From contig NZ_JAQIIO010000001.1 of the NCBI RefSeq assembly GCF_027891095.1, positions 598,501-662,500 on the forward strand: 64,000 nucleotides of DNA, read 5' to 3'. Of this stretch, positions 1 through 64,000 are shown one piece after another; position 1 is the first letter of the stretch; every line of letters starts with the position of its first letter. The translations under genes and the position numbers were made by a program. Source of the DNA: Aliiroseovarius salicola. Its GTDB lineage: Bacteria > Pseudomonadota > Alphaproteobacteria > Rhodobacterales > Rhodobacteraceae. Under the pieces are notes generated by a model. That model was not told where the DNA came from, ran no database searches, and saw only the letters and a list, made by a program, of their open reading frames with translations.

Positions 1-473
1 GCCCTCTGCGTGAGCCGGTTTCTGAGGGATTGAAGCGAGCAGACCTGCTGCTTTCAATTGGGCCGGACGGGGCGCAGAAACGATTTGTTTCGACCTGGGG
101 GCAGGTCATCACCGTGCCACACATGACTGCGCGGCTGGAGCCCCTGAAGATGGGTATGGATTTTGCCGATATGAATGTTCTGGCCTTTGCGGGCATTGGC
201 CATCCGGACAAGTTTTTTGCCACTCTCAGGGGGATGGGTGCCAATCTGTTACGCGCAGAGGCTTTGGCAGATCACCAACCTCTGACCGAGGCATTGATGA
301 AGCGGCTGGAAATCGAAGCGGCCGCGCTGGGCGCCCAGCTTGTGACTACGGAAAAGGATGCAGTGCGCTTGCCGCAGTCGTTTCGCAGCAAAGTGCTGAC
401 AGTGCCCGTGCGGCTCGAGCTTGAGAACTGGACACCACTAGAGGTCGCATTCACCGATCTTGGGCTGAAATAG
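1..473 (+). CDS. lpxK: Tetraacyldisaccharide 4'-kinase, 3' part (window edge)
   Basis: LpxK phosphorylates the 4' position of the lipid A disaccharide precursor at the inner membrane. Only the C-terminal part is present: the frame is open from base 3 to the window edge, reading PLREP at the start, so the gene begins upstream and the in-frame TTG at 30 is not the start. Family features seen are the PLREP..LKRADLLLSIG stretch, AFAGIGHPDKFF, and the late TTEKDAVRLP motif typical of LpxK C-termini. A bidirectional terminator follows at 501-530, shared with the convergent dsbA-like gene. Partial gene; identification rests on recognised family motifs. Confidence 0.88.
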   Translation, partial: PLREPVSEGLKRADLLLSIGPDGAQKRFVSTWGQVITVPHMTARLEPLKMGMDFADMNVLAFAGIGHPDKFFATLRGMGANLLRAEALADHQPLTEALMKRLEIEAAALGAQLVTTEKDAVRLPQSFRSKVLTVPVRLELENWTPLEVAFTDLGLK

Positions 474-500
474 GAACTGTTTTCCACGGATCAGAGACAA

Positions 501-530
501 AAAAAGCGCACCCTGCCGAGTGCGCTTTTT
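501..530. terminator. Bidirectional intrinsic terminator between lpxK and dsbA-like gene
   Basis: A-run, GCGCAC stem, 8-base loop, GTGCGC stem, T-run. The A/T arms also pair, so the structure can end transcription from both the plus-strand lpxK and the minus-strand dsbA-like gene. Confidence 0.85.
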
Positions 531-546
531 GAGGTGATCAAAAGCC

Positions 547-1200
547 TTATTCGCCCAGCTTGCTGTCAATTGCCGCTGAAAAATCGTCATAGGACATGTT
601 TGAGTATTTCTCACCGCCGATCATGAAGGTGGGCGTTGACCGGATTTCGTCTGCCGTGGCGTTTTGCTGATAGGCAGCAACAAGGCTCTGGGCAAAGGTC
701 TCATCAGTCATACAGGTGTCCATTTCCTCATTGCTCATCCCGGCGGTGCGGCCGATCTTGCGCAGATTTTCGAGGATGAGTGTAGGGTCGCCTTCGCCAA
801 CCCATTCTTTCTGACCGGTATAGATCAAGTCGTTGATGCCAAAGTAGCGGGCGTCGCCACCACAGCGCGCGATCATGCCGGCCCAAAGGCCATACCGGTC
901 AAAATAAACTTCGCGGTGAATGAATTTCACCTTGCCGGTATCGATGTAATCTTTCTTCAGCTGCTTAAAGCTGTCCCGATGCCAATTGGCACAATGCGGA
1001 CAAGTGTAAGACGCGTATTCGATCACAGTGACCGGGGCGTTCTCGTCACCCAGCACCATGTCCTTCGCGGGCACAACGTCCGCATCTTGCGCCACGGCCA
1101 TCGAAACGCCTGGCAGAGAAGTTTGGGTTTGGGTCATGACATAAGCCCCGCCCGCAATGGCGATAGCGGCAGCAGCGATCATGGGAATAAAACGGTTCAT
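547..1200 (-). CDS. DsbA-family thiol:disulfide oxidoreductase
   Basis: 217 aa periplasmic thioredoxin-fold protein. An N-terminal hydrophobic signal (about residues 5-25) ends before an alanine-rich cleavage region near residue 38. The active site is CPHC (Cys67 and Cys70) after EYASYT, and the cis-proline loop is TPT (Pro190). This is the DsbA/DsbG-like group common in alphaproteobacteria, which oxidises or isomerises disulfides in secreted proteins. The next gene on the same strand is the DUF721 gene 6 bases upstream, so the two are probably cotranscribed. The exact partner (oxidase or isomerase role) cannot be read from sequence. Confidence 0.85.
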   Translation of the reverse strand: MNRFIPMIAAAAIAIAGGAYVMTQTQTSLPGVSMAVAQDADVVPAKDMVLGDENAPVTVIEYASYTCPHCANWHRDSFKQLKKDYIDTGKVKFIHREVYFDRYGLWAGMIARCGGDARYFGINDLIYTGQKEWVGEGDPTLILENLRKIGRTAGMSNEEMDTCMTDETFAQSLVAAYQQNATADEIRSTPTFMIGGEKYSNMSYDDFSAAIDSKLGE

Positions 1201-1206
1201 TAGGTC

Positions 1207-1743
1207 TCAGCCTCTTGGTTTTTGTTTTGTATATATATTCTGCCCCAGGGCTTCCAGCGCCTGACGCAAATTGTCATCACCAATATCCGCCGTGGTCCTT
1301 CTGGCGCGTTCGACAAATTTTGGATCGGGTTTGGGGTCCGCCTGCGGTGCCGGAGTGAATTGCGCTTGGCCTTCGGCAAATCCCGTTGGGGCGGTCTGAG
1401 TGATGCGGATGCGGGAAATTGCGTTATAGCCGTAACAACTGTTCACCCGATCGCGCAGTTTTTCCTTTTGCATCTCAAGCATTGGCGCCTGTGCACCGGT
1501 TGTCAGAACCGTGAGAGTCGCCCCCATTCCGCCGCGCCCATAAGACACGTCAACGGGCCGGGCGATTGTTGAAATTTCTTGCCCGACGATCTCGGCCCAA
1601 TGGGTCAGCACCCGCGTCACTGCAAATCCGCGCTTTTCGCCCGCTTGGCGAATGCGCTTTGTCAGCAGGCTCGAAGTGCTTTCGAACCCACGCTTGCGGC
1701 GTTGATTTGTGACAGGTTTGGCCACGGCTGGTAACTTCCTCAT
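1207..1743 (-). CDS. DUF721 / DciA-like protein
   Basis: 178 aa with the DUF721 domain over roughly residues 15-110 (LLTKRIRQAG, HWAEIVG, then a beta-rich stretch and a basic helix before NAISRIRI). DUF721 proteins include DciA, which loads the replicative helicase in bacteria lacking DnaC; a role in helicase loading is therefore an inference from the family. The C-terminal 60 residues are proline- and charge-rich and probably disordered. I chose the ATG at 1743: the longer frame begins at a TTG and would run across the mutY leader. Divergent from mutY, with the dsbA-like gene directly downstream. Confidence 0.75.
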   Translation of the reverse strand: MRKLPAVAKPVTNQRRKRGFESTSSLLTKRIRQAGEKRGFAVTRVLTHWAEIVGQEISTIARPVDVSYGRGGMGATLTVLTTGAQAPMLEMQKEKLRDRVNSCYGYNAISRIRITQTAPTGFAEGQAQFTPAPQADPKPDPKFVERARRTTADIGDDNLRQALEALGQNIYTKQKPRG

Positions 1744-1806
1744 TTGCCCGTATTCTAGGCGCTTGAACGGGCAATGCCAGAGGAAAGAAAACAAGGGGAG
1801 TCACAG

Positions 1807-2907
1807 ATGTGTGACAAGGTGAACGACGGGCTGAAATCCGCCGATCTTCTGGCTTGGTATGATGATCATGCCCGCAGCTTGCCATGGCGGGTCTCTCCGG
1901 CAGACCGCAAGGCAGGTGTTGCGCCTGATCCTTACGCGGTTTGGCTGTCCGAGATTATGTTGCAGCAGACAACCGTAGCTGCGGTCAAAAACTATTTCAT
2001 CCGCTTCATGACCCTTTGGCCGACATTTGAAGATCTGGCCAATGCCGAGGACGAGCGTGTGATGGGAGAATGGGCCGGTCTGGGCTATTATGCGCGTGCC
2101 CGAAATCTATTGAAATGTGCCCGGACCCTGCGTGATCAGGGTGGGTTTCCAAAGGATCGGGCAGGGTTAGAGACCCTTCCCGGAATCGGACCTTACACAT
2201 CAGCCGCGATTGCTGCGATTGCATTTGATCACCCGGAAACAGTGGTGGACGGTAATGTCGAGAGGGTGATGGCGAGGGTGTTTGAAATCACAGCGCCATT
2301 GCCTGATGCAAAACCCGAAATGAAAAAGGCCGCCGCGTCGCTGACTCCCAAAATGCGCCCCGGTGATTATGCCCAAGCCGTGATGGATCTTGGTGCAACG
2401 ATCTGCACACCAAAGTCTCCGGCCTGCGGCATATGCCCGTGGCGTGCCCCCTGCAAATCCCGTCTGTCTGGCTTGGCGCCAACCCTTCCCCGGAAACGCA
2501 AGAAAGCGGCCAAACCTGTGCGATACGGGATCGCTTATCTGGCCCGGCGTGACGATGGCGCATGGCTGTTGGAGCGTCGACCAGACAAGGGCCTTCTGGG
2601 CGGAATGCTAGGCTGGCCAGGTGCCGAATGGGGAGAGCTGGCCCAAGAAGCGCCTCCGATTTTGGCAAATTGGCGTGATCCCGGGGCTGAAGTCCGTCAT
2701 ACTTTCACGCATTTTCACCTGCTCCTATCCCTGCGTGTGGCGGATGTTCCGATGGATGCTCAACCGGTTCAGGGCAGCTTTCAGGTTCTTCGAAAGTCCG
2801 ACTTGCCGACCGTCATGCGTAAGGCGTTTGATCTGGTCGTCGAGCAGGGTGCTCTGAAACAAGCGGAAGGGGTGCCATCCGAAGACAATGTTGTGGCGCA
2901 TCAATAG
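1807..2907 (+). CDS. mutY: Adenine DNA glycosylase MutY
   Basis: 366 aa. MutY removes adenine mispaired with 8-oxoguanine. Seen: catalytic Glu in LSEIMLQQT, helix-hairpin-helix LPGIGPYTSAAIAA, catalytic Asp in VVDGNVERV, the iron-sulfur cysteines C-x6-C-x2-C-x5-C (CTPKSPACGICPWRAPC), then a C-terminal NUDIX-like domain that reads the 8-oxoG strand. Start at 1807 because AGGGGAG lies just upstream; an ATG at 1774 in the same frame has no such site. The last 7 bases overlap the end of the convergent sugar transferase gene. Confidence 0.95.
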   Translation: MCDKVNDGLKSADLLAWYDDHARSLPWRVSPADRKAGVAPDPYAVWLSEIMLQQTTVAAVKNYFIRFMTLWPTFEDLANAEDERVMGEWAGLGYYARARNLLKCARTLRDQGGFPKDRAGLETLPGIGPYTSAAIAAIAFDHPETVVDGNVERVMARVFEITAPLPDAKPEMKKAAASLTPKMRPGDYAQAVMDLGATICTPKSPACGICPWRAPCKSRLSGLAPTLPRKRKKAAKPVRYGIAYLARRDDGAWLLERRPDKGLLGGMLGWPGAEWGELAQEAPPILANWRDPGAEVRHTFTHFHLLLSLRVADVPMDAQPVQGSFQVLRKSDLPTVMRKAFDLVVEQGALKQAEGVPSEDNVVAHQ

Positions 2908-3584
2908 CCGGTGCGTTTCACCATCACGAGAAATGTCTTCAGTGTGATCAGAAGATCCGTCTTCAGGCTCAGTTGATCCACATATTGTGCATCCAAAGCG
3001 ACGCGGCGGTCATAGCCGGTGTCGTTGCGGCCACTCACCTGCCACAATCCGCTGATGCCAGGCCGTACCGAAAGAACATGTTGAAGATTGGCTCCATAAC
3101 GCTCCAGCTCGGCTTCGGTTACAGGGCGTGGACCAATGAAACTCATTTCTCCCAAGAGGACATTGAAGATCTGCGGCAACTCATCAAGGCTGGTCGTGCG
3201 CAGGAACTGGCCCAGAGTGGTGATCCGCGGGTCGTTTGTCAGCTTGTGATTGTCGCGCCATTCCTGCGCCGCAACCGGATCAGAAGCGCAAAGCCTTTCG
3301 AGCAGGTCGTCGGCGTTTACAACCATTGTGCGCAACTTCCAGCAGCGAAACCTTACACCGTTCCGCCCAATCCTCTCCTGCCAATATAAGCCGGGCCCTC
3401 CGTCGCGGCGGATCGCCAAGATCAAAAGGGTTAGAACGGACAGGACAACGGGAAGCATCAGCACGACCAAGGTCAGGTCAAACAGACGTTTTCCGAGGTT
3501 TCGATACGGTTGAAAGGGTGCGGGGGTGTTCGAAGATTTGACAGCGTCTCTACTATTGATTGTGCTGTAACCATAATCTTTCAT
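2901..3584 (-). CDS. ExoY-type undecaprenyl-phosphate sugar phosphotransferase
   Basis: 227 aa initiating glycosyltransferase of exopolysaccharide synthesis: it moves a sugar-1-phosphate from a nucleotide sugar onto undecaprenyl phosphate at the inner membrane. One N-terminal membrane segment (about residues 36-58) precedes the catalytic bacterial sugar transferase domain: KLRTMV, the SLDELPQIFNVLLGEMSFIGPRPV core, and RPGISGLWQVSGRN. It lies 6 kb from the main polysaccharide locus but probably starts the repeat unit assembled there. Substrate sugar not predictable. A long AT-rich leader precedes it. Confidence 0.92.
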   Translation of the reverse strand: MKDYGYSTINSRDAVKSSNTPAPFQPYRNLGKRLFDLTLVVLMLPVVLSVLTLLILAIRRDGGPGLYWQERIGRNGVRFRCWKLRTMVVNADDLLERLCASDPVAAQEWRDNHKLTNDPRITTLGQFLRTTSLDELPQIFNVLLGEMSFIGPRPVTEAELERYGANLQHVLSVRPGISGLWQVSGRNDTGYDRRVALDAQYVDQLSLKTDLLITLKTFLVMVKRTGY

Positions 3585-4004
3585 GAAGTCTCGTCCTCAC
3601 GCGTTATCAGAAATCGAACCCCAGCTCCGATGAAACGTGTATCCTGAATAGAAAAAAACTAGCCGATTTTCCACAAAAAATTATAATAAATTGTATTTAA
3701 CTAAATTAATAATCGTTAAAGGGGAATTTTCTTGCGTTTAAAATGCTTCCAACAAATAATTCAACCAATTGATTAATATCAGTTCTTTTTCATAACCGCA
3801 CAATTTTTGTAAAAGAACAGTTACATAAGGCTGTATCTCGACCGCGTTGCTGACTGATTGACAGATCTCATAACGCTTTGAATGTCGGTTGCGGGTGAAA
3901 CGCATCAATTATCCACACGTTAAGCGGGATTGGGCTGGTTAAAGCCAGATCTTGAGTAGCCGGCCAAATACGCGTAAGCCATGACTATCGGAAAGGAGCA
4001 TGTC
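3585..4004. other. AT-rich divergent intergenic region between exoY-like and alkB
   Basis: About 420 bases with no credible gene. Bases 3650-3800 are markedly AT-rich, including a TATAAT at 3682-3687, and a TTGACA is seen at 3858-3863 without a good -10 partner. It must hold the promoters of both divergent genes, but I cannot assign either with confidence. Confidence 0.5.
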
Positions 4005-5144
4005 ATGGTCCCCGCTCAGAATGTCGCCAGTTTCCGCCGCGCCGCGCCGTTCGGCATTTCGGTCATCCTACCTCTGTTGGTTTTGGTCGCGGCCATGAAA
4101 GGGGGATGGTTTTTGCTGCTCCCCCCGCTCGGCACATGGTGGCTTTATACCGGGCTGGATGCCGTTCTTGGTCGCAACTCTGAAAATCCTGATCCTGAAG
4201 CACCCGAAGACCAGCTTTTCTGGTATCGGCTGATTACAATGATTTGGGTCCCCATCCAGTTTGCGATGATTTTCGGAATTCTCAGTTTCGTGGTGGGCGC
4301 AGACCATTTGTCAACGGGCGAGAAGTTTGGTGTGTTCTTTGGTGTAGGGATTCTTTCGGGGGCAATCGGCATTGTCTACAGCCACGAGATGATGCATCAG
4401 ACCAACCGGTTTGAGCGCTGGTTGGCCGACCTTCTTTTGGCCATGGTGCTTTACAGCCATTTCCGCACGGAACATCTGCTTGTGCATCACCCTCATGTCG
4501 GCACCACGAGGGACGCGGTGACGGCTCGATACAATGAAGGCTTTCACAGGTTCTTTTTCAGAGTGCTCCGGGAAAGCCCGGTTTCTGCATGGAAAGCTGA
4601 GAAATCGATGCTGGCGCGCCGTGGTCTGTCTGTTTGGGACGGAAAAAACCCGTTCTGGCGCTATTGGGTGTTGCAGCTGATGGCAATGATCCTCGCGGTG
4701 ATAATTGGCGGCTGGATGGGACTTGCGCTTTTTGCTTTCCAAGCAATTGTGGCGATCTGGCAGTTGGAAATCACCAATTATGTCGAGCACTACGGCCTAA
4801 CCCGTCGCCATCTTGGTGAGGGAAAATACGAACCCGTCAAACCACACCATTCCTGGAATGCGGATCACCAAGCAACCAACTGGCTGTTCATCAACCTGCA
4901 GCGCCATTCAGACCACCACTACAAACCCGCACGTCGCTTTCCCCTATTGCAAACCTATCCCGATGACGTGGCTCCGCAACTGCCATTTGGATATGTGATC
5001 ATGGGGTTCATGGCGATGGTTCCGCCTTTGTGGCGTCGCCGCATGAATCCGCGCGTCCGGGCGTGGCGCAAACGATATTACCCGGATATCGAAGACTGGG
5101 GGCCATATAGGAACGGCACCTTGCCGCCACCTGCCATTCGGTGA
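4005..5144 (+). CDS. alkB: AlkB-type alkane 1-monooxygenase
   Basis: 379 aa membrane non-heme di-iron hydroxylase, terminal hydroxylation of alkanes (or other inert methyl groups). The histidine boxes are all present: HEMMH, EHLLVHH, LQRHSDHH, and the AlkB-specific NYVEHYG, which separates it from desaturases and xylene monooxygenases. Several hydrophobic segments lie in the first half (about residues 15-50 and 75-120) and around 225-255. Start at 4005 because AAAGGAG at 3992-3998 is 6 bases upstream; an ATG at 3981 has no site. No rubredoxin, rubredoxin reductase or regulator is adjacent, so electron donors must be encoded elsewhere. Confidence 0.93.
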   Translation: MVPAQNVASFRRAAPFGISVILPLLVLVAAMKGGWFLLLPPLGTWWLYTGLDAVLGRNSENPDPEAPEDQLFWYRLITMIWVPIQFAMIFGILSFVVGADHLSTGEKFGVFFGVGILSGAIGIVYSHEMMHQTNRFERWLADLLLAMVLYSHFRTEHLLVHHPHVGTTRDAVTARYNEGFHRFFFRVLRESPVSAWKAEKSMLARRGLSVWDGKNPFWRYWVLQLMAMILAVIIGGWMGLALFAFQAIVAIWQLEITNYVEHYGLTRRHLGEGKYEPVKPHHSWNADHQATNWLFINLQRHSDHHYKPARRFPLLQTYPDDVAPQLPFGYVIMGFMAMVPPLWRRRMNPRVRAWRKRYYPDIEDWGPYRNGTLPPPAIR

Positions 5145-5162
5145 TTGAGAAATCAGAAGGTC

Positions 5163-5221
5163 TTTTTTCTTGCCTGAAATACCTCGGGGTGGGCCTCAAA
5201 GAGGCGAGGGGCAGAGCCCCT
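5163..5221 (+). repeat. Terminator-linked repeat element, copy A
   Basis: T6-CTTGCCTGAAATACCTC (5163-5185), then a G-rich stretch and the hairpin AGGGGC-aga-GCCCCT (5207-5221). A second copy with the same 23-base core and a stronger hairpin lies at 37316-37367, also just downstream of a plus-strand gene facing a minus-strand gene. Function unknown; REP-like. Confidence 0.6.
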
Positions 5222-5230
5222 TCTCCGATA

Positions 5231-5260
5231 AAAAAAGCCCCGCTCGTGAAAGAGCGGGGC
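5231..5260 (-). terminator. Intrinsic terminator of ccrM
   Basis: Nine-base stem GCCCCGCTC / GAGCGGGGC (5237-5245 and 5252-5260) with a 6-base loop; the A-run at 5231-5236 becomes a U-run on the minus strand. It lies 110 bases past the ccrM stop. Confidence 0.85.
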
Positions 5261-5369
5261 AAGTTGAGTGTGCCGTGGATTTTGCCACAGGCACGGCGGT
5301 ACATCGTTGTCCGGGCGCGCGAGATGCACGCCCGAATTCATTCTTGTTGTTTGGGTATTGGGTGCGGTG

Positions 5370-6527
<1,158 letters not shown>

Positions 6528-6581
6528 TCATTGTGGATAAAGATGACGGCTTGTGGATTCTTGGTCAAATTCTTTTTTGAA

Positions 6582-7220
6582 TCAGCCAGTTACATTTTTC
6601 TGTTGATACAAGATATTGTGGATAGGTTTGAATGAACGCCTATGATGTGGGGTCACGCCAAGATTTTCGAGCGCTTGCTTGTGGCTTTTCGACGGGTATC
6701 CGGCGTTTGACTCCCACCCGTAGCCGGGAAACTGTTGCGCCAAATCCACCATCAACCGATCCCGTGTGGTTTTCGCCATGATCGAAGCGGCGGCAATCGA
6801 GACCGATTTGGCGTCCCCTTTGATGATGGTTTCATTCGATAGGGTGATACCACGCGGCACCATATTGCCGTCGATAAGCAGATGATCCGGTGAAGTGAAC
6901 AGTCCGGCCACCGCGCGTTCCATTGCCAGATGGCTGGCACGCAGGATGTTCAACTCGTCGATTTCTTCCACGCTTGCATGGGCAATCGATACTTCGGCAA
7001 GTTCCAAAATCTCATCGAACAGTGCCTCGCGCCGTTTCGCGCTCAGTTTCTTGCTGTCATTCAGCCCTTCAGGGATTCGCGTAGGATCAAGCACAACTGC
7101 GGCGGCGGTTACCGGTCCGGCAAGCGGTCCACGCCCGACCTCGTCAACACCAGCGATACAGGACAGACCGCGCGCTCTGGCAGCCTCTTCAAATGAATAG
7201 TCAGGAACAGTTTTGGTCAT
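6582..7220 (-). CDS. rnhB: Ribonuclease HII
   Basis: 212 aa enzyme that cuts RNA in RNA/DNA hybrids and starts removal of misincorporated ribonucleotides. Seen: catalytic GVDEVGRGPLAGPV, the second acidic site in LLIDGN, and KGDAKSVSIAAASIMAK followed by TRD and the conserved YGWESNAGYPSKSH stretch. Length matches the family. Start at 7220 (MTKTVPDYS); the longer frame adds 31 residues that include the upstream terminator region and no family sequence. Same orientation as ccrM, with 111 bases between them. Confidence 0.95.
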   Translation of the reverse strand: MTKTVPDYSFEEAARARGLSCIAGVDEVGRGPLAGPVTAAAVVLDPTRIPEGLNDSKKLSAKRREALFDEILELAEVSIAHASVEEIDELNILRASHLAMERAVAGLFTSPDHLLIDGNMVPRGITLSNETIIKGDAKSVSIAAASIMAKTTRDRLMVDLAQQFPGYGWESNAGYPSKSHKQALENLGVTPHHRRSFKPIHNILYQQKNVTG

Positions 7221-7255
7221 AGATCCGGATTGAACGATCCAAAGGCCGTTCGCAA

Positions 7256-7284
7256 GAAAAAAGGCAGAGGTCGAAACCTCTGCC
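7256..7284 (-). terminator. Intrinsic terminator downstream of the cysteine-rich secreted protein gene
   Basis: Stem GGCAGAGGT / ACCTCTGCC with a 4-base loop (7263-7284), flanked by an A-run that is a U-run on the minus strand. It would stop transcription from the gene at 7386-7952 before rnhB. Confidence 0.8.
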
Positions 7285-7385
7285 AGTTGGACATGACCGG
7301 AAAGGAAGGTCATGCAGATGTGGCGGAACGGATGGGGTTTGCCACATCTTTCTCACACAAGCTTGGGGACACAAGCCAAGCGAGA

Positions 7386-7952
7386 TCAGTGACGCTTGCG
7401 ATATCCTTCTTCGCGCAGGCAGGCTGGTTGGTAGACCTTGCGCAGCACCCAAACGCCTTCTTTGTTTTTGGCGACAATTTTTGTGCGGCAAGCCCTCGGC
7501 AAAGACCGGGCGTATTCATATCGGTTCTGCAAGCAGCGCGTGCCCCAATAGCGTTCTTTCCCGAATTGCGTCTTGAATTTGCGCAGGCACTTCCCGGGCA
7601 GACGATATTTAGCGCGCTCGCGCTTGCGCTCAATGATGTGTTCCCGGCGTTCTTCATCGCGATAGACGTGCTCGTCGGGCATCTCATGTTCGTCAAACAG
7701 GTTTGGTTCGTCGGGAAGTTCTTGTTGGTAGTGTTGCTGTTCCTCTTGCTCATCATTGTCATTTGAGTTCGAGATAACCGAGCCAACAATGGCCAAGCCA
7801 AGCAATGTGGCGATTAATGCGCTGATGTCACTATTCTGTTCGCGTTCGTATGGATAGTTGGGCTCTGCAAAAGCCGGGTTCAGGCTGAGGGATGCGACAA
7901 GACAGGGCATCATTAAGGTGCGAGTCAGGGACGGGAGGGTCAGGCGAGGCAT
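7386..7952 (-). CDS. Secreted or membrane protein with a C-terminal cysteine-rich basic domain, unknown function
   Basis: 188 aa, not recognised. A signal peptide is clear (residues 1-25, ending NPAFA before EPNY). A hydrophobic stretch SALIATLLGLAIVGSVI follows at about residues 43-59, then a very acidic Glu/Asp/Gln-rich linker (about 62-100), and a basic C-terminal domain with four cysteines (KCLRKF, TRCLQN, RACRTK, PACLRE) that could form two disulfides. Start at 7952 because GGAG lies 6 bases upstream. It has its own terminator and is monocistronic. The domain layout suggests an envelope protein; no function can be given. Confidence 0.7.
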   Translation of the reverse strand: MPRLTLPSLTRTLMMPCLVASLSLNPAFAEPNYPYEREQNSDISALIATLLGLAIVGSVISNSNDNDEQEEQQHYQQELPDEPNLFDEHEMPDEHVYRDEERREHIIERKRERAKYRLPGKCLRKFKTQFGKERYWGTRCLQNRYEYARSLPRACRTKIVAKNKEGVWVLRKVYQPACLREEGYRKRH

Positions 7953-8142
7953 GTGGTTCTCCATATCAGCTTGAGGTTTGATCACTGGATTCCAGGCGGT
8001 GCCTGGTAGGTGTGATCGGGTTGAACCCACAATGCGGTAAGAGCAATGAGACAAGCCATATCGGCAGCTGGTTATCGGATAACAGGCTTATTGATCATGG
8101 TTTGTTATTGAATATCCCACCCCCTCGGACCATGGTTTCAAC

Positions 8143-8427
8143 ATGAAACAGATACTTCTCTCCCTCGCCTTCACAGCCATTGCGCTTCCGGCTCAGGCGG
8201 CCTGCTATGCCGATTACAAGGCCAAGCGGGACGACCCGCTGAAACTGCATTATGGTGTCATGGAATTGCCTGATACGGCCTGTTCCAACAAATCAGCAGC
8301 CCGGAAACAGGTAACAGACCGCCTATCCTCACAAGGTTGGGTGTTGTTGAATGTATTGTCCGTGTTTGATGCGGATGGGCTCGAGAAAAGGAAAGAAAGT
8401 GCCGGACAATATTTCCTTCGCTTCTGA
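8143..8427 (+). CDS. Small periplasmic protein, unknown function
   Basis: 94 aa with a clear signal peptide (MKQILLSLAFTAIALPAQA, cleavage before ACYAD). The mature part is about 75 residues with two cysteines (ACYAD and DTACSN) and a C-terminal part ending GWVLLNVLSVFD..YFLRF, reminiscent of short alphaproteobacterial proteins of unknown role. The next gene, a membrane-anchored regulator, starts 29 bases before its stop, so the two are translated from one message. A sensory partnership is possible but is only inference. Confidence 0.72.
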   Translation: MKQILLSLAFTAIALPAQAACYADYKAKRDDPLKLHYGVMELPDTACSNKSAARKQVTDRLSSQGWVLLNVLSVFDADGLEKRKESAGQYFLRF

Positions 8428-9103
8428 GGCGCGCAAAGGCGCGTCGCGTGTGATTGTCATGGGGGTGGGGGCGATTGTTGCCATCCTTCTTGTGGCGGCA
8501 GTGTTCCTGTTTCTGAGCCTGCCGGACGCCAATGCGTTCAATGCTCGGGTTGAGCGAATCTTTATTGAAAATGACACCCTGACGTCGGGGGCTGAGATCA
8601 AGCTTCTTGAAATCCTCGCCCAGTCCGGGACCGCGTTTTCTGATACTCTGACAAGTTATCGCATGGTGATTTTTGTGCTGTTGGTCTTTGCCTCGGCCAT
8701 GCTGATTGCTGCTTTGGTGTTTCTGATCACGATCGTCAGCCTTAACCGCCGCATGGGTGAGATTGAGCGCGCGGGTATTCAGGTCAATTCCCTTCTGATC
8801 AGCCGTGAAGAGCGCACGGTGTACTTGAACAATATGGAGTTGAGCCTGACCGAGGCCGCCATTGAAACCCTCTCAGCGCTTGCCGAAGCACGAATGGATG
8901 ATGAGGTTCTGTCTGGATCAGAGCTGGAAGGGCTGATTTCTGGGCGCGACGCCTCGGATTGTGAAGAAGCCGCCGGCGCCACCCGCATTAAGCGGCTGCG
9001 CGATGCCATGGGCAACCAGATGATGAGCGAGTTGTTGGTCAAGACCATTGCGCGACGTGGCTACATGCTGTCCATCGACAAGGACGTCATTCGCATGATC
9101 TGA
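8399..9103 (+). CDS. Membrane-anchored winged-helix transcriptional regulator
   Basis: 234 aa. Two membrane segments (about residues 17-41 and 88-113) enclose a periplasmic loop of about 46 residues; the cytoplasmic C-terminal part (about 128-234) looks like an OmpR/PhoB-type winged helix, ending RIKRLRDAMG..LLVKTIARRGYML as in the recognition helix and wing. This is a one-component design with the DNA-binding domain after the membrane segments, the reverse of ToxR/CadC order. Start is GTG at 8399, preceded by AGGA; upstream in-frame ATGs lie inside the preceding gene. It lies 177 bases before manC, so control of the polysaccharide genes is plausible but not shown. Confidence 0.72.
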   Translation: MPDNISFASEARKGASRVIVMGVGAIVAILLVAAVFLFLSLPDANAFNARVERIFIENDTLTSGAEIKLLEILAQSGTAFSDTLTSYRMVIFVLLVFASAMLIAALVFLITIVSLNRRMGEIERAGIQVNSLLISREERTVYLNNMELSLTEAAIETLSALAEARMDDEVLSGSELEGLISGRDASDCEEAAGATRIKRLRDAMGNQMMSELLVKTIARRGYMLSIDKDVIRMI

Positions 9104-9280
9104 GTAGAGGGATGTTCCCCAGCAAACGCCAGGGAGCAGGAAGTGTCGAGACCCTATAAGGTGAATTGTGAGATAATAATTCTTGCATAAATTGTATATC
9201 ATCCTCTAACTTGGATCAGGAACAGAGAGATCTCCGCCTCTAATGTCTCGGTCTCTCGATGCGGTGACGAGGAGTGTTTG

Positions 9281-10717
9281 ATGCGGATTGTCCCGGTCTT
9301 GTTATGTGGTGGCTCCGGCACTAGGCTTTGGCCTTTGTCCCGCAAGTCCTATCCCAAACAGTTTTCCCGCCTTATGGGCGAAAAGTCATTGTTGCAGATG
9401 TCGGTTGAGCGCCTGACAGGGCCGCAGTTTGCGCCGCCGGTTGTGCTGACCAACACGGACTTCCGTTTTATCATAACCGAGCAAATGGCGGAAATCGGGG
9501 TCGAGCCAGGCGCAATCCTGATTGAACCCGATGGCCGCAACACCGCACCTGCTGTTCTGGCTGCTGCCTTGTGGTTGAAGGATAAGGATCCCGAGGCTTT
9601 GATGCTCGTCGCACCATCCGATCACGTCATCCCTGATGCCGAGTCGTTCCGGGCTGCGGTGGATATCGGTGTGATGGCAGCCTGTGAAGGAAAACTGGTG
9701 ACATTTGGCATCAAACCCGGCCATGCAGAAACCGGCTATGGCTATCTTGAACTGCCCTGCTGTCTTGGTGACGGGGCAGAGGTGTTCGACCTCAAAGCAT
9801 TTGTTGAAAAGCCGAATGCCGAACAAGCCGAGCAGATGCTCGCCTCAGGACGTTACCTGTGGAATGCCGGGATCTTTCTGTTCTCGGCGTCCACAATTCT
9901 GGATGCATATCGCGTTCATGCACCTCATTTGATTGATGCGGTTGAGCGGTCTGTTCATGCTGCGGAGCCTGATCTTGGTTTCCTGCGATTAGATCCCGAG
10001 GCTTGGTCAGAGGTCGAAGACATCTCAATCGACTATGCGGTGATGGAGCATGCCGGCAACCTTGCCGTGGTTCCTTATACCTCAGGTTGGTCTGACCTCG
10101 GAGGATGGGATGCTGTGCTGCGCGAAGGGGATGGGGGTGACAAGAATGTGGTCACCCATGGCAACGCACACGCAGTGGATTGCACTGCCAGCCTGCTGCG
10201 ATCGGAAGATGACGGTGTTGAACTGGTCGGCATTGGTCTGGATCATATCGTTGCAGTCGCCATGCCCGACGCGGTGCTTGTGGCTGACACAAGGCGTGGT
10301 CAGGATGTGAAAGAGGCCGTCACGCTTCTGAAAAGCAAAGGCGCACATCAGGCAGAGCAATTTCCCCTGGATCATCGTCCCTGGGGTCACTTCCAAAGCC
10401 TTGCGACCGGCGACCGGTTTCAGGTCAAACGGATCGTCGTGAAACCCGGCGCTTCGCTCAGTCTTCAATCCCACCATCATCGGGCGGAACACTGGATTGT
10501 TGTGCAGGGCACAGCAAAGGTGACGATTGAAGGTCAGGTGCAACTGGTGACCGAAAACCAGTCGGTTTATATCCCGCTTGGCGCCAAACATCGCATGGAA
10601 AACCCTGGAAAAGTTCCGATGACTTTAATCGAAGTGCAAACAGGGGCCTATCTGGGCGAGGATGATATTCTGCGGTATGACGATGTTTATGCACGCGGTC
10701 AGGGTGCCAAAGGCTGA
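9281..10717 (+). CDS. manC: Mannose-1-phosphate guanylyltransferase / mannose-6-phosphate isomerase
   Basis: 478 aa type II enzyme making GDP-mannose. The N-terminal nucleotidyltransferase domain has GGSGTRLWPLSRKSYPKQF, EPDGRNTAPA and VEKPN; the C-terminal cupin domain (about residues 360-470, PWGHFQSL, KPGASLSLQSHHHRAEHWIV) carries the metal-binding histidines of the isomerase. Start at 9281 with GAGGAG upstream; an in-frame TTG just before is ignored. manB follows 21 bases later. Supplies GDP-mannose to the surface polysaccharide locus. Confidence 0.94.
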   Translation: MRIVPVLLCGGSGTRLWPLSRKSYPKQFSRLMGEKSLLQMSVERLTGPQFAPPVVLTNTDFRFIITEQMAEIGVEPGAILIEPDGRNTAPAVLAAALWLKDKDPEALMLVAPSDHVIPDAESFRAAVDIGVMAACEGKLVTFGIKPGHAETGYGYLELPCCLGDGAEVFDLKAFVEKPNAEQAEQMLASGRYLWNAGIFLFSASTILDAYRVHAPHLIDAVERSVHAAEPDLGFLRLDPEAWSEVEDISIDYAVMEHAGNLAVVPYTSGWSDLGGWDAVLREGDGGDKNVVTHGNAHAVDCTASLLRSEDDGVELVGIGLDHIVAVAMPDAVLVADTRRGQDVKEAVTLLKSKGAHQAEQFPLDHRPWGHFQSLATGDRFQVKRIVVKPGASLSLQSHHHRAEHWIVVQGTAKVTIEGQVQLVTENQSVYIPLGAKHRMENPGKVPMTLIEVQTGAYLGEDDILRYDDVYARGQGAKG

Positions 10718-10738
10718 TCCCACGATAAAAGGAAAATC

Positions 10739-12139
10739 ATGACTGAAACGGTGTTGACCGAGCTGACCTGCTTCAAGGCTTATGACATACGGGGGCGTAT
10801 GGGGGATGAGTTGAACGAAGAAGTGGTCGAGCGAATTGCGCGTGCTTTCGCTCAGGTCCTGCAAGCTCAAACAGTCGTGCTGGGGCGTGACCCACGCGCG
10901 TCCTCTCAGGCGTTGTCCAATGCCGTAGCCAAAGGATTGATGTGTTCCGGAGTCACTGTGATCGATCTGGGGCTATGCGGCACGGAAGAGGTCTATTTCG
11001 CAACAGATCATTTGGGAGCTGACGGCGGGATCTGCGTGACGGCCTCGCACAATCCTATGGACTACAATGGATTGAAGCTGGTCAAAGCGGGGGCAGCGCC
11101 GCTTGACACGGAAACCGAGTTTGCGGCGATCAAGAGACTGGCGGAAAGCGGGACATTTGGCTCTGACGCGCCAAAAGGATCCTACGACACCAGCCCAGTG
11201 GATCGTTGCCGCGCGGCCTATGTGGACCGTGTATTATCCTTCATCGACATCACATCTCTTTCCCCAATGAAAATTGTCGTCAATGCGGGGAACGGTGCGG
11301 CGGGCCCCAGCTTTGACAGGATTGCAGCGGCATTGGAACAGGCGGGCGCTCCGATCAGTTTTTGCCGGATGCACCATGTGCCGGATGAACGATTTCCAAA
11401 TGGCATCCCCAATCCTCTTCTTCCGGAAAACCAGCCTGCAACATCAAATGAGGTGCTTGCACAAGGTGCGGAGCTGGGCGTTGCATGGGATGGGGATTTT
11501 GATCGCTGCTTTCTGTTTGACAATGAGGGCGCGTTTGTCCCCGGTGAATATTTGGTGGGTTTGCTGGCCGAAGCCTTTCTTGCCAAAGATCCCGACGAAA
11601 CGATTGTGCATGACCCTCGTGTGATCTGGAACACGCAAGACCTGATTGCTCGCGCGGGTGGTCGTGCAGTTTTTGCCCGCACCGGACACGCCTATATGAA
11701 ACAGGTTATGCGTGACAGCGGAGCGGTTTATGGTGGCGAAATGTCGGCCCATCACTATTTTCGCGACTTTATGGCCTGTGACAGCGGCATGATCCCCTGG
11801 CTATTGGTGCTTGAGCTTTTGTCGCGCAAAAGCGCCACGTTGGCCGATCTGATCCGCGCTCGCCGTACCGCCTTTCCGTCTTCGGGTGAGATCAATTTCC
11901 GGGTCGAAGATGTCAACCATACTGTTGCGAATGTTGAAGCCAAATACGCGCCACTTGCTCTTGCACGTGATGATACGGATGGGATGAGCCTTGATTTTGG
12001 CGACTGGCGACTGAACCTGCGCCGATCAAATACCGAGCCTTTATTGCGGCTGAACATCGAAGCACGTGGAGACGAAGTGCTCCTGCGTGCGCGGGTCGCA
12101 GAACTAAGCGCACTATTGGCCGGACACGCATCAGACTGA
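10739..12139 (+). CDS. manB: Phosphomannomutase
   Basis: 466 aa alpha-D-phosphohexomutase converting mannose-6-phosphate to mannose-1-phosphate for ManC. Seen: substrate-binding AYDIRG, phosphoserine loop TASHNPMDYNG, metal loop DGDFDRC, sugar loop GGEMSAHHYF, and phosphate-binding RRSNTEPLLRLN near the C-terminus. Same operon as manC. The 3' end overlaps the convergent yjbF-like gene by 9 bases. Confidence 0.95.
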   Translation: MTETVLTELTCFKAYDIRGRMGDELNEEVVERIARAFAQVLQAQTVVLGRDPRASSQALSNAVAKGLMCSGVTVIDLGLCGTEEVYFATDHLGADGGICVTASHNPMDYNGLKLVKAGAAPLDTETEFAAIKRLAESGTFGSDAPKGSYDTSPVDRCRAAYVDRVLSFIDITSLSPMKIVVNAGNGAAGPSFDRIAAALEQAGAPISFCRMHHVPDERFPNGIPNPLLPENQPATSNEVLAQGAELGVAWDGDFDRCFLFDNEGAFVPGEYLVGLLAEAFLAKDPDETIVHDPRVIWNTQDLIARAGGRAVFARTGHAYMKQVMRDSGAVYGGEMSAHHYFRDFMACDSGMIPWLLVLELLSRKSATLADLIRARRTAFPSSGEINFRVEDVNHTVANVEAKYAPLALARDDTDGMSLDFGDWRLNLRRSNTEPLLRLNIEARGDEVLLRARVAELSALLAGHASD

Positions 12140-12796
12140 GCTGGGGATTTTCCTGAGAGCAAGCGTGCCAACATAGTGGCTGATCCATTGGCGTGACTGC
12201 ACGATTTCAAGACTTCCGTGCTCAATCCAATAGAGGTTCTGGAAGGTCGTGTGACCATTCAGGCAGTCGGACTGCATTAAGTTGGTTCTCGCCACATATG
12301 GACCAAGGTCAACGCGCCGCTCTCCGCGCGGACTGGCCTGACAGCGATAGCTGCTGATCTTGGTTTCATCATTGGCGGTCAGGTGGGTGATAAAGATCTC
12401 AACCGTCCCGTTTTTACCGGACTTCAGCAGGGGCCATAGACCGGACATATCTGCGGCCATCATGTCGCCGCCCAATCCACGGGTTGAGATCACCATGCCC
12501 TCTATTGTCGCAAGCCCGACCATGTCGGCTGAGATCCAGCTTACTTGCCCTTTGGCATTTTCAGTCTGTTTCACAAATGGTGCCAGCGCGTTCTCACGAT
12601 TTTCGACGGACACAAGAAAAGAGGGGGCACCGCTTTCGGCCAATGCAACAAAAGTCGGATCAGGGTTGTGGAGCGGAGCTGGGTTGAGCACATCTCGCAG
12701 GGTTTGGTTTCGGCGTTCATCCGATGAGCAACCGACAAGCGTTAAGGCAACCACAAGCCCGGAAATCCATGTCGCGCCGCGTCCGGTTATCCTCAT
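12131..12796 (-). CDS. yjbF: YjbF-like outer-membrane lipoprotein
   Basis: 221 aa. An N-terminal signal ends in the lipobox LVGCSS, and the rest matches the YjbF family (DUF2886-like lipoprotein) of the yjbEFGH exopolysaccharide system. The function is unknown beyond a role in polysaccharide export. Start at 12796: ATGA overlap with the stop of the upstream yjbH-like gene, so the two are translationally coupled. YjbE and YjbG partners are not seen here. Confidence 0.75.
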   Translation of the reverse strand: MRITGRGATWISGLVVALTLVGCSSDERRNQTLRDVLNPAPLHNPDPTFVALAESGAPSFLVSVENRENALAPFVKQTENAKGQVSWISADMVGLATIEGMVISTRGLGGDMMAADMSGLWPLLKSGKNGTVEIFITHLTANDETKISSYRCQASPRGERRVDLGPYVARTNLMQSDCLNGHTTFQNLYWIEHGSLEIVQSRQWISHYVGTLALRKIPSSV

Positions 12797-14904
12797 CTCC
12801 AGAACCTTCCCCACCGATCTTCCAGTTCATTTCCATGGGCGCCCCGGATCAGGTCATTCAGCCGGTTGCGCATCTCCAACCGTGCGCCACCATCCCGTAG
12901 GACCGGGCGGATTGTTGTGGCAAACGCTTCTTTTGAGGGGCTGCCGACCAACCAGTCGATAGGAATGGAAAACCGGATACCTTTGTCGAACGACCCTTCG
13001 CCAAATTGGGAAAACGGAGTGTCGGTGAGGGTGAAAAAGGCTCCAACTCGAAATCCGTTGTTGAACTCCCGATCAAGCGACACTGTCGCGCCCCAATCGC
13101 CAGCCAGATAGCGGCCGATGTCAAGCTGGCCCAGATACCCCCCGCCAAAATCGTAATAAGCTGAGGCGTGGCCGGTCATGATGTCATAGTCGCGAAACCC
13201 GAAAAGCTGATCATAGGCACGTTGGCGTGCGTAGTTCACCTCAGCCCCAAGTGCGAGAGAGGAGTGCACGGGCTTCCAGAGTAATTCACCAGAAACGCCA
13301 CCATACATGGTTTCAAAATACCCGGTTGTGAGACGCGCATAGAGGTTGCGACCGGGCCGAAAGAAATACTCCGCAGTCAGGTGCTTGATCTGCACATCAG
13401 ATTGCTTCGAGTATTCGGTCACATCGGTACGCACATGGGGTAGGACCGAATTTGAGGGGCGGGTGCTTGTGTGGAGATTGCCCAGCAGGGACTGGCGAAG
13501 GCTTCCGGATAGCACCAGACCCGGCGCAGGTTCGTAGGAGGCCAAGAACTGCAGGCCCAGATCCGCGCGAATAGGGGCGTCTGGGTCAAAAAGTTCGGGC
13601 TCCAGATAGGGAGTAAGTGACCAGGACAGCTGTGGATAACGGTCGGGGGATGTGGCGCCTGACATATCCGTTGCATTCACGATTCTGGCGAGGGCAAAGC
13701 TTTTCCATGCGCCATCCAGATCGTATTCCAGTTCTTCCAGATCTTGCCTGCGTAAAATCACGCGCGAAACGGGCATGCCGTGGATGGCAAGGTCGATGTG
13801 AAACTCTTCAATGGATTTAGGCAGGCTATTGGCGAGGATGCGAGCAGCCCGCCCGATTGCTTGTGCCTCGGCGGCATAGCGTGAATTGGAGATACGCAAA
13901 ATGGCAGTGTTACTCTCCAGCGTGAGCGCATCCAGCCTCAGACCTTGGTCCTCTAACAATAATGCAAGTTTGGAACGGCTTGCGGCTATGTCTTGCGGTC
14001 CCCATCCAAGTTCTTCCGCAGTTTTTCCGGGCAACAAGGCTGGAGGAGCGGCTTCGATCCCAGAGGGAATCCGATCCCGTTTCGGATCGGTTGCGAAATT
14101 AGCTGCTATCCCAACTTCTGTTCCGTGCAGAAGAAATGCAGTCAGATTGGTGCCGCTTCCAGCTTGGTAGGTCAGCCCGAAGTTGAATGGGGTATTTCGC
14201 TCAAATCCGGTATGGCTTCCTTCTTGGACGTAAGCGTCCGAAGAGTATTCTGCATTGAAATGCAAATTCGGTGTGACTTGGTAAGATAGCCCTCCAAAGA
14301 GAGCGGCATCACCCCGAAACCACTGATCCACCTCTAATCGGCCGACCTCTGAGATCGATCCCGGTCCCTCGCCACGCGTATCAAAACCGCTGGATAAAAT
14401 TGAAAGCGGGTTTTTGAACCCACCATGGCTGGCCAACCGACCCCAGCCAAGCCCGGCGGTCAGGGTAAGTCGACCGGATAGGAAATGCTTGCTGGCGGCG
14501 ACATATTCCGACCCATAAACCCCGGTGCCACCAAAATCTCTAAGGCCAATCTGTACCGCTGGGCGGGTGCGGGTTTCCTTGAACAGAAGATAGCCCAGAT
14601 CAAAACTGCGATCATACCGGGTGCTGTTCGGACCATCGAGGCGATCAATGATCGAGTATCGGAAACTGCCAAACAAACGGGGTGTGATCTGAAAAGTAAG
14701 CGTGTGACGGAAGGTGCCATCGTGCAGGGCGGTCGTATTGTGAATGGCGCCATCCGGCAGGACAAACCCAGAGGGCATATCGATTAGACCTGGGGTGCCA
14801 AATGTCGAGACATGCGTTCCACCAAGAGTATCACTGGCTGCGATGTGGGCGGGCAGCATCAGCAAGCACAGTGCAACAATTTTGGATGCGGATCTAATAT
14901 GCAC
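12793..14904 (-). CDS. yjbH: YjbH-like outer-membrane beta-barrel protein
   Basis: 703 aa with a signal peptide (cleavage after residue 23 or so, HIAAS). The sequence opens with GTPGLIDMPSG, typical of YjbH, and alternates short amphipathic strands ending in aromatic residues throughout, consistent with a predicted outer-membrane barrel. YjbH-family proteins accompany exopolysaccharide loci. Start is GTG at 14904 with GAGGG 9 bases upstream; the next ATG (residue 16) would cut the signal peptide. The yjbF-like gene follows with an ATGA overlap. Confidence 0.82.
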   Translation of the reverse strand: MHIRSASKIVALCLLMLPAHIAASDTLGGTHVSTFGTPGLIDMPSGFVLPDGAIHNTTALHDGTFRHTLTFQITPRLFGSFRYSIIDRLDGPNSTRYDRSFDLGYLLFKETRTRPAVQIGLRDFGGTGVYGSEYVAASKHFLSGRLTLTAGLGWGRLASHGGFKNPLSILSSGFDTRGEGPGSISEVGRLEVDQWFRGDAALFGGLSYQVTPNLHFNAEYSSDAYVQEGSHTGFERNTPFNFGLTYQAGSGTNLTAFLLHGTEVGIAANFATDPKRDRIPSGIEAAPPALLPGKTAEELGWGPQDIAASRSKLALLLEDQGLRLDALTLESNTAILRISNSRYAAEAQAIGRAARILANSLPKSIEEFHIDLAIHGMPVSRVILRRQDLEELEYDLDGAWKSFALARIVNATDMSGATSPDRYPQLSWSLTPYLEPELFDPDAPIRADLGLQFLASYEPAPGLVLSGSLRQSLLGNLHTSTRPSNSVLPHVRTDVTEYSKQSDVQIKHLTAEYFFRPGRNLYARLTTGYFETMYGGVSGELLWKPVHSSLALGAEVNYARQRAYDQLFGFRDYDIMTGHASAYYDFGGGYLGQLDIGRYLAGDWGATVSLDREFNNGFRVGAFFTLTDTPFSQFGEGSFDKGIRFSIPIDWLVGSPSKEAFATTIRPVLRDGGARLEMRNRLNDLIRGAHGNELEDRWGRFWR

Positions 14905-15002
14905 CTGCAGGTCCCTCGGTCGTCGAGACTCACCTTAAAATTGTTTTAATGAAATATAAAACTCTTTTTGCTTGCACTGCGAAAAGAATGCCAGAAGCGT
15001 TG

Positions 15003-15842
15003 TCAGCTGTCCTCGCAATCGACCTGAATATACTCGATCATGCCGTCTGCAATAAGCGCCGTGGTCAAGCGACCATTTCGAAAAGCGCCTGTATCAATCG
15101 AGATAACCCCGTTTTCCTCGCGCGGTACCGGCACAACTGTGTGGCCATGAACCACCCACATTCCGTCGGTGCGCGCCTGAACACCAAATGAGTGGTGACC
15201 ACAGGTTAATGTCATGTGAGGCTGCTCTTCTATCGGCAGCGACGGATCAGCACCTGCATGAACGGTGGCAACGTTTCCGCTGACAAATTTTCGGGGTAAT
15301 TGGCGCAACCATTTCTGGATGTCCGGTGGTATCGCGTCTCGAAGTTGCGACTGCACCTGCGCTTGTTCGAGACTACCGTTGCCACTTTTGGGTGTTGGTA
15401 AGATTACTCCAAAGCTTTCAAGAGTTTGCGCCCCTCCGACATGTTGCCACTTTGGGCCGTGGGCCAGCAATTTATCGGCATCTGGTTCATCCAGGAATCG
15501 CAGCAACATTTCCTCGTGATTGCCGATAAGGCAGGTTGTGTTGGGACGGGTTTGGCAAAGCTCATGGAGCCTCAACAATACGTCCTTGCTATGCGGCCCG
15601 CGGTCGACATAGTCCCCAAGAAAAATCCAATGGTGGTTACTTGCTTGATCCGACAGGCGTGCGAGCATGCGCTCTAATCCCACAGCCTGCCCATGAAGGT
15701 CCCCGATGACCGCAAGGGGGTGGTCCGGTTTCGGGGGCTGTCCCTCAAAACGCGGTCCAGCTCGGCGTAAGTACGACTTGGCGCGTATGAATAACGTTCT
15801 GAACATTTGTAATGCCTGGCAGAAGTTATGATGGGTGCTCAT
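15003..15842 (-). CDS. PPP-family metallophosphoesterase
   Basis: 279 aa. The metal-binding motifs of the serine/threonine phosphatase and Ap4A hydrolase superfamily are all there: GDLHGQ (47-52), GDYVDRG (76-82), GNHE (107-110), then later histidines in VHAGAD and GHTV. Substrate could be a phosphoprotein or a dinucleotide polyphosphate; sequence does not decide. It sits in the polysaccharide locus between yjbH and the flippase gene. Start uncertain: ATG at 15842 lacks a clear ribosome site, and ATG at 15806 is an alternative that still keeps every motif. Confidence 0.85.
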   Translation of the reverse strand: MSTHHNFCQALQMFRTLFIRAKSYLRRAGPRFEGQPPKPDHPLAVIGDLHGQAVGLERMLARLSDQASNHHWIFLGDYVDRGPHSKDVLLRLHELCQTRPNTTCLIGNHEEMLLRFLDEPDADKLLAHGPKWQHVGGAQTLESFGVILPTPKSGNGSLEQAQVQSQLRDAIPPDIQKWLRQLPRKFVSGNVATVHAGADPSLPIEEQPHMTLTCGHHSFGVQARTDGMWVVHGHTVVPVPREENGVISIDTGAFRNGRLTTALIADGMIEYIQVDCEDS

Positions 15843-16031
15843 CCATAACGAGTATAGAACGTATTGGGCCCGGCCGCATAGTGTTGATTGTAAGCAGGGA
15901 TTTTATCTGATTTTCCCTGATGGATCACATCTTTGTAGAAGTGTGACTAAGTTATTGATACAACCATAGGGGTATTGCCTGCCTTGCGTATTGCGAAAAC
16001 CTGACTGGCAGATCAGTTGCAGTAGAATGTG

Positions 16032-17366
16032 ATGGTTATGAAAAATGTGCACCTTAGGGCAGCCCTTGGTGTTGGTGGATTGAAAGCCATCACACTGCCG
16101 CTGACCATTCTTCTGTCGGTTGTTCTCGCCCGTGTTTTGGGACCGGAAAGCTTCGGCCGATATGCTTTTGTCATGTCTATAGCCATTTTTTTGGCACTGC
16201 CCGCAGGGGTGGGCGTAAACGGATTGCTTGTGCGCGAGGTGGCGCGTGCAAAGGCGGACAATGATCATGCGCTTATGTCGGGATTGATCCGCCGTACATT
16301 GCTATGGGTGGGCACCTATTCTGTGTTGCTTTGGGCTGCCGTGGCCGTTTTCTGGATTGCGGGGGGTGAACTCATCACAGGCAGCGCGGACATGTCAGTG
16401 CTATTTGCCTTGGGTGTGTTTCCGCTTTTATCCCTGATCGCTGTTCAGTCGGGTATTCTGCAGGGATTGCAGCGCCCGGTGATCTCGCAATCCACTCAAT
16501 TGTTGTTTCAGCCCACATTCTCAATTTTGCTGGTTGGTCTGTTGGTTACGTTCCAAGGGGCGCTCAGTCTGAACGCGACCTATTTGCTGCGTATAATTGC
16601 AGTGGCCTTTGCGTTGCTGGCTGGGATCGGTCTGGCGTATCGCCGAATTCCTGCAGAGGTTTGGACCGCCTTGCCAAAGTATGAGGACAAGGCGTGGCGG
16701 CAGGCCCTTTTGCCGTTCATCCTGATCGCAGCGACAAACACGCTAAATGTCGAGATTGGAATCTTGGTGCTTGGCGGCCTCGGAGCCGAGATTGAAGTAG
16801 GTGCACTGCGAGTGGCGCAGAGCGGAGCGCAGCTTTTGATGTTTCCGCTATTTATCAGCAACATGATCATGGCGCCGTTCGCGGCTGGTCTGGTCAAGAC
16901 GGGGGATCTTGCAGGTTTGCAGAGCAAAGTCAGGCGCGCTTCATTTCTGACGTTCTTTGTCTCAGCCTGTGCCGCCTTGCCCCTGATCTTATTTGCGGCT
17001 CCGATCTTGGGACTGATCTTTGGGGAAGCCTACGCCGGCATCGCAGAACTCCCCCTTCAGGTGCTGGCACTGGGCTTTCTCTTCCGGGTGGCCTGTGGTC
17101 CAAACGCAATGATCCTGTCCATGGCCGGTCATGAACAGCGTGCCTTGCGGGGGCAGATCGTGACACTGGTGGTCTCGGTGACTGCCGTTCTCTTCCTCTC
17201 GCCGATGTTCGGATCGACCGGCGCAGCCGCTGGCATTTCCCTGGGCTTGGCGGTTGGTCAGATCTATCTGCTGATGCTGTGCCATGAATATCTGCATTTT
17301 CTGCCAATAGGATTTTGGAAGAGTGGTTTGATTGCGAACATTCAGAAAAGGCCCGCGCGGGAATGA
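16032..17366 (+). CDS. Polysaccharide flippase, Wzx/MATE-like (PST family)
   Basis: 444 aa, hydrophobic throughout with about 12 membrane segments. The N-terminus (GLKAITLPLTILLSVVLARVLGPESFGRYAFV) is the classic Polysacc_synt start of oligosaccharide flippases, which move undecaprenyl-linked repeat units across the inner membrane. Starts at ATG 16032, with another ATG two codons on and GTG just before. The next gene starts within its stop codon (ATGA), so it heads the wzx-wzy-sulfotransferase operon. Confidence 0.9.
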   Translation: MVMKNVHLRAALGVGGLKAITLPLTILLSVVLARVLGPESFGRYAFVMSIAIFLALPAGVGVNGLLVREVARAKADNDHALMSGLIRRTLLWVGTYSVLLWAAVAVFWIAGGELITGSADMSVLFALGVFPLLSLIAVQSGILQGLQRPVISQSTQLLFQPTFSILLVGLLVTFQGALSLNATYLLRIIAVAFALLAGIGLAYRRIPAEVWTALPKYEDKAWRQALLPFILIAATNTLNVEIGILVLGGLGAEIEVGALRVAQSGAQLLMFPLFISNMIMAPFAAGLVKTGDLAGLQSKVRRASFLTFFVSACAALPLILFAAPILGLIFGEAYAGIAELPLQVLALGFLFRVACGPNAMILSMAGHEQRALRGQIVTLVVSVTAVLFLSPMFGSTGAAAGISLGLAVGQIYLLMLCHEYLHFLPIGFWKSGLIANIQKRPARE

Positions 17367-18619
17367 ACGACGGAATGGCAACAGACAGGCTGGTCGGCCT
17401 CGAATTGCGAACTGGCAGGGTTCATAGGGAAACAGTACTGTTTCTATTGTTGATCCTCTTCATTCTAGCGCCCAAGGTAAATGTTATTTCCTTTGGCCAC
17501 GCTGGTTTGAGGGTCGAGGATTTTGTCCTTCTATTTGCTCTGCCTTTGCTAGTTTGGAACTATCGGTTGAGTGCAATTCCGGTGCCCTCATTCGTTTGGG
17601 CTTTTGCGGCCTATCTGGCCGCATCGCTCTTTTCGGCTCTTGTGAACCACGCAACTTTGGGGCCAACGGGTTTGGTCTACGTGGCACGTCAGGCGCAGTA
17701 TTTTGTCTGGTTTCTTATTGCCGCCCAGTTTGCACCATCCATTTCCGAGCGCACATTCAAGCGTGGGTTTGGTGTAATTGCCGGGATCTTGCTGATCTGG
17801 TGGATCGGTGAGCTGCTGCAACTTGTTCCGAAGATTGGCAGGTTCTCTACAGTCGGGGATCGTCTGACTCTGAATACCTCCGGCCCATATGAAACCGCAA
17901 TTCTGGCCGTGATCATCTTTTTTGTTGCCCCCGCCCGGTGGCAGAAAATTGTGATGTTCGCGGTGCTTCTGGCGACGCAGTCGCGGATAACGATTGCGGC
18001 TTTCCTTGTTGTCTGGGCGGTCGCAAGGCCAGGTCGAAATGCATTGCTGATCACGCTAATCGTGCCAATTGCCCTCGTGTTTGCTGCGGCCAGTCCAGAT
18101 CTGTTTCAGGCTGGGCGACTGACCCAGACCCAGTCGCCTGCGGCGATGCTGCAAGACCTACGCGACAGGTTTGATACTGTCATGCACATTACATCGATCG
18201 CAGATTATCGCGCGCTGGTCAGCCAAGGCTTGCATGACAATGTGGATTATCAAACCGGAGACGCCAGTTTTCAGGTCAGGGCGTTCAAATGGGCGCTTAT
18301 CATCAAGTCCTTGGGTGCCAGCACGACCCAGTTTCTGTTCGGGTGGGGGCCGGGGGCCTGGGGGCTCGCTGTGGATGGTCACTATGTGCGCTTTCTTGGG
18401 GAGGGCGGGATCGTCGGGTTCATAGCTGCGATGTATTTCTTTGCCCTGAGCCTCACTGGCCGGGACGCACCTCGAATCTACCGCCTTGGTTTCTTCTGCA
18501 TGGCTCTCAGCTGCATTTTCATAGATGCCGCGACTTCATCCAAAGTCATGTCCACGCTCTGGATGTTGGCTGGATATTTCCATTCCCGGCGTTATCGAAG
18601 AAGCGAGAATGCACCATGA
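17363..18619 (+). CDS. O-antigen polymerase/ligase-like membrane protein (Wzy/WaaL type)
   Basis: 418 aa with about ten membrane segments and a larger periplasmic loop in the second half (about residues 245-310). The motif GWGPGAWGLAVDGHYVRFLGEGG after that loop matches the Wzy_C region of O-antigen polymerases and ligases. It probably polymerises repeat units flipped by the preceding protein. Start at 17363 because it overlaps the flippase stop as ATGA. Polymerase and ligase cannot be told apart from sequence alone. Confidence 0.85.
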   Translation: MNDGMATDRLVGLELRTGRVHRETVLFLLLILFILAPKVNVISFGHAGLRVEDFVLLFALPLLVWNYRLSAIPVPSFVWAFAAYLAASLFSALVNHATLGPTGLVYVARQAQYFVWFLIAAQFAPSISERTFKRGFGVIAGILLIWWIGELLQLVPKIGRFSTVGDRLTLNTSGPYETAILAVIIFFVAPARWQKIVMFAVLLATQSRITIAAFLVVWAVARPGRNALLITLIVPIALVFAAASPDLFQAGRLTQTQSPAAMLQDLRDRFDTVMHITSIADYRALVSQGLHDNVDYQTGDASFQVRAFKWALIIKSLGASTTQFLFGWGPGAWGLAVDGHYVRFLGEGGIVGFIAAMYFFALSLTGRDAPRIYRLGFFCMALSCIFIDAATSSKVMSTLWMLAGYFHSRRYRRSENAP

Positions 18620-19539
18620 GATGTGTCCTTCATATCGGCACGGAAAAAACCGGTACAACCTCACTTCAAACATTCTTGGTTGAAAACAAAGCCGCGCTTT
18701 CCAATCAGGGCATTGCCATCAGTTTGGCCCTCGGCGAAGGGAATAACAGGATATTGGCCCTTGCGTTTCAATCTTGTCTGGATGACCTCGCGCGGCGCTT
18801 GCGCCTGTCCGACCTGAACGAGAAATCAGCCCTTTGTGCACCTATTCTTGATGCCTTTTCCGAGGAAGTTGAGCAGGCCAAGGCGCATCACGATGTCTTT
18901 GTCATCAGCTCAGAGCATTTGCATTCGCGCCTGCGCAACGAAACCGAAATTGATGCACTGCATCGCTACCTGTCACCACTGTTCAGTTCCATTGATGTAC
19001 ACGCCTATCTTCGACAACAGGCCAGATTGGCCCAAAGTAACTATTCCACCTGGATTGAAGGGGGGGGAGGGGCGGATGACCTTGCAACATTTACAAAAGA
19101 TGCCCAGCCGGGAAATCCCTATTACGACTACTCGCTTCTGGCAAAGCTATGGACTGGCGTGTTTGGTGAAAACGCATTTCATCCACGTCTTTATCAGCGT
19201 CAAAACCTTTTGGGTGGAGATGTGAGACAGGATTTTTTAACGCACGCTCTGAATTTGGATCACCATCAGGGGTTTGGTTTTAGGACGGTCGAAAGTAATC
19301 CGTCACTTGGGGCTTTGGGGATTACTTTTGGGCGCGGAGTTAACTTGGTCCTGCCGCAATTTCTGTTTGGTCGCCGCAATCGGGCAAGAGACGCGATCAT
19401 GCGCTCTTTTGTGCTTTCTGGCCTTGGTAAGCTCGGGCCGCAGAACCCGAGCAAACTCGACGACATTCAGGTGCGATTTCAGCGGGTAAACGGAGAGCTG
19501 ACACGACGTTACCCTTGGCTTTCTGAAGGGTTTAACTGA
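18616..19539 (+). CDS. Sulfotransferase-like P-loop protein
   Basis: 307 aa. The N-terminus is LHIGTEKTGTTSLQTFL (residues 5-21), the 5'-phosphosulfate-binding loop of bacterial sulfotransferase-like proteins, followed by VFVISSEHLHSRL (about residues 95-107). Such enzymes move sulfate from PAPS to a sugar hydroxyl. The gene overlaps the polymerase gene as ATGA, so it is coupled to the polymer operon and likely modifies that polymer. The real start is the ATG at 18616; longer frames run back over the polymerase gene. Enzyme activity is inferred. Confidence 0.78.
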   Translation: MRCVLHIGTEKTGTTSLQTFLVENKAALSNQGIAISLALGEGNNRILALAFQSCLDDLARRLRLSDLNEKSALCAPILDAFSEEVEQAKAHHDVFVISSEHLHSRLRNETEIDALHRYLSPLFSSIDVHAYLRQQARLAQSNYSTWIEGGGGADDLATFTKDAQPGNPYYDYSLLAKLWTGVFGENAFHPRLYQRQNLLGGDVRQDFLTHALNLDHHQGFGFRTVESNPSLGALGITFGRGVNLVLPQFLFGRRNRARDAIMRSFVLSGLGKLGPQNPSKLDDIQVRFQRVNGELTRRYPWLSEGFN

Positions 19540-19625
19540 GGCGGTGAAACTTTTGGAGAAGACAGAATCCCTCCGCTGGATCTCACCGCATCTGCCGATT
19601 TCGCAATAGCAATCTCATCCATCCG

Positions 19626-20561
19626 TTACAGGATTGTCAGCCGTTTCACATGTGGCCGATCCAGAGTGGCGGGCCACCATCCATTGCCCAGCACCTGCTC
19701 AGTCAGGATCGTTCTTGTACCATCATCATAGGTGATCTGCACATCGTAGACCCCGCTGACACCCTGAATGCCCGCAATATCTGCGGCGCGATTCACGCCT
19801 GTGCTTGTGGTTGGGATGTGTGAACTGGGGGAGCTTCCCGCTTCGATCTGAGCACCCCAAAGCACCAGCTGTTCTCCACCAACAAAAGATTTGCTACCGT
19901 TGATGCCTGATGCCGGGCCAACGGCAAACAAGCCGTTTGCAGCAGGCGACAGTGTGCCGTAGAGCCGAGCCACTTCGCTACTAATAAGTTCAATTCCGAC
20001 GTCGCTCCAGCTTGTGTTGATCTGGGACGCTCCAGTCTGAAGATCAAAGGCCACACCGGCAGGTCCGTTGCCGAAACCGTAGAACATGACATAGCGATGC
20101 AAATCGCGACGGCAGAATACGCTGATCGTGTGGGCCTGGCCCAATGACAGGGATGCGCTTCGTGACAGAAAACAGTCATTTACGCCTGAATTAACGGTGA
20201 TCAGCCGCGCGCCTAAACCATCCGGTGTGAGAGGGGCGCTGGTGTTGGTGGCGCCACTAATGGTCCAAATGGCCCCAAGATCTGATGGGGCAATCAGGTT
20301 GGTCGAGCTGTGCTCAATCAGCAAACCGCGCGGTTGGCCATCTGCCCCATGGTCGAACCGTGGCGTATCAATTGCTGCGGTTTGGGCTTGCCCTGATGCG
20401 TCGTGAAACCCTGCTGTTGAAGCGCGGGAAAATGTCAGCACTGAAGACAGCGCAACAGATGAACCATTCTGACGATAGGTTTGGGCCGCGAAATTGAGAT
20501 CGAGCAGCGCCGAAGGTTTGACCCTCGGCGCACAGATGGAAGTAAGAAGTCCGATTTCCAT
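19626..20561 (-). CDS. ghsB: GTA head-spike fibre protein, GhsB-like
   Basis: 311 aa. The N-terminal part after residue 20 has the phage spike/tail-fibre type stretch LDLNF..LTFSRASTAGFHDASG..PRFDHG..RGLLIEHSSTNLI, followed by a beta-sandwich-like region of carbohydrate-binding character, and a C-terminal YDVQITYDDGT module. The gene directly follows a spike base gene of the rcc01079 family with a TGATG overlap, matching the ghsA-ghsB pair (rcc01079-rcc01080) of Rhodobacter capsulatus, whose products form spikes on the gene transfer agent head that bind capsule. ATG at 20561 chosen; the TTG one codon earlier is ignored. The symbol is assigned by family and arrangement. Confidence 0.75.
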   Translation of the reverse strand: MEIGLLTSICAPRVKPSALLDLNFAAQTYRQNGSSVALSSVLTFSRASTAGFHDASGQAQTAAIDTPRFDHGADGQPRGLLIEHSSTNLIAPSDLGAIWTISGATNTSAPLTPDGLGARLITVNSGVNDCFLSRSASLSLGQAHTISVFCRRDLHRYVMFYGFGNGPAGVAFDLQTGASQINTSWSDVGIELISSEVARLYGTLSPAANGLFAVGPASGINGSKSFVGGEQLVLWGAQIEAGSSPSSHIPTTSTGVNRAADIAGIQGVSGVYDVQITYDDGTRTILTEQVLGNGWWPATLDRPHVKRLTIL

Positions 20562-20830
20562 CAATAGATACCCACGATATCTGTTGCGGTGGATCCGGTG
20601 GCATAGACGCGCTTGACGCGCAGCGGGTGAACCACGCCACCAATCAGATTGGTGAATGTTACAGGCGTGTCGTCCCCCTGAAGGACAATCTGAACCGTGC
20701 TGGTTTCACCAAGATATAGTCCACGGGTCACGACCGGGAGGTCATTCGCGTCGTCGGGAGTAACGGAAAAGGCGTTGCTGGCGGGTGAAGTGATCCCTGC
20801 GGAACGGCGCTTGAAAGTGTCGAGTGTCAT
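20561..20830 (-). CDS. ghsA: GTA head-spike base protein, GhsA-like (rcc01079 family)
   Basis: 89 aa, no signal or membrane segment. The pattern TPDDANDLPVVTRGLYLGETSTVQIVLQGDDTPVTFTNLIGG..PLRVKRVYATGSTATDIVGIY is that of the spike base family named after R. capsulatus Rcc01079; these small beta proteins attach the fibre to the GTA capsid. The fibre gene follows with overlapping stop and start. No other capsid or tail gene is present in this window, so the main GTA cluster must lie elsewhere, as in R. capsulatus. Confidence 0.8.
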   Translation of the reverse strand: MTLDTFKRRSAGITSPASNAFSVTPDDANDLPVVTRGLYLGETSTVQIVLQGDDTPVTFTNLIGGVVHPLRVKRVYATGSTATDIVGIY

Positions 20831-20966
20831 GTTTGGCTCCGATATTTGAGCGTGATTGGAGTGCAGGGGCAGACACTAGAGCCCGTATCTTAATCAGCGC
20901 ATAGTGCAGCGCGTGGGGAGTTCACGTTTGATTAATTGGAGGGTTTCAGAATGGCCGGAAGCAGCT

Positions 20967-22094
20967 TTAGGCAAGTTTTTCGTAGATGGCCGACGTGGCC
21001 ATAGCAACCTCATCCCAGCTTTGTGACGCTACCCGGTTCGCGCCACTCTTCCGTGCGTGTTCAACCCAATCCGCGCCATCCGCAATTGCCCGCAAACCCT
21101 CTGCGAGGGCATCTGGTGAGAATGTTGGGAATAACTGCTGAGGGGTGACAGCCAGTTCGGTCATTGAGCTATTGTTGGCAATCATCACTGGGGTGTCCAC
21201 AGCGTAACCCTCATAGATCGGAATGCCGAAGCCTTCATATTCTGATGCCATCACAACCGCTTGTGCATGGGCCAGCACCTGCCATTTTCGGGCCTCATCC
21301 ACTGGACCGAGATAAGTAAATCGATCCCCGAGGATTGAGGTGATCTCTGTCAAAATACGGTCTGCGTCGAAGTTCATCCGCCCGGCAATCACCATTTGCC
21401 ATCCGCTGCCTTTGGGAAAGGCCTGGTCAAATCCCCGCGCCATTGTCACGAGGTTTTTGCGAGGCTCCACATTGCCAACAAAGCCCACAAACGGGCGCTG
21501 GGCGAGAGTATCATCCGGCTTCAAGCGCTGCGCAACAGGTCGGTTGAGGATTGAAGCGTCAACACCATTTCCTATGACGCTGATGCGATTTTCCGCTTCC
21601 GGATAGAAATCAAGAATGCGCTGTCGGGTAAACTCTGACACGGCAATTATGTGATCTGCCTCACGAGCTTGCCGGTGAAAATTGCGCTTGGAATATATAA
21701 CATTGCGGCGCGAGAAAAATTCGGGGCGATCCAAGGGAATGATATCATGGATTGTGGCAAGCTTGGGTTTGCCGTGGCGGGTTCCAAGATTTGCAAAATA
21801 GGTTTCGTGAAGGATGTCGTGCTGACCTGGGATCAAGAGGCTTTGCAAGCGCGGCAGATATTCGAGTAGCGCGTTTTGAATGCGGCGGTCCCCGGCAAAA
21901 ATGCGTGAAGAGATCTGTGTGTCAGATGTTGGCAGAAGAGAGACAAAGCTGTTCTTCCCCCTTTGTGTCTGGACGAAGTGGTCGAATTCTTGTCGTGCAA
22001 GCCGCGTCAGCGCTTCAGACAGACCAAGGCAATAACGTGCAACACCGCTGATCGGGTCTCGAACCGGGCGGCAGTCGAGCAGCACCCGGGTCAT
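20967..22094 (-). CDS. Glycosyltransferase family 4
   Basis: 375 aa, GT-B fold. The N-terminal domain has DPISGVARYCLGLSEAL and a HEL-like DILHETYF region with IHDIIPLDRPEFF; the C-terminal GT1/GT4 domain has GFVGNVEPRKNL, YLGPV, and the donor-binding SEYEGFGIPIYEGYA motif with the paired glutamates of retaining GT4 enzymes. Cytoplasmic; adds a sugar to the growing lipid-linked unit. It overlaps the upstream acyltransferase gene as ATGA. Donor and linkage not predictable. Confidence 0.9.
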   Translation of the reverse strand: MTRVLLDCRPVRDPISGVARYCLGLSEALTRLARQEFDHFVQTQRGKNSFVSLLPTSDTQISSRIFAGDRRIQNALLEYLPRLQSLLIPGQHDILHETYFANLGTRHGKPKLATIHDIIPLDRPEFFSRRNVIYSKRNFHRQAREADHIIAVSEFTRQRILDFYPEAENRISVIGNGVDASILNRPVAQRLKPDDTLAQRPFVGFVGNVEPRKNLVTMARGFDQAFPKGSGWQMVIAGRMNFDADRILTEITSILGDRFTYLGPVDEARKWQVLAHAQAVVMASEYEGFGIPIYEGYAVDTPVMIANNSSMTELAVTPQQLFPTFSPDALAEGLRAIADGADWVEHARKSGANRVASQSWDEVAMATSAIYEKLA

Positions 22095-22783
22095 GAAGAA
22101 CCGCCATCTGTTCGGGGAGGTGTGATTGTGCGAGTTTCTCGTGCTGGCACACCTGTCGCCACCATCCCCGCCGCGATGGAGCGTGTTACCACAGCCCCGG
22201 CACCAATGACCGCCTTGTCGCCGATGACCACACCATCAAGAATGGTGACATTATTGCCGATCCATACATTCTCGCCAATCGTGATCCCGACCCGTTCAGT
22301 TGTGCCATCGGTAAAAGACCCATCATTGCCCAAGCTATGCTGCTCAGCCGACAGGCGCAGCCCAGCACCAATTTGCGTGCCCGCCCCGATCCGCACCATC
22401 CCACCCACTCCGATCGACGCATGAGGACCGATATAGGCGCGTTCCCCTATCTCGAGCCCCTCTCCCATCTCACCAAGCCCACTGCGGCATTGCACCCAGC
22501 AAAACTCGCGCAAAGTTGCGCCGTGCGCGATTTTCACGCCGCGATGTGATGAAGCATCCAGATATGAATGGTGGCCGATGGCTGCCCCGGGCGCGAGGTG
22601 GATCTGAGATTTTGCGATCAATACGACCCCGCGTCCCAGAAAAACCAACCGACCGCGCCGGATGCCGTAGAGCAGCAATCCGCGGATCGCGGAACCTCCT
22701 GCTTTGCTGACAAGGTATCGCAGGTCTTTTAGAGACAGCGTATATTCGCGCCCGGTCAGGAATTTGATGATGTTGGAGATCAA
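22091..22783 (-). CDS. Hexapeptide-repeat acyltransferase
   Basis: 230 aa left-handed beta-helix protein with repeated [LIV]-G-x4 hexapeptides from about residue 60 to 215 (IGHHSYLD, IGERAYIGPHASIGVGG, IGENVWIGNNVTILDG, IGDKAVIGAGAVVTRSI), ending GVPAR, the LbetaH signature of WcaF/WbbJ-type O-acetyltransferases. Likely acetylates a sugar of the polymer. The apparent start is TTG at 22783 with no clear ribosome site; the frame stays open further upstream, so the start is uncertain. Its stop overlaps the ATG of the GT4 gene. Confidence 0.85.
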   Translation of the reverse strand: MISNIIKFLTGREYTLSLKDLRYLVSKAGGSAIRGLLLYGIRRGRLVFLGRGVVLIAKSQIHLAPGAAIGHHSYLDASSHRGVKIAHGATLREFCWVQCRSGLGEMGEGLEIGERAYIGPHASIGVGGMVRIGAGTQIGAGLRLSAEQHSLGNDGSFTDGTTERVGITIGENVWIGNNVTILDGVVIGDKAVIGAGAVVTRSIAAGMVATGVPARETRTITPPRTDGGSS

Positions 22784-22826
22784 AGCACCACCATAGGAAG
22801 AGTAATTGTCCAGTAGCTTAGGTGGT

Positions 22827-22857
22827 AAAACTTGATATTACAAGTAAATCAAGTTTT
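22827..22857. promoter_or_regulatory. Perfect 10-bp inverted repeat in divergent promoter region
   Basis: AAAACTTGAT, 11 bases, ATCAAGTTTT. It lies between the divergent acyltransferase and GT2 genes, upstream of the promoter at 22869, so it could be an operator. AT-rich sequence lowers the weight of the match. Confidence 0.4.
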
Positions 22858-22868
22858 AATCCAGTAAG

Positions 22869-22896
22869 TTGACTTGATGCATAAAACAACTATACA
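22869..22896 (+). promoter_or_regulatory. Candidate sigma-70-type promoter of the GT2 gene
   Basis: TTGACT (22869-22874), 16-base spacer, TATACA (22891-22896). It would start transcription about 85 bases before the GT2 gene. Good -35, moderate -10. Confidence 0.45.
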
Positions 22897-22987
22897 TTGT
22901 GTCTGCGGTGGTTTTAAGCTCCTCTGTTATCATTGGACTCATCGCTCACATACGCCCCAAATACAGTGGGGTTAGCTGAGGCATCAA

Positions 22988-23896
22988 ATGGTTGCTTTGA
23001 TAATTCCTGTTCTGAATGGTGGCGTGGTTTTCGAGGATTGTTTGGCTGCAATTGGCGGCCAGACACTACGCTTTAATACAAAACTTGTGTTGGATAGTGG
23101 GTCGTCGGACGGATCACGCGATCTTGCTTTAAAGCATGGGTTTGAAGTCTGGGATGTGCCGCATGGAACGTTCAATCACGGGGGCACCAGATCACTTGCC
23201 GCCTCTAAGGTCAAAGACGATATTCTGCTGTTCCTCACCCAAGATGCGGTTTTGAATGAACCTGAGGCGGCTGCCAAGCTTGTTGCGGCATTCGAGGCCT
23301 CAAATATCGCCGCAGCATTTGGTCGACAGTTGCCACACCATGATGCAGATGACATTGCAACCCATGCCCGCTTGAGAAGTTATGGGACGGATTCCTATGT
23401 GACGTCGATAACATCCTCATATCCGGCGGGAATTCGTAAATGCTTTCTGTCGAACTCCTTTGCAGCTTATCGAAGGGAGGCGCTGCAAGGTATCGGTGGG
23501 TTTCCCTCGAATGTGATCCTCGCGGAAGACATGTTCGTGGCAGCACGGCTTTTACAGGCTGGCTGGTCGGTTGCATACGTCGCAGAAGCACGCGCGCGCC
23601 ATTCGCACAATTACACGATCCGGGAAGAGTTCCGCCGGTATTTCGATACGGGGGTCTTTCAGAAACAGCAGGCGTGGATCCTTGAAGAATTTGGGCGCCC
23701 AGAAGGTGAAGGTGTGCGTGTCGCCCTTGATCAGGTTCGCTACTTGTGGCGGCAGAACCGATGGGGACAGATACCCAGATCTCTTGCTGTCAGTAGCGTG
23801 AAATACTTCGGGTACAAATTGGGATTGCGACATGATCGGCTGGGTCAGGATGTGTCCCGTCGCTTAGCCATGCACAAGAGGTATTTCGCCGAATAG
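22988..23896 (+). CDS. Glycosyltransferase family 2, rhamnosyltransferase-like
   Basis: 302 aa GT-A enzyme. N-terminal nucleotide-binding IIPVLNGG, DSGSSDGS acid motif, then FNHGGTRSLA and LLFLTQDAVLNEP, the pattern seen in bacterial rhamnosyltransferases (the HG and QDA elements), and later AEDMFVAARLLQAGW as the catalytic ED region. Rhamnose as donor fits the dTDP-rhamnose genes 3 kb away, but is inferred. It is the only plus-strand gene between 20 and 29 kb and has its own promoter region; its stop lies 5 bases from the end of the convergent GT4 gene. Confidence 0.88.
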   Translation: MVALIIPVLNGGVVFEDCLAAIGGQTLRFNTKLVLDSGSSDGSRDLALKHGFEVWDVPHGTFNHGGTRSLAASKVKDDILLFLTQDAVLNEPEAAAKLVAAFEASNIAAAFGRQLPHHDADDIATHARLRSYGTDSYVTSITSSYPAGIRKCFLSNSFAAYRREALQGIGGFPSNVILAEDMFVAARLLQAGWSVAYVAEARARHSHNYTIREEFRRYFDTGVFQKQQAWILEEFGRPEGEGVRVALDQVRYLWRQNRWGQIPRSLAVSSVKYFGYKLGLRHDRLGQDVSRRLAMHKRYFAE

Positions 23897-23901
23897 AGCT
23901 G

Positions 23902-25002
23902 TTAGGAGCGCATATTGCGAAGGATGGCCCGCGCCTCGTCCGCAGTAACATCGAACTCCGAAAGGAATGAGACGGCATCGTCTTCCGCTGCATTTTGTAA
24001 CCTCTGCGCATGGGAGTGCATCTGATCGGGAAGGTGGTTTCTTGCGTTCACCACATCTTTCATACGCTCATGCAGGCTGGGCAGGTCGCTGCTGAGATCC
24101 ATGGTCATCAACCACTGATCTGAAATCAGGCGGGAGCGAATGCAGCCGCGGTCAGGTGCAAACACCGCAGCACCCGCGCTATAGGCTTCCAGCAACACCA
24201 ACGGGTCAGCCTCATCAACCAATTTGGTCGGCAATATCAAAAGATCGATTTCTTCGAAAAAAGACTGCTTTTTCGTTCCTGATATGGGGCCAAGCCAGCG
24301 GATACGTCCGTCGCTCCGGTCCACGGCTACCTCAACCTCATGGCGCAACTCCGCGTCCGGGATAGGGCCTGCAAGGACCAACTTGCCGCGCCCACCTTGT
24401 GCAATGTAATCCTTCCAAAGTTCCAGAAGATATGGTGCGCCCTTATCCGCCGTAATTACGCTCAAATGCCCGGCCACGGGGGCGCCTTCGCGGCGAGGCG
24501 GGACGGCAGCGGTGGGATGTGAGAATAGGGCGGCGTTCGGCAGACACAAAAAACGCTCTCGGGAATTCACACGATAAAGAGCCTGATATTGGTCGCGCAT
24601 TTTTTCACTGAGCAGAATATGGGTGGCATAGCCGTCGGACAGGCTTCCAAGCAGTTTCAATGCGGGCAATGGCCCTAGAGCGATTGCGCGATAACTATGA
24701 TGGTGGGTGTAAAACCGTATACGCCTCAGACGCAGCGCAAGTGCGGTGGGAAGGAAAAACCAAATGCCATTCTGACCGGGCAGAGAGCTGTACACGATAT
24801 CTCCGTTGCGCAGGCCAACCAGCAGGAGAAGTGGATTCAGAATAGCGCGCCAGATCTTACCAAATGTGCTCCCGCCTAAAGGAAGACGGATGAGAGCGCC
24901 GATTTGCGACAGGCCAGAAGCCATGCGTTCATTGTAGATGGATTGACCATGCATGGGTGGAGGGCATTGGCCGATAAACCAAATCCGTTTGCGTCTGCTC
25001 AA
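23902..25002 (-). CDS. Glycosyltransferase family 4 (TTG start)
   Basis: 366 aa, GT-B fold. N-terminus IWFIGQCPPPMHGQSIYN with the GQ loop of GT4 acceptor domains; middle YTHHHSYR and LLSEKM; C-terminal PEP-like GAPYLLELW, WLGPISGTKKQSFFEEIDLLILPTK and the donor site EADPLVLLEAYSAG. The frame is open far upstream, but that stretch lies over the acyltransferase gene and reads as no known protein. The likely start is TTG at 25002, which overlaps the upstream TGA and has GGAGGG 4 bases before it. Last gene of the rfbC-B-D-A operon. Confidence 0.85.
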   Translation of the reverse strand: MSRRKRIWFIGQCPPPMHGQSIYNERMASGLSQIGALIRLPLGGSTFGKIWRAILNPLLLLVGLRNGDIVYSSLPGQNGIWFFLPTALALRLRRIRFYTHHHSYRAIALGPLPALKLLGSLSDGYATHILLSEKMRDQYQALYRVNSRERFLCLPNAALFSHPTAAVPPRREGAPVAGHLSVITADKGAPYLLELWKDYIAQGGRGKLVLAGPIPDAELRHEVEVAVDRSDGRIRWLGPISGTKKQSFFEEIDLLILPTKLVDEADPLVLLEAYSAGAAVFAPDRGCIRSRLISDQWLMTMDLSSDLPSLHERMKDVVNARNHLPDQMHSHAQRLQNAAEDDAVSFLSEFDVTADEARAILRNMRS

Positions 25003-26093
25003 CGTACCCTCCGTTCGACCCCGGTGAAAATCCGTTCGGGAACAGCCGTGAGCGCTTTGCGGGCCGGCCGTTCGATCCACAGATATCCCCAGTAGCTGAG
25101 ACCAAAGATCGTGGCGTAACTGAGCAAACTCATACCTAGGAGCACTGGCAGATTGCCGGGCATCAACTTGTCTGCGATTACATTCATAAACACCAGGATG
25201 ATCACGCGATGCCAGATGTAGATGGCATAGGTCAGCTGTCCAAGTGGCGCGCCTATCGCCACCAAAACGCTCACGTTGCCATGATGGTCTGATGTCACGG
25301 CAACGACAAACAGCACCAGGATCGTCAGCATCGTGACCCAACTCGGAATGGGAAGGCACATTTCAATAAAAACGAGCGCTGACAATCCCAGCATCACGTA
25401 CCCTCTATCCTTCAGATCAGGCAGCCGATCCCGAATGCGATAAAGAAAAACGCCAATCGGAAAACTGACCAATCCTCTTAGCAAATGCGGCAGATGCCCC
25501 CATTCCTTGTATTCCGGCAGCAGAAAAGCGGCGGTCAGTGTGAAGAGAAGGCAAACTGTCCCAATCCAGATGGGCCCGAGCATTGCGAGTGACGCAATGA
25601 GTGGGAACAAGATGTACAGCCCCATTTCAATGCTGATTGACCATGTCACCCCATTGAACATGTATGGGGAGCCGCAGTCGAAATATTCCTGAACCAATAG
25701 TGCTGTCTGGGTGATGCATCCCGGTGCAAATGATGGTGCCGTTGCGCTTTCCCCGCGTGTCAGAAGCACAGCCCAGACCACGATGTTGACGGCAAGTACC
25801 ACCAGGTGAAGCGGATAGATCCGGGCGATCCGTCGCCACATGAAATCTGCAAAGCGACGCAGGTTGCTTATCCGTCCTGCGTAGACATAGGCGAGAACAA
25901 AGCCTGAGATCATGAAAAACAGATCGACATAAAGCCCAAACCCCTGTTGGGCGATGATCAAGGCACGTTGCTCGGGTGGAAAGAAGAACTCATTGGAGTG
26001 ATAGACGACAATTCCGACGCTTGCCACAAAGCGCAGAAAATCGAGATTTCTCAAAGCATCAGTCTCGGTTTGCAATCCGATCAAGCGCGCCAT
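24999..26093 (-). CDS. Acyltransferase 3 family membrane O-acyltransferase
   Basis: 364 aa integral membrane protein with about ten helices. N-terminal NLDFLRFVASVGIVVYHSNEFF carries the conserved R..A...VV..H of the acyltransferase 3 family (OafA, ExoZ, NodX), and FFMISGFVLAYVYAGR follows. These move acyl groups, usually acetyl or succinyl, onto periplasmic or lipid-linked sugars. It lies 16 bases after rfbA and is coupled to the following glycosyltransferase. Acyl group unknown. Confidence 0.88.
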   Translation of the reverse strand: MARLIGLQTETDALRNLDFLRFVASVGIVVYHSNEFFFPPEQRALIIAQQGFGLYVDLFFMISGFVLAYVYAGRISNLRRFADFMWRRIARIYPLHLVVLAVNIVVWAVLLTRGESATAPSFAPGCITQTALLVQEYFDCGSPYMFNGVTWSISIEMGLYILFPLIASLAMLGPIWIGTVCLLFTLTAAFLLPEYKEWGHLPHLLRGLVSFPIGVFLYRIRDRLPDLKDRGYVMLGLSALVFIEMCLPIPSWVTMLTILVLFVVAVTSDHHGNVSVLVAIGAPLGQLTYAIYIWHRVIILVFMNVIADKLMPGNLPVLLGMSLLSYATIFGLSYWGYLWIERPARKALTAVPERIFTGVERRVR

Positions 26094-26109
26094 GACCTAC
26101 CCAAACCCT

Positions 26110-26987
<878 letters not shown>

Positions 26988-26991
<4 letters not shown>

Positions 26992-27842
26992 GTGGCGCTC
27001 CCCTTCAAATCCGCAATCATACCAACCAATGCCTGCTGCCAGTCGGGACGGTTTATCCCAAAAACCTGCTGGGTCCGGGAACAATCCAGGCGGCTGCTCA
27101 GTGGACGTTTGGCTGGAGTTGGAAATTCGCTGCTTGGAATGTCATTTACCGCAACAGTTTTATCTGCACTGGAAAAGATGGCGCGGGCAAAATCTGCCCA
27201 GCTGACATCAGGCGCACCGGTAAAATGGTAGGTACCGGATTTCTCAGGTGCAGTGATCAGTTGATCTGCAATTTTCACACATGCTTCCGCAATTGCGCTT
27301 GCCGGTGTCGGACCTCCGATTTGATCGGCCACGACGTTCAGGTGATCCCGTGTCTTGGAAAGACGCAGCATAGTCTTGGCAAAGTTGTTGCCATGGCAGG
27401 AAAACACCCAGGATGTACGGAGGATCACATGGGTTGCGCCGGTTTCACGTATTCCGACTTCGGCGGCCAGTTTGCTTTGGCCATAGACGCCAAGGGGTTG
27501 GGTCGGGGAGTTTGGTGTGAATGGAGTGTGGCCTCGCCCGTCAAACACATAGTCGGTGGAAATCTGAATAAGCGGGATGCCAAGATCCTTGCAGGCCTCT
27601 GCCATTTCGACAGGAGCCGCACCATTGACCTGATGGGCAAGGTCGTCCTCCTCCTCGGCCCGGTCTACAGCGGTGAAGGCCGCTGCATTGATCACAGCGC
27701 TGGGCTTGGTGGATTGAATCGCGGCGCGACAAGCACCCGGTATTGAAAGATCTGCCTGCTCGCGCTCCAGACAGATTGCGTCAGGCAGGTACGTCGCGAT
27801 CTCACGCGCAACCTGACCGGTTTTGCCAAACACCAGGATCAT
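26988..27842 (-). CDS. rfbD: dTDP-4-dehydrorhamnose reductase
   Basis: 284 aa NADPH-dependent short-chain reductase, last step to dTDP-L-rhamnose. Seen: [15 protein letters not shown] dinucleotide-binding loop, [30 protein letters not shown] (catalytic Tyr and Lys), [18 protein letters not shown]. Start at 27842, ATGA overlap with rfbB. Confidence 0.96.
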
Positions 27843-28888
27843 GAAGATACTCCTAGCCGTTTGCTGACATCGTGGCGAGAGAGCAGTTTTCTCCACCAAT
27901 CCTCATTGGTCAGATACCAGTCCACGGTCTTCTTCAGACCCTCTTCGACTGTTACCGAAGGACGCCAACCCAGTTCATTGCGAATACGCGACGGATCGAT
28001 GGAATAACGGGCATCATGTCCGGGACGATCGGGGACGAATTCGATCTGATCCATGTAGTGACCAGAAACTTTCGGGCGCATTTGATCCAGTATCGCGCAG
28101 AGGGAATGCACCAATTCCAGATTGGTACGCTCATTCTCGCCGCCAATGGCATATGTGCGCCCCAGCGCACCCTTTTCAGCAACCAGCAAAAGCGCTTCGG
28201 CATGATCTTCGACAAAAAGCCAGTCGCGGATATTAGAACCGTCCCCGTAGATCGGCAGTGGCTTGCCTTCAATGGCGTTGATGATGGTCAGCGGTATGAG
28301 TTTTTCCGGGAAATGATAGGGACCGTAATTGTTCGAGCAATTGGTCAGAACCACCGGAAGCCCGTAGGTTTCATGCCACGCACGAACCAAATGATCCGAG
28401 GCCGCTTTTGAGGCGGAATAGGGACTGCGCGGGTCGTAAGACGTGGTTTCTGTAAATCGCTGTTCGGGGTTCTGAGGAAGCGACCCGAACACCTCGTCGG
28501 TGGATATGTGGTGAAACCTGAAAGATGCCGGTCGATCCTTCCCAACCCAATAGGCACGTGCCGCCTCAAGCAGGTTGAAAGTTCCCGTGACATTGGTTTC
28601 GATGAAATCCGATGGCCCGTCGATCGACCGATCCACGTGGCTTTCGGCTGCCAGATGCATGATGATGTCGGGTTGATGTTGTACGAGAATTCTGTCCAGA
28701 GCGGCGCGGTTGCGAATATCGGCATGTTCAAAATGATAAAGCGGATCGTGTTCAACGCTGGCCACGTTTTCCAGACAGGCTGCATAGGTCAACGCATCTA
28801 GGTTGATGACGCCATGCCCTCGCGCCACAGCCTTTCGCATAACCGCAGACCCAATGAATCCTGCGCCCCCTGTGATCAAAACCTTCAT
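27839..28888 (-). CDS. rfbB: dTDP-glucose 4,6-dehydratase
   Basis: 349 aa extended short-chain dehydrogenase with bound NAD. Seen: [42 protein letters not shown] (with the Asp-Glu pair of the dehydratase), catalytic [31 protein letters not shown]. It turns dTDP-glucose into the 4-keto-6-deoxy sugar. Overlaps both rfbC and rfbD by 4 bases. Confidence 0.96.
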
Positions 28889-29448
28889 GTCACATCCTTG
28901 TAGGTGAAAGGGGAGGTGAAATCAGAGAAAGGCGGCGCATCTTGATCCTTCTCTGAAAGGAGGGGGGAGTTCCCAACCAACGGCCAATCAATTCCGCAAC
29001 TGTCCCATCGTACGGCCCCATCGTGTTGCGGAGAGTAGTGGTCAGTACATTTGTAAATTATCTCGCTATCCGGTTCGAGTGTCATGAAACCATGCAGAAA
29101 CCCTGAAGGGATCCAAAGTTGAACCCCATTCTCATAGCTGAGTTCCTCTGCGACCCAACTGCCATAGTTGGGTGACCCGCGACGCACATCTACCGCAACA
29201 TCAAAAATCTTACCACGGCCACAACGCACCAGTTTCCCCTGCGCGTGCGGAGGTGATTGAAAGTGTAGGCCGCGTATCGTTCCGATGTCATGGGACAACG
29301 AGTGGTTGTCCTGAACAAAATCCGGCAAATCCAGCCCCGCCTCGCTGAGTTTTTTTCGATTCCAGCTTTCCGAGAAAAAGCCGCGCTGGTCAATATACCG
29401 GGGCGGCGTGACCTTGTAGACGCCAGAAAGGGTCGTTTCTTCAATCAT
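28885..29448 (-). CDS. rfbC: dTDP-4-dehydrorhamnose 3,5-epimerase
   Basis: 187 aa cupin epimerase. Seen: [51 protein letters not shown] split over the barrel with the catalytic His, and [37 protein letters not shown]. Start at 29448 (MIEETTLSG); the longer frame adds 59 residues unlike the family. First gene of the six-gene rhamnose operon. Confidence 0.95.
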
Positions 29449-29701
29449 TTTTGTGATCTGTTGCCTTGATGCGATTAGAGCTTGGCACAGTATTATCCGA
29501 ACTTCCTCAAAAGTAAAAAACAGTTGTCCAGAAGCGGTGGAATGTTGGTAAATTTTTTGCAAGTATAACCCACAGGACAACCTAGGGGTGTGTTTCTTGT
29601 TGCAGAAGATGTTAGAAAAAAACACGCTTGAATATGCTGAAACACAATTTGATGCTGGTGCTTCTATTCTTGATGCAAATATATTTTGCGCGGAGTGGGA
29701 A

Positions 29702-30463
29702 ATGAACCCGGCGCCGGTTCCTCATGATTTGCAGCGCAGTTCACACTCGAAAGCAGGGTTTTTACCGGGCCGAGCATTTCATTCCGCTCGGTTGGCATAT
29801 CGGCGTCTGTCTTATGCGTCGGGGCGGAAGATATCGCCCTTTACACTTTATGAAACTGAAAGTGTCATCTTCATTCACATCCCCAAAAATGCGGGAACTT
29901 TTGTCAATGGGATCGTATATCCAGGCATCTCTTCAAGCCGGTCCACCCACATTAACGCTCACCATTCCGTGCATTATCTCGCGAAACTCGATCCCATTCG
30001 CTTTGGGCGCCTTCCCAAGTTTGCAATCCTGCGCCACCCCGCCCAGCGTTTGCAGTCCGCGTTCAATTATTTGAAGTATCACTCGCCGTTTCAAACAGAT
30101 CGAGAGTTCGCTAGCAGGCACCTGTCGGGGTTTTCGGATTTTGACATGTTCTGTCGCAATGAAACGGAACAGGGGTTTGAAGCCTTCCTGTTTTGGCCAC
30201 ATTTTCAACCTCAGGTCAGTTTTCTATGCGACGCCACTGGGCGACTGTGCGTAGATGCCTTGACGACGCTTGAAATGATCTCGGAAGGGCTGCGATCTCT
30301 CGGGGATTGCTTTGGGAAAAACTGGGCATTGGAAAGCAACACCCTGGCGCCCGGCGATCACTGCCCCGAGGTCATGAGGCTTGTAGAGAAATATTATGCC
30401 AAGGATTTGAAGCTTTGGAGCGCAGTTCAGAATTCCGAGCAGCACTTTTGTTTGGTCCGGTAG
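29702..30463 (+). CDS. Sulfotransferase family 2-like protein
   Basis: 253 aa. The phosphosulfate-binding loop FIHIPKNAGTFVN (about residues 57-69) and the 3'-phosphate motif FAILRHPAQRLQSAFNYLK (about 105-122) are those of the carbohydrate sulfotransferase family whose consensus is FIHIPKTAG and RDP..R..S.Y. Cytoplasmic in bacteria, uses PAPS. Start at 29702 because GGAG is 6 bases upstream; the longer frame from GTG 29588 or ATG 29609 is less likely. Second sulfotransferase-like gene of the locus and unrelated in sequence to the first. Confidence 0.78.
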   Translation: MNPAPVPHDLQRSSHSKAGFLPGRAFHSARLAYRRLSYASGRKISPFTLYETESVIFIHIPKNAGTFVNGIVYPGISSSRSTHINAHHSVHYLAKLDPIRFGRLPKFAILRHPAQRLQSAFNYLKYHSPFQTDREFASRHLSGFSDFDMFCRNETEQGFEAFLFWPHFQPQVSFLCDATGRLCVDALTTLEMISEGLRSLGDCFGKNWALESNTLAPGDHCPEVMRLVEKYYAKDLKLWSAVQNSEQHFCLVR

Positions 30464-30477
30464 CTAGGCTGCTCCTG

Positions 30478-31002
30478 TTATTGGCACTTGGTGACGCCAA
30501 GGCGGACCAGCTCGCTGCCTTTTAGGCGCGCTATTTTGTAGATTTGATGCCGTGCTTTTTGCAGATACCAGGATTTGACCGACGCGGGGTAATACGCAGC
30601 GATCACCTTTGACCATTGGTCAAATTCCTCGGGTGACAGACGGGAGCCGAACCGGTGGGGGCCGTGAAATCCAAATGTGGTCCGGGACGAAACGCAGACA
30701 TTTTTCGCACCCAGAAACATTGTGCAGCTTGAGAGGCAAATTTGCCCACGAATTTCGACGCGTTGACCCAATGCGTTAATTCGCTGGATTTCATTGTGCC
30801 TCTCGCGCACGCTTCCTCCGTAGTCATTCCCAATAACGATGGTTGCACCCGGTTTGGGGGTGCGCGGCGTAAGGGCGATGGAGGGGTCTGCCCCTGTAAA
30901 AATAACTGCTGCGCATATTGCGAGCGTTTGCGATACTTTCAGTGCGGCACAGTTTTTTAACAAGCACGCAAAAATCGCGCGCCCAATCCATATGAACGTC
31001 AT
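30478..31002 (-). CDS. ClpP/crotonase-fold-like secreted protein
   Basis: 174 aa with an N-terminal hydrophobic signal or anchor (about residues 3-44). The mature part reads GNDYGGSVRERHNEIQRINALGQRVEIRGQICLSSCTMFLGAKNVCV..FGFHGPH, which resembles periplasmic ClpP-like proteins of the COG3904 kind: GGSV as oxyanion loop, Ser in CLSSC as possible nucleophile, and a His in FGFHGPH. Two cysteines flank the candidate Ser. Start at 31002 with GGGGGTG upstream. It lies between a sulfotransferase-like gene and the export gene; peptidase activity is only inferred. Confidence 0.62.
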   Translation of the reverse strand: MTFIWIGRAIFACLLKNCAALKVSQTLAICAAVIFTGADPSIALTPRTPKPGATIVIGNDYGGSVRERHNEIQRINALGQRVEIRGQICLSSCTMFLGAKNVCVSSRTTFGFHGPHRFGSRLSPEEFDQWSKVIAAYYPASVKSWYLQKARHQIYKIARLKGSELVRLGVTKCQ

Positions 31003-31172
31003 TGCATCACCCCCATGAAGCATCGAGTTGTCATTACCCTGTTGCGCCGACCCCTTACCGGCATGAACAGGAATAGAACATGGAAGTGCTAAGAAACGGT
31101 TGATCCGCCGATTTGCCGGCGTCACCTGTTTGGGATCCACCTCATTATCAAAACAGAACCATTGAGACGGGT

Positions 31173-32531
31173 TCAGTTTTGGGTTGCACTCACCCCCATG
31201 GTGATCAGTGATGGCGAAATCTGATCAATGGTCCTGCTCCAGCGTGTGACGGGTTGTTCGGCAACAAACACCACATCATTTGGGCGAAGCTCAAACCGGG
31301 CGGCCAAAGACAGGTTTGCCGCGTTTCGCAGGTCAATCTGCCAAGCGGTTAGGGCATCAAACTCCATCGGGTCCGTGGATCCCCTCAGCACATAAACGTG
31401 CCGTGGGTCAGCCGTCTTGATTGACAGCCCGTTTGCACCCTCAAAGAGGGCGTCTGCAAGACTTGCTTGTCGCTCAAGTGGGAGGGGCATGCGTCCTTGC
31501 TTTTGCACCTCACCGCTTAGATAGACATAGTCACGCTCAACGGCTCCGAGACGTGCCTTTTCAAGAAAGCTACCGCGTTGTTCGTCAAGCGCCGCCCGTT
31601 GGATCTCGATCTCAGCGCCCAGATTTTGCAGGGCAGCCCGGCGGTTGTTCTGGCGAAATTCAGCCAGTTGAATGTGCTGGCGGAAATAGGCTTCAGCGCG
31701 ATCAAGTGAATAGGCGTCATCAACAAACAGGCTATCTCCTTCCTGAAGGAAGACAGCGCCCAGTTTTGGGCTGGAATAGAGACTATCCAATGGGATTTGG
31801 TAGATGGTGCCAGCGCGATATAGCCTGACAGAAGTGAAATCCGTGGTTCTTCCTGTGACCCCACCTGCCTGCGCGAGTGCCTGTTTCAGCTCCAAAGGGG
31901 CAAGGGTGATTGGTAGGACGCCCGGCCGCGCCACCGCTCCGCCAATTGCGATTTTCTTTGAGTTGAACTCAGCGATCTCGAGGCTAAATGTCGGCTCGAT
32001 CTGCGCTTTGACAAGATGCTGAAAGACCTGCGCCTCTGCTTCTTCCAGCGTCAGGTCAGCAATTTCGACACGCCCGGCAGAGGCTATCGCGATGCTGCCA
32101 TCATCCTGAACCGTGTACCCCTGTCGACTGATTTGTGCAGCCAGAAGACCCGAAAGCTGTTCGGCAGATGTTGAGGATGGAGTAGCCAGCAGCACAACAT
32201 CCCCAATTCCAATTCGATAGGGTGTGGGGTTGGTTGCGGGTGGAAGGCGGGTTTCCAATGACGGCGGCCGAACTTCGGCGGTATAGACCGGGTCAGGTGC
32301 AATGCCCCCGGTGCGCAATCCGCTTCCACCGTTGGCAGTTTGATGAAACGCTGCGGGCAACGTTCTGGGGGTATAGCTCTGTCGATTGGCCAACAGGATA
32401 TTCTGCGCCGTGATCGGCAGAACGCGAACCTTTGCAGTATCCGTCGTGCCAGGAATGACGCGCGAGCTGTGGTAAGCAGCGCCACAAGATGACAATGCGC
32501 AGAGAGCAAGGGCAATTACATAGTGCTTCAA
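31173..32531 (-). CDS. Wza-like polysaccharide export lipoprotein
   Basis: 452 aa outer-membrane exporter. Signal peptide ends in lipobox LSSC (Cys16). Poly_export domain around residues 100-190 (YRIGIGDVVLLATPSS..AIASAGRVEIADLTLEEAEAQVFQHL), then SLBB-type repeats (IAIGGAVARPGVLPITLAPLELKQALAQAGG; VYLSGEVQKQGRMPLPLERQASLADALFEGANG) and a C-terminal part with RPNDVVFVAEQP. Together with the Wzc-like protein it forms the envelope channel for the polymer. Confidence 0.92.
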   Translation of the reverse strand: MKHYVIALALCALSSCGAAYHSSRVIPGTTDTAKVRVLPITAQNILLANRQSYTPRTLPAAFHQTANGGSGLRTGGIAPDPVYTAEVRPPSLETRLPPATNPTPYRIGIGDVVLLATPSSTSAEQLSGLLAAQISRQGYTVQDDGSIAIASAGRVEIADLTLEEAEAQVFQHLVKAQIEPTFSLEIAEFNSKKIAIGGAVARPGVLPITLAPLELKQALAQAGGVTGRTTDFTSVRLYRAGTIYQIPLDSLYSSPKLGAVFLQEGDSLFVDDAYSLDRAEAYFRQHIQLAEFRQNNRRAALQNLGAEIEIQRAALDEQRGSFLEKARLGAVERDYVYLSGEVQKQGRMPLPLERQASLADALFEGANGLSIKTADPRHVYVLRGSTDPMEFDALTAWQIDLRNAANLSLAARFELRPNDVVFVAEQPVTRWSRTIDQISPSLITMGVSATQN

Positions 32532-32614
32532 CGGTTTGTCCCCTTTGTCTTTCCGCCGTGGCTTTCTTCAGGAAGCAGCATGCGCCACGTCATTTGCCCT
32601 CAGGCGAGTTGCAT

Positions 32615-32887
32615 CTACTTTTTATTTGTGGATGTGGTTGAGGTTGCTGCTCCGCCGCGTGCAGCCGTTGCAATGGCCAGACCTCCGACTGCCCCCAAAA
32701 CAGGACCAATACCGAATATGAAGTTCTGTGCGTCACCCACGGGAGGCAGGTTTAGATTTTCCACCTGATTGACCTCTGCACAGTCCTGTATTGCCGGATC
32801 GCAGTTTTGAGGTGCCTCTTGTTGTGCGCTGGCTTTGCCTGTTGAGCAGGTCAGCGCAACGATCAGAAATGATGTCGTGTAGCGCAT
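32615..32887 (-). CDS. Small secreted glycine/alanine-rich protein, unknown function
   Basis: 90 aa. Signal peptide (MRYTTSFLIVALTCSTGKASA, cleavage before QQEAP). The mature part has two close cysteines (NCDPAIQDC) and then a hydrophobic glycine-rich segment FGIGPVLGAVGGLAIATAARGG (about 59-80). Not recognised. Lies between the wza-like and wzc-like genes on the same strand, 83 bases before wza, so it is probably cotranscribed with the exporter. Confidence 0.6.
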   Translation of the reverse strand: MRYTTSFLIVALTCSTGKASAQQEAPQNCDPAIQDCAEVNQVENLNLPPVGDAQNFIFGIGPVLGAVGGLAIATAARGGAATSTTSTNKK

Positions 32888-33061
32888 GGAGGCGTCCTTT
32901 TCCCTAACTGCGAGTGAGTAGTGCCATGGCTTGACAGTGCAATAGACGGTACTCGCCCTATAGTATAGTTATGAAAGTCTGAAAAAGGCAATCTACATTC
33001 CAGAAATACCTTTATTCATTGGCAGTAAACACCGATGTTCCCGAGGAGACATAATGGATTT

Positions 33062-35245
33062 TCAGTTCGTATAATATTTACTCTTTAAACCATTGATTGC
33101 GCCATAAGAGTTCCCATAACCGTATTTACTCATCATCTTCACATTGATCTGATTAAGAACAATCCCATCGACGTTCTGGCCAATTGAGGTGAACATGCCT
33201 ATGGCGTCCGCAACTTGTCCCCTCGTCGTGGAATTCCAGTGAACGGTTAACAGGATAAGATCGGCCAATGGTGAGATAATGCGCGCGTCAGGAACTATCA
33301 GCGCTGGGGGCGTGTCAATAATGATGTGGTCATAATGGGTACGGGCAGTTTCCAAAAAACTCTCGAACGACTCAGAGGATAAGACGTCAGCAGCATTCAC
33401 ATTGCTGGGTTCGCTGAGAAGTATGTCCGCCCCCACCATCTGGTCTTTTACGACGGCGTCCTCCAGCTCGGCCTCTTTTGACAGGACACTCATCAGCCCG
33501 CGTTTGACGGGTGTTTCGAGATACTGGCGGAACGCCAGTCGCCGCAGATCCCCCTCAACCAGCAAGACAGTCTTGCCCAATCCAACCAAGTTGTTTGCAA
33601 GTGCAAACGTAACAGTGGTCTTGCCTTCATCGGGGATGGATGATGTTGACATGATCACCTGTGGCGCCTCATTGAATTTTGACAGCAGGACAGATGTCCG
33701 CAAGTTGCGCACCGCTTCTGCGGCGGCGGATGTGGGTTTTTCATCGAGATACTTCAGGGCTTCTTCGCGTGTTTTGGCACGAATAAGGGGAATCTGTCCC
33801 ATGACGGGAATGCTGGTTTCGGCCTCCAGTTCTGCGGCGCTTCGATAATTGTTCTGAGCGGCCTCAAGGAAAAGGGCTCCGCCGCTGCCGACGATCAAGC
33901 CTGCCAAAGCTGAGACAATCAATATGATCCCAACCCGAGGCTCGGAGGCGGTTGCAGGTACAACTGCGTTAGACAGAACACGGCTTTCAGGTTGGTGAAT
34001 CCCCTCCTGCGCAGAGGCCTCTTTGAGGCGGCTCAGGAAATGTTCATAGAGCAGACGATTGGCTTCGGCGTCCCGCGCCAGCTGTTGTAAATGGATCAGA
34101 TCGTTGCTCTGCACAGCTATCTGGTTTTCAAGCGTACCCAGACTGCTTTCTATCGTAGAAATATTCGCCCTTGCGCGCATTGCGTTTTGATCGGTGCGCG
34201 CAAGCAGCGTCGCATAGCGTCTGGTGAATTCTTTTGACTGCCCCTCGGTCTGAAAAATCCGCGTCAGCCGATCATCCTGCGCTGCGATCAGCATTTCACT
34301 TGCATCCGCTGATTGCGCGGCATTCATTCTGTCAGATCGCGCACCGGCATTGGACAAGTCATTTTGAGCGGACTGTAAACGTGCGCGCATGTCCTTCAAT
34401 TGGCGCTCCAGCATCAAAACGTTTTCGCGGCTTACGACATCCGTCTGTGAGGAAAACGCGGCAACCTTGGTCTCAGCCTGTTCGAGCTGGAGTTTTAAAT
34501 CAGCAACCCTTTGGCTGAGCCATTCCGAGGCCTCCCGTGTGGCCTCGTAACGCATATCCATTTTATAGCGGATGTATTGGGCGGCAATCTGATCTGCCAA
34601 GATGGCGGATTTGGCCGGGCTTTCACTTTGAACTGTGATTTGAAGCACATCGGTTTTTGGCAGATTGCGCGCCGTCATCGCGTGTAACAAACCATTGATC
34701 GCGCGTTCTTCGGATTTTGCAGATGTATGGTCTTCCGGGGCCTGCCCGGCAACAAACGCCCTTATTCTCATAGCAATTCCCGCTGGGCGTAGTGCTGGAT
34801 TGAACTCGGGATCCTCAGACAGGTTTTCAGCCCGGACCACACGTTGCAGCAGGCGGCGGCTTTTCAGAATTTCCACTTCGGTGTTTATCGCGTGGCTATC
34901 TGCTCCAAACCCGGGCAAGGCAACGCCCAGATCCACAATCTGGCGCCCCGAAGTGTCCAGCAAGAGCACGCTTGTCGCCTGAAATTTCGGAGTTGCGACT
35001 GAACTGACATAAATCCAGCCCATCACCAGAAACACAATCATTGCCGCTCCGATGATCGTTTTGTTGCGCCAAAAAACTTTGAACAGAGCCCCAACATCAA
35101 TCACATCATAGTCCGACCTTTTGGGGGCAGACTGTATGGCTTCAAAGCATGTGGGGCGGTTCATAAGAGCATCCGGCTGTTTGGGATCACTGTTTTGTAA
35201 CGCGATCGAAAGCTTCACCACAACAAAAAGTTGTGCAAATGGCAT
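33062..35245 (-). CDS. Wzc-like polysaccharide co-polymerase with tyrosine autokinase domain
   Basis: 727 aa. N-terminal Wzz domain with first membrane helix (about residues 64-82), a long periplasmic coiled-coil region (about 225-430), a second helix (about 462-482), and a cytoplasmic BY-kinase domain: Walker A SSIPDEGKTTVTFALA, Walker A' VLLVEGDLRR, Walker B IIIDTPPALIVPDA. The C-terminus has a tyrosine cluster (KYGYGNSYGAINGLKSKYYTN split) for autophosphorylation. It controls chain length and export. An internal ATG at 35164 is an alternative start. No Wzb-type tyrosine phosphatase is seen in the window. Confidence 0.93.
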   Translation of the reverse strand: MPFAQLFVVVKLSIALQNSDPKQPDALMNRPTCFEAIQSAPKRSDYDVIDVGALFKVFWRNKTIIGAAMIVFLVMGWIYVSSVATPKFQATSVLLLDTSGRQIVDLGVALPGFGADSHAINTEVEILKSRRLLQRVVRAENLSEDPEFNPALRPAGIAMRIRAFVAGQAPEDHTSAKSEERAINGLLHAMTARNLPKTDVLQITVQSESPAKSAILADQIAAQYIRYKMDMRYEATREASEWLSQRVADLKLQLEQAETKVAAFSSQTDVVSRENVLMLERQLKDMRARLQSAQNDLSNAGARSDRMNAAQSADASEMLIAAQDDRLTRIFQTEGQSKEFTRRYATLLARTDQNAMRARANISTIESSLGTLENQIAVQSNDLIHLQQLARDAEANRLLYEHFLSRLKEASAQEGIHQPESRVLSNAVVPATASEPRVGIILIVSALAGLIVGSGGALFLEAAQNNYRSAAELEAETSIPVMGQIPLIRAKTREEALKYLDEKPTSAAAEAVRNLRTSVLLSKFNEAPQVIMSTSSIPDEGKTTVTFALANNLVGLGKTVLLVEGDLRRLAFRQYLETPVKRGLMSVLSKEAELEDAVVKDQMVGADILLSEPSNVNAADVLSSESFESFLETARTHYDHIIIDTPPALIVPDARIISPLADLILLTVHWNSTTRGQVADAIGMFTSIGQNVDGIVLNQINVKMMSKYGYGNSYGAINGLKSKYYTN

Positions 35246-35432
35246 GATGCACCCGCAAGGGGTGATTGAGGGGGTTTCCCAATGTTGATGCCCATGGGCA
35301 ATAATGGCATTCCGTCGAGATCACTGAGAAATTCAAACTGCTGGCAAGCCACCGGGAAACTCCTCTCTGGTTTCAGTCACGGATCGGTGCTAATCCCTCA
35401 TACGATTGAAAGACTGCGAGAGGCGAGAAGAT

Positions 35433-37268
35433 ATGCCAGCTTACCGTTCTAGAACGTCGACCCATGGTCGCAACATGGCGGGCGCGCGTGGATTGTGGCG
35501 CGCAACCGGGATGAAAGATGATGATTTCGGCAAGCCGATTGTCGCCATCGTGAACTCCTTCACCCAGTTTGTACCGGGCCACGTGCACCTAAAGGATCTC
35601 GGCCAGATGGTCGCCCGAGAGGTCGAGGCCGCTGGCGGGGTTGCCAAGGAATTCAACACGATCGCCGTGGATGATGGTATCGCCATGGGCCATGACGGGA
35701 TGCTCTATTCGCTGCCTTCGCGCGAAGTGATCGCGGACAGCGTGGAATACATGGTCAATGCCCATTGCGCTGACGCCATGGTCTGTATCTCGAATTGCGA
35801 CAAGATCACCCCCGGCATGCTGATGGCCGCTATGCGCCTGAATATCCCGGTGATCTTTGTGTCCGGTGGTCCGATGGAAGCAGGCAAGATTGATATTGCC
35901 GATCTGGACATGAACAAGATTGACCTCGTTGATGCCATGGTTGCAGCGGCAGACGACAAATTCACCGACGAGCAGGTCCAGCATATTGAAGAAAACGCTT
36001 GCCCGACCTGCGGGTCGTGTTCAGGCATGTTCACTGCGAACTCGATGAACTGCCTGGCTGAGGCGCTGGGCCTGGCGCTGCCGGGCAATGGCTCGACCCT
36101 GGCCACCCACGCGGATCGTAAAGGTCTGTTCTTGGAAGCGGGTCGCAAGATCGTCGAGATCACCAAGCGGCACTATCAGGACGAAGAAAAAGGCCTGTTG
36201 CCGCGTGAAATCGCGACCTTCGAAGCCTTTGAAAACGCAATGTCGCTGGACATCGCCATGGGCGGATCAACCAACACCGTGCTGCACCTTCTGGCCATTG
36301 CCAACGAGGGTGAAGTCGATTTCGACATGTCTCACATGGACCGTCTGTCGCGCAAAGTACCCTGCCTCTGCAAGGTCGCGCCGAACATCCACAACGTCCA
36401 CATGGAAGACGTGCACCGCGCCGGTGGTATCTTCTCGATTCTTGGTGAGCTGTCGCGCGCCGGGCTTTTGCACAACGATTGCTCCACCGTGCATTCCAGC
36501 ACCATGGGCGAAGCGATTGCCAAATGGGACATTAAAGTTGCCAACAATCCCGAAGCGGAAAGCTTGTTCAAAGCGGCTCCGGGCGGCGTGCGCACCACAA
36601 AGGCGTTTTCGACCGAGAACCGCTTTAAGGAACTCGACACCGACCGCGAAGGCGGCGTGATCCGCTCGGCAGAACACGCGTTCTCGAAAGATGGCGGTCT
36701 GGCCGTGCTCTTTGGCAACATCGCATTGGACGGTTGCATTGTGAAAACTGCGGGTGTGGATGAAAGCGTCCTCAAATTCACCGGCACCGCCCATGTCTGC
36801 GAAAGCCAGGACGCCGCCGTGAACAACATCCTGACTGGCAAGGTCAAGGAAGGCGACGTGGTTGTCATCCGCTACGAAGGTCCGCGCGGTGGTCCGGGGA
36901 TGCAGGAAATGCTCTACCCGACCAGCTATCTGAAATCGAAGGGTCTGGGCAAAGCCTGTGCGCTTCTGACAGACGGTCGCTTCTCGGGCGGCACCTCGGG
37001 CCTGTCGATTGGCCACGCTTCGCCGGAAGCGGCCGAAGGTGGTGCCATTGGTTTGGTTCAGGACGGCGATAAGATCGAGATCGACATCCCGAACCGCACC
37101 ATCAACCTCGCTGTCTCAGACGATGAACTGGCTGCCCGCCGCAAAGTGCAGGATGAAAAAGGCTGGAAACCCGTCGAGCCACGCAAGCGCAAAGTGTCCA
37201 AGGCGCTGAAGGCCTATGCGATGTTGGCCTCATCCGCTGCAAAAGGTGCGGTGCGTGTGATCGACTGA
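35433..37268 (+). CDS. ilvD: Dihydroxy-acid dehydratase
   Basis: 611 aa. Third step of valine and isoleucine synthesis: dihydroxy-acid to 2-keto acid. Seen: [19 protein letters not shown] at the N-terminus, cluster cysteines in CISNCDK and [52 protein letters not shown]. Start at 35433 with AGGCGAG upstream. Codon use is strongly GC-biased in comparison with the polysaccharide genes, as for a highly expressed core gene. Terminator at 37292. Confidence 0.96.
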
Positions 37269-37291
37269 TCTGGTCGGCACGCTGAAATGAT

Positions 37292-37321
37292 AAAGGGCGG
37301 GAATACTCCCCGCCCTTTTTT
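37292..37321 (+). terminator. Intrinsic terminator of ilvD
   Basis: Stem AAAGGGCGGG / CCCGCCCTTT with a 7-base loop followed by a T-run. 24 bases after the ilvD stop. Confidence 0.9.
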
Positions 37322-37367
37322 CTTGCTGAAAATACCTCACGGGGGTCTGGGGGTGTGAAACCCCCAG
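37316..37367 (+). repeat. Terminator-linked repeat element, copy B
   Basis: T6-CTTGCTGAAAATACCTC (37316-37338), then a G-run and the 8-bp hairpin CTGGGGGT-gtgaa-ACCCCCAG (37347-37367). Shares its core with the element at 5163-5221 and overlaps the T-run of the ilvD terminator. Confidence 0.6.
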
Positions 37368-37373
37368 CTAACC

Positions 37374-39226
<1,853 letters not shown>

Positions 39227-40084
39227 ATGGGTGGATCGCAACTTGAAAATTTGCCTCTGGATTGGGTGCGTGCGTTTGAAGCTGCTGCGCGAACCGGGAG
39301 CTTTACCAATGCCGCGCGTGAGACGGGACTGACGCAAGCAGCGATCAGTCAGCGGATCGCGCAGCTTGAGACGCGATTGGGGGTGCGGCTTTTCATCCGT
39401 CGGGCACGTGGGGTGGTGCTTTCGGTTGAGGGAGAGGCCTGGCTGCCCTATGTCAGCCATGGTCTGACGACCCTTGACCAAAGCGCAGAGGAACTCTTTG
39501 GTATCCGCCGAAAGACGATCACCCTGTCAGCCAGCGCTTCGATGCTTGCCCATTGGATCGCGCCCCGGCTGGCGGGGATACAGATGCCAGGGGATGCACA
39601 GATAACCTGCCAAACCATGGTGCTAAGCGGCGAGGATTCACGTGAAGCTCCGATGGTGCGGGTGCGTTACGGTGATGGGTCCGGGCCAGAACCGTTCAAA
39701 GCGCAATTGTTTAACGAAGCCTTGTCGCCTGTTTGTGCGCCTGGGCTTATGCGGTCCGCAACGCGCTGGCAGGATTTACCAAGATTGGCGGTGTCTGGGC
39801 CTCGTGCTGGTTGGCAGGAATGGTCGCGCAAGACCGGGGATCCCTCTACGCCGGTGCCGCAACTTCGATTTGACACATTCACGGCGGCACTGGCGGCCGC
39901 AAGGGCCGGGGCTGGGGTGCTTCTGGCGTCGCTGCCTCTGATCTACGAAGATTTTGATGCAGAGCGGTTGATCCGCCTTTCAGACCGGGCGCTTCGACCC
40001 GCGGAAAGCTATTGGATGTTTGCCGGAAAACCCGCAGTGAGCAAGAAGCATTGGACGGCGTTGACCGCCGCCCTGTGTTCGTAG
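39227..40084 (+). CDS. LysR-family transcriptional regulator
   Basis: 285 aa. N-terminal helix-turn-helix (about 13-70): LDWVRAFEAAARTGSFTNAARETGLTQAAISQRIAQLETRLGVRLFIR, of the GcvA/AmpR-like subgroup. The C-terminal effector domain is complete. Divergent from the tmpAB-like pair, which makes these the likely targets, with a phosphonate or betaine as the possible inducer. Start at ATG 39227; an in-frame GTG four codons earlier is possible. Confidence 0.88.
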   Translation: MGGSQLENLPLDWVRAFEAAARTGSFTNAARETGLTQAAISQRIAQLETRLGVRLFIRRARGVVLSVEGEAWLPYVSHGLTTLDQSAEELFGIRRKTITLSASASMLAHWIAPRLAGIQMPGDAQITCQTMVLSGEDSREAPMVRVRYGDGSGPEPFKAQLFNEALSPVCAPGLMRSATRWQDLPRLAVSGPRAGWQEWSRKTGDPSTPVPQLRFDTFTAALAAARAGAGVLLASLPLIYEDFDAERLIRLSDRALRPAESYWMFAGKPAVSKKHWTALTAALCS

Positions 40085-40097
40085 ATTTGCGATCTGG

Positions 40098-40871
40098 TCA
40101 CGGGTCCGGGCGGAAATTCGGAGCACGTTTTTCGACAAATGCTGCCATGCCCTCTTTTTGCGCATGGGTTGCGAACAGCGAATGAAACACGCGTCGTTCC
40201 CACAAAAGCCCTTCGGCAAGCGATAGCTCCTCGGCGCGGTTCACCGCCTCGCGCGCGACCTGTGCCACCGGTTTGGCGTACCCGGCGATGGTCGCAGCTT
40301 CTTTCATCACATGGTCCATGATCTCAGCATCGGGGATAACCTGTGCCACCAGCCCACACTCAAGCGCTTCTGCGGCGTCGATCATCCGGCCGGTCAGGTG
40401 CAATTGCATCGACTTCGCGCGACCGATCAGTTTGGTCATGCGCTGGGTGCCGCCAATCCCTGCAATCACACCCAGTTTGATTTCTGGCTGACCGAATTTC
40501 GCGGTGTCGCTGGCAATAATATAGTCGCACATCATGGCAAGCTCACACCCGCCACCCAAAGCGAAACCACGCACGGCGGCAATCTTGGGCGTGCGGAACT
40601 TGGCAAAGATTTCCCATTCTGCAAAAAAGTCGATCTCGGCCATTTCGTCATAACTCTTGTCCGACATTTCCTTGATGTCGGCGCCTGCTGCAAAGGCCTT
40701 TTCGCTACCGGTCAACACAAAGCACCCCACGCTTGGATCGCGATCCAGTGGGGCCAGTTCTTGGATGATCTCGCGGGCCAGCGCCGAGTTTAGCGCGTTG
40801 AGTTGTTTGGGGCGGTTCAAGGTAACCAGAACCACGCGACCTTCGCGGGTGATGGTGATGTTTTCGGGCAT
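40098..40871 (-). CDS. Enoyl-CoA hydratase (crotonase family)
   Basis: 257 aa. Hydrates trans-2-enoyl-CoA to (S)-3-hydroxyacyl-CoA. Seen: LNRPKQLNALN, oxyanion GSEKAFAAGADIKEM and GGGCELAM, and catalytic Glu pair in GGCELAMM and GQPEIKLGVIAGIGGTQRM. Third gene in the phaC-phaZ-hydratase operon (13 bases from phaZ), which suggests a role in degrading monomers released from polyhydroxyalkanoate or supplying acyl-CoA, though it is not the (R)-specific PhaJ type. Confidence 0.9.
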   Translation of the reverse strand: MPENITITREGRVVLVTLNRPKQLNALNSALAREIIQELAPLDRDPSVGCFVLTGSEKAFAAGADIKEMSDKSYDEMAEIDFFAEWEIFAKFRTPKIAAVRGFALGGGCELAMMCDYIIASDTAKFGQPEIKLGVIAGIGGTQRMTKLIGRAKSMQLHLTGRMIDAAEALECGLVAQVIPDAEIMDHVMKEAATIAGYAKPVAQVAREAVNRAEELSLAEGLLWERRVFHSLFATHAQKEGMAAFVEKRAPNFRPDP

Positions 40872-40884
40872 GAAAATTCCTGTA

Positions 40885-41709
40885 TCAGTCGTCTAAGAAT
40901 GAAGAGATCAAAGTGCCCACTTCGTGGCGCTTTGTGTACATGAGCAGATGTCCGGCTGAGTAGATCTGCAGCGTTGCATCCGGGATCATATTGGCGAGCA
41001 GAAGCTGGTTGGTGATTGGAATGAGACCATCATACTTTCCTGCGATAATCAGTGTTTTATTTTCGATCTCGCGAAGCCAGGGAAGGCTGGTCCAGCCGCA
41101 CATGGCCCGCACTTGGGTGAAATACCCTTCCGGGCTCGGTGCGATGGCGTGTTTGGAGTATTCACGAAATGCTCCCGGCGACAGGAGTGCCTCTCCACCA
41201 TACATCCACGGTCCGATAAAGTTGCCGTAGGTCTTGTTCATGTAGCGCAACGGGAACATGATTTCGGAAAGCGCAATTGGTGTGCCCCACCAGCTGCCGA
41301 TACCACCGGCAGATGTAATGGCCAGCACCAGATGGCCCACACGTTCAGGAGCATCGCGGATCATCTGTTGGGCCAATGCTCCGCCCCAGGAAATCCCGAG
41401 AATATCGAAGTTTTCGAAGCCAAGTTCGTCCATGACAGCCAAGGTGAACCGGGAATAGTCCGGTATTGATGCAATGTCGTCATGCATCTCTGAGCGGCCC
41501 ACACCGGGCATGTCGATGGTAATCAGCGTGCGTTGCCCCAACTCATCGAGCAGCGGGATCAGAACTTCAATGGACTGACCCAACCCGTTACAGACCAGCA
41601 AGGGAGGCAGATTGCCGTCACCTTTACGCAGGTAATACCGAATTCGGATCCCATCGTGCCGGATCATGTGAAATTCGTCGGCGTGATCATCCATCAACAG
41701 GTCTTTCAT
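40885..41709 (-). CDS. phaZ: Alpha/beta hydrolase, polyhydroxyalkanoate depolymerase-like
   Basis: 274 aa. Catalytic triad Ser107 in GISWGG, Asp227 in AGKYDGLIP and His254 in SAGHLLMY. PPLLVCNGLGQSIEVLIPLLDEL and GISWGGALAQQMIRDAPERV are close to the intracellular depolymerase of medium-chain PHA producers (PhaZ of Pseudomonas). Its gene follows phaC by 3 bases. The symbol rests on the motif and the neighbour, not on activity. Confidence 0.8.
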   Translation of the reverse strand: MKDLLMDDHADEFHMIRHDGIRIRYYLRKGDGNLPPLLVCNGLGQSIEVLIPLLDELGQRTLITIDMPGVGRSEMHDDIASIPDYSRFTLAVMDELGFENFDILGISWGGALAQQMIRDAPERVGHLVLAITSAGGIGSWWGTPIALSEIMFPLRYMNKTYGNFIGPWMYGGEALLSPGAFREYSKHAIAPSPEGYFTQVRAMCGWTSLPWLREIENKTLIIAGKYDGLIPITNQLLLANMIPDATLQIYSAGHLLMYTKRHEVGTLISSFLDD

Positions 41710-41712
41710 ACA

Positions 41713-43332
41713 TCAGACCTTTTCCAGCACATAGGTGCCGGGCGCTGGAGCGATCGGTTTGTGGTTCTTGTTGCCGCGTTTGACTGGGGCTTTGACCTTG
41801 GTTGATGGATTATGATCCTCGATCCAGTTCAGCCAATGTGGCCACCAGCTTCCGTCAGTCAAAGATGCCGATTCCTGCCAACCGGCAGCCTCTTCCGCAG
41901 TATCCCCATCCGCCCAGAATTTGCGCCGCGTCTTGGCCGGGTGGTTGATGACTGTGCCAGAGACATGCCCACCCGTGGTCAGGATAAATTCAGTTGGTCC
42001 AGAGACCAGATCTGTAGCGGTGTAGGATGCTGTCCAAGGAACGATGTGATCACCATCGGCGGCAAGGAAGTAACAGGGCACATCAATGTTGCGCGTATCC
42101 ACCGGTCGACCACAGAGCGTCAGGGCGCCGGGTTCGCGTAGTTTATTCTTCAGATACATTTCCTCAATGAAGAACCGGTACCAATTGCCCGGAAGGTTCG
42201 ATGTATCGGCATTCCAGTAAAGCACATCGAATGGTGCCGGAGATTTGCCCATCAGATAGTTCGAGACCACAAATCCCCAAATCGATTCGTTCACATGCAG
42301 CATCGCCATGGCGTTGGCGATATCGCGCCCGGGGGCAATTTTCTCGTTGCTCAGGCGTTGCTTGTAGACTTCGTTCTGGGCCTCATCGATGAAAACCCCG
42401 ATCTGACCCGGATCAGAAAAGTCGATCAACGAGGACAAGAAAGTGGCGGTGCCCAGTTTTGCCTTCAGATCTTCAGGAAGAACCGCAAGTGCGGCAATTA
42501 GCATGGTCCCGCCATTGCACCAACCAAGCATATCGACATTGTCGGACTTGCTGATCTCGGAAGAAACACGAAGCGCTTCGAAGATTCCGTCACCCACATA
42601 GTCGTCCCAGCTGCGATCCCCCATTTCCTTACTAGGATTGCGCCACGATATCATGAACACGCTCTGACCCTGTTCAAGCAGATACCGCACCATGGATTTC
42701 TTTTCGTTCAGATCGAAGATGTAGAATTTGTTTACGCAAGGGGGGACGATAAGGACCGGGTTTTTTCGGATCTGCGGGGTCGTCGGGTCATACTGGATCA
42801 ACTCAATGATATCATTGCGAAAAATTACGGAACCAGATGTGGATCCGATGTTTTTCCCGACTTCAAACGCCGTTTCATCCGTGGTGCTGATATAACCTTT
42901 TTGCAGATCGTCCATCAGGTTCTGAAACCCATCTTTCAAGCTTTGCCCGCCACTTTCCTGCGCCAGTTGCAGCGCCTCGGGGTTGGACATGAGGAAGTTG
43001 GAGGGTGCCATATTATCCGTTGCTACGCGGGTATAGAAACTCAGCTTTTCCTGCATTTCTTCAGGAAGCCCAGCACCATCGGCCATCTCCACCATGGCTT
43101 TGGTGGTCAGTTCATAAGATTGGCGTAGAAACGGATAAATGCCTTCGTTCCAAGCATCACCTTTAAAGCGGTGATCGCGTGAGGCTTCAATATCCTGGTC
43201 CGGCTGCAGGGAATTTGACCAGGATTCCGCCATGTCGCTTTGGTATTTCAGCCAGCTTTTGCTCCAATTGGCGAAAGTCTCGCCATTTTGTTGGTATAAG
43301 GCCTCAAGAGCTTTGAAATAATCTTTAGACAT
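41713..43332 (-). CDS. phaC: Poly(3-hydroxyalkanoate) synthase, PhaC-like
   Basis: 539 aa. Polymerises 3-hydroxyacyl-CoA into storage granules. Seen: PPCVNKFYIFDLNEKKSMVRYLLEQGQSVFMISWRNPS, the lipase-like box GWCNGG with nucleophile Cys272, catalytic Asp region AADGDHIVPW, catalytic His in TGGHVSG. Start at 43332 (MSKDY) after AGGGAAAG; the longer frame adds 78 residues of unrelated sequence. No phasin or PhaR gene follows, so this could be a second synthase locus of the strain. First gene of a three-gene operon. Confidence 0.88.
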   Translation of the reverse strand: MSKDYFKALEALYQQNGETFANWSKSWLKYQSDMAESWSNSLQPDQDIEASRDHRFKGDAWNEGIYPFLRQSYELTTKAMVEMADGAGLPEEMQEKLSFYTRVATDNMAPSNFLMSNPEALQLAQESGGQSLKDGFQNLMDDLQKGYISTTDETAFEVGKNIGSTSGSVIFRNDIIELIQYDPTTPQIRKNPVLIVPPCVNKFYIFDLNEKKSMVRYLLEQGQSVFMISWRNPSKEMGDRSWDDYVGDGIFEALRVSSEISKSDNVDMLGWCNGGTMLIAALAVLPEDLKAKLGTATFLSSLIDFSDPGQIGVFIDEAQNEVYKQRLSNEKIAPGRDIANAMAMLHVNESIWGFVVSNYLMGKSPAPFDVLYWNADTSNLPGNWYRFFIEEMYLKNKLREPGALTLCGRPVDTRNIDVPCYFLAADGDHIVPWTASYTATDLVSGPTEFILTTGGHVSGTVINHPAKTRRKFWADGDTAEEAAGWQESASLTDGSWWPHWLNWIEDHNPSTKVKAPVKRGNKNHKPIAPAPGTYVLEKV

Positions 43333-43675
43333 GTTGATGGCTTTCCCTGATCGCGTTGCCGGTTGGGGGGATTGTGCAGAAAAATGCTTCCAGAATTTTG
43401 CAGGCGAGTGGATTTGTAAAGAATTCGTCTGATTTCCACGAATTTCTTGACGGCAATTGACCTGTTGAAGGATTTGTCCCAACTGCCCGCACCGTCCAAA
43501 CCCGATATGTGCTACTCTCAATGATTGATAGGTACATTTCCTGAGGGGCCTGTTGACACATATCATGGACGCGCTTTTTGCAAGGGCGGACTGTGCCCCT
43601 ACCGGACCTCACGGTTTCGGATAAACCGTGCGGCCCGGCATGCGCAAAATGCTGATCGGCTGAACGGAGGATATC
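43333..43675. other. Intergenic region between divergent phaC-like and EF-G-like genes
   Basis: About 343 bases without a credible gene. Contains a TTGACA at 43553-43558 oriented to the EF-G-like gene but without a good -10 box. Presumed promoters for both genes. Confidence 0.45.
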
Positions 43676-45664
43676 ATGACGGAACAGAAAAGCGGGCAAA
43701 ATCCTGGTGCCAGAGTGGCCGCATTGGTCGGACCCTATTCAAGCGGCAAGACCACTCTGTTTGAGGATATCCTTTTTGCAGCAGAGGCCATTCCCCGTCG
43801 CGGAACCGTCAAGGACGGTTCGACATTGGGGGATGCTTCTCCCGAAGCGCGGGCGCGCAATATGTCGACCGAGTTGAATATCGCGTCATTTGACTATCTG
43901 GATGAATCCTGGACCGTAATTGACTGTCCGGGCTCGGTGGAACTGGTCTATGACGCCCAGTGCGCGATGATGGTGGCGGATATTGTGATTGTGGTCTGTG
44001 ACCCCAAACCGGAACGCGTTGTCACATTGTCGCCGATCCTGCAATTTCTTGACGACCGCAGCATCCCGCATCTTATCTACATCAATAAGTTAGATCAGGA
44101 AGAAGCCTCTGTTCGTGCCACGTTTGAAGCATTGCAAACCATATCCTCCCGCCCGCTTTTGCTGCGTGAAATCCCAATCAGGGATGGGTCCGGGCAGCTG
44201 ACAGGGATGGTAGATCTGGTCAGTGAACGGGCTTGGCGATGGGAGCCGCATAAGCGGTCTGAAATGATAACCCTGCCGAAAGAGCTTGAAGCAAGCGAAG
44301 ACGCAGCGCGTGGTGAGATGCTCGAAAGCCTCGCTGATTTTGATGACGATCTGATGATGGAATTGCTTGAAGATGTGGTTCCATCGACCGATGAGATTTA
44401 TGAAAACCTCGTCAAAGATTTGCAAGCGGATCTGATCGTTCCGGTTTTCTTCGGGTCTGCGGAAAACGAAAATGGTATCAATCGGTTGATGAAGGCATTG
44501 CGGCATGAAGCTCCGGATGCATCAACCACGGCAGCACGGCTTGGACTGCCTACAGATGGTGCTGTTGCGCAGGTCTTCAGCACAGCTTATGCCGGGAAAG
44601 CAGGGAAACTTTCGCATGCTCGTGTGTGGTCCGGGGCCGTGAACAATGGAGACTCGCTGAACGGCAGCCGCGTCGCCAGCCTGCGCCGCCACATGGGGTC
44701 AAAGTCCGACCAGATCCAGTCCGCAGCCGCAGGTGAGATTGTGTCTTTGGGTCGGATGGGCGAAGTGCAAACCGGGGAGCTCCTGACCGAAACCGGAGGG
44801 GTTGTCGGGGATTGGCCAACGCCTCCCGCGCCGCTGTTCTCAATCGCATTGCAGACCCAGCATCACGCCGATGAGGTGCGTTTGTCGGCTGCACTGACAC
44901 GTCTGAGCGAAACCGATCCTTCGCTTTATCCGGGGCACAATTCCGAAACCGGAGAGCTGATTCTGGCAGGGCAGGGGGCCATCCAATTACAGATCGCTCT
45001 GAAAGAGCTGGAAGCGGATAGTGGATTGACCCTCACCCAGACGCAGCCCGAAGTGCCCTTCAAAGAAACCATCACAAAAGGCATGACCCAAAAAGCGCGC
45101 CACAAGAAGCAATCAGGTGGGCATGGGGAATTTGCCGATGTCGAGATCGAAATTCGACCGCTCTCCCGCGGCGAGGGATTTGCATTTGATGATCGAATTG
45201 TTGGCGGCGCCGTTCCCAAGCAATACATCCCGGCGGTGGAAAAAGGCGTGCGGGAATATCTGCAAAAAGGTCCAAATGGGCATCCGATTGTGGATGTTGC
45301 AGTAACCTTGGTGGATGGTGGGCACCACAATGTCGACAGTTCGGATATGGCGTTTCAGCGGGCTGCAATCAAAGCGATGAGTGAGGCGATGCCACATTGC
45401 AAGCCGATTGTTCTTGAGCCGATTCACAAGGTAAGCCTGTCAGTTCCAGCCGAGTTTACTCCGAAAGTGCAGCGCATCGTTTCAGGGCGACGGGGGCAAC
45501 TCCTCGGGTTCGATGCAAAACCCGGCTGGTCTGGGTGGGACGAGGTTCAAGCCCTGATTCCACTGGCGGAGATGACCGATATAGTGACCGAGCTGCGGTC
45601 GGTGAGCCTAGGTGTTGGCACACATGTATCCGAATTTGATCACTTGCAGCAGGTTTCACGCTGA
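43676..45664 (+). CDS. Elongation factor G-like GTPase (divergent paralogue)
   Basis: 662 aa, all EF-G domains in order. P-loop GPYSSGKTT (19-27), G3 is DCPG instead of the usual DTPG, G4 NKLD, G5-like GSA; then domain II, domain III (SLYPGHNSETGELILAGQG), domain IV and V. The threonine to cysteine change in G3 and a switch I unlike FusA mark a paralogue rather than the housekeeping factor. A role in ribosome recycling or translocation under special conditions is inferred. GGAGGATATC precedes the ATG. Confidence 0.82.
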   Translation: MTEQKSGQNPGARVAALVGPYSSGKTTLFEDILFAAEAIPRRGTVKDGSTLGDASPEARARNMSTELNIASFDYLDESWTVIDCPGSVELVYDAQCAMMVADIVIVVCDPKPERVVTLSPILQFLDDRSIPHLIYINKLDQEEASVRATFEALQTISSRPLLLREIPIRDGSGQLTGMVDLVSERAWRWEPHKRSEMITLPKELEASEDAARGEMLESLADFDDDLMMELLEDVVPSTDEIYENLVKDLQADLIVPVFFGSAENENGINRLMKALRHEAPDASTTAARLGLPTDGAVAQVFSTAYAGKAGKLSHARVWSGAVNNGDSLNGSRVASLRRHMGSKSDQIQSAAAGEIVSLGRMGEVQTGELLTETGGVVGDWPTPPAPLFSIALQTQHHADEVRLSAALTRLSETDPSLYPGHNSETGELILAGQGAIQLQIALKELEADSGLTLTQTQPEVPFKETITKGMTQKARHKKQSGGHGEFADVEIEIRPLSRGEGFAFDDRIVGGAVPKQYIPAVEKGVREYLQKGPNGHPIVDVAVTLVDGGHHNVDSSDMAFQRAAIKAMSEAMPHCKPIVLEPIHKVSLSVPAEFTPKVQRIVSGRRGQLLGFDAKPGWSGWDEVQALIPLAEMTDIVTELRSVSLGVGTHVSEFDHLQQVSR

Positions 45665-45681
45665 GCGGGAAAACGCATCGT

Positions 45682-45701
45682 AGGGCGGGGTAATCCGCCC
45701 T
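45682..45701 (+). terminator. Possible terminator of the EF-G-like gene
   Basis: Stem AGGGCGG / CCGCCCT with a 6-base loop, 17 bases past the stop. The following T-run is short, so termination may be weak. Confidence 0.5.
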
Positions 45702-45845
45702 TAAAATGGTAGCTGGACATACAGCCAGAACTCTACATGCTTGATTTCAGACCCGAAATGGCAACAGAGCTATAGAAAACAAGGTGTTTCCTCTTCAATG
45801 CTTGCTCCATAATCCACAGATGGCTACGCTTTTTAGGGGAGGAAA

Positions 45846-47147
45846 ATGTTTATTATGAAAGATTTTCAAACAACCGCTGCGCCGAAGGCGATTTCAGACA
45901 CTGGCTTGGAACTTAACTTTCTCATTGGGCTGGTCGCAAAAATTATGAACGAGAACGGCACAATGGTGGCGGCTCGGATTTCACAAATCATTAAACTATC
46001 ACCGATTCTTGTTCGGTTGATCCTGAACGAGATGCAGGCATTGCACCTGATTGAATCGCGTGGCTTGGAAAGCCAGGACATCAAATCAGACATCCGCTAT
46101 GCGCTGACAGATCGCGGTAAAGCCACCGCTTATGAGGCGATGTTGGTGTCGCAATATGTTGGGCCTGCACCTGTTACGCTCGATGCTTTTTGGAATCAGA
46201 TCAAAAAACAAAGCATCAAAAAGGAAGTCATCCACCGGAAAGAGCTGGAAAAGTCGCTGTCTCACCTCGTATTGCCACCAGGGATGCTCCATCAACTTGG
46301 ACCAGCCGTAAACTCCGGCCGTTCTGCGCTTTTATATGGCGAGGCAGGTAATGGTAAAACATCGATTGCCGAAGCTTTGGGCAGTGTGTTCCGGCACAGT
46401 ATCTATGTGCCTCACGCTTTTATCGTCGGTAATCAGATCATTCGCTATTTCGACGAGACTTTGCATGAAGCCGTAATTGAGGATGGCCCTGTAGATCGTG
46501 AGATTGATCAACGTTGGGTGAAGGTGAAGCGGCCTGTGGTGGTGACCGGGGGTGAACTGACTCTCGACATGCTGGACCTTCAATTCGACAGCAAATCCCG
46601 TCTCTATGAAGCACCAATGCACCTAAAGGCGTTGGGCGGCGTTTTTGTGATTGATGACTTCGGCCGCCAGCGCTCGACCCCAACCGAGATTTTAAACCGT
46701 TGGATCGTCCCGTTGGAAAGCCATTTTGATATTATGTCTTTGCACACCGGACAGAAGTTCCGCGTGCCATTTGACCAGCTTGTCATGTTCTCGACCAATA
46801 TCCTGCCCGAGGATCTGGCGGATGATGCATCACTGCGCCGTATCTATTTCAAGATCTTTGTGCCCAGTCCTACGCGAGAGGACTACATTCAAATTTTCGA
46901 AGATCTCGCAAAGGTGAAAGGGGTACCCTACAATTATCAGGTGCTCGCCCGGTTCTTTGATGCGCATTACAAGAAACGGGACGTGGTGCCATCTGGCGCT
47001 CACCCCGGCTTTTTGATTGCCCATGTTCAGGCGGTTGCGGCTTTTCTCGATCAAGAACCTGAGCTGTCAGAAGAGCTGTTGGAGATTGCTTGGAAAAACG
47101 TGGCTGTCGCCCGGCGCAAACGCAAGATCACCGATCTTTCTCTCTGA
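45846..47147 (+). CDS. AAA ATPase with N-terminal winged-helix domain
   Basis: 433 aa. Residues about 25-100 read as a winged helix (ISQIIKLSPILVRLILNEMQALHLIE..YALTDRGKATAYE). The AAA domain starts near 140: Walker A GEAGNGKTS (165-173), Walker B GGVFVIDDFGRQ, then a sensor region VMFSTNI and an arginine-finger-like RRIYFKIFVPSPTRED. These ATPases of unknown role occur beside tad loci in some bacteria. Start ATG 45846 with GGGGAGG 3 bases before, or ATG 45855. Convergent with tadC, 24 bases between stops. Confidence 0.75.
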   Translation: MFIMKDFQTTAAPKAISDTGLELNFLIGLVAKIMNENGTMVAARISQIIKLSPILVRLILNEMQALHLIESRGLESQDIKSDIRYALTDRGKATAYEAMLVSQYVGPAPVTLDAFWNQIKKQSIKKEVIHRKELEKSLSHLVLPPGMLHQLGPAVNSGRSALLYGEAGNGKTSIAEALGSVFRHSIYVPHAFIVGNQIIRYFDETLHEAVIEDGPVDREIDQRWVKVKRPVVVTGGELTLDMLDLQFDSKSRLYEAPMHLKALGGVFVIDDFGRQRSTPTEILNRWIVPLESHFDIMSLHTGQKFRVPFDQLVMFSTNILPEDLADDASLRRIYFKIFVPSPTREDYIQIFEDLAKVKGVPYNYQVLARFFDAHYKKRDVVPSGAHPGFLIAHVQAVAAFLDQEPELSEELLEIAWKNVAVARRKRKITDLSL

Positions 47148-47171
47148 CCAGAAAGTCTCGTGTGTCGGAGT

Positions 47172-48116
47172 TTAAATCGGCGGATTGAGGTTGAGGAACA
47201 TTTTCATGATCGCAATCAGTACCGGTACCAACACAATCACAAGGTTGACCGGAAACAGGAATAAAGCCAGCGGGAATAGCATCTTAACGGGCAACGCGTT
47301 GGCTTTTTCCTCGGCGCGCACGATGCGCAAAGTACGCATTTCTGCGCTGAAAACCCGCAGCGTCTTTCCGACGCTGGAGCCAAGCTCAATTGACTGCCGG
47401 AACAGCGTGGCAAGTGATCGCGCCTCTTCCAGATCGATCTGAGTGGCGAAATTCGTAAGTGCATCGTGGATCGGGCGACCAGCACGGAGTTCCAAAACAA
47501 CGATGCTCAAATGAGTACCAAAATCTGGGTTTGTAATCAGAAACTCACGTGCGACACGATCAAGAGCTGCATCAATACCTAAACCCGCATCAACACAGAC
47601 AATCAGCAAATCCATAAAGTCCGGAAATAGCTTGCGATACTCGGTTTCTTTCCGTTTACCCAAGCGATCCAGAGCCACATTGGCAAGGATGAACGATGCG
47701 CCGGAAAAAGCGACTGCGAACAATAGAACCAACAGTGGGCGAATGGATGAATCTAAAGCATAGAGTCCCGTCCAGACTGAAACGAAGACCACCAAGGCTA
47801 TTAGCGCACGGAACAGGTTGAAATAAAATGATGCACGGCGAGAGAAGAAGCCAGCACGGATCAGCCGTGGCCTGAGAGAGTCCGGGGCGTCGTTGCGCAA
47901 TACTTCAAAGAAGTATCTCGCAGTGTCATTTTCCTCGCTCAGTACTTGGTCAAGTTGTTTTTCCGTATAATCTTTACGGCCCGCTGACGTGGCTCTAATT
48001 CGAGCCAGGTTTCTCCGAACTTCACGTTTGTTCGTGATGTAGTTGGTAAGTGTGAATACCAACAGCAATACGGACAGAAAGATCGCAGCTATGATTGGAA
48101 GTAGTGTCGTGTCCAT
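47172..48116 (-). CDS. tadC: Tad pilus inner-membrane platform protein TadC
   Basis: 314 aa type II secretion F-family protein. Four or so membrane helices: one at the N-terminus, a pair around 100-145, and one at the C-terminus. The F domain is seen in LFPDFMDLLIVCVDAGLGIDAALDRVA and LGSSVGKTLRVFSAEMRTLRIVRAEEKANALPVKMLFPLALF. With TadB it forms the platform that the CpaF ATPase drives. Last gene of the pilus operon on this strand. Confidence 0.92.
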   Translation of the reverse strand: MDTTLLPIIAAIFLSVLLLVFTLTNYITNKREVRRNLARIRATSAGRKDYTEKQLDQVLSEENDTARYFFEVLRNDAPDSLRPRLIRAGFFSRRASFYFNLFRALIALVVFVSVWTGLYALDSSIRPLLVLLFAVAFSGASFILANVALDRLGKRKETEYRKLFPDFMDLLIVCVDAGLGIDAALDRVAREFLITNPDFGTHLSIVVLELRAGRPIHDALTNFATQIDLEEARSLATLFRQSIELGSSVGKTLRVFSAEMRTLRIVRAEEKANALPVKMLFPLALFLFPVNLVIVLVPVLIAIMKMFLNLNPPI

Positions 48117-48128
48117 GTTGCGCCCTCG

Positions 48129-49085
48129 TTAGAAATCGAAATTGACCATGCGGTTCAACACAACGATGCCAATTCCCATCATAATCAAGCATATAGTGAT
48201 AACCGTGTTGGCATACCCAGTTTCGATCAGCGGTTGGAAGTAGTCCGGCGCAAGTGTCTTAATAACCAGAAAAAGGCCAAATGGGAAAAAGGCCATGATA
48301 ACCGCAGTCATTCTACCCTCCGCTGAAATCGCGCGAATCTTCGCTTTCAGCATCAGGCGATCCCGGATCATTTTCGACAGGTTTTCCAAAATCTCGGCAA
48401 GGTTGCCACCAGTGCCGGATTGCACAGTAATTGTTACCGTTAATAGTTTGAGCTCATCCACTCCAACTCGATCTTGAAGGTTCTGAAATGCGGTTTCTAC
48501 ATCATAACCGAAGGTTATCTGATCATTGAGCAACCCAAATTCTGATCCGATCGGGTCGGGCATTTCCTTTGACACCATCGCGATGGCTGCATGAAGCGGG
48601 TGGCCCGCCTGTAACGATCTTACCATGACATCGATTGTGCCCGGCAGCTGGGTCACGAATTTTTTCTTGCGCTTCATTCGTGCAATACCCACCGCCGCAA
48701 AAGCGGCTACGATGGAAAAAAGCGCAGCAAAAACTAGCTGTACTATGATTTGGCCGGTGATGAAAATGTATGCAATCAGCCAGCCAAGAAGGAACAGCAG
48801 TATAAGCGTACCGGTGCGTCGTGTTTTGCTCAATTCCAGACCAGATTGGTTATAAAACCGCGTAAACCAATCCATCAAAGCCTGTGTTCCCAAATCGGAG
48901 CGGATGCCACGTTTGAGCAAAAGCGTATCATAGGCTTCGTTCTGGTTTTTCGCGTGCGCCAAGTGGCGCAGGCGGCTGTTTATTTCACTTTTGGCGGCAC
49001 GTGTTCGGAAGATGACGCGCGCCAAAGTATCTGTGAGCAGCAGGGCTGCGACAAAAACAAGGGCGTAAATCAGAATTTGCAACAC
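48129..49085 (-). CDS. tadB: Tad pilus inner-membrane platform protein TadB
   Basis: 318 aa, F-family. Hydrophobic helices at residues 5-25, 95-125, 285-310. Domain motifs: QLPGTIDVMVRSLQAGHPLHAAIAMVSKEM, TFGYDVETAFQNLQDRVGVDELKLLTVTITVQSGTGGNLAEILENLS. 3 bases from cpaF, 12 from tadC. Confidence 0.92.
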   Translation of the reverse strand: MLQILIYALVFVAALLLTDTLARVIFRTRAAKSEINSRLRHLAHAKNQNEAYDTLLLKRGIRSDLGTQALMDWFTRFYNQSGLELSKTRRTGTLILLFLLGWLIAYIFITGQIIVQLVFAALFSIVAAFAAVGIARMKRKKKFVTQLPGTIDVMVRSLQAGHPLHAAIAMVSKEMPDPIGSEFGLLNDQITFGYDVETAFQNLQDRVGVDELKLLTVTITVQSGTGGNLAEILENLSKMIRDRLMLKAKIRAISAEGRMTAVIMAFFPFGLFLVIKTLAPDYFQPLIETGYANTVITICLIMMGIGIVVLNRMVNFDF

Positions 49086-49088
49086 GGG

Positions 49089-50507
49089 TTATCCAATCTT
49101 CTTCGATGGGTCGAACATTTCCTTGTTCAGCTTCAGACCCAGTGTCTCAAGCTCTTCAAGGAACCTCGGACGGATGCCTGTGGCGCGGAATTCACCTTCA
49201 ATCATTCCGTCCTCAGAGATGCCTTTACGCACGAATTTCATCACTTCTTGCAGCTGGATGACATCGCCTTCCATCCCGGTCAGCTCGGATATCGACACTA
49301 ATCGCCGCGAGCCATCTCGCTGCCGATCGACCTGAACGATCATGCGAATGGCCGATGAGATCTGAGATCGAATGGCGTTCTGGCTCATTGGCATGCCTGC
49401 CATACCTACCATTTGCTCAACCCGCGAAATGGCGTCACGAGGGTTGTTGGCGTGAATTGTGGTCATCGAACCTTCATGACCAGTATTCATGGCCTGAAGC
49501 ATATCAAACGCTTCTCCGCCCCGAACCTCGCCAATGACGATCCTGTCCGGGCGCATCCGTAGTGCGTTTTTAACCAGATCCCGTTGCAGAATCTCATTAC
49601 GTCCGTCGATCGAAGGGGGCCGCGTCTCAAGGCGCACCACGTGAGGCTGTTGCAATTGAAGTTCCGCCGCGTCTTCGATCGTCACCAAGCGTTCCTCATG
49701 CGGAATATATGCAGACAGCGCGTTCAGAAGGGTGGTTTTACCGGACCCCGTACCCCCTGAGATAATCAAGGAAATCTTGCCCTCGACGGCTGCTGACAAC
49801 AATTCAGCCATCTGGGCGGGCAGAGCGTTGTTCTGCACAAGTTTATCCAGCGAGTATGGCGAACGCGAGAATTTGCGGATTGAAACCTGGGGGCCATCAA
49901 CCGCAACCGGACGGACCGCAACGTTGACACGTGACCCATCTGCAAGTCGCGCATCTACCAAGGGCGAGCTTTCATCTACGCGACGCCCGACCGATGCAAC
50001 GATTTTTTGCACAATCCGCATCAGGTGGTTTTCGTCCTTGAAACGGACTTTGGTTTCTTCAAGACGGCCAAAGCGCTCAATGAATACGCGTTCCGGTCCG
50101 ACTACGAGAATGTCAGAGATGGAGTCGTCGCCAATCAGGGGTTCAAGCGGGCCAAGCCCAAGCATTTCGTTGGCAATATCTGTAATGAATTTATCCAGCT
50201 CTTTCGAGCTCAGAGGAAAATCGTTGATACGAGCATAATCGCGCACCAATGGGCGCAACTCGTCATGTAGTTCATCGGTCTCTAAGGTATCCAAGACCGC
50301 CAAATTGATCTTGTCGAGCAGAAAGCGGTGTAATTCAACGCGTTCCGATACGAAGTCTGGCAGATCCGCTTTGTTGGAAGATGACACCAAACGCCCGCTT
50401 CCGTTGTTTGGAGCTAAATCCCCTTCTTTGAGAACCAGTTTCGAACCGCTCGAAAGGTCTGCTTCTTGCCCGTTTTGTTCGGACTTCTTAAAAAATCGCC
50501 CTACCAT
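49089..50507 (-). CDS. cpaF: Tad pilus secretion ATPase CpaF/TadA
   Basis: 472 aa GspE-family hexameric ATPase that powers pilin assembly. Seen: N-terminal linker (about 1-60), [19 protein letters not shown]-domain, Walker [10 protein letters not shown], Asp box IEDAAELQL, Walker [20 protein letters not shown], His box with [22 protein letters not shown]. Cytoplasmic face of the platform. The L,D-transpeptidase gene lies just upstream (16 bases). Confidence 0.95.
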
Positions 50508-50523
50508 GTATGAAACACCTCCC

Positions 50524-51090
50524 CTAATTTACAATGACTTTTGTCCCTTTCGTCACCAATGAATACAGACGCATCACATCAGAATTCGACAGCCTGAAGC
50601 ACCCCGAAGTCTCAAACCCACCCAGTGTGCCAGAATCATTCGTTCCGTGAATGCGATACAATGTGTCTTTACCGTTGCTGTGCAGATATAATGCGCGTGC
50701 ACCCAACGGATTATACGGGCCAGGGGGGACATACCCCGGCAGATCTGGCTGACGCTGGCGCATCGCAGCAGGCGGACGCCAGGCAGGCCATTCGGTTTTG
50801 CTACCAACATACACTGTCCCGGTCCACGTGAACCCGTCTCTCCCAACACTGATTTTATAGCGCTCTGCGGTCCCATTTCCGAGGACTCGGTAGAGTATCC
50901 GGTCAGTATTGGAAATAATGATGGTCCCGGCACGTTCTTTGGAATCAAATGGCACGACTTGTACGGATGTCGGGCCATGATCGCGCGGTACCTTTTTGCT
51001 TGTCTGAGCCTGCGCAGTGTTTGGCTCCAAAATCGCACCCAAAATGAATGCGACCGCCACTGCGAGAATGAAGGGAAATCGAGAAGTCAT
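50524..51090 (-). CDS. L,D-transpeptidase (YkuD family) within tad operon
   Basis: 188 aa. Signal peptide (about 1-28, QAQT). YkuD catalytic region near the end: YRIHGTNDSGTLGGFETSGCFRLSN with catalytic Cys in SGC and conserved His in HGT. Such enzymes make 3-3 peptidoglycan crosslinks or anchor proteins. The gene starts inside the cpaE stop (ATGA) and is followed by cpaF, so it is made with the pilus machine, probably to open or reinforce the wall around it. No LysM domain. Confidence 0.88.
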   Translation of the reverse strand: MTSRFPFILAVAVAFILGAILEPNTAQAQTSKKVPRDHGPTSVQVVPFDSKERAGTIIISNTDRILYRVLGNGTAERYKISVGRDGFTWTGTVYVGSKTEWPAWRPPAAMRQRQPDLPGYVPPGPYNPLGARALYLHSNGKDTLYRIHGTNDSGTLGGFETSGCFRLSNSDVMRLYSLVTKGTKVIVN

Positions 51091-52244
51091 TTGGCCTCCA
51101 ATCTTGGGGTCAGCATTGTGGTCATATATTTACGTAACCCTCGCACAAAGCGAGAACGACTGGAAATCTCGCGTGGCAAAACGCCACGATCTAGGCTCTC
51201 TTCGATCAAAGCATCATCGCGTGGCATGAAATACACCGGAGTGTCACCAAACAGCTCCTTCAACCGACTTTTCGTAAGTTTGTTGCCAAACATCCGCTTT
51301 ACGCTCTTGTTGATGACGATTTGCACCGGGATATCGCCGTCCCGTAAGTTGCGGATTCTTTCTAGCGTATCAATGGTGTGTTTCAGCGCAGGCAAATTGC
51401 CTTCTGTGACCAGCGTGCAGGAATTGACGGCCGCAAGAACATCCTCGCGCCACTCGGTTTCGTAGTAGGGAATATCGAGAATGGTCACTTCGTGCTGCAA
51501 ATTCACAGCATCAAGCATGCGTAAAACCAGCTCATACCCATTGGCGTCAGTCAGTAATTCGGGCCGCTTGAAGGAATAGACAAAATAGCCGTCCCGCTGC
51601 TGCTCCTGAATCAGGTTAGCAAACTCCGCATCAATGCGCTGAGGGGTCGACAGGATTTTGTCGAGTTGGAACCCGTTAATCATATTCAGGCTGTAACCGC
51701 AGTTGCCCGTTGCGAAATCCAAATCGAACAGGGCGACGGTTTCGCCTTTTTTTACCGTTTGAGAGACCATTAAATCCGCAAGAGAGACTGCAAGCGTGGT
51801 CGCGCCTGCTCCTCCTGAACCCGAGATCACCGCATGAACCCGGTTGGTCTTGATCCGCGTTCCGCGTATCCCATTTTCAATGGATTTGATCAGACTGTCA
51901 GCATCGATTGGGTGATGCAGCCAATCATGGACCTGCAACTTAATCAATTGTCGCGTCTGCTCTTCGTTCAGCTTGTCCGAGACGATAATGATCGGCACTT
52001 TTGAAAACCGAGCGCGGGCCTGATTGAGTAGATCAAGCAGGTTCGTATCCAACTCATTTCCGCTGATAACAACCGCATCAACCCGTACGGATCGATCAAG
52101 TTGTTCAAAGGGTTTGCCTTCCGACTGAACGGCCCGAAATTGAGACGTCTCATCGATAACATGCGTAATGCCATCGCAAAGCGCAGGATCGGTGCAGGCA
52201 ATCAGCACTCTAAAAATATGGAAGTTTTTCTCGGCGTTCTTCAT
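51087..52244 (-). CDS. cpaE: Tad pilus localisation ATPase CpaE/TadZ
   Basis: 385 aa. N-terminal receiver-like domain (about 8-125) lacking an obvious full phosphorylation site, then a MinD/ParA-type ATPase domain: deviant Walker A ISGSGGAGATTLAVSLADL, LFDLDFATGNCGYSLNM, VTILDIPYYETEW. TadZ places the pilus machine at the pole. First base of its stop overlaps the L,D-transpeptidase start. Confidence 0.9.
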   Translation of the reverse strand: MKNAEKNFHIFRVLIACTDPALCDGITHVIDETSQFRAVQSEGKPFEQLDRSVRVDAVVISGNELDTNLLDLLNQARARFSKVPIIIVSDKLNEEQTRQLIKLQVHDWLHHPIDADSLIKSIENGIRGTRIKTNRVHAVISGSGGAGATTLAVSLADLMVSQTVKKGETVALFDLDFATGNCGYSLNMINGFQLDKILSTPQRIDAEFANLIQEQQRDGYFVYSFKRPELLTDANGYELVLRMLDAVNLQHEVTILDIPYYETEWREDVLAAVNSCTLVTEGNLPALKHTIDTLERIRNLRDGDIPVQIVINKSVKRMFGNKLTKSRLKELFGDTPVYFMPRDDALIEESLDRGVLPREISSRSRFVRGLRKYMTTMLTPRLEAK

Positions 52245-52250
52245 TTTGCC

Positions 52251-52895
52251 TCACAGGGATGTACTTGAAAGGTCTTCACTGGTGACCGTAACTGGATGGG
52301 CTGGAATGGACATGAAATTGAATACGCCAAGAGCGCCAAGGAACGGCAGCTCAAAACCCAACCCATTTGTGCCCACGGTGACTGTCAGCACAGGCCCCAG
52401 AGGCCGCCCGACATATCCAAGACCAGAACGCTGATAGGACACCCAGACATGCTCTGGGCGCAGCTTGGTGTTGAAGTCGCACATGCCAGGCATAAGACCC
52501 AGGCCCGGGGCACAAACCGTGTCAATGCTGCCATCGGCAGCCACGCCGTAGATTAGCCGGTTCAATTCAGCGCTTTGGCAGGCAACACCCGTTCCGGCGC
52601 CACAGGAGGCCGAGACAGTTGAATCCGGAAAAGGATCCCCAGGTACGGCGGTGCCAGGATTGGTAAGCGCGGTCCATTGTGCGCTAGTTGTGTCCACAAG
52701 AGGGTCTGATACGACCGCGACCCGGGCCCCCAGTTGCAGCGCTTTTACCGTTTGATTCCATTGGAACACGGCAAATCCAAATTCGATCATTACAGCAAAC
52801 ACCAAGATGACGACGGGCAGGACAATGATGCCCTCCATCATGGATATTCCGCTCTGATCATCGCGGAATCTGCGATATATCGCGCGAATCACCAT
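52251..52895 (-). CDS. TadE-like minor pilin
   Basis: 214 aa. Class III signal at the N-terminus: QSG^ISMMEGII with Glu at +5, followed by a single helix (IIVLPVVILVFAVMIEFGFAVF). The C-terminal periplasmic part is a TadE/TadF-like domain with paired cysteines (SASCGAGTGVACQ, CAPGLG..MCDF). Overlaps the preceding tadE gene by 7 bases. Confidence 0.85.
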   Translation of the reverse strand: MVIRAIYRRFRDDQSGISMMEGIIVLPVVILVFAVMIEFGFAVFQWNQTVKALQLGARVAVVSDPLVDTTSAQWTALTNPGTAVPGDPFPDSTVSASCGAGTGVACQSAELNRLIYGVAADGSIDTVCAPGLGLMPGMCDFNTKLRPEHVWVSYQRSGLGYVGRPLGPVLTVTVGTNGLGFELPFLGALGVFNFMSIPAHPVTVTSEDLSSTSL

Positions 52896-53362
52896 CCCAG
52901 ATACCTCTGATAATGTGCGTATTCGATACGTACGGTGTTGATCCTCAAAAGAGCGAACAGAGGTGAACCGGCATAATCCAGTTCAGCTTTTGCATAGACC
53001 TTGTCACCATTATTCGGACTGGGCGGCAAATCGGTTTTCGCAGGTAAAATCGTCAACTGGCTGTCACTTTGCCAGTTAGGAACCCGCAAGGCTCCAGTGC
53101 CTTGCGGATTGCCATAAAATGCTATGTTGCGCGCCTTGGTCATTGAGCAATTGGATGTGTAGCCAACCACATTTGGTTTACACCTCGCCCAATAACGCGC
53201 CGCATCGCGTACACCTGTCTGCACCTGATGGCGCTGCCAGAGCACATTCCCGAACTCGAGGATTCCAACGGACAAAAGCGTAATAAGCGGCAAAACCAGT
53301 AGAGATTCCACAAAGATAGAGCCTTTTTCACACCTTCCAAGGTTTTGCCTTTTGTCCAACAT
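52889..53362 (-). CDS. TadE-like minor pilin
   Basis: 157 aa. Class III signal KG^SIFVESLL with Glu at +5 and one N-terminal helix (LLVLPLITLLSVGILEFGNVLW). Periplasmic part has two cysteines (RCKPNVVGYTSNCS). Start at ATG 53362; the longer frame begins with TTG and has no gain. Processed by the CpaA peptidase encoded 5 kb upstream. Confidence 0.82.
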   Translation of the reverse strand: MLDKRQNLGRCEKGSIFVESLLVLPLITLLSVGILEFGNVLWQRHQVQTGVRDAARYWARCKPNVVGYTSNCSMTKARNIAFYGNPQGTGALRVPNWQSDSQLTILPAKTDLPPSPNNGDKVYAKAELDYAGSPLFALLRINTVRIEYAHYQRYLGW

Positions 53363-53471
53363 CCGGAAAATCCAATTCAAGATAAAACTGTGTACACGTC
53401 TCCATTGGCGCAAAAATGCGCCTTATACTGATCAATAGCTTTCGTGCCGAGTTGCGGCGAATACCTGCGGC

Positions 53472-53669
53472 TTAATTATCGTCCGTCAGATCCGTGTCTC
53501 CTACATAAGGTGGCCATGGGGATACCACGTGAATGGCCGAATTGGCCTCCATGGCATTCCCGGCCGAAGCGGAAACAGTGTCTCGGTTATTTTGATAGTC
53601 CGCGCAGCCTGCAAGCAGGCCAGCCACGGCGAGGGCGCAAAGCGCGCGTTTATTTGACAAGCAAGCCAT
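53472..53669 (-). CDS. Small lipoprotein in tad operon
   Basis: 65 aa, signal ending in lipobox LLAGCAD (Cys21 or so). The mature part is about 44 residues, polar, without a recognised domain (SAIHVVSPWPPYVGDTDLTDDN). Its start overlaps the cpaC 3' end by 20 bases, so it is translated with the secretin; it may act as a pilotin-like partner, but that is only a guess from position. Confidence 0.65.
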   Translation of the reverse strand: MACLSNKRALCALAVAGLLAGCADYQNNRDTVSASAGNAMEANSAIHVVSPWPPYVGDTDLTDDN

Positions 53670-55068
53670 CTTCGAACTCCAAATCAATCATATGCCCATA
53701 TGGGCCAACAACACCATCCCCTTCGCGGAACGAACGGAGCATGCGACGGTCGACTTCAAGCATTCCCAACAGGAACAACTCGACATCATTCGAAGACCGT
53801 GTGGTGTCAAACGGGGTTGCCAGAGGCTCGTTAGGAGCGGCAGGTCGTACCAGTTTCGGGGTAACCAGAATAACCAGATCAGTTTCCCGCTTCTGGAATT
53901 CGGTCGAGCGGAACAATGCGCCGAGGATTGGAACTTGACCCAGCCAAGGCAATTGCTCAACCCCGCGTGTGTTGCTGACATCTAGGAGACCAGCAATTGC
54001 GAAGCTCTGGCCATCACGCAGGGAAACGGTTGTGTCTGCCTTACGGCTGATGAAACCAATGCCATTGCGCGGAGTTTCGTCAATGTCGCTGACTTCTGGG
54101 CGGATCCGCAGCTGAATAAGCCCTTGATCCAAAACAACCGGGCGGAAATTCAGGCGCACACCGTATTCACGATATGCCGTTTCTTCCGCGGTGCTTCCAT
54201 TTTCACCCACCACTGCACGAGAGATCGGAACTTCACCACCGACAACAAAGTTTGCTTCAACACCACTGGTGGTTATCAGCTTGGGGTTTGCCAGACGGCG
54301 GGCCAGTCCACGCGTTTCCAGCGCGTCAATCACAACATCGATTTGTGCGCCGGCATTGGTAAGAATATCACCAACGATGGTTCCAAACGGCCGAGACTGA
54401 GTCGCTGGCGTGTTGCCTGAACCAAAGACTTTGACCCCACCGCTGCTGGTGATACCGAGGTTGACACCCAGTTGACGACCGGCATTTCGCTGCACTTCCA
54501 AAATACGCACATCGAGCTGAACTTGTTGGCCGCTGCGGACGCGGATGCCATTGATAATCGGATCTTCCGAATACTGCTCTGCAATTCTGAGAACGGCGCT
54601 CAGATCCACATTGTCCCGCACATCGCCCGACAGGCGAATCCGGTCGTTCACGTTGGCGACGCTAACATTGGCTGCGGGCACAGAGCGATTGATCACTGCC
54701 TGAAGCTCGGAGAAATCACGCCGTACACGAATATTCATCACGCCGAGCAATTCTTTGTTGACGTCATACATGGCGATATTGGTAAACCCGCTGGCCTTCG
54801 CCTGGATATAGACGGAGGTGTCAGACAGCGGGAATACATCCGCAATATTCGGATCACCTACCACCAGGTCAGAAACCGGAGTGTCCGTATTAACGGTGAG
54901 AACGTGACCCGGTGCGACGGTGAATTTATCAACCACCCCATCTCCAAGTGTGATCTCTCTCATGCTTTCCTGCGCCATCACGGGCGCCGAAAGAGCAATC
55001 GCAGCAAGGCAGAATGTCCATGTCGTCGCGATTGCCCGAAGCAGTTTTGCTTTTTTTAGTCTTGCCAT
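53650..55068 (-). CDS. cpaC: Tad pilus outer-membrane secretin CpaC/RcpA
   Basis: 472 aa. Signal peptide (ends VMAQ). N-terminal pilus assembly domain (GHVLTVNTDTPVSDLVVGDPNIADVFPL), BON-like repeat (VINRSVPAANVSVANVNDRIRLSGDV), and a C-terminal secretin domain (EVQRNAGRQLGVNLGI, VEANFVVGGEVPISRA, QLRIRPEVSDIDE, VEQLPWLGQVPILGALFRS, RETDLVILVTPKLV). Forms the pore for the pilus. ATG at 55068 is preferred over 55080 (GGGACAGG upstream). Confidence 0.95.
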   Translation of the reverse strand: MARLKKAKLLRAIATTWTFCLAAIALSAPVMAQESMREITLGDGVVDKFTVAPGHVLTVNTDTPVSDLVVGDPNIADVFPLSDTSVYIQAKASGFTNIAMYDVNKELLGVMNIRVRRDFSELQAVINRSVPAANVSVANVNDRIRLSGDVRDNVDLSAVLRIAEQYSEDPIINGIRVRSGQQVQLDVRILEVQRNAGRQLGVNLGITSSGGVKVFGSGNTPATQSRPFGTIVGDILTNAGAQIDVVIDALETRGLARRLANPKLITTSGVEANFVVGGEVPISRAVVGENGSTAEETAYREYGVRLNFRPVVLDQGLIQLRIRPEVSDIDETPRNGIGFISRKADTTVSLRDGQSFAIAGLLDVSNTRGVEQLPWLGQVPILGALFRSTEFQKRETDLVILVTPKLVRPAAPNEPLATPFDTTRSSNDVELFLLGMLEVDRRMLRSFREGDGVVGPYGHMIDLEFEDGLLVK

Positions 55069-55132
55069 AGCCTGTCCCATCGGTTCTGAGCCAATTTTTT
55101 CATCTGCACCTCAGTTGAGAGGCGGAAGCGGC

Positions 55133-56200
55133 TTATTCCGCCGCCGCTTCTTCAGAATTTACTTTCGGCACCAAATAATCAACACGTTTACCGCTCCTGA
55201 TCACCCCGACGTTAGCCTTTTTGGGCTTTCGTGGCGGAGGTGCAGCAACTATAGGTTCAACCTTAACAGAACTTGCGTCTCCAATGCTTGTCTCTACGTC
55301 ATCAATGCGTGTGGAAATGTCGCTCATGAAGCCTTTCAGCAACGTTTCGACCTCTTCGCGCATCAAATCACTGTCAGATGGGCCTGCTCCGGCTGCCGCG
55401 AGCTTTGCGGCTTCGGCATTTGCCTTTTCGTTTTGGAGGCGAAGCTCCTCAGCAACCTGGGGATCAACGAGATCCAAAGTGGTCACACGCTGTAGGGATT
55501 CGGTTTCAGACGAACCGATGTTGCGCAGTGCCAGCGACATGGTTCCGACATTGGCAGCCAACGCCAGCTTTTGCGCCTCTTCCGTGCTCACTTCGAATGT
55601 CACAGTCCGCACAACGCTTGGTTGGTCTTTTCGATCATCTGCAATCTGATCGATTGCCAGCACTTTGACGCCTTGAAGCAGGACATCAACAAATGCGCCA
55701 TTGCCACGGTTACGGGTCAGCATGATGTCAACGCGGTCACCGGGTAATACAAACCCTGCCACACCCAGCACATCGTTGACCCGAATAGAAATGGCTTTCA
55801 TTCCAGGGGTCAAAGCGGTGGATAGTTTCGCCCGTTGACCGGGGGCCGTGATCTTACTGATAAAGATTGGCTCACCGGCTTCGATAGAGGACACAACAAA
55901 ACGCGCTTCTTCTTCTTTTTCCGACACAAGCGGATCGATCGAAGTGAAAGCCCCTTTTGGTAAATCTTCAGCGGCCCAGGTGATCTCTTCCAGTTTGTCA
56001 CGGGTGAGGCGTTGCCCAAATTGCAACACGGTCCTTGCCACCACAATTGTTTGCTTTGGTTGTTCTTCCACCTCTTGGGCCGGAATGACTTCAGAAAGAA
56101 TATTCGCCCGTTCTGTTGTCAGCCAGATTTGGGTGGTGAATGCCGCAAGAGCGGCCAGAACGACGGCCAGTAACAGACTGACCACAGTAGTCGCACGCAT
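55133..56200 (-). CDS. cpaB: Flp pilus assembly protein CpaB/RcpC
   Basis: 355 aa. Signal-anchor (about 8-28) then SAF domain (QTIVVARTVLQFGQRLTRDKLEEITW) and RcpC domain (GMKAISIRVNDVLGVAGFVLPGDRVDIMLTRN). C-terminal stretch after 245 is alanine-rich and ends with a basic DxxRxGKRVDYLVP part. Sits in the periplasm with the secretin. Follows the pilin gene. Confidence 0.92.
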   Translation of the reverse strand: MRATTVVSLLLAVVLAALAAFTTQIWLTTERANILSEVIPAQEVEEQPKQTIVVARTVLQFGQRLTRDKLEEITWAAEDLPKGAFTSIDPLVSEKEEEARFVVSSIEAGEPIFISKITAPGQRAKLSTALTPGMKAISIRVNDVLGVAGFVLPGDRVDIMLTRNRGNGAFVDVLLQGVKVLAIDQIADDRKDQPSVVRTVTFEVSTEEAQKLALAANVGTMSLALRNIGSSETESLQRVTTLDLVDPQVAEELRLQNEKANAEAAKLAAAGAGPSDSDLMREEVETLLKGFMSDISTRIDDVETSIGDASSVKVEPIVAAPPPRKPKKANVGVIRSGKRVDYLVPKVNSEEAAAE

Positions 56201-56363
56201 AACTGCCTCCTATCCGCGCATGGTGCGTTGATCGCGATATTGCGATCAACGCTTTTCTTGAATCTGCGACTTCAAATTGAGTTTCACAACAGCCTGTTTT
56301 TTATAGTCTGGTTGGCTCTCAAATTTGGTCCGCAAGAACTCCTCCAAAGTATCGGATAGGAGA

Positions 56364-56585
56364 TTAGCCGCTTCCGCCACCAACAACAGCAGGTGCACCA
56401 AGATCAGAATCTTGCATCCATTGTGCCCAGCTATCCCACTGAACGCCAAGTTGTTCACCGAACAGCAGAACGGCAGCGATCACAGCAGCGGTCAAAAGGC
56501 CAAGCAGAATAAGGTATTCAGTCAGGGCAATCCCGTCTTCGTCGTGTTTGAAGCGAAGATAGAGTTTCGTAAACATGTCAGTCAT
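56364..56585 (-). CDS. Flp-family type IVb pilin
   Basis: 73 aa major pilin candidate. Class III leader ends at Gly18: G^IALTEYLILLGLLTAAVIAAVLLFGEQL with Glu +5 and Tyr +6, the Flp signature. The mature pilin would be 55 residues with a C-terminal glycine tail. First gene after the 344-base control region; GGGAG is 9 bases before the ATG. Gene probably strongly transcribed on its own with cpaB following after about 163 bases. Confidence 0.92.
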   Translation of the reverse strand: MTDMFTKLYLRFKHDEDGIALTEYLILLGLLTAAVIAAVLLFGEQLGVQWDSWAQWMQDSDLGAPAVVGGGSG

Positions 56586-56929
56586 TTCAATATACTCCCA
56601 ATTATAGAGGCAACTCCCGAAGGTGTTTTCCGCCTCCCCCTTTGCAAAGATGAAATGCAGCCCGAATTAGCCTCGGGAAATGGTTACTGGAAAAACTCAA
56701 ACTTGCATCTCAATGCCTTCAAATTACCACATTCTCGTATCCGGGTCAAAAAAATGACACAATTTCAGTAAGTTCACAGGCTCAAATTGAAACAAACCTA
56801 GGGATATCCAGTGGACTGTAGCAAATTTGCAAACTAAGGGTGGTTAACGAGTGATGTGTCACTGCCTAAAAAATAGGCAACTTAAACTTTTGGATTGGTC
56901 ACTAAACCTTTAGGATTACACCCTTGTTC
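56586..56929. promoter_or_regulatory. Control region between tadG and the flp pilin gene
   Basis: 344 bases without a gene. Three adjacent palindromes lie at 56821-56879: GCAAATTTGC; AGTGA-4-TCACT (56850-56863); TGCCTA-5-TAGGCA (56863-56879... arms 56863-56868 and 56874-56879). Just past these, AAACTTTTGGATT (56884) and AAACCTTTAGGATT (56904) form a direct repeat with a 20-base period. It must contain the pilin promoter on the minus strand; the -35 and -10 boxes are not assigned. Confidence 0.5.
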
Positions 56930-58513
56930 CTATCGCACGAGAATCGATTCGGCACGGATAAATGTGTCCAAAGTCCCGTTGCCGCCGTAGCCAGTGATAT
57001 CAATGAACTCGACATCGATGGTGCCGTCATCTGTACTGCTTGGCAGCTTTTCAATGGGACGCACCAAGAAGATGCTGGCATAGCTGTTTACTGGGACCGT
57101 TGCCTGACCGTTAAACGGATTGGCCAGACAATCAACGATGGCAAGCGGAATGACACGGCGATCTTTGGTGCCAGCAGGTGCGCTTGGATCCGACGGATCC
57201 CAGGCTGGCTGGCTGGCTGGGTTGCTATTTGGATCTGAGCAAGCAGGATATCCAACTTCGCCACCAACGGAGGTATTATTCACCAGAGTGTATCCCCCGC
57301 TAAGCTCTTCCTCGATTTCATGACGGTAAACATCGTAACGCGATGGTTGAAGACCGGTAAATGAACTGGTGACATTTGAAAGCTCACCCAGATTTGCGGC
57401 GTGGTTTACCGACCAGTAACCGTTGATATCCCACTTGTCCCATGTTGGGGAGCCAGCAGGGGCTCCGCCAGGGGTAAGTGTTCCGTAATCACTTGGGGTG
57501 CCAATCCATGACCCGGACACGCCATTTATTGGTGTGCCCATCGGCGAAATGTCCGGGAAGCCCATGAAATTGGCGTCATATGGGGACACAAGTTCCTGAT
57601 TGTTGCAAATATTTGCCCCCGGATCATAACCTTTGCGCACATTAAATGCGGGAGAATAAGAGCCCGTTTCAGTTTTGAGCGGGCCTTCCCAAATGTCGAA
57701 ACGAACGTTGTAGCCAAATCTTATTGATGTGGCATATCCGGGCTTCGTTTCAACTGTGTCTGAATCGTAGCATGAGGGATTCTTCTTTCCGGCAAAATAA
57801 TCGCGAATTGCAGCGGCGCTGGAAGATCCATCAACCTGAAGATACCCAAAGTTTCCAGGCATGGCGGCACCGGTTGTGTTCTGTTTGCCGCGAAGTTTTA
57901 CGATTCGTCCGTGCAAAACCCCATTATCAAATGCATTTTGCAGGTTGATACCAGTGCCCTCAAACGGATTGCAGATGAACAATGGAGGGATATCGCATGC
58001 GGCGCTTTGAGACATTGCAACGGCTTCCGCGCGGACCGGTACAGAACTGATGAGAGGGTCCAGAACGGCAGAAAATATTGATCTCAAATCCTGCGAAGAG
58101 GCAGAGACAAAGACATATTCTGCATCGGCGCCAACGGTCGCGATGTTGCCGGAAGAGAAATCGAGCGGGGAATGATCATTTGTGGGGATGGTTTTTAAAA
58201 ACCGCACGATGAATTCTTCATCTATGCCTTCATATTCAAGCCGAATTGAAATCTCGTCAGGTGCGGTGCCCAGAAAATTAACGGTGTTATCCACTTCTTC
58301 CATCGCAGCCTTGGCGCGGGTGATTGCGTCTGACCCTCCATCAAGTTCAACCGCCCCTGCCAAAGCCAGTGCGTCTGCCGCCGCCTGAAGGTCTGAGTGG
58401 GCATTGTTGCCGCGGCTAATATCGATGACCAATACCGCCATGCCCAGAAATACAGGCAAGAACATCAATGTCAGAACAAGTACATAACCTTTTATGTCTT
58501 CAATAAATTTCAT
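56930..58513 (-). CDS. tadG: TadG-like Tad pilus minor protein
   Basis: 527 aa. One N-terminal helix (GYVLVLTLMFLPVFLGMAVLVIDISRG) in the class III signal position, followed by the DLQAAADALALAGAVELDGG motif of TadG/Flp pilus-assembly proteins and a long periplasmic part with several cysteine pairs. Unlike the TadE pair, the residue at +5 after the glycine is Leu, not Glu. Start at ATG 58513; the longer frame adds 14 residues. Confidence 0.85.
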   Translation of the reverse strand: MKFIEDIKGYVLVLTLMFLPVFLGMAVLVIDISRGNNAHSDLQAAADALALAGAVELDGGSDAITRAKAAMEEVDNTVNFLGTAPDEISIRLEYEGIDEEFIVRFLKTIPTNDHSPLDFSSGNIATVGADAEYVFVSASSQDLRSIFSAVLDPLISSVPVRAEAVAMSQSAACDIPPLFICNPFEGTGINLQNAFDNGVLHGRIVKLRGKQNTTGAAMPGNFGYLQVDGSSSAAAIRDYFAGKKNPSCYDSDTVETKPGYATSIRFGYNVRFDIWEGPLKTETGSYSPAFNVRKGYDPGANICNNQELVSPYDANFMGFPDISPMGTPINGVSGSWIGTPSDYGTLTPGGAPAGSPTWDKWDINGYWSVNHAANLGELSNVTSSFTGLQPSRYDVYRHEIEEELSGGYTLVNNTSVGGEVGYPACSDPNSNPASQPAWDPSDPSAPAGTKDRRVIPLAIVDCLANPFNGQATVPVNSYASIFLVRPIEKLPSSTDDGTIDVEFIDITGYGGNGTLDTFIRAESILVR

Positions 58514-58597
58514 TTCCCCAACCCTATTCGTTCGTAAACTCCATCTAATGCGCAAAGCGTCTCTTTAACCGGCAAAACGGATTTGCCTGCATGCATC

Positions 58598-59077
58598 TTA
58601 CCAGAAATTCGTCGAAACGATAACTGATAAGGTGATTGGTACGCCATACGGGACGTTGGATGTGTCTCGAATCAGCGTCAAACGTCTTGCGACATATGAT
58701 GATCCGTTGCTTCCCAAGCCTGATCGGATGACCAATAGAAAAATCACTGAAAATACCAAAAGGGCAATCGCGAACTCGCCCAGTGATGACCATCCAACAA
58801 ACAGACCTGCAGGAAGAAAAAGCTTCGCATCCCCGCCGCCCATCAGCTTCAAGGTCCAAAAGACATAGCCTATGACAAACATGACTGCGCCAGCTATCAA
58901 GTGAGCCTGAATTGCGTGGAACTTGTTGGTTGCAGCCCAGATAAAAAACAAACCAAGCAATATTACAACATCACGATTGCGGATCTTGAGTGTACGAAAG
59001 TCAAGGTAAGCGATGCGCAAAAGCCAAGCGATCGTAGACAAAACCGCTATGAGGTTTAGCGCATCAAGCATTTGCAT
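58598..59077 (-). CDS. cpaA: Prepilin peptidase CpaA/TadV
   Basis: 159 aa polytopic membrane aspartic protease. The two catalytic aspartates are seen in YLDFRTLKIRN and GGGDAKLFLP. It cleaves pilin and TadE/F/G leaders. Length is that of the short TadV/CpaA family, without the methyltransferase domain. Followed after 84 bases by tadG. Confidence 0.92.
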   Translation of the reverse strand: MQMLDALNLIAVLSTIAWLLRIAYLDFRTLKIRNRDVVILLGLFFIWAATNKFHAIQAHLIAGAVMFVIGYVFWTLKLMGGGDAKLFLPAGLFVGWSSLGEFAIALLVFSVIFLLVIRSGLGSNGSSYVARRLTLIRDTSNVPYGVPITLSVIVSTNFW

Positions 59078-59112
59078 GTCTCAGAAAGAGCATACAGCTA
59101 CCGTATCCCGGA

Positions 59113-59637
59113 TCAGATACCTTTCAGGTCACCGGGAGCACGACGCTGGTATGACACCGAGTTGCGCAAGAGTTGCAGGTTGTTCGCCGCAAACTCGTTA
59201 GACGGATCGATCTCATATGCCTTCAAGAAGTATTTGCGTGCAGTCGTGAGATTTCCGCGCAGCAGGTGAGAATAACCGTAGTTATTCAGGAATTCGATGC
59301 GATTCCCAATTACAGGCTGCAACTTGCGATAAGCAAAATCTGATTTGTCAAATCGGCGCAACATGTCGGCTGAGGCAGCAAACCCAAGCCATGCCTGGGG
59401 ATCCTGCGGCGCTACATCAATGGCCTTTTTGAAACGGCTGTAGGCTTTGCCATAGTTGCCTTCGCGGAACTGAACACGGCCCGCAACGATAAGTTCATCA
59501 TTGGGATAGTAGCTGACATTTGATGTGTCTTTTACAGATTCGGCACTGTCGCTGGTCGACGACAAATCACCGATATCGATGCCATTACACCCGACAACGC
59601 CAAAAAGAATAACTGCTGCAATAATTGCTTTTTTCAT
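59113..59637 (-). CDS. TPR lipoprotein, TadD-like
   Basis: 174 aa. Lipobox VVGC (Cys16 or so) then three TPR-like repeats (ELIVAGRVQFREGNYGKAYSRFKKAIDVAPQDPQAWLGFAASADMLRRFDKSDFAYRKL, GYSHLLRGNLTTARKYFLKAYEIDPSNEFAANNLQL). TadD is an outer-membrane TPR lipoprotein needed for Tad pili. It heads the minus-strand group that continues with cpaA and tadG. Start at ATG 59637. Confidence 0.8.
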   Translation of the reverse strand: MKKAIIAAVILFGVVGCNGIDIGDLSSTSDSAESVKDTSNVSYYPNDELIVAGRVQFREGNYGKAYSRFKKAIDVAPQDPQAWLGFAASADMLRRFDKSDFAYRKLQPVIGNRIEFLNNYGYSHLLRGNLTTARKYFLKAYEIDPSNEFAANNLQLLRNSVSYQRRAPGDLKGI

Positions 59638-59855
59638 TGGCTGCGCCTCGTTCCAACCCATATTTTTCTCATTTTCATCGCACAGAAAGGCTTCGAAATC
59701 TATTAAATTAGGTCACTACATACGAAGGCGAGGCAAGAAGGCAACACTTCAAAGCAAGGTTGAGTGTCTGGAGCTTAGAGTGTGCAAGTCACCGTGAGGC
59801 GTCGCAAACATCAAAATGAGCATATTTGATTGACGTCAGGTCAGTATATTGCAGA

Positions 59856-61496
59856 TCATTCACTGTTTTTGGTCTGCCAAAGCAGCTTTTGCATTTCAGA
59901 GTTGCCGTTAACTCCACGATCGAATGTGTCTTTGCCATACACTTCCAGGAAATTCTTCGTATCGTGCAAGAGAGAGACTCCCAAATTGGCTCTGCCGTCA
60001 GCCAATTCATATCCAAGAATATCGAGAATCGTTGGGTAGATATCCATCATAGAGCCATACCGGTTGATCGTTTGCGGTACGTCGCCCGTAAGGAACATGA
60101 CCAGATTGCGTCTATCGTCAGCGCGTTCCAAAAGAGACGGATATAGAGTGTTGCGCACTGCGAGGTGGTCGCTAATCAACAACACGACGGTATCTTCTCG
60201 AATCCCCAATCGATCAATTTCAGCAAGCAAGTCATTTACATAGTGACCTGTGCAAGAGATGGCCTTCGGAAGTAACGTGACTGCACCACGGGAGGGGACG
60301 CAATCCGTGCTCAGATAGGCATTCGGTCCGTGAGTTGAAAGTGTCAAAGTTGATAAAACAAACGGCTTTTCGCTGGTTGCAAGATGTCTCAACTCGTCCT
60401 TTACACGCTTGAAGAGAAGGTCGTCATTCATACCCCAGATATTGGTGCGTGGCTCGGTTTCCCAGCCAGGATAGCTCTCCAATCCGAAAACTCTCTGATA
60501 GCCGTGGGTTAGAAAAAAGTCGCCTTTGGAGAAAACTGATAGGCTAGATCCGTTGATGTAGGATCCCGCATATCCGTCATTCTTTAAGATGTCGCCTAAG
60601 CACACAATGTTTGGGAGGAATTTAGTAAAGTTTGGAATCGCATCGACTTTTTTTCCCATTTTGCGGCCAACTCCAAACACTCCCTTGGGCAGCAAAGGAA
60701 CCCCGCATTGAGACGCGACCATGCCCCCTGCCGTAAATGAAGCACCCAAAACTTGGTCAATATTATCAAATGAAAGTGCTTCACGCTCTAGCGCCGCAAA
60801 AGGGGCGAACGCGGTTCGAGTTTCTTCAAGCTCCCCATAAGTGCGCTCAAGACTCTCCAGATACACGATGATAAGGTTCTTCTTTTTAATCGGGCGCGCG
60901 ATAATTTCATGCCCGTCCTCCAACTGGTTCATAGCGAGAGCATGGGCTGGATTCGGGATTACTGAAAGCAAACCGTATTCAACAAGTGGGCTGGAAAGAA
61001 ATGCCACAATGCCGACAGCCGACACGTACTTGTGTGCGGACGGCCATGAGGACAAAAGAACCAATGCGGCGCCAAGAGCTAGAAGCAGATAAAAAACCTG
61101 ATTCAACAGTTCTGGCCCAAAATCACTTATCCCGATGGAAAGCAGTTTAGAGCCCTGATTTTCTTGGAAAGTTAACAACAGGCTACCAACGCGCCACTCT
61201 CCAAATGCTTCCTGCATAAACGCAAAAGGCTGGATCAGCAGCAGCCCTGCAAGCAATAAAAACAGTGGAACAATCTTGGGTGTGCGCCAAGAAACACGAT
61301 TTTTGAAAGTCCAACCTGCTGTCACTAAAATGGATACAACAATAATAACGCCAAGCACGCCCATCAGATTCTCGGAGAGGAAGGACGCCAGCTTCAGGGT
61401 ATAGGCGATGAATGGAAAAACAATTAAGAATGAAGTCCCCAAAAAAAGGATTATACAGATCGACCTGACGAGCTTGCTGAGGATCTGCCTTTTCAT
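59856..61496 (-). CDS. LTA-synthase-family phosphoglycerol transferase-like protein (OpgB type)
   Basis: 546 aa from ATG 61496, which has GGGAAG just upstream; ATG 61649 (597 aa) is an alternative. Five membrane helices in the first 200 residues, then a sulfatase-fold domain: YLESLERTYGE, nucleophile Thr in GASFTAGGMVASQCGVPLLP, STHGPNAYLS, and LLISDHLAVRN with the Asp-His metal ligands. The AGGMVASQCG motif is closest to enzymes that add phosphoglycerol to periplasmic glucans (OpgB/MdoB). Activity is inferred. Confidence 0.78.
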   Translation of the reverse strand: MKRQILSKLVRSICIILFLGTSFLIVFPFIAYTLKLASFLSENLMGVLGVIIVVSILVTAGWTFKNRVSWRTPKIVPLFLLLAGLLLIQPFAFMQEAFGEWRVGSLLLTFQENQGSKLLSIGISDFGPELLNQVFYLLLALGAALVLLSSWPSAHKYVSAVGIVAFLSSPLVEYGLLSVIPNPAHALAMNQLEDGHEIIARPIKKKNLIIVYLESLERTYGELEETRTAFAPFAALEREALSFDNIDQVLGASFTAGGMVASQCGVPLLPKGVFGVGRKMGKKVDAIPNFTKFLPNIVCLGDILKNDGYAGSYINGSSLSVFSKGDFFLTHGYQRVFGLESYPGWETEPRTNIWGMNDDLLFKRVKDELRHLATSEKPFVLSTLTLSTHGPNAYLSTDCVPSRGAVTLLPKAISCTGHYVNDLLAEIDRLGIREDTVVLLISDHLAVRNTLYPSLLERADDRRNLVMFLTGDVPQTINRYGSMMDIYPTILDILGYELADGRANLGVSLLHDTKNFLEVYGKDTFDRGVNGNSEMQKLLWQTKNSE

Positions 61497-61718
61497 TTTG
61501 CTTCCCAAAGTTGGCCGGAAACCCGGCACTTGATACAAAGTCGATTTGATAAAAAAGTTCAAATATCTTACAGAATTGGGCCACGCTTCGCTTAGCCTGT
61601 CAAGTCGCGCACTCCATCGAACACGTTTGGCAAAGCGAATTACGACCATGCGCTGTGCCTCGGTACTGGTGAAAACCTCCCATTCAGACCCCACTGTGTG
61701 ACAAAGCCAGTGTAACCT

Positions 61719-62882
61719 TTACTCTGAAGCCGCAGCTAACTTTCCCGCCAACCCTTCCAGCATATCGAGGCATTGCGCCAACTGTTCCAGAGATACGAAC
61801 TCGTCTGCCTTGTGGGCTTGCTCGATGGATCCGGGACCGCAGACGACAACATCCATGCCAAGTGACTGGAAGATGCCCGCCTCTGTCCCGAATGGCACCA
61901 CATCTGCGCCATTGGCACCTGTCAGTTGCGCTACAATTCGACGGGCTTCGTTTGTATCAGTTGGTATCAGACCCGCCACCTCTCCAATCACCTCGGTCTC
62001 AATTGATGCGTCAGGATGAACTGCGCGCATGGCGGGCAACAGCACATCATTGCAATAATATTTCATCGCATCTTTGACGAAATCAGCGTCTGAGATCTGC
62101 ACCGGGCGCATTTCCCAGTCTACGTGAGCTTTGGGGGCGATAACATTATGCACGCTGCCACCATGCAGGGCACCGACATTGACAGTGGTCCACGGGGGGG
62201 CAAATCGGCTGTCGCCCGGCGCCATGCCTTGGAGCTGGCCGCGTATTTCCAGCAATCTTGATACGTATCTCACGGCATATTCTACCGCGTTCACACCCCG
62301 GTCCGGGGCAGACCCATGCCCTTCCAGGCCCTGAAAACGTGTGGTGTATTCATAGCAACCTTTGTGGCCTTCGATAATGCGCATGCTTGTGGGTTCACCG
62401 ATGATCGCAAGATCAGGTTTGATGCCCCGTTCGGTAAGACTTTGCGCCAGATGCCCCGCCCCGATGCAGCCGGTTTCCTCGTCATAGGTGAAAGCGAAAT
62501 GCAGTGGCCGGTTTCGGGCCTGTTCTGCAAACTTTGGTGCCATTGCCAAAGTGGCGGCAATGAAGCCCTTCATGTCACATGAGCCCCGCCCGACGAGATG
62601 ATCATCGCGTTCGGTCATGACAAACGGATCGCTGGCCCAGTCCTGATCGGTGACGGGAACCACATCAGTATGGCCGGACAGGACAATGCCTCCATCACCC
62701 TCAGGCCCCAGCGTTGCGAAGAGGTTCGCCTTTTGCCCGCTGTAATCCTGCATAACGTCAACGCGCGCGCCGCAGGCCTCTAGCCGATCAGCAAGATAGG
62801 CGATCATCTCCAGATTGCTGTCAGAAGACACGGTGGGAAAGGCGATCAGGTCCGCGAGGATATCTTTAGTGTCCTTGATCAT
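61719..62882 (-). CDS. argE: Acetylornithine deacetylase (M20 family)
   Basis: 387 aa zinc peptidase-fold enzyme. Seen: LSGHTDVVPVTDQDW, GRGSCDMKGFIAATLA, YDEETGCIGAGHLAQ (Glu catalytic pair), GPGSIEQAHKADEFVSLEQL near the end with the last metal His. It frees acetate from N-acetylornithine in arginine synthesis; M20 relatives act on other N-acyl amino acids. The gene follows the M24 hydrolase by 3 bases. Confidence 0.85.
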   Translation of the reverse strand: MIKDTKDILADLIAFPTVSSDSNLEMIAYLADRLEACGARVDVMQDYSGQKANLFATLGPEGDGGIVLSGHTDVVPVTDQDWASDPFVMTERDDHLVGRGSCDMKGFIAATLAMAPKFAEQARNRPLHFAFTYDEETGCIGAGHLAQSLTERGIKPDLAIIGEPTSMRIIEGHKGCYEYTTRFQGLEGHGSAPDRGVNAVEYAVRYVSRLLEIRGQLQGMAPGDSRFAPPWTTVNVGALHGGSVHNVIAPKAHVDWEMRPVQISDADFVKDAMKYYCNDVLLPAMRAVHPDASIETEVIGEVAGLIPTDTNEARRIVAQLTGANGADVVPFGTEAGIFQSLGMDVVVCGPGSIEQAHKADEFVSLEQLAQCLDMLEGLAGKLAAASE

Positions 62883-62885
62883 GGC

Positions 62886-64000
62886 TCAGCTCTTAACGAA
62901 GAGTTTGCGGTCGATGTTGCAGAGAGGTTCGGCGGGTTCGCCTTCGCGGATCAGGATTGTTTCAGTGGTTTCCAACCCCCAACTGTCCATCCAAAGAGCT
63001 GGCATGAAATGAAAGACCATTCCCGGTTCCAGCATCGTCTTGTCTTCGCTACGGATCGAAGCTGTGCGTTCCCCCCAGTCGGGGGGATAGGAAAGGCCGA
63101 TTGGATAGCCCATTCGGCCAGATCTCTCGATGCCGTGTTTTGCCATGACCTGCATGAAAGCGTTGGCGATATCACACGTCCGGTTGCCCGCACGCGCGGC
63201 ATCCAAGCCTGCGGTTATGCCTTCGATCTGTGCCTCTTCTGCGCGGCGCATTTCATCCGATGGGGTACCGAGGAACACGGTTCGGCAGAGCGGCGCGTGA
63301 TAACGTCGATAGCAGCCGGAGAGTTCGAAAAATGTGGCCTCGCCTTCACGCATTGGCGCACCATTCCACGTTAGATGCGCAGCAGTGGCATCAAGGCCTG
63401 ATGGGGTGAGCGGAACGATCGCCGGATAATCACCCCAGTCATCACCAACCCCGGTGATGCCCGCGTGCATGATGTCTGCCACCAGATCGTTTTTCCGCAC
63501 GCCGGGAGCAGCGCGGTTGATGGCGGTCTCGACGACCTTCTCAGAGATAGCTGCGGCTTTGCGAATAAAGCCAATCTCGTCCTCCGACTTGACCAGCCGT
63601 TGCCAGTTGACCAGCGCTGTGGCGTCGACCAGTTCGGCGTTGAGCAACTCGGCGCCCAGTACGGCATGGGCCTTGGCGGAGTAGTAGTAGTTCTCCATCT
63701 CCACTCCGATCCGCGCATCTGCAAACCCGCGTGTGGTGAGGTGCTGGGCCAGATCCTGCATCGGGTGAACCTCGGTGGATTGCACAAAGTGGTCACCATA
63801 ACCGAGGATGTTGTCATGATGCATCCAGCAGGTCCGCCGCCCGCCCATCATGTCCATGTAACGGCCCCACCAGATCGGCTCGCCCTCCATCGTGACGATC
63901 ACGCCCTGATGGACGTAGAAGGACCAGCCGTCATAGCCGGTCAGCCAAGCCTGGTTTGATGGGTCAGTGACAAAGAGTACGTCCAGACCCGCCTTCTCCA
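62886..64000 (-). CDS. M24-family hydrolase, ectoine hydrolase DoeA-like, partial at window edge
   Basis: The frame is open to the window edge and reads LDVLFVTDPSNQAWLTGYDGWSFYVHQG at the start, so the gene begins outside. Further on: HHDN, WNGAPMREGEATFFELSG, YPIGLSYPPDWGERTASI, MVFHFMPALWMDSWGLETTETILI. The LTGYDGWSFYVHQ and FHFMPALWM stretches are those of DoeA/EutD, which opens the ectoine ring, rather than of general proline peptidases. Coupled to argE; a role in ectoine use is inferred and the classical DoeB partner is not present here. Confidence 0.75.
   Translation of the reverse strand, partial: EKAGLDVLFVTDPSNQAWLTGYDGWSFYVHQGVIVTMEGEPIWWGRYMDMMGGRRTCWMHHDNILGYGDHFVQSTEVHPMQDLAQHLTTRGFADARIGVEMENYYYSAKAHAVLGAELLNAELVDATALVNWQRLVKSEDEIGFIRKAAAISEKVVETAINRAAPGVRKNDLVADIMHAGITGVGDDWGDYPAIVPLTPSGLDATAAHLTWNGAPMREGEATFFELSGCYRRYHAPLCRTVFLGTPSDEMRRAEEAQIEGITAGLDAARAGNRTCDIANAFMQVMAKHGIERSGRMGYPIGLSYPPDWGERTASIRSEDKTMLEPGMVFHFMPALWMDSWGLETTETILIREGEPAEPLCNIDRKLFVKS

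Follow-up and report, generated by a model that had tools for sequence, protein, structure and literature searches.

A gene transfer agent head-spike pair within a surface polysaccharide locus of Aliiroseovarius salicola

The analysis of a 64,000-nucleotide stretch of the Aliiroseovarius salicola genome (the window) places two overlapping genes, ghsA and ghsB, in the head-spike base and fibre families of the RcGTA-type gene transfer agent (GTA), and places the pair within a surface polysaccharide cluster of about 26 kb, the limits of which are our own reading. We consider it probable (about 0.8) that the pair is the head-spike recognition module of the organism's own RcGTA-type GTA, kept next to, and replaced together with, the genes for its receptor polysaccharide. 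A ring of GhsA on the capsid vertices would hold one GhsB fibre, whose carbohydrate-binding-module (CBM)-like domain would bind surface polysaccharide, so that particles would stick to cells with the right sugar coat. With the spike module staying beside the polysaccharide genes and being swapped jointly with them, recognition protein and receptor would tend to match. We infer that GhsA and GhsB assemble on the particle and that the linkage is maintained by selection.

An earlier note on this DNA had proposed a GTA head-spike base followed by an overlapping fibre gene of the rcc01080 type, and profile searches with both families bear this out. The 89 aa GhsA matches NF048002 (spike base protein, RCAP_Rcc01079 family) far above its cut-off (E 1.4e-29, 102.2 bits against 28), spanning model positions 1-85 of 85, and it matches the Rcc01079 chain in the cryo-EM structure of RcGTA (PDB 6tb9) with E 1.8e-8. 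It is the sole match to the spike base family in its own genome, and the base is present in all 21 Aliiroseovarius genomes. GhsB has a match to the spike fibre domain model NF048003 (E 2.6e-27; 96.5 bits, cut-off 36) and, over residues 39-287, to the Rcc01080 chain of 6tb9 (E 3.1e-23). The ghsB gene directly follows ghsA, the stop and start overlapping as TGATG, and the most likely start is the ATG at 20561, giving 311 aa, in preference to a TTG-start ORF of 312 aa. In RcGTA the spike base forms a pentameric ring on the capsid vertices and a cation contact of Glu12 has been reported (extracts of PMC7296036); in the alignment the window GhsA has threonine at the position of Glu12.

What might the fibre bind? 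An AF2 model of GhsB, built on 19 sequences (pLDDT 84, pTM 0.81), has a predicted CBM-like sandwich at about residues 85-245. Its best structural matches are two Pseudomonas phage proteins, Pa193 gp46 and E217 gp45 (Z 19.3 and 16.9 over 190 and 208 residues), which belong to the baseplates of tailed phages and not to head spikes, and are 18% identical to GhsB. Many CBMs follow at Z about 10-11 over residues ~85-245, and the matches also include some chains of toxins and enzymes that have a similar sandwich domain. With Foldseek only the two phage proteins have E < 0.001, the CBM matches being at 0.0045 or worse. At the level of the fold, then, the model supports sugar binding, and GhsB would bind the polysaccharide made by the adjoining cluster.

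The GTA capsid cluster that a head spike calls for elsewhere in the genome is present, as an RcGTA-type cluster on another contig (G000:C27). Ten of its proteins were tested, a set that leaves out the small terminase and an NlpC-type gene, and nine exceed their NCBIfam cut-offs: portal, protease, capsid, connector, major tail, tape measure (NF058675, RcGTA_tape), distal tail, hub and megatron (NF048004). The terminase match falls below its cut-off. The cluster comes after four genes that we take to be fabG, acpP, fabF and mltG. The genome has one GTA capsid match and one PF13547 match, both in this cluster, in a search that is blind to unrelated phage capsids. The absence of any other GTA gene from the window, also claimed earlier, agrees with a tblastn search of the window with the main-cluster proteins, which gave zero matches; tail fibre, lysis, gafA and tspA genes lay outside that search. 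Across the family, the spike base is found in 139 of 394 genomes and the GTA marker PF13547 in 346 of 394; PF13547 occurs in 133/139 genomes with a spike and 213/255 without (Fisher p 3e-4), and may also match phages because there are several copies in some genomes. In one Aliiroseovarius genome (G400, locus L054) the spike pair is present while the capsid match is weak (E 8e-5); this assembly is 87% complete, and its GTA cluster is either missing or not assembled.

The genes around the pair are collected in Table 1. The pair had been placed between a sulfotransferase-like gene and a glycosyltransferase gene, and only the second of these assignments stands on family matches (PF13439 and PF00534). 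For the product of the gene that converges on ghsB, searches of Pfam and NCBIfam up to E 1 and of the PDB gave no match, and the sole hint is its N-terminus, KTGTTSL, which we take to be a sulfotransferase motif. Among the four genes read as sugar-nucleotide synthesis, the first and third have family matches; we presume from position and sequence only that the second is RmlD-like and the fourth RmlC-like.

Table 1. Features of the window in and around the head-spike pair
Feature	Coordinates	Strand	Basis
manC- and manB/PGM-like genes	9374..12139	+	PF01050/PF00483, PF02878-02880
yjbF/gfcB-like gene and yjbH (group 4 capsule / exopolysaccharide type)	12131..14859	-	PF11102, PF06082
Wzx-type flippase	16032..17366	+	PF01943 (1e-12)
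Polytopic membrane protein, Wzy-like by position	17363..18619	+	ORF; no Pfam or NCBIfam match over cut-off
Sulfotransferase-like by N-terminal motif only, convergent with ghsB	18616..19539	+	Presumed motif
ghsB, GTA head-spike fibre, Rcc01080 type, 311 aa	19626..20561	-	NF048003, PDB 6tb9, AF2 model
ghsA, GTA head-spike base (Rcc01079 family), 89 aa	20561..20830	-	NF048002, phrog_12296, PDB 6tb9
Promoter-like element, weak copy of GCGyACG-N16-yTAA	20889..20920	-	PWM 8.7 at -90
GT4 glycosyltransferase, directly upstream of ghsA	20967..22094	-	PF13439 (1e-17), PF00534
Hexapeptide acyltransferase	22091..22783	-	PF00132
GT2 glycosyltransferase	22988..23896	+	PF13641/PF00535
GT4-type glycosyltransferase	23902..24954	-	PF13692, PF00534
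Acyltransferase 3	24999..26093	-	PF01757
Four putative genes of sugar-nucleotide synthesis, rhamnose type	26110..29448	-	First, nucleotidyltransferase (PF00483); third, epimerase/dehydratase (PF16363/PF01370)
Sulfotransferase-family gene, Sulfotransfer_2	29609..30463	+	PF03567 (9e-6), over cut-off
Wza-like export protein and Wzc-like chain-length/tyrosine kinase	31173..35245	-	PF02563, PF02706/PF13807

The setting has a precedent. In R. capsulatus rcc01079-rcc01080 adjoin the capsule genes rcc01081-rcc01086, co-regulation is reported as well, and the fibre binds cells whose capsule is made by those adjacent genes (extracts of PMC10218006). The earlier note had named this adjacency; it is correct and already published, so the adjacency itself is no discovery. 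Our limited literature search found no report of a general linkage of spike and polysaccharide genes or of their joint replacement. The RcGTA pair belongs to the same two families as that of the window, and likewise has polysaccharide genes adjacent and its GTA cluster elsewhere, while being distant in sequence, as the E values against 6tb9 show. The tail-fibre pairs of phages RcapMu and RcWaterboi also have GhsA- and GhsB-type genes side by side, and differ from the window in lying inside a phage genome; their proteins are 37% and 31-32% identical to GhsA and GhsB of the window. GhsA-like genes are seen as well in phages of Flavobacterium and Verrucomicrobia, far from Rhodobacterales. The pair is a typical representative of a known kind, and its setting had already been described for one species. 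What is added is the breadth of the linkage and a difference between sister species, both of them consistent with a recognition module that stays beside its receptor genes.

How general is the linkage? It is wide, yet short of universal. By six-frame scan, at least two polysaccharide markers lie within ~9.5 kb at 57 of the 79 family loci and at 13 of 20 further Aliiroseovarius loci, against 3 of 40 control regions. Counting by called genes gives 50/79, 13/20 and 2/40, and a narrower core marker set gives 47/79, 12/20 and 1/40. The 79 loci are from 79 other genera and form a non-random sample, hand-picked from the better-scoring matches with contig room; the sample excludes second copies, lower-ranked matches and several loci with partial room (e.g. 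G196, G061, G348 and G139), and five of its members fall short of 19 kb. The control regions lie on the same contigs, 100-200 kb off, in 34 of the family-locus genomes and six of the genus genomes. The gene calls are our own, with some genes missed or inverted in GC-rich loci. The marker profiles, for 18 polysaccharide gene types, were derived from the loci themselves, which favours spike loci, and the count was therefore repeated on 35 named loci unseen when the profiles were built. At least two markers are present in 24 of these 35 (against 3/40 controls, Fisher p 3e-8). They come from 80 named loci, of which 26 were places already in the set and 19 others were shorter than 15 kb. The 80 were found with a narrower GhsA alignment and so lean to one GhsA type, an earlier alignment of 18 diverse rows having given no stretch usable for search; the R. 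capsulatus locus is absent from all the loci fetched, including these 80. From the Pfam family tallies, polysaccharide-type families are found among 60 of 220 marker positives.

Loci with zero polysaccharide markers make up 21 of the 79 by called genes and 14 of the 79 by six-frame scan. From 22 loci lacking the markers of a 13-type list we took 145 neighbouring proteins and scanned 103 of them. Their matches are mostly host-type among the families listed (25 of 77; 25 of 71), and, again among the families listed, the PHROG families for endolysin, tape measure and baseplate have one or two matches each in the 103 proteins.

Fibres vary widely between loci. An ORF of at least 150 aa directly follows ghsA in 46 of the 79 family loci, with lengths of 151-1385 aa and offsets of -7 to +11 (33 of the 46 at -1 or -4); one or two of the 46 may be spurious. 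The other 33 loci have no fibre ORF of this length right after ghsA, perhaps in part from gene breaks. Different loci often have unrelated fibres after the base. BLAST comparison of the next same-strand genes, taken from 67 of 100 loci with some miscalled, gives groups of 27, 11 (including the window) and 2, and many singletons. Ten fibre-position proteins were compared with Pfam: two have matches over cut-off, three below it (that of locus L090 and two of Laminin_G_3), and five have no match. The two over cut-off are a GDSL match at L133:9697-11247 and a sialate-acetylesterase family match at L137:9696-11156, and the one at L090:7531-9477 is again GDSL; head spikes of these types may modify O-acetylated sugars. 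A model of a WFDPS/LamG-like fibre, for which the Laminin_G_3 match is below cut-off, reached pLDDT 42 on 7 sequences. A strictly alternating hydrophobic N-terminus is found in 20 of these 46 fibres of the family, compared with 46 of 1534 other proteins. Many family fibres are in this respect like the "star" anchor of RcGTA; the window fibre, beginning MEIGLLTSI, does not follow the strict 4-step hydrophobic alternation and in part follows a looser one. Such zigzag anchors would let different fibres use one base.

Within Aliiroseovarius the comparison can be made between close relatives. The closest by GTA capsid (97%) is A. crassostreae (G394, whose loci L274 and L057 are the same). Going toward the centre of the corresponding site, its flanking genes show 92, 79, 74, 51, 65 and 49% identity to those of the window, and DNA similarity stops in yjbH. 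The GhsA proteins are 37% identical, the fibres are unrelated, and for the central glycosyltransferases, flippase and others there is no clear counterpart in the ~20 kb compared save one glycosyltransferase match of 23%. In a GhsA tree a branch with 100/99 support separates the window from 18 of the 21 genus sequences, and at least two changes are needed in the genus, on well supported branches; the tree has few columns and an unsettled bootstrap, and its root is for drawing only. As for the fibres, 18 of the 21 genomes have another family, the Rcc01080 type occurs in the window only, and two genomes (L071:9941-10207 and L072:9938-10204, both on the minus strand) have GhsA without an adjacent fibre gene. 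Most species of the genus thus differ from RcGTA in putting another fibre type on the same base. In L071 and L072 the next gene, on the opposite strand, is presumably an LpsL-like epimerase.

Fibre identity follows shared neighbours when capsid identity is allowed for (partial rank r 0.80, permutation p 1e-4), in 17 of the 21 genomes; G400 and G409, with no good GTA capsid match, and G401 and G410, with no adjacent fibre, were dropped. In this correlation synteny and polysaccharide content are confounded, and much of it probably stems from two large clades. There is also a counter-case, L054 and L073, where the fibres are 96% identical and the upstream genes are different. DNA similarity between these two stops inside ghsA, which means recombination or an assembly break within the gene, and in L073 a Wzy-like membrane ORF runs in frame into the 5′ side of ghsA (L073:9952-10827, minus strand, 291 aa). 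The earlier suggestion that the fibre type changes with the polysaccharide genes accordingly holds for the sister species and for the genus-wide correlation, confounded as that is by synteny, and fails for L054 and L073. We infer that particle and receptor change together through selection, not by hitchhiking.

That last step is what a passive explanation would dispute. Spike and polysaccharide genes might simply share hypervariable sites and be swapped by recombination in the flanks, with no match of fibre to sugar; this is compatible with the identity of the spike and concerns only the cause of the linkage. Synteny alone would give the correlation found within the genus, L054 and L073 retain one fibre beside different upstream genes, and some family loci have no polysaccharide gene at all. 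Against this, the linkage recurs in loci of 79 genera and in the second set of 35, and in R. capsulatus the fibre binds cells with the capsule specified next door (PMC10218006). On balance we regard mere co-residence as rather unlikely, while taking it as a serious contender.

The other alternatives concern the identity of the pair. Homologues are carried by phages, in 33 records for GhsA (RcapMu and RcapNL included) and 57 for GhsB (RcapMu and RcWaterboi included), and with a few phage-type neighbours at marker-less loci some loci elsewhere may be phage-linked; the pair might be the remnant of a Mu-like or other phage and not serve the GTA. Yet none of 18 scanned neighbouring proteins in the window is phage-like by Pfam, the sole GTA capsid and PF13547 matches of the genome fall in its GTA cluster, and the base is found throughout the genus; we hold a phage remnant to be improbable. 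We give still less credence to recruitment of the pair by the polysaccharide cluster as a cell-surface adhesin or exopolysaccharide-binding protein. The pair lies within the cluster and shares its strand with the GT4 gene upstream, which would suit such a role, as would the predicted CBM-like fold of the fibre, while neither protein has an obvious export signal on inspection, GhsA is retained as a separate 89 aa base, and in many other genera ghsA has its own promoter-like element. The preferred reading remains a head-spike module of the resident GTA, linked to the genes of its receptor.

GTA production kills the producer, so the persistence of the trait is a question. One proposal is that the polysaccharide receptors restrict the benefit to close relatives (Kogay and Zhaxybayeva 2024, extracts of PMC10883770), and a recognition protein linked to, and exchanged with, its receptor genes is the arrangement which that answer needs. 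We suggest tentatively, at somewhat short of even odds, that the Rhodobacterales GTA spike is an exchangeable head on a conserved base, linked to the matching sugar genes, such that tag and reader would form a kin-recognition ('greenbeard') unit passed on as a single block. If so, the spike of such a unit could be any receptor-binding or sugar-modifying protein grafted onto a short zigzag anchor, and tag and reader would steer a suicidal gene-transfer trait to cells with the same cassette. A linked module predicts that fibre specificity follows the polysaccharide cluster, not the species tree, and the varied fibres may offer a natural repertoire of binding proteins, and perhaps of esterases, for the surface polysaccharides of bacteria.

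Late GTA promoters have been reported to carry putative GafA and CtrA sites (extracts of PMC9638019). Upstream of ghsA we find a recurrent promoter-like element, GCGyACG-N16-yTAA, which is a possible GTA regulator site. A position weight matrix (PWM) was trained on 40 ghsA upstream regions, with a threshold at the 98th percentile of 755 control upstream regions, and the element exceeds it in 29/40 training, 20/39 held-out and 33/54 new named loci. These figures flatter the element: the seed was picked by eye in family and named loci together, making the held-out halves partly dependent, the control regions were drawn from these same 100 loci, and some of the named loci share a genus with training loci. 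The element is seen ~45-150 nt before the called ghsA start in L145, L255, L133, L129, L125, L099, L095, L140 and others, and at some ghsA loci its first half is CCG. The window copy is below the threshold, 2.3% of the controls scoring as high, and that of the GTA cluster on C27 is weaker still (top 8.5% despite a longer scanned stretch) with a spacing of 15. The CtrA consensus is TTAA-N7-TTAA, and its best match upstream of the window ghsA is 7/8 at 20921-20935. Scores that high are found for 15 of 79 family ghsA genes and 60 of 755 other genes, a modest enrichment (one-sided Fisher p 0.003) that may be due in part to the TTAA of the promoter-like element. A further motif, TGTTGCG (GGTGTTGCG or its complement), has zero copies within 250 nt upstream of the window ghsA; it occurs upstream of ghsA in L087, L088, L125, L130, L149, L151 and others, and in 7-mer counts CGCAACA is found in 19 of 79 ghsA upstream regions against 31 of 755 controls.
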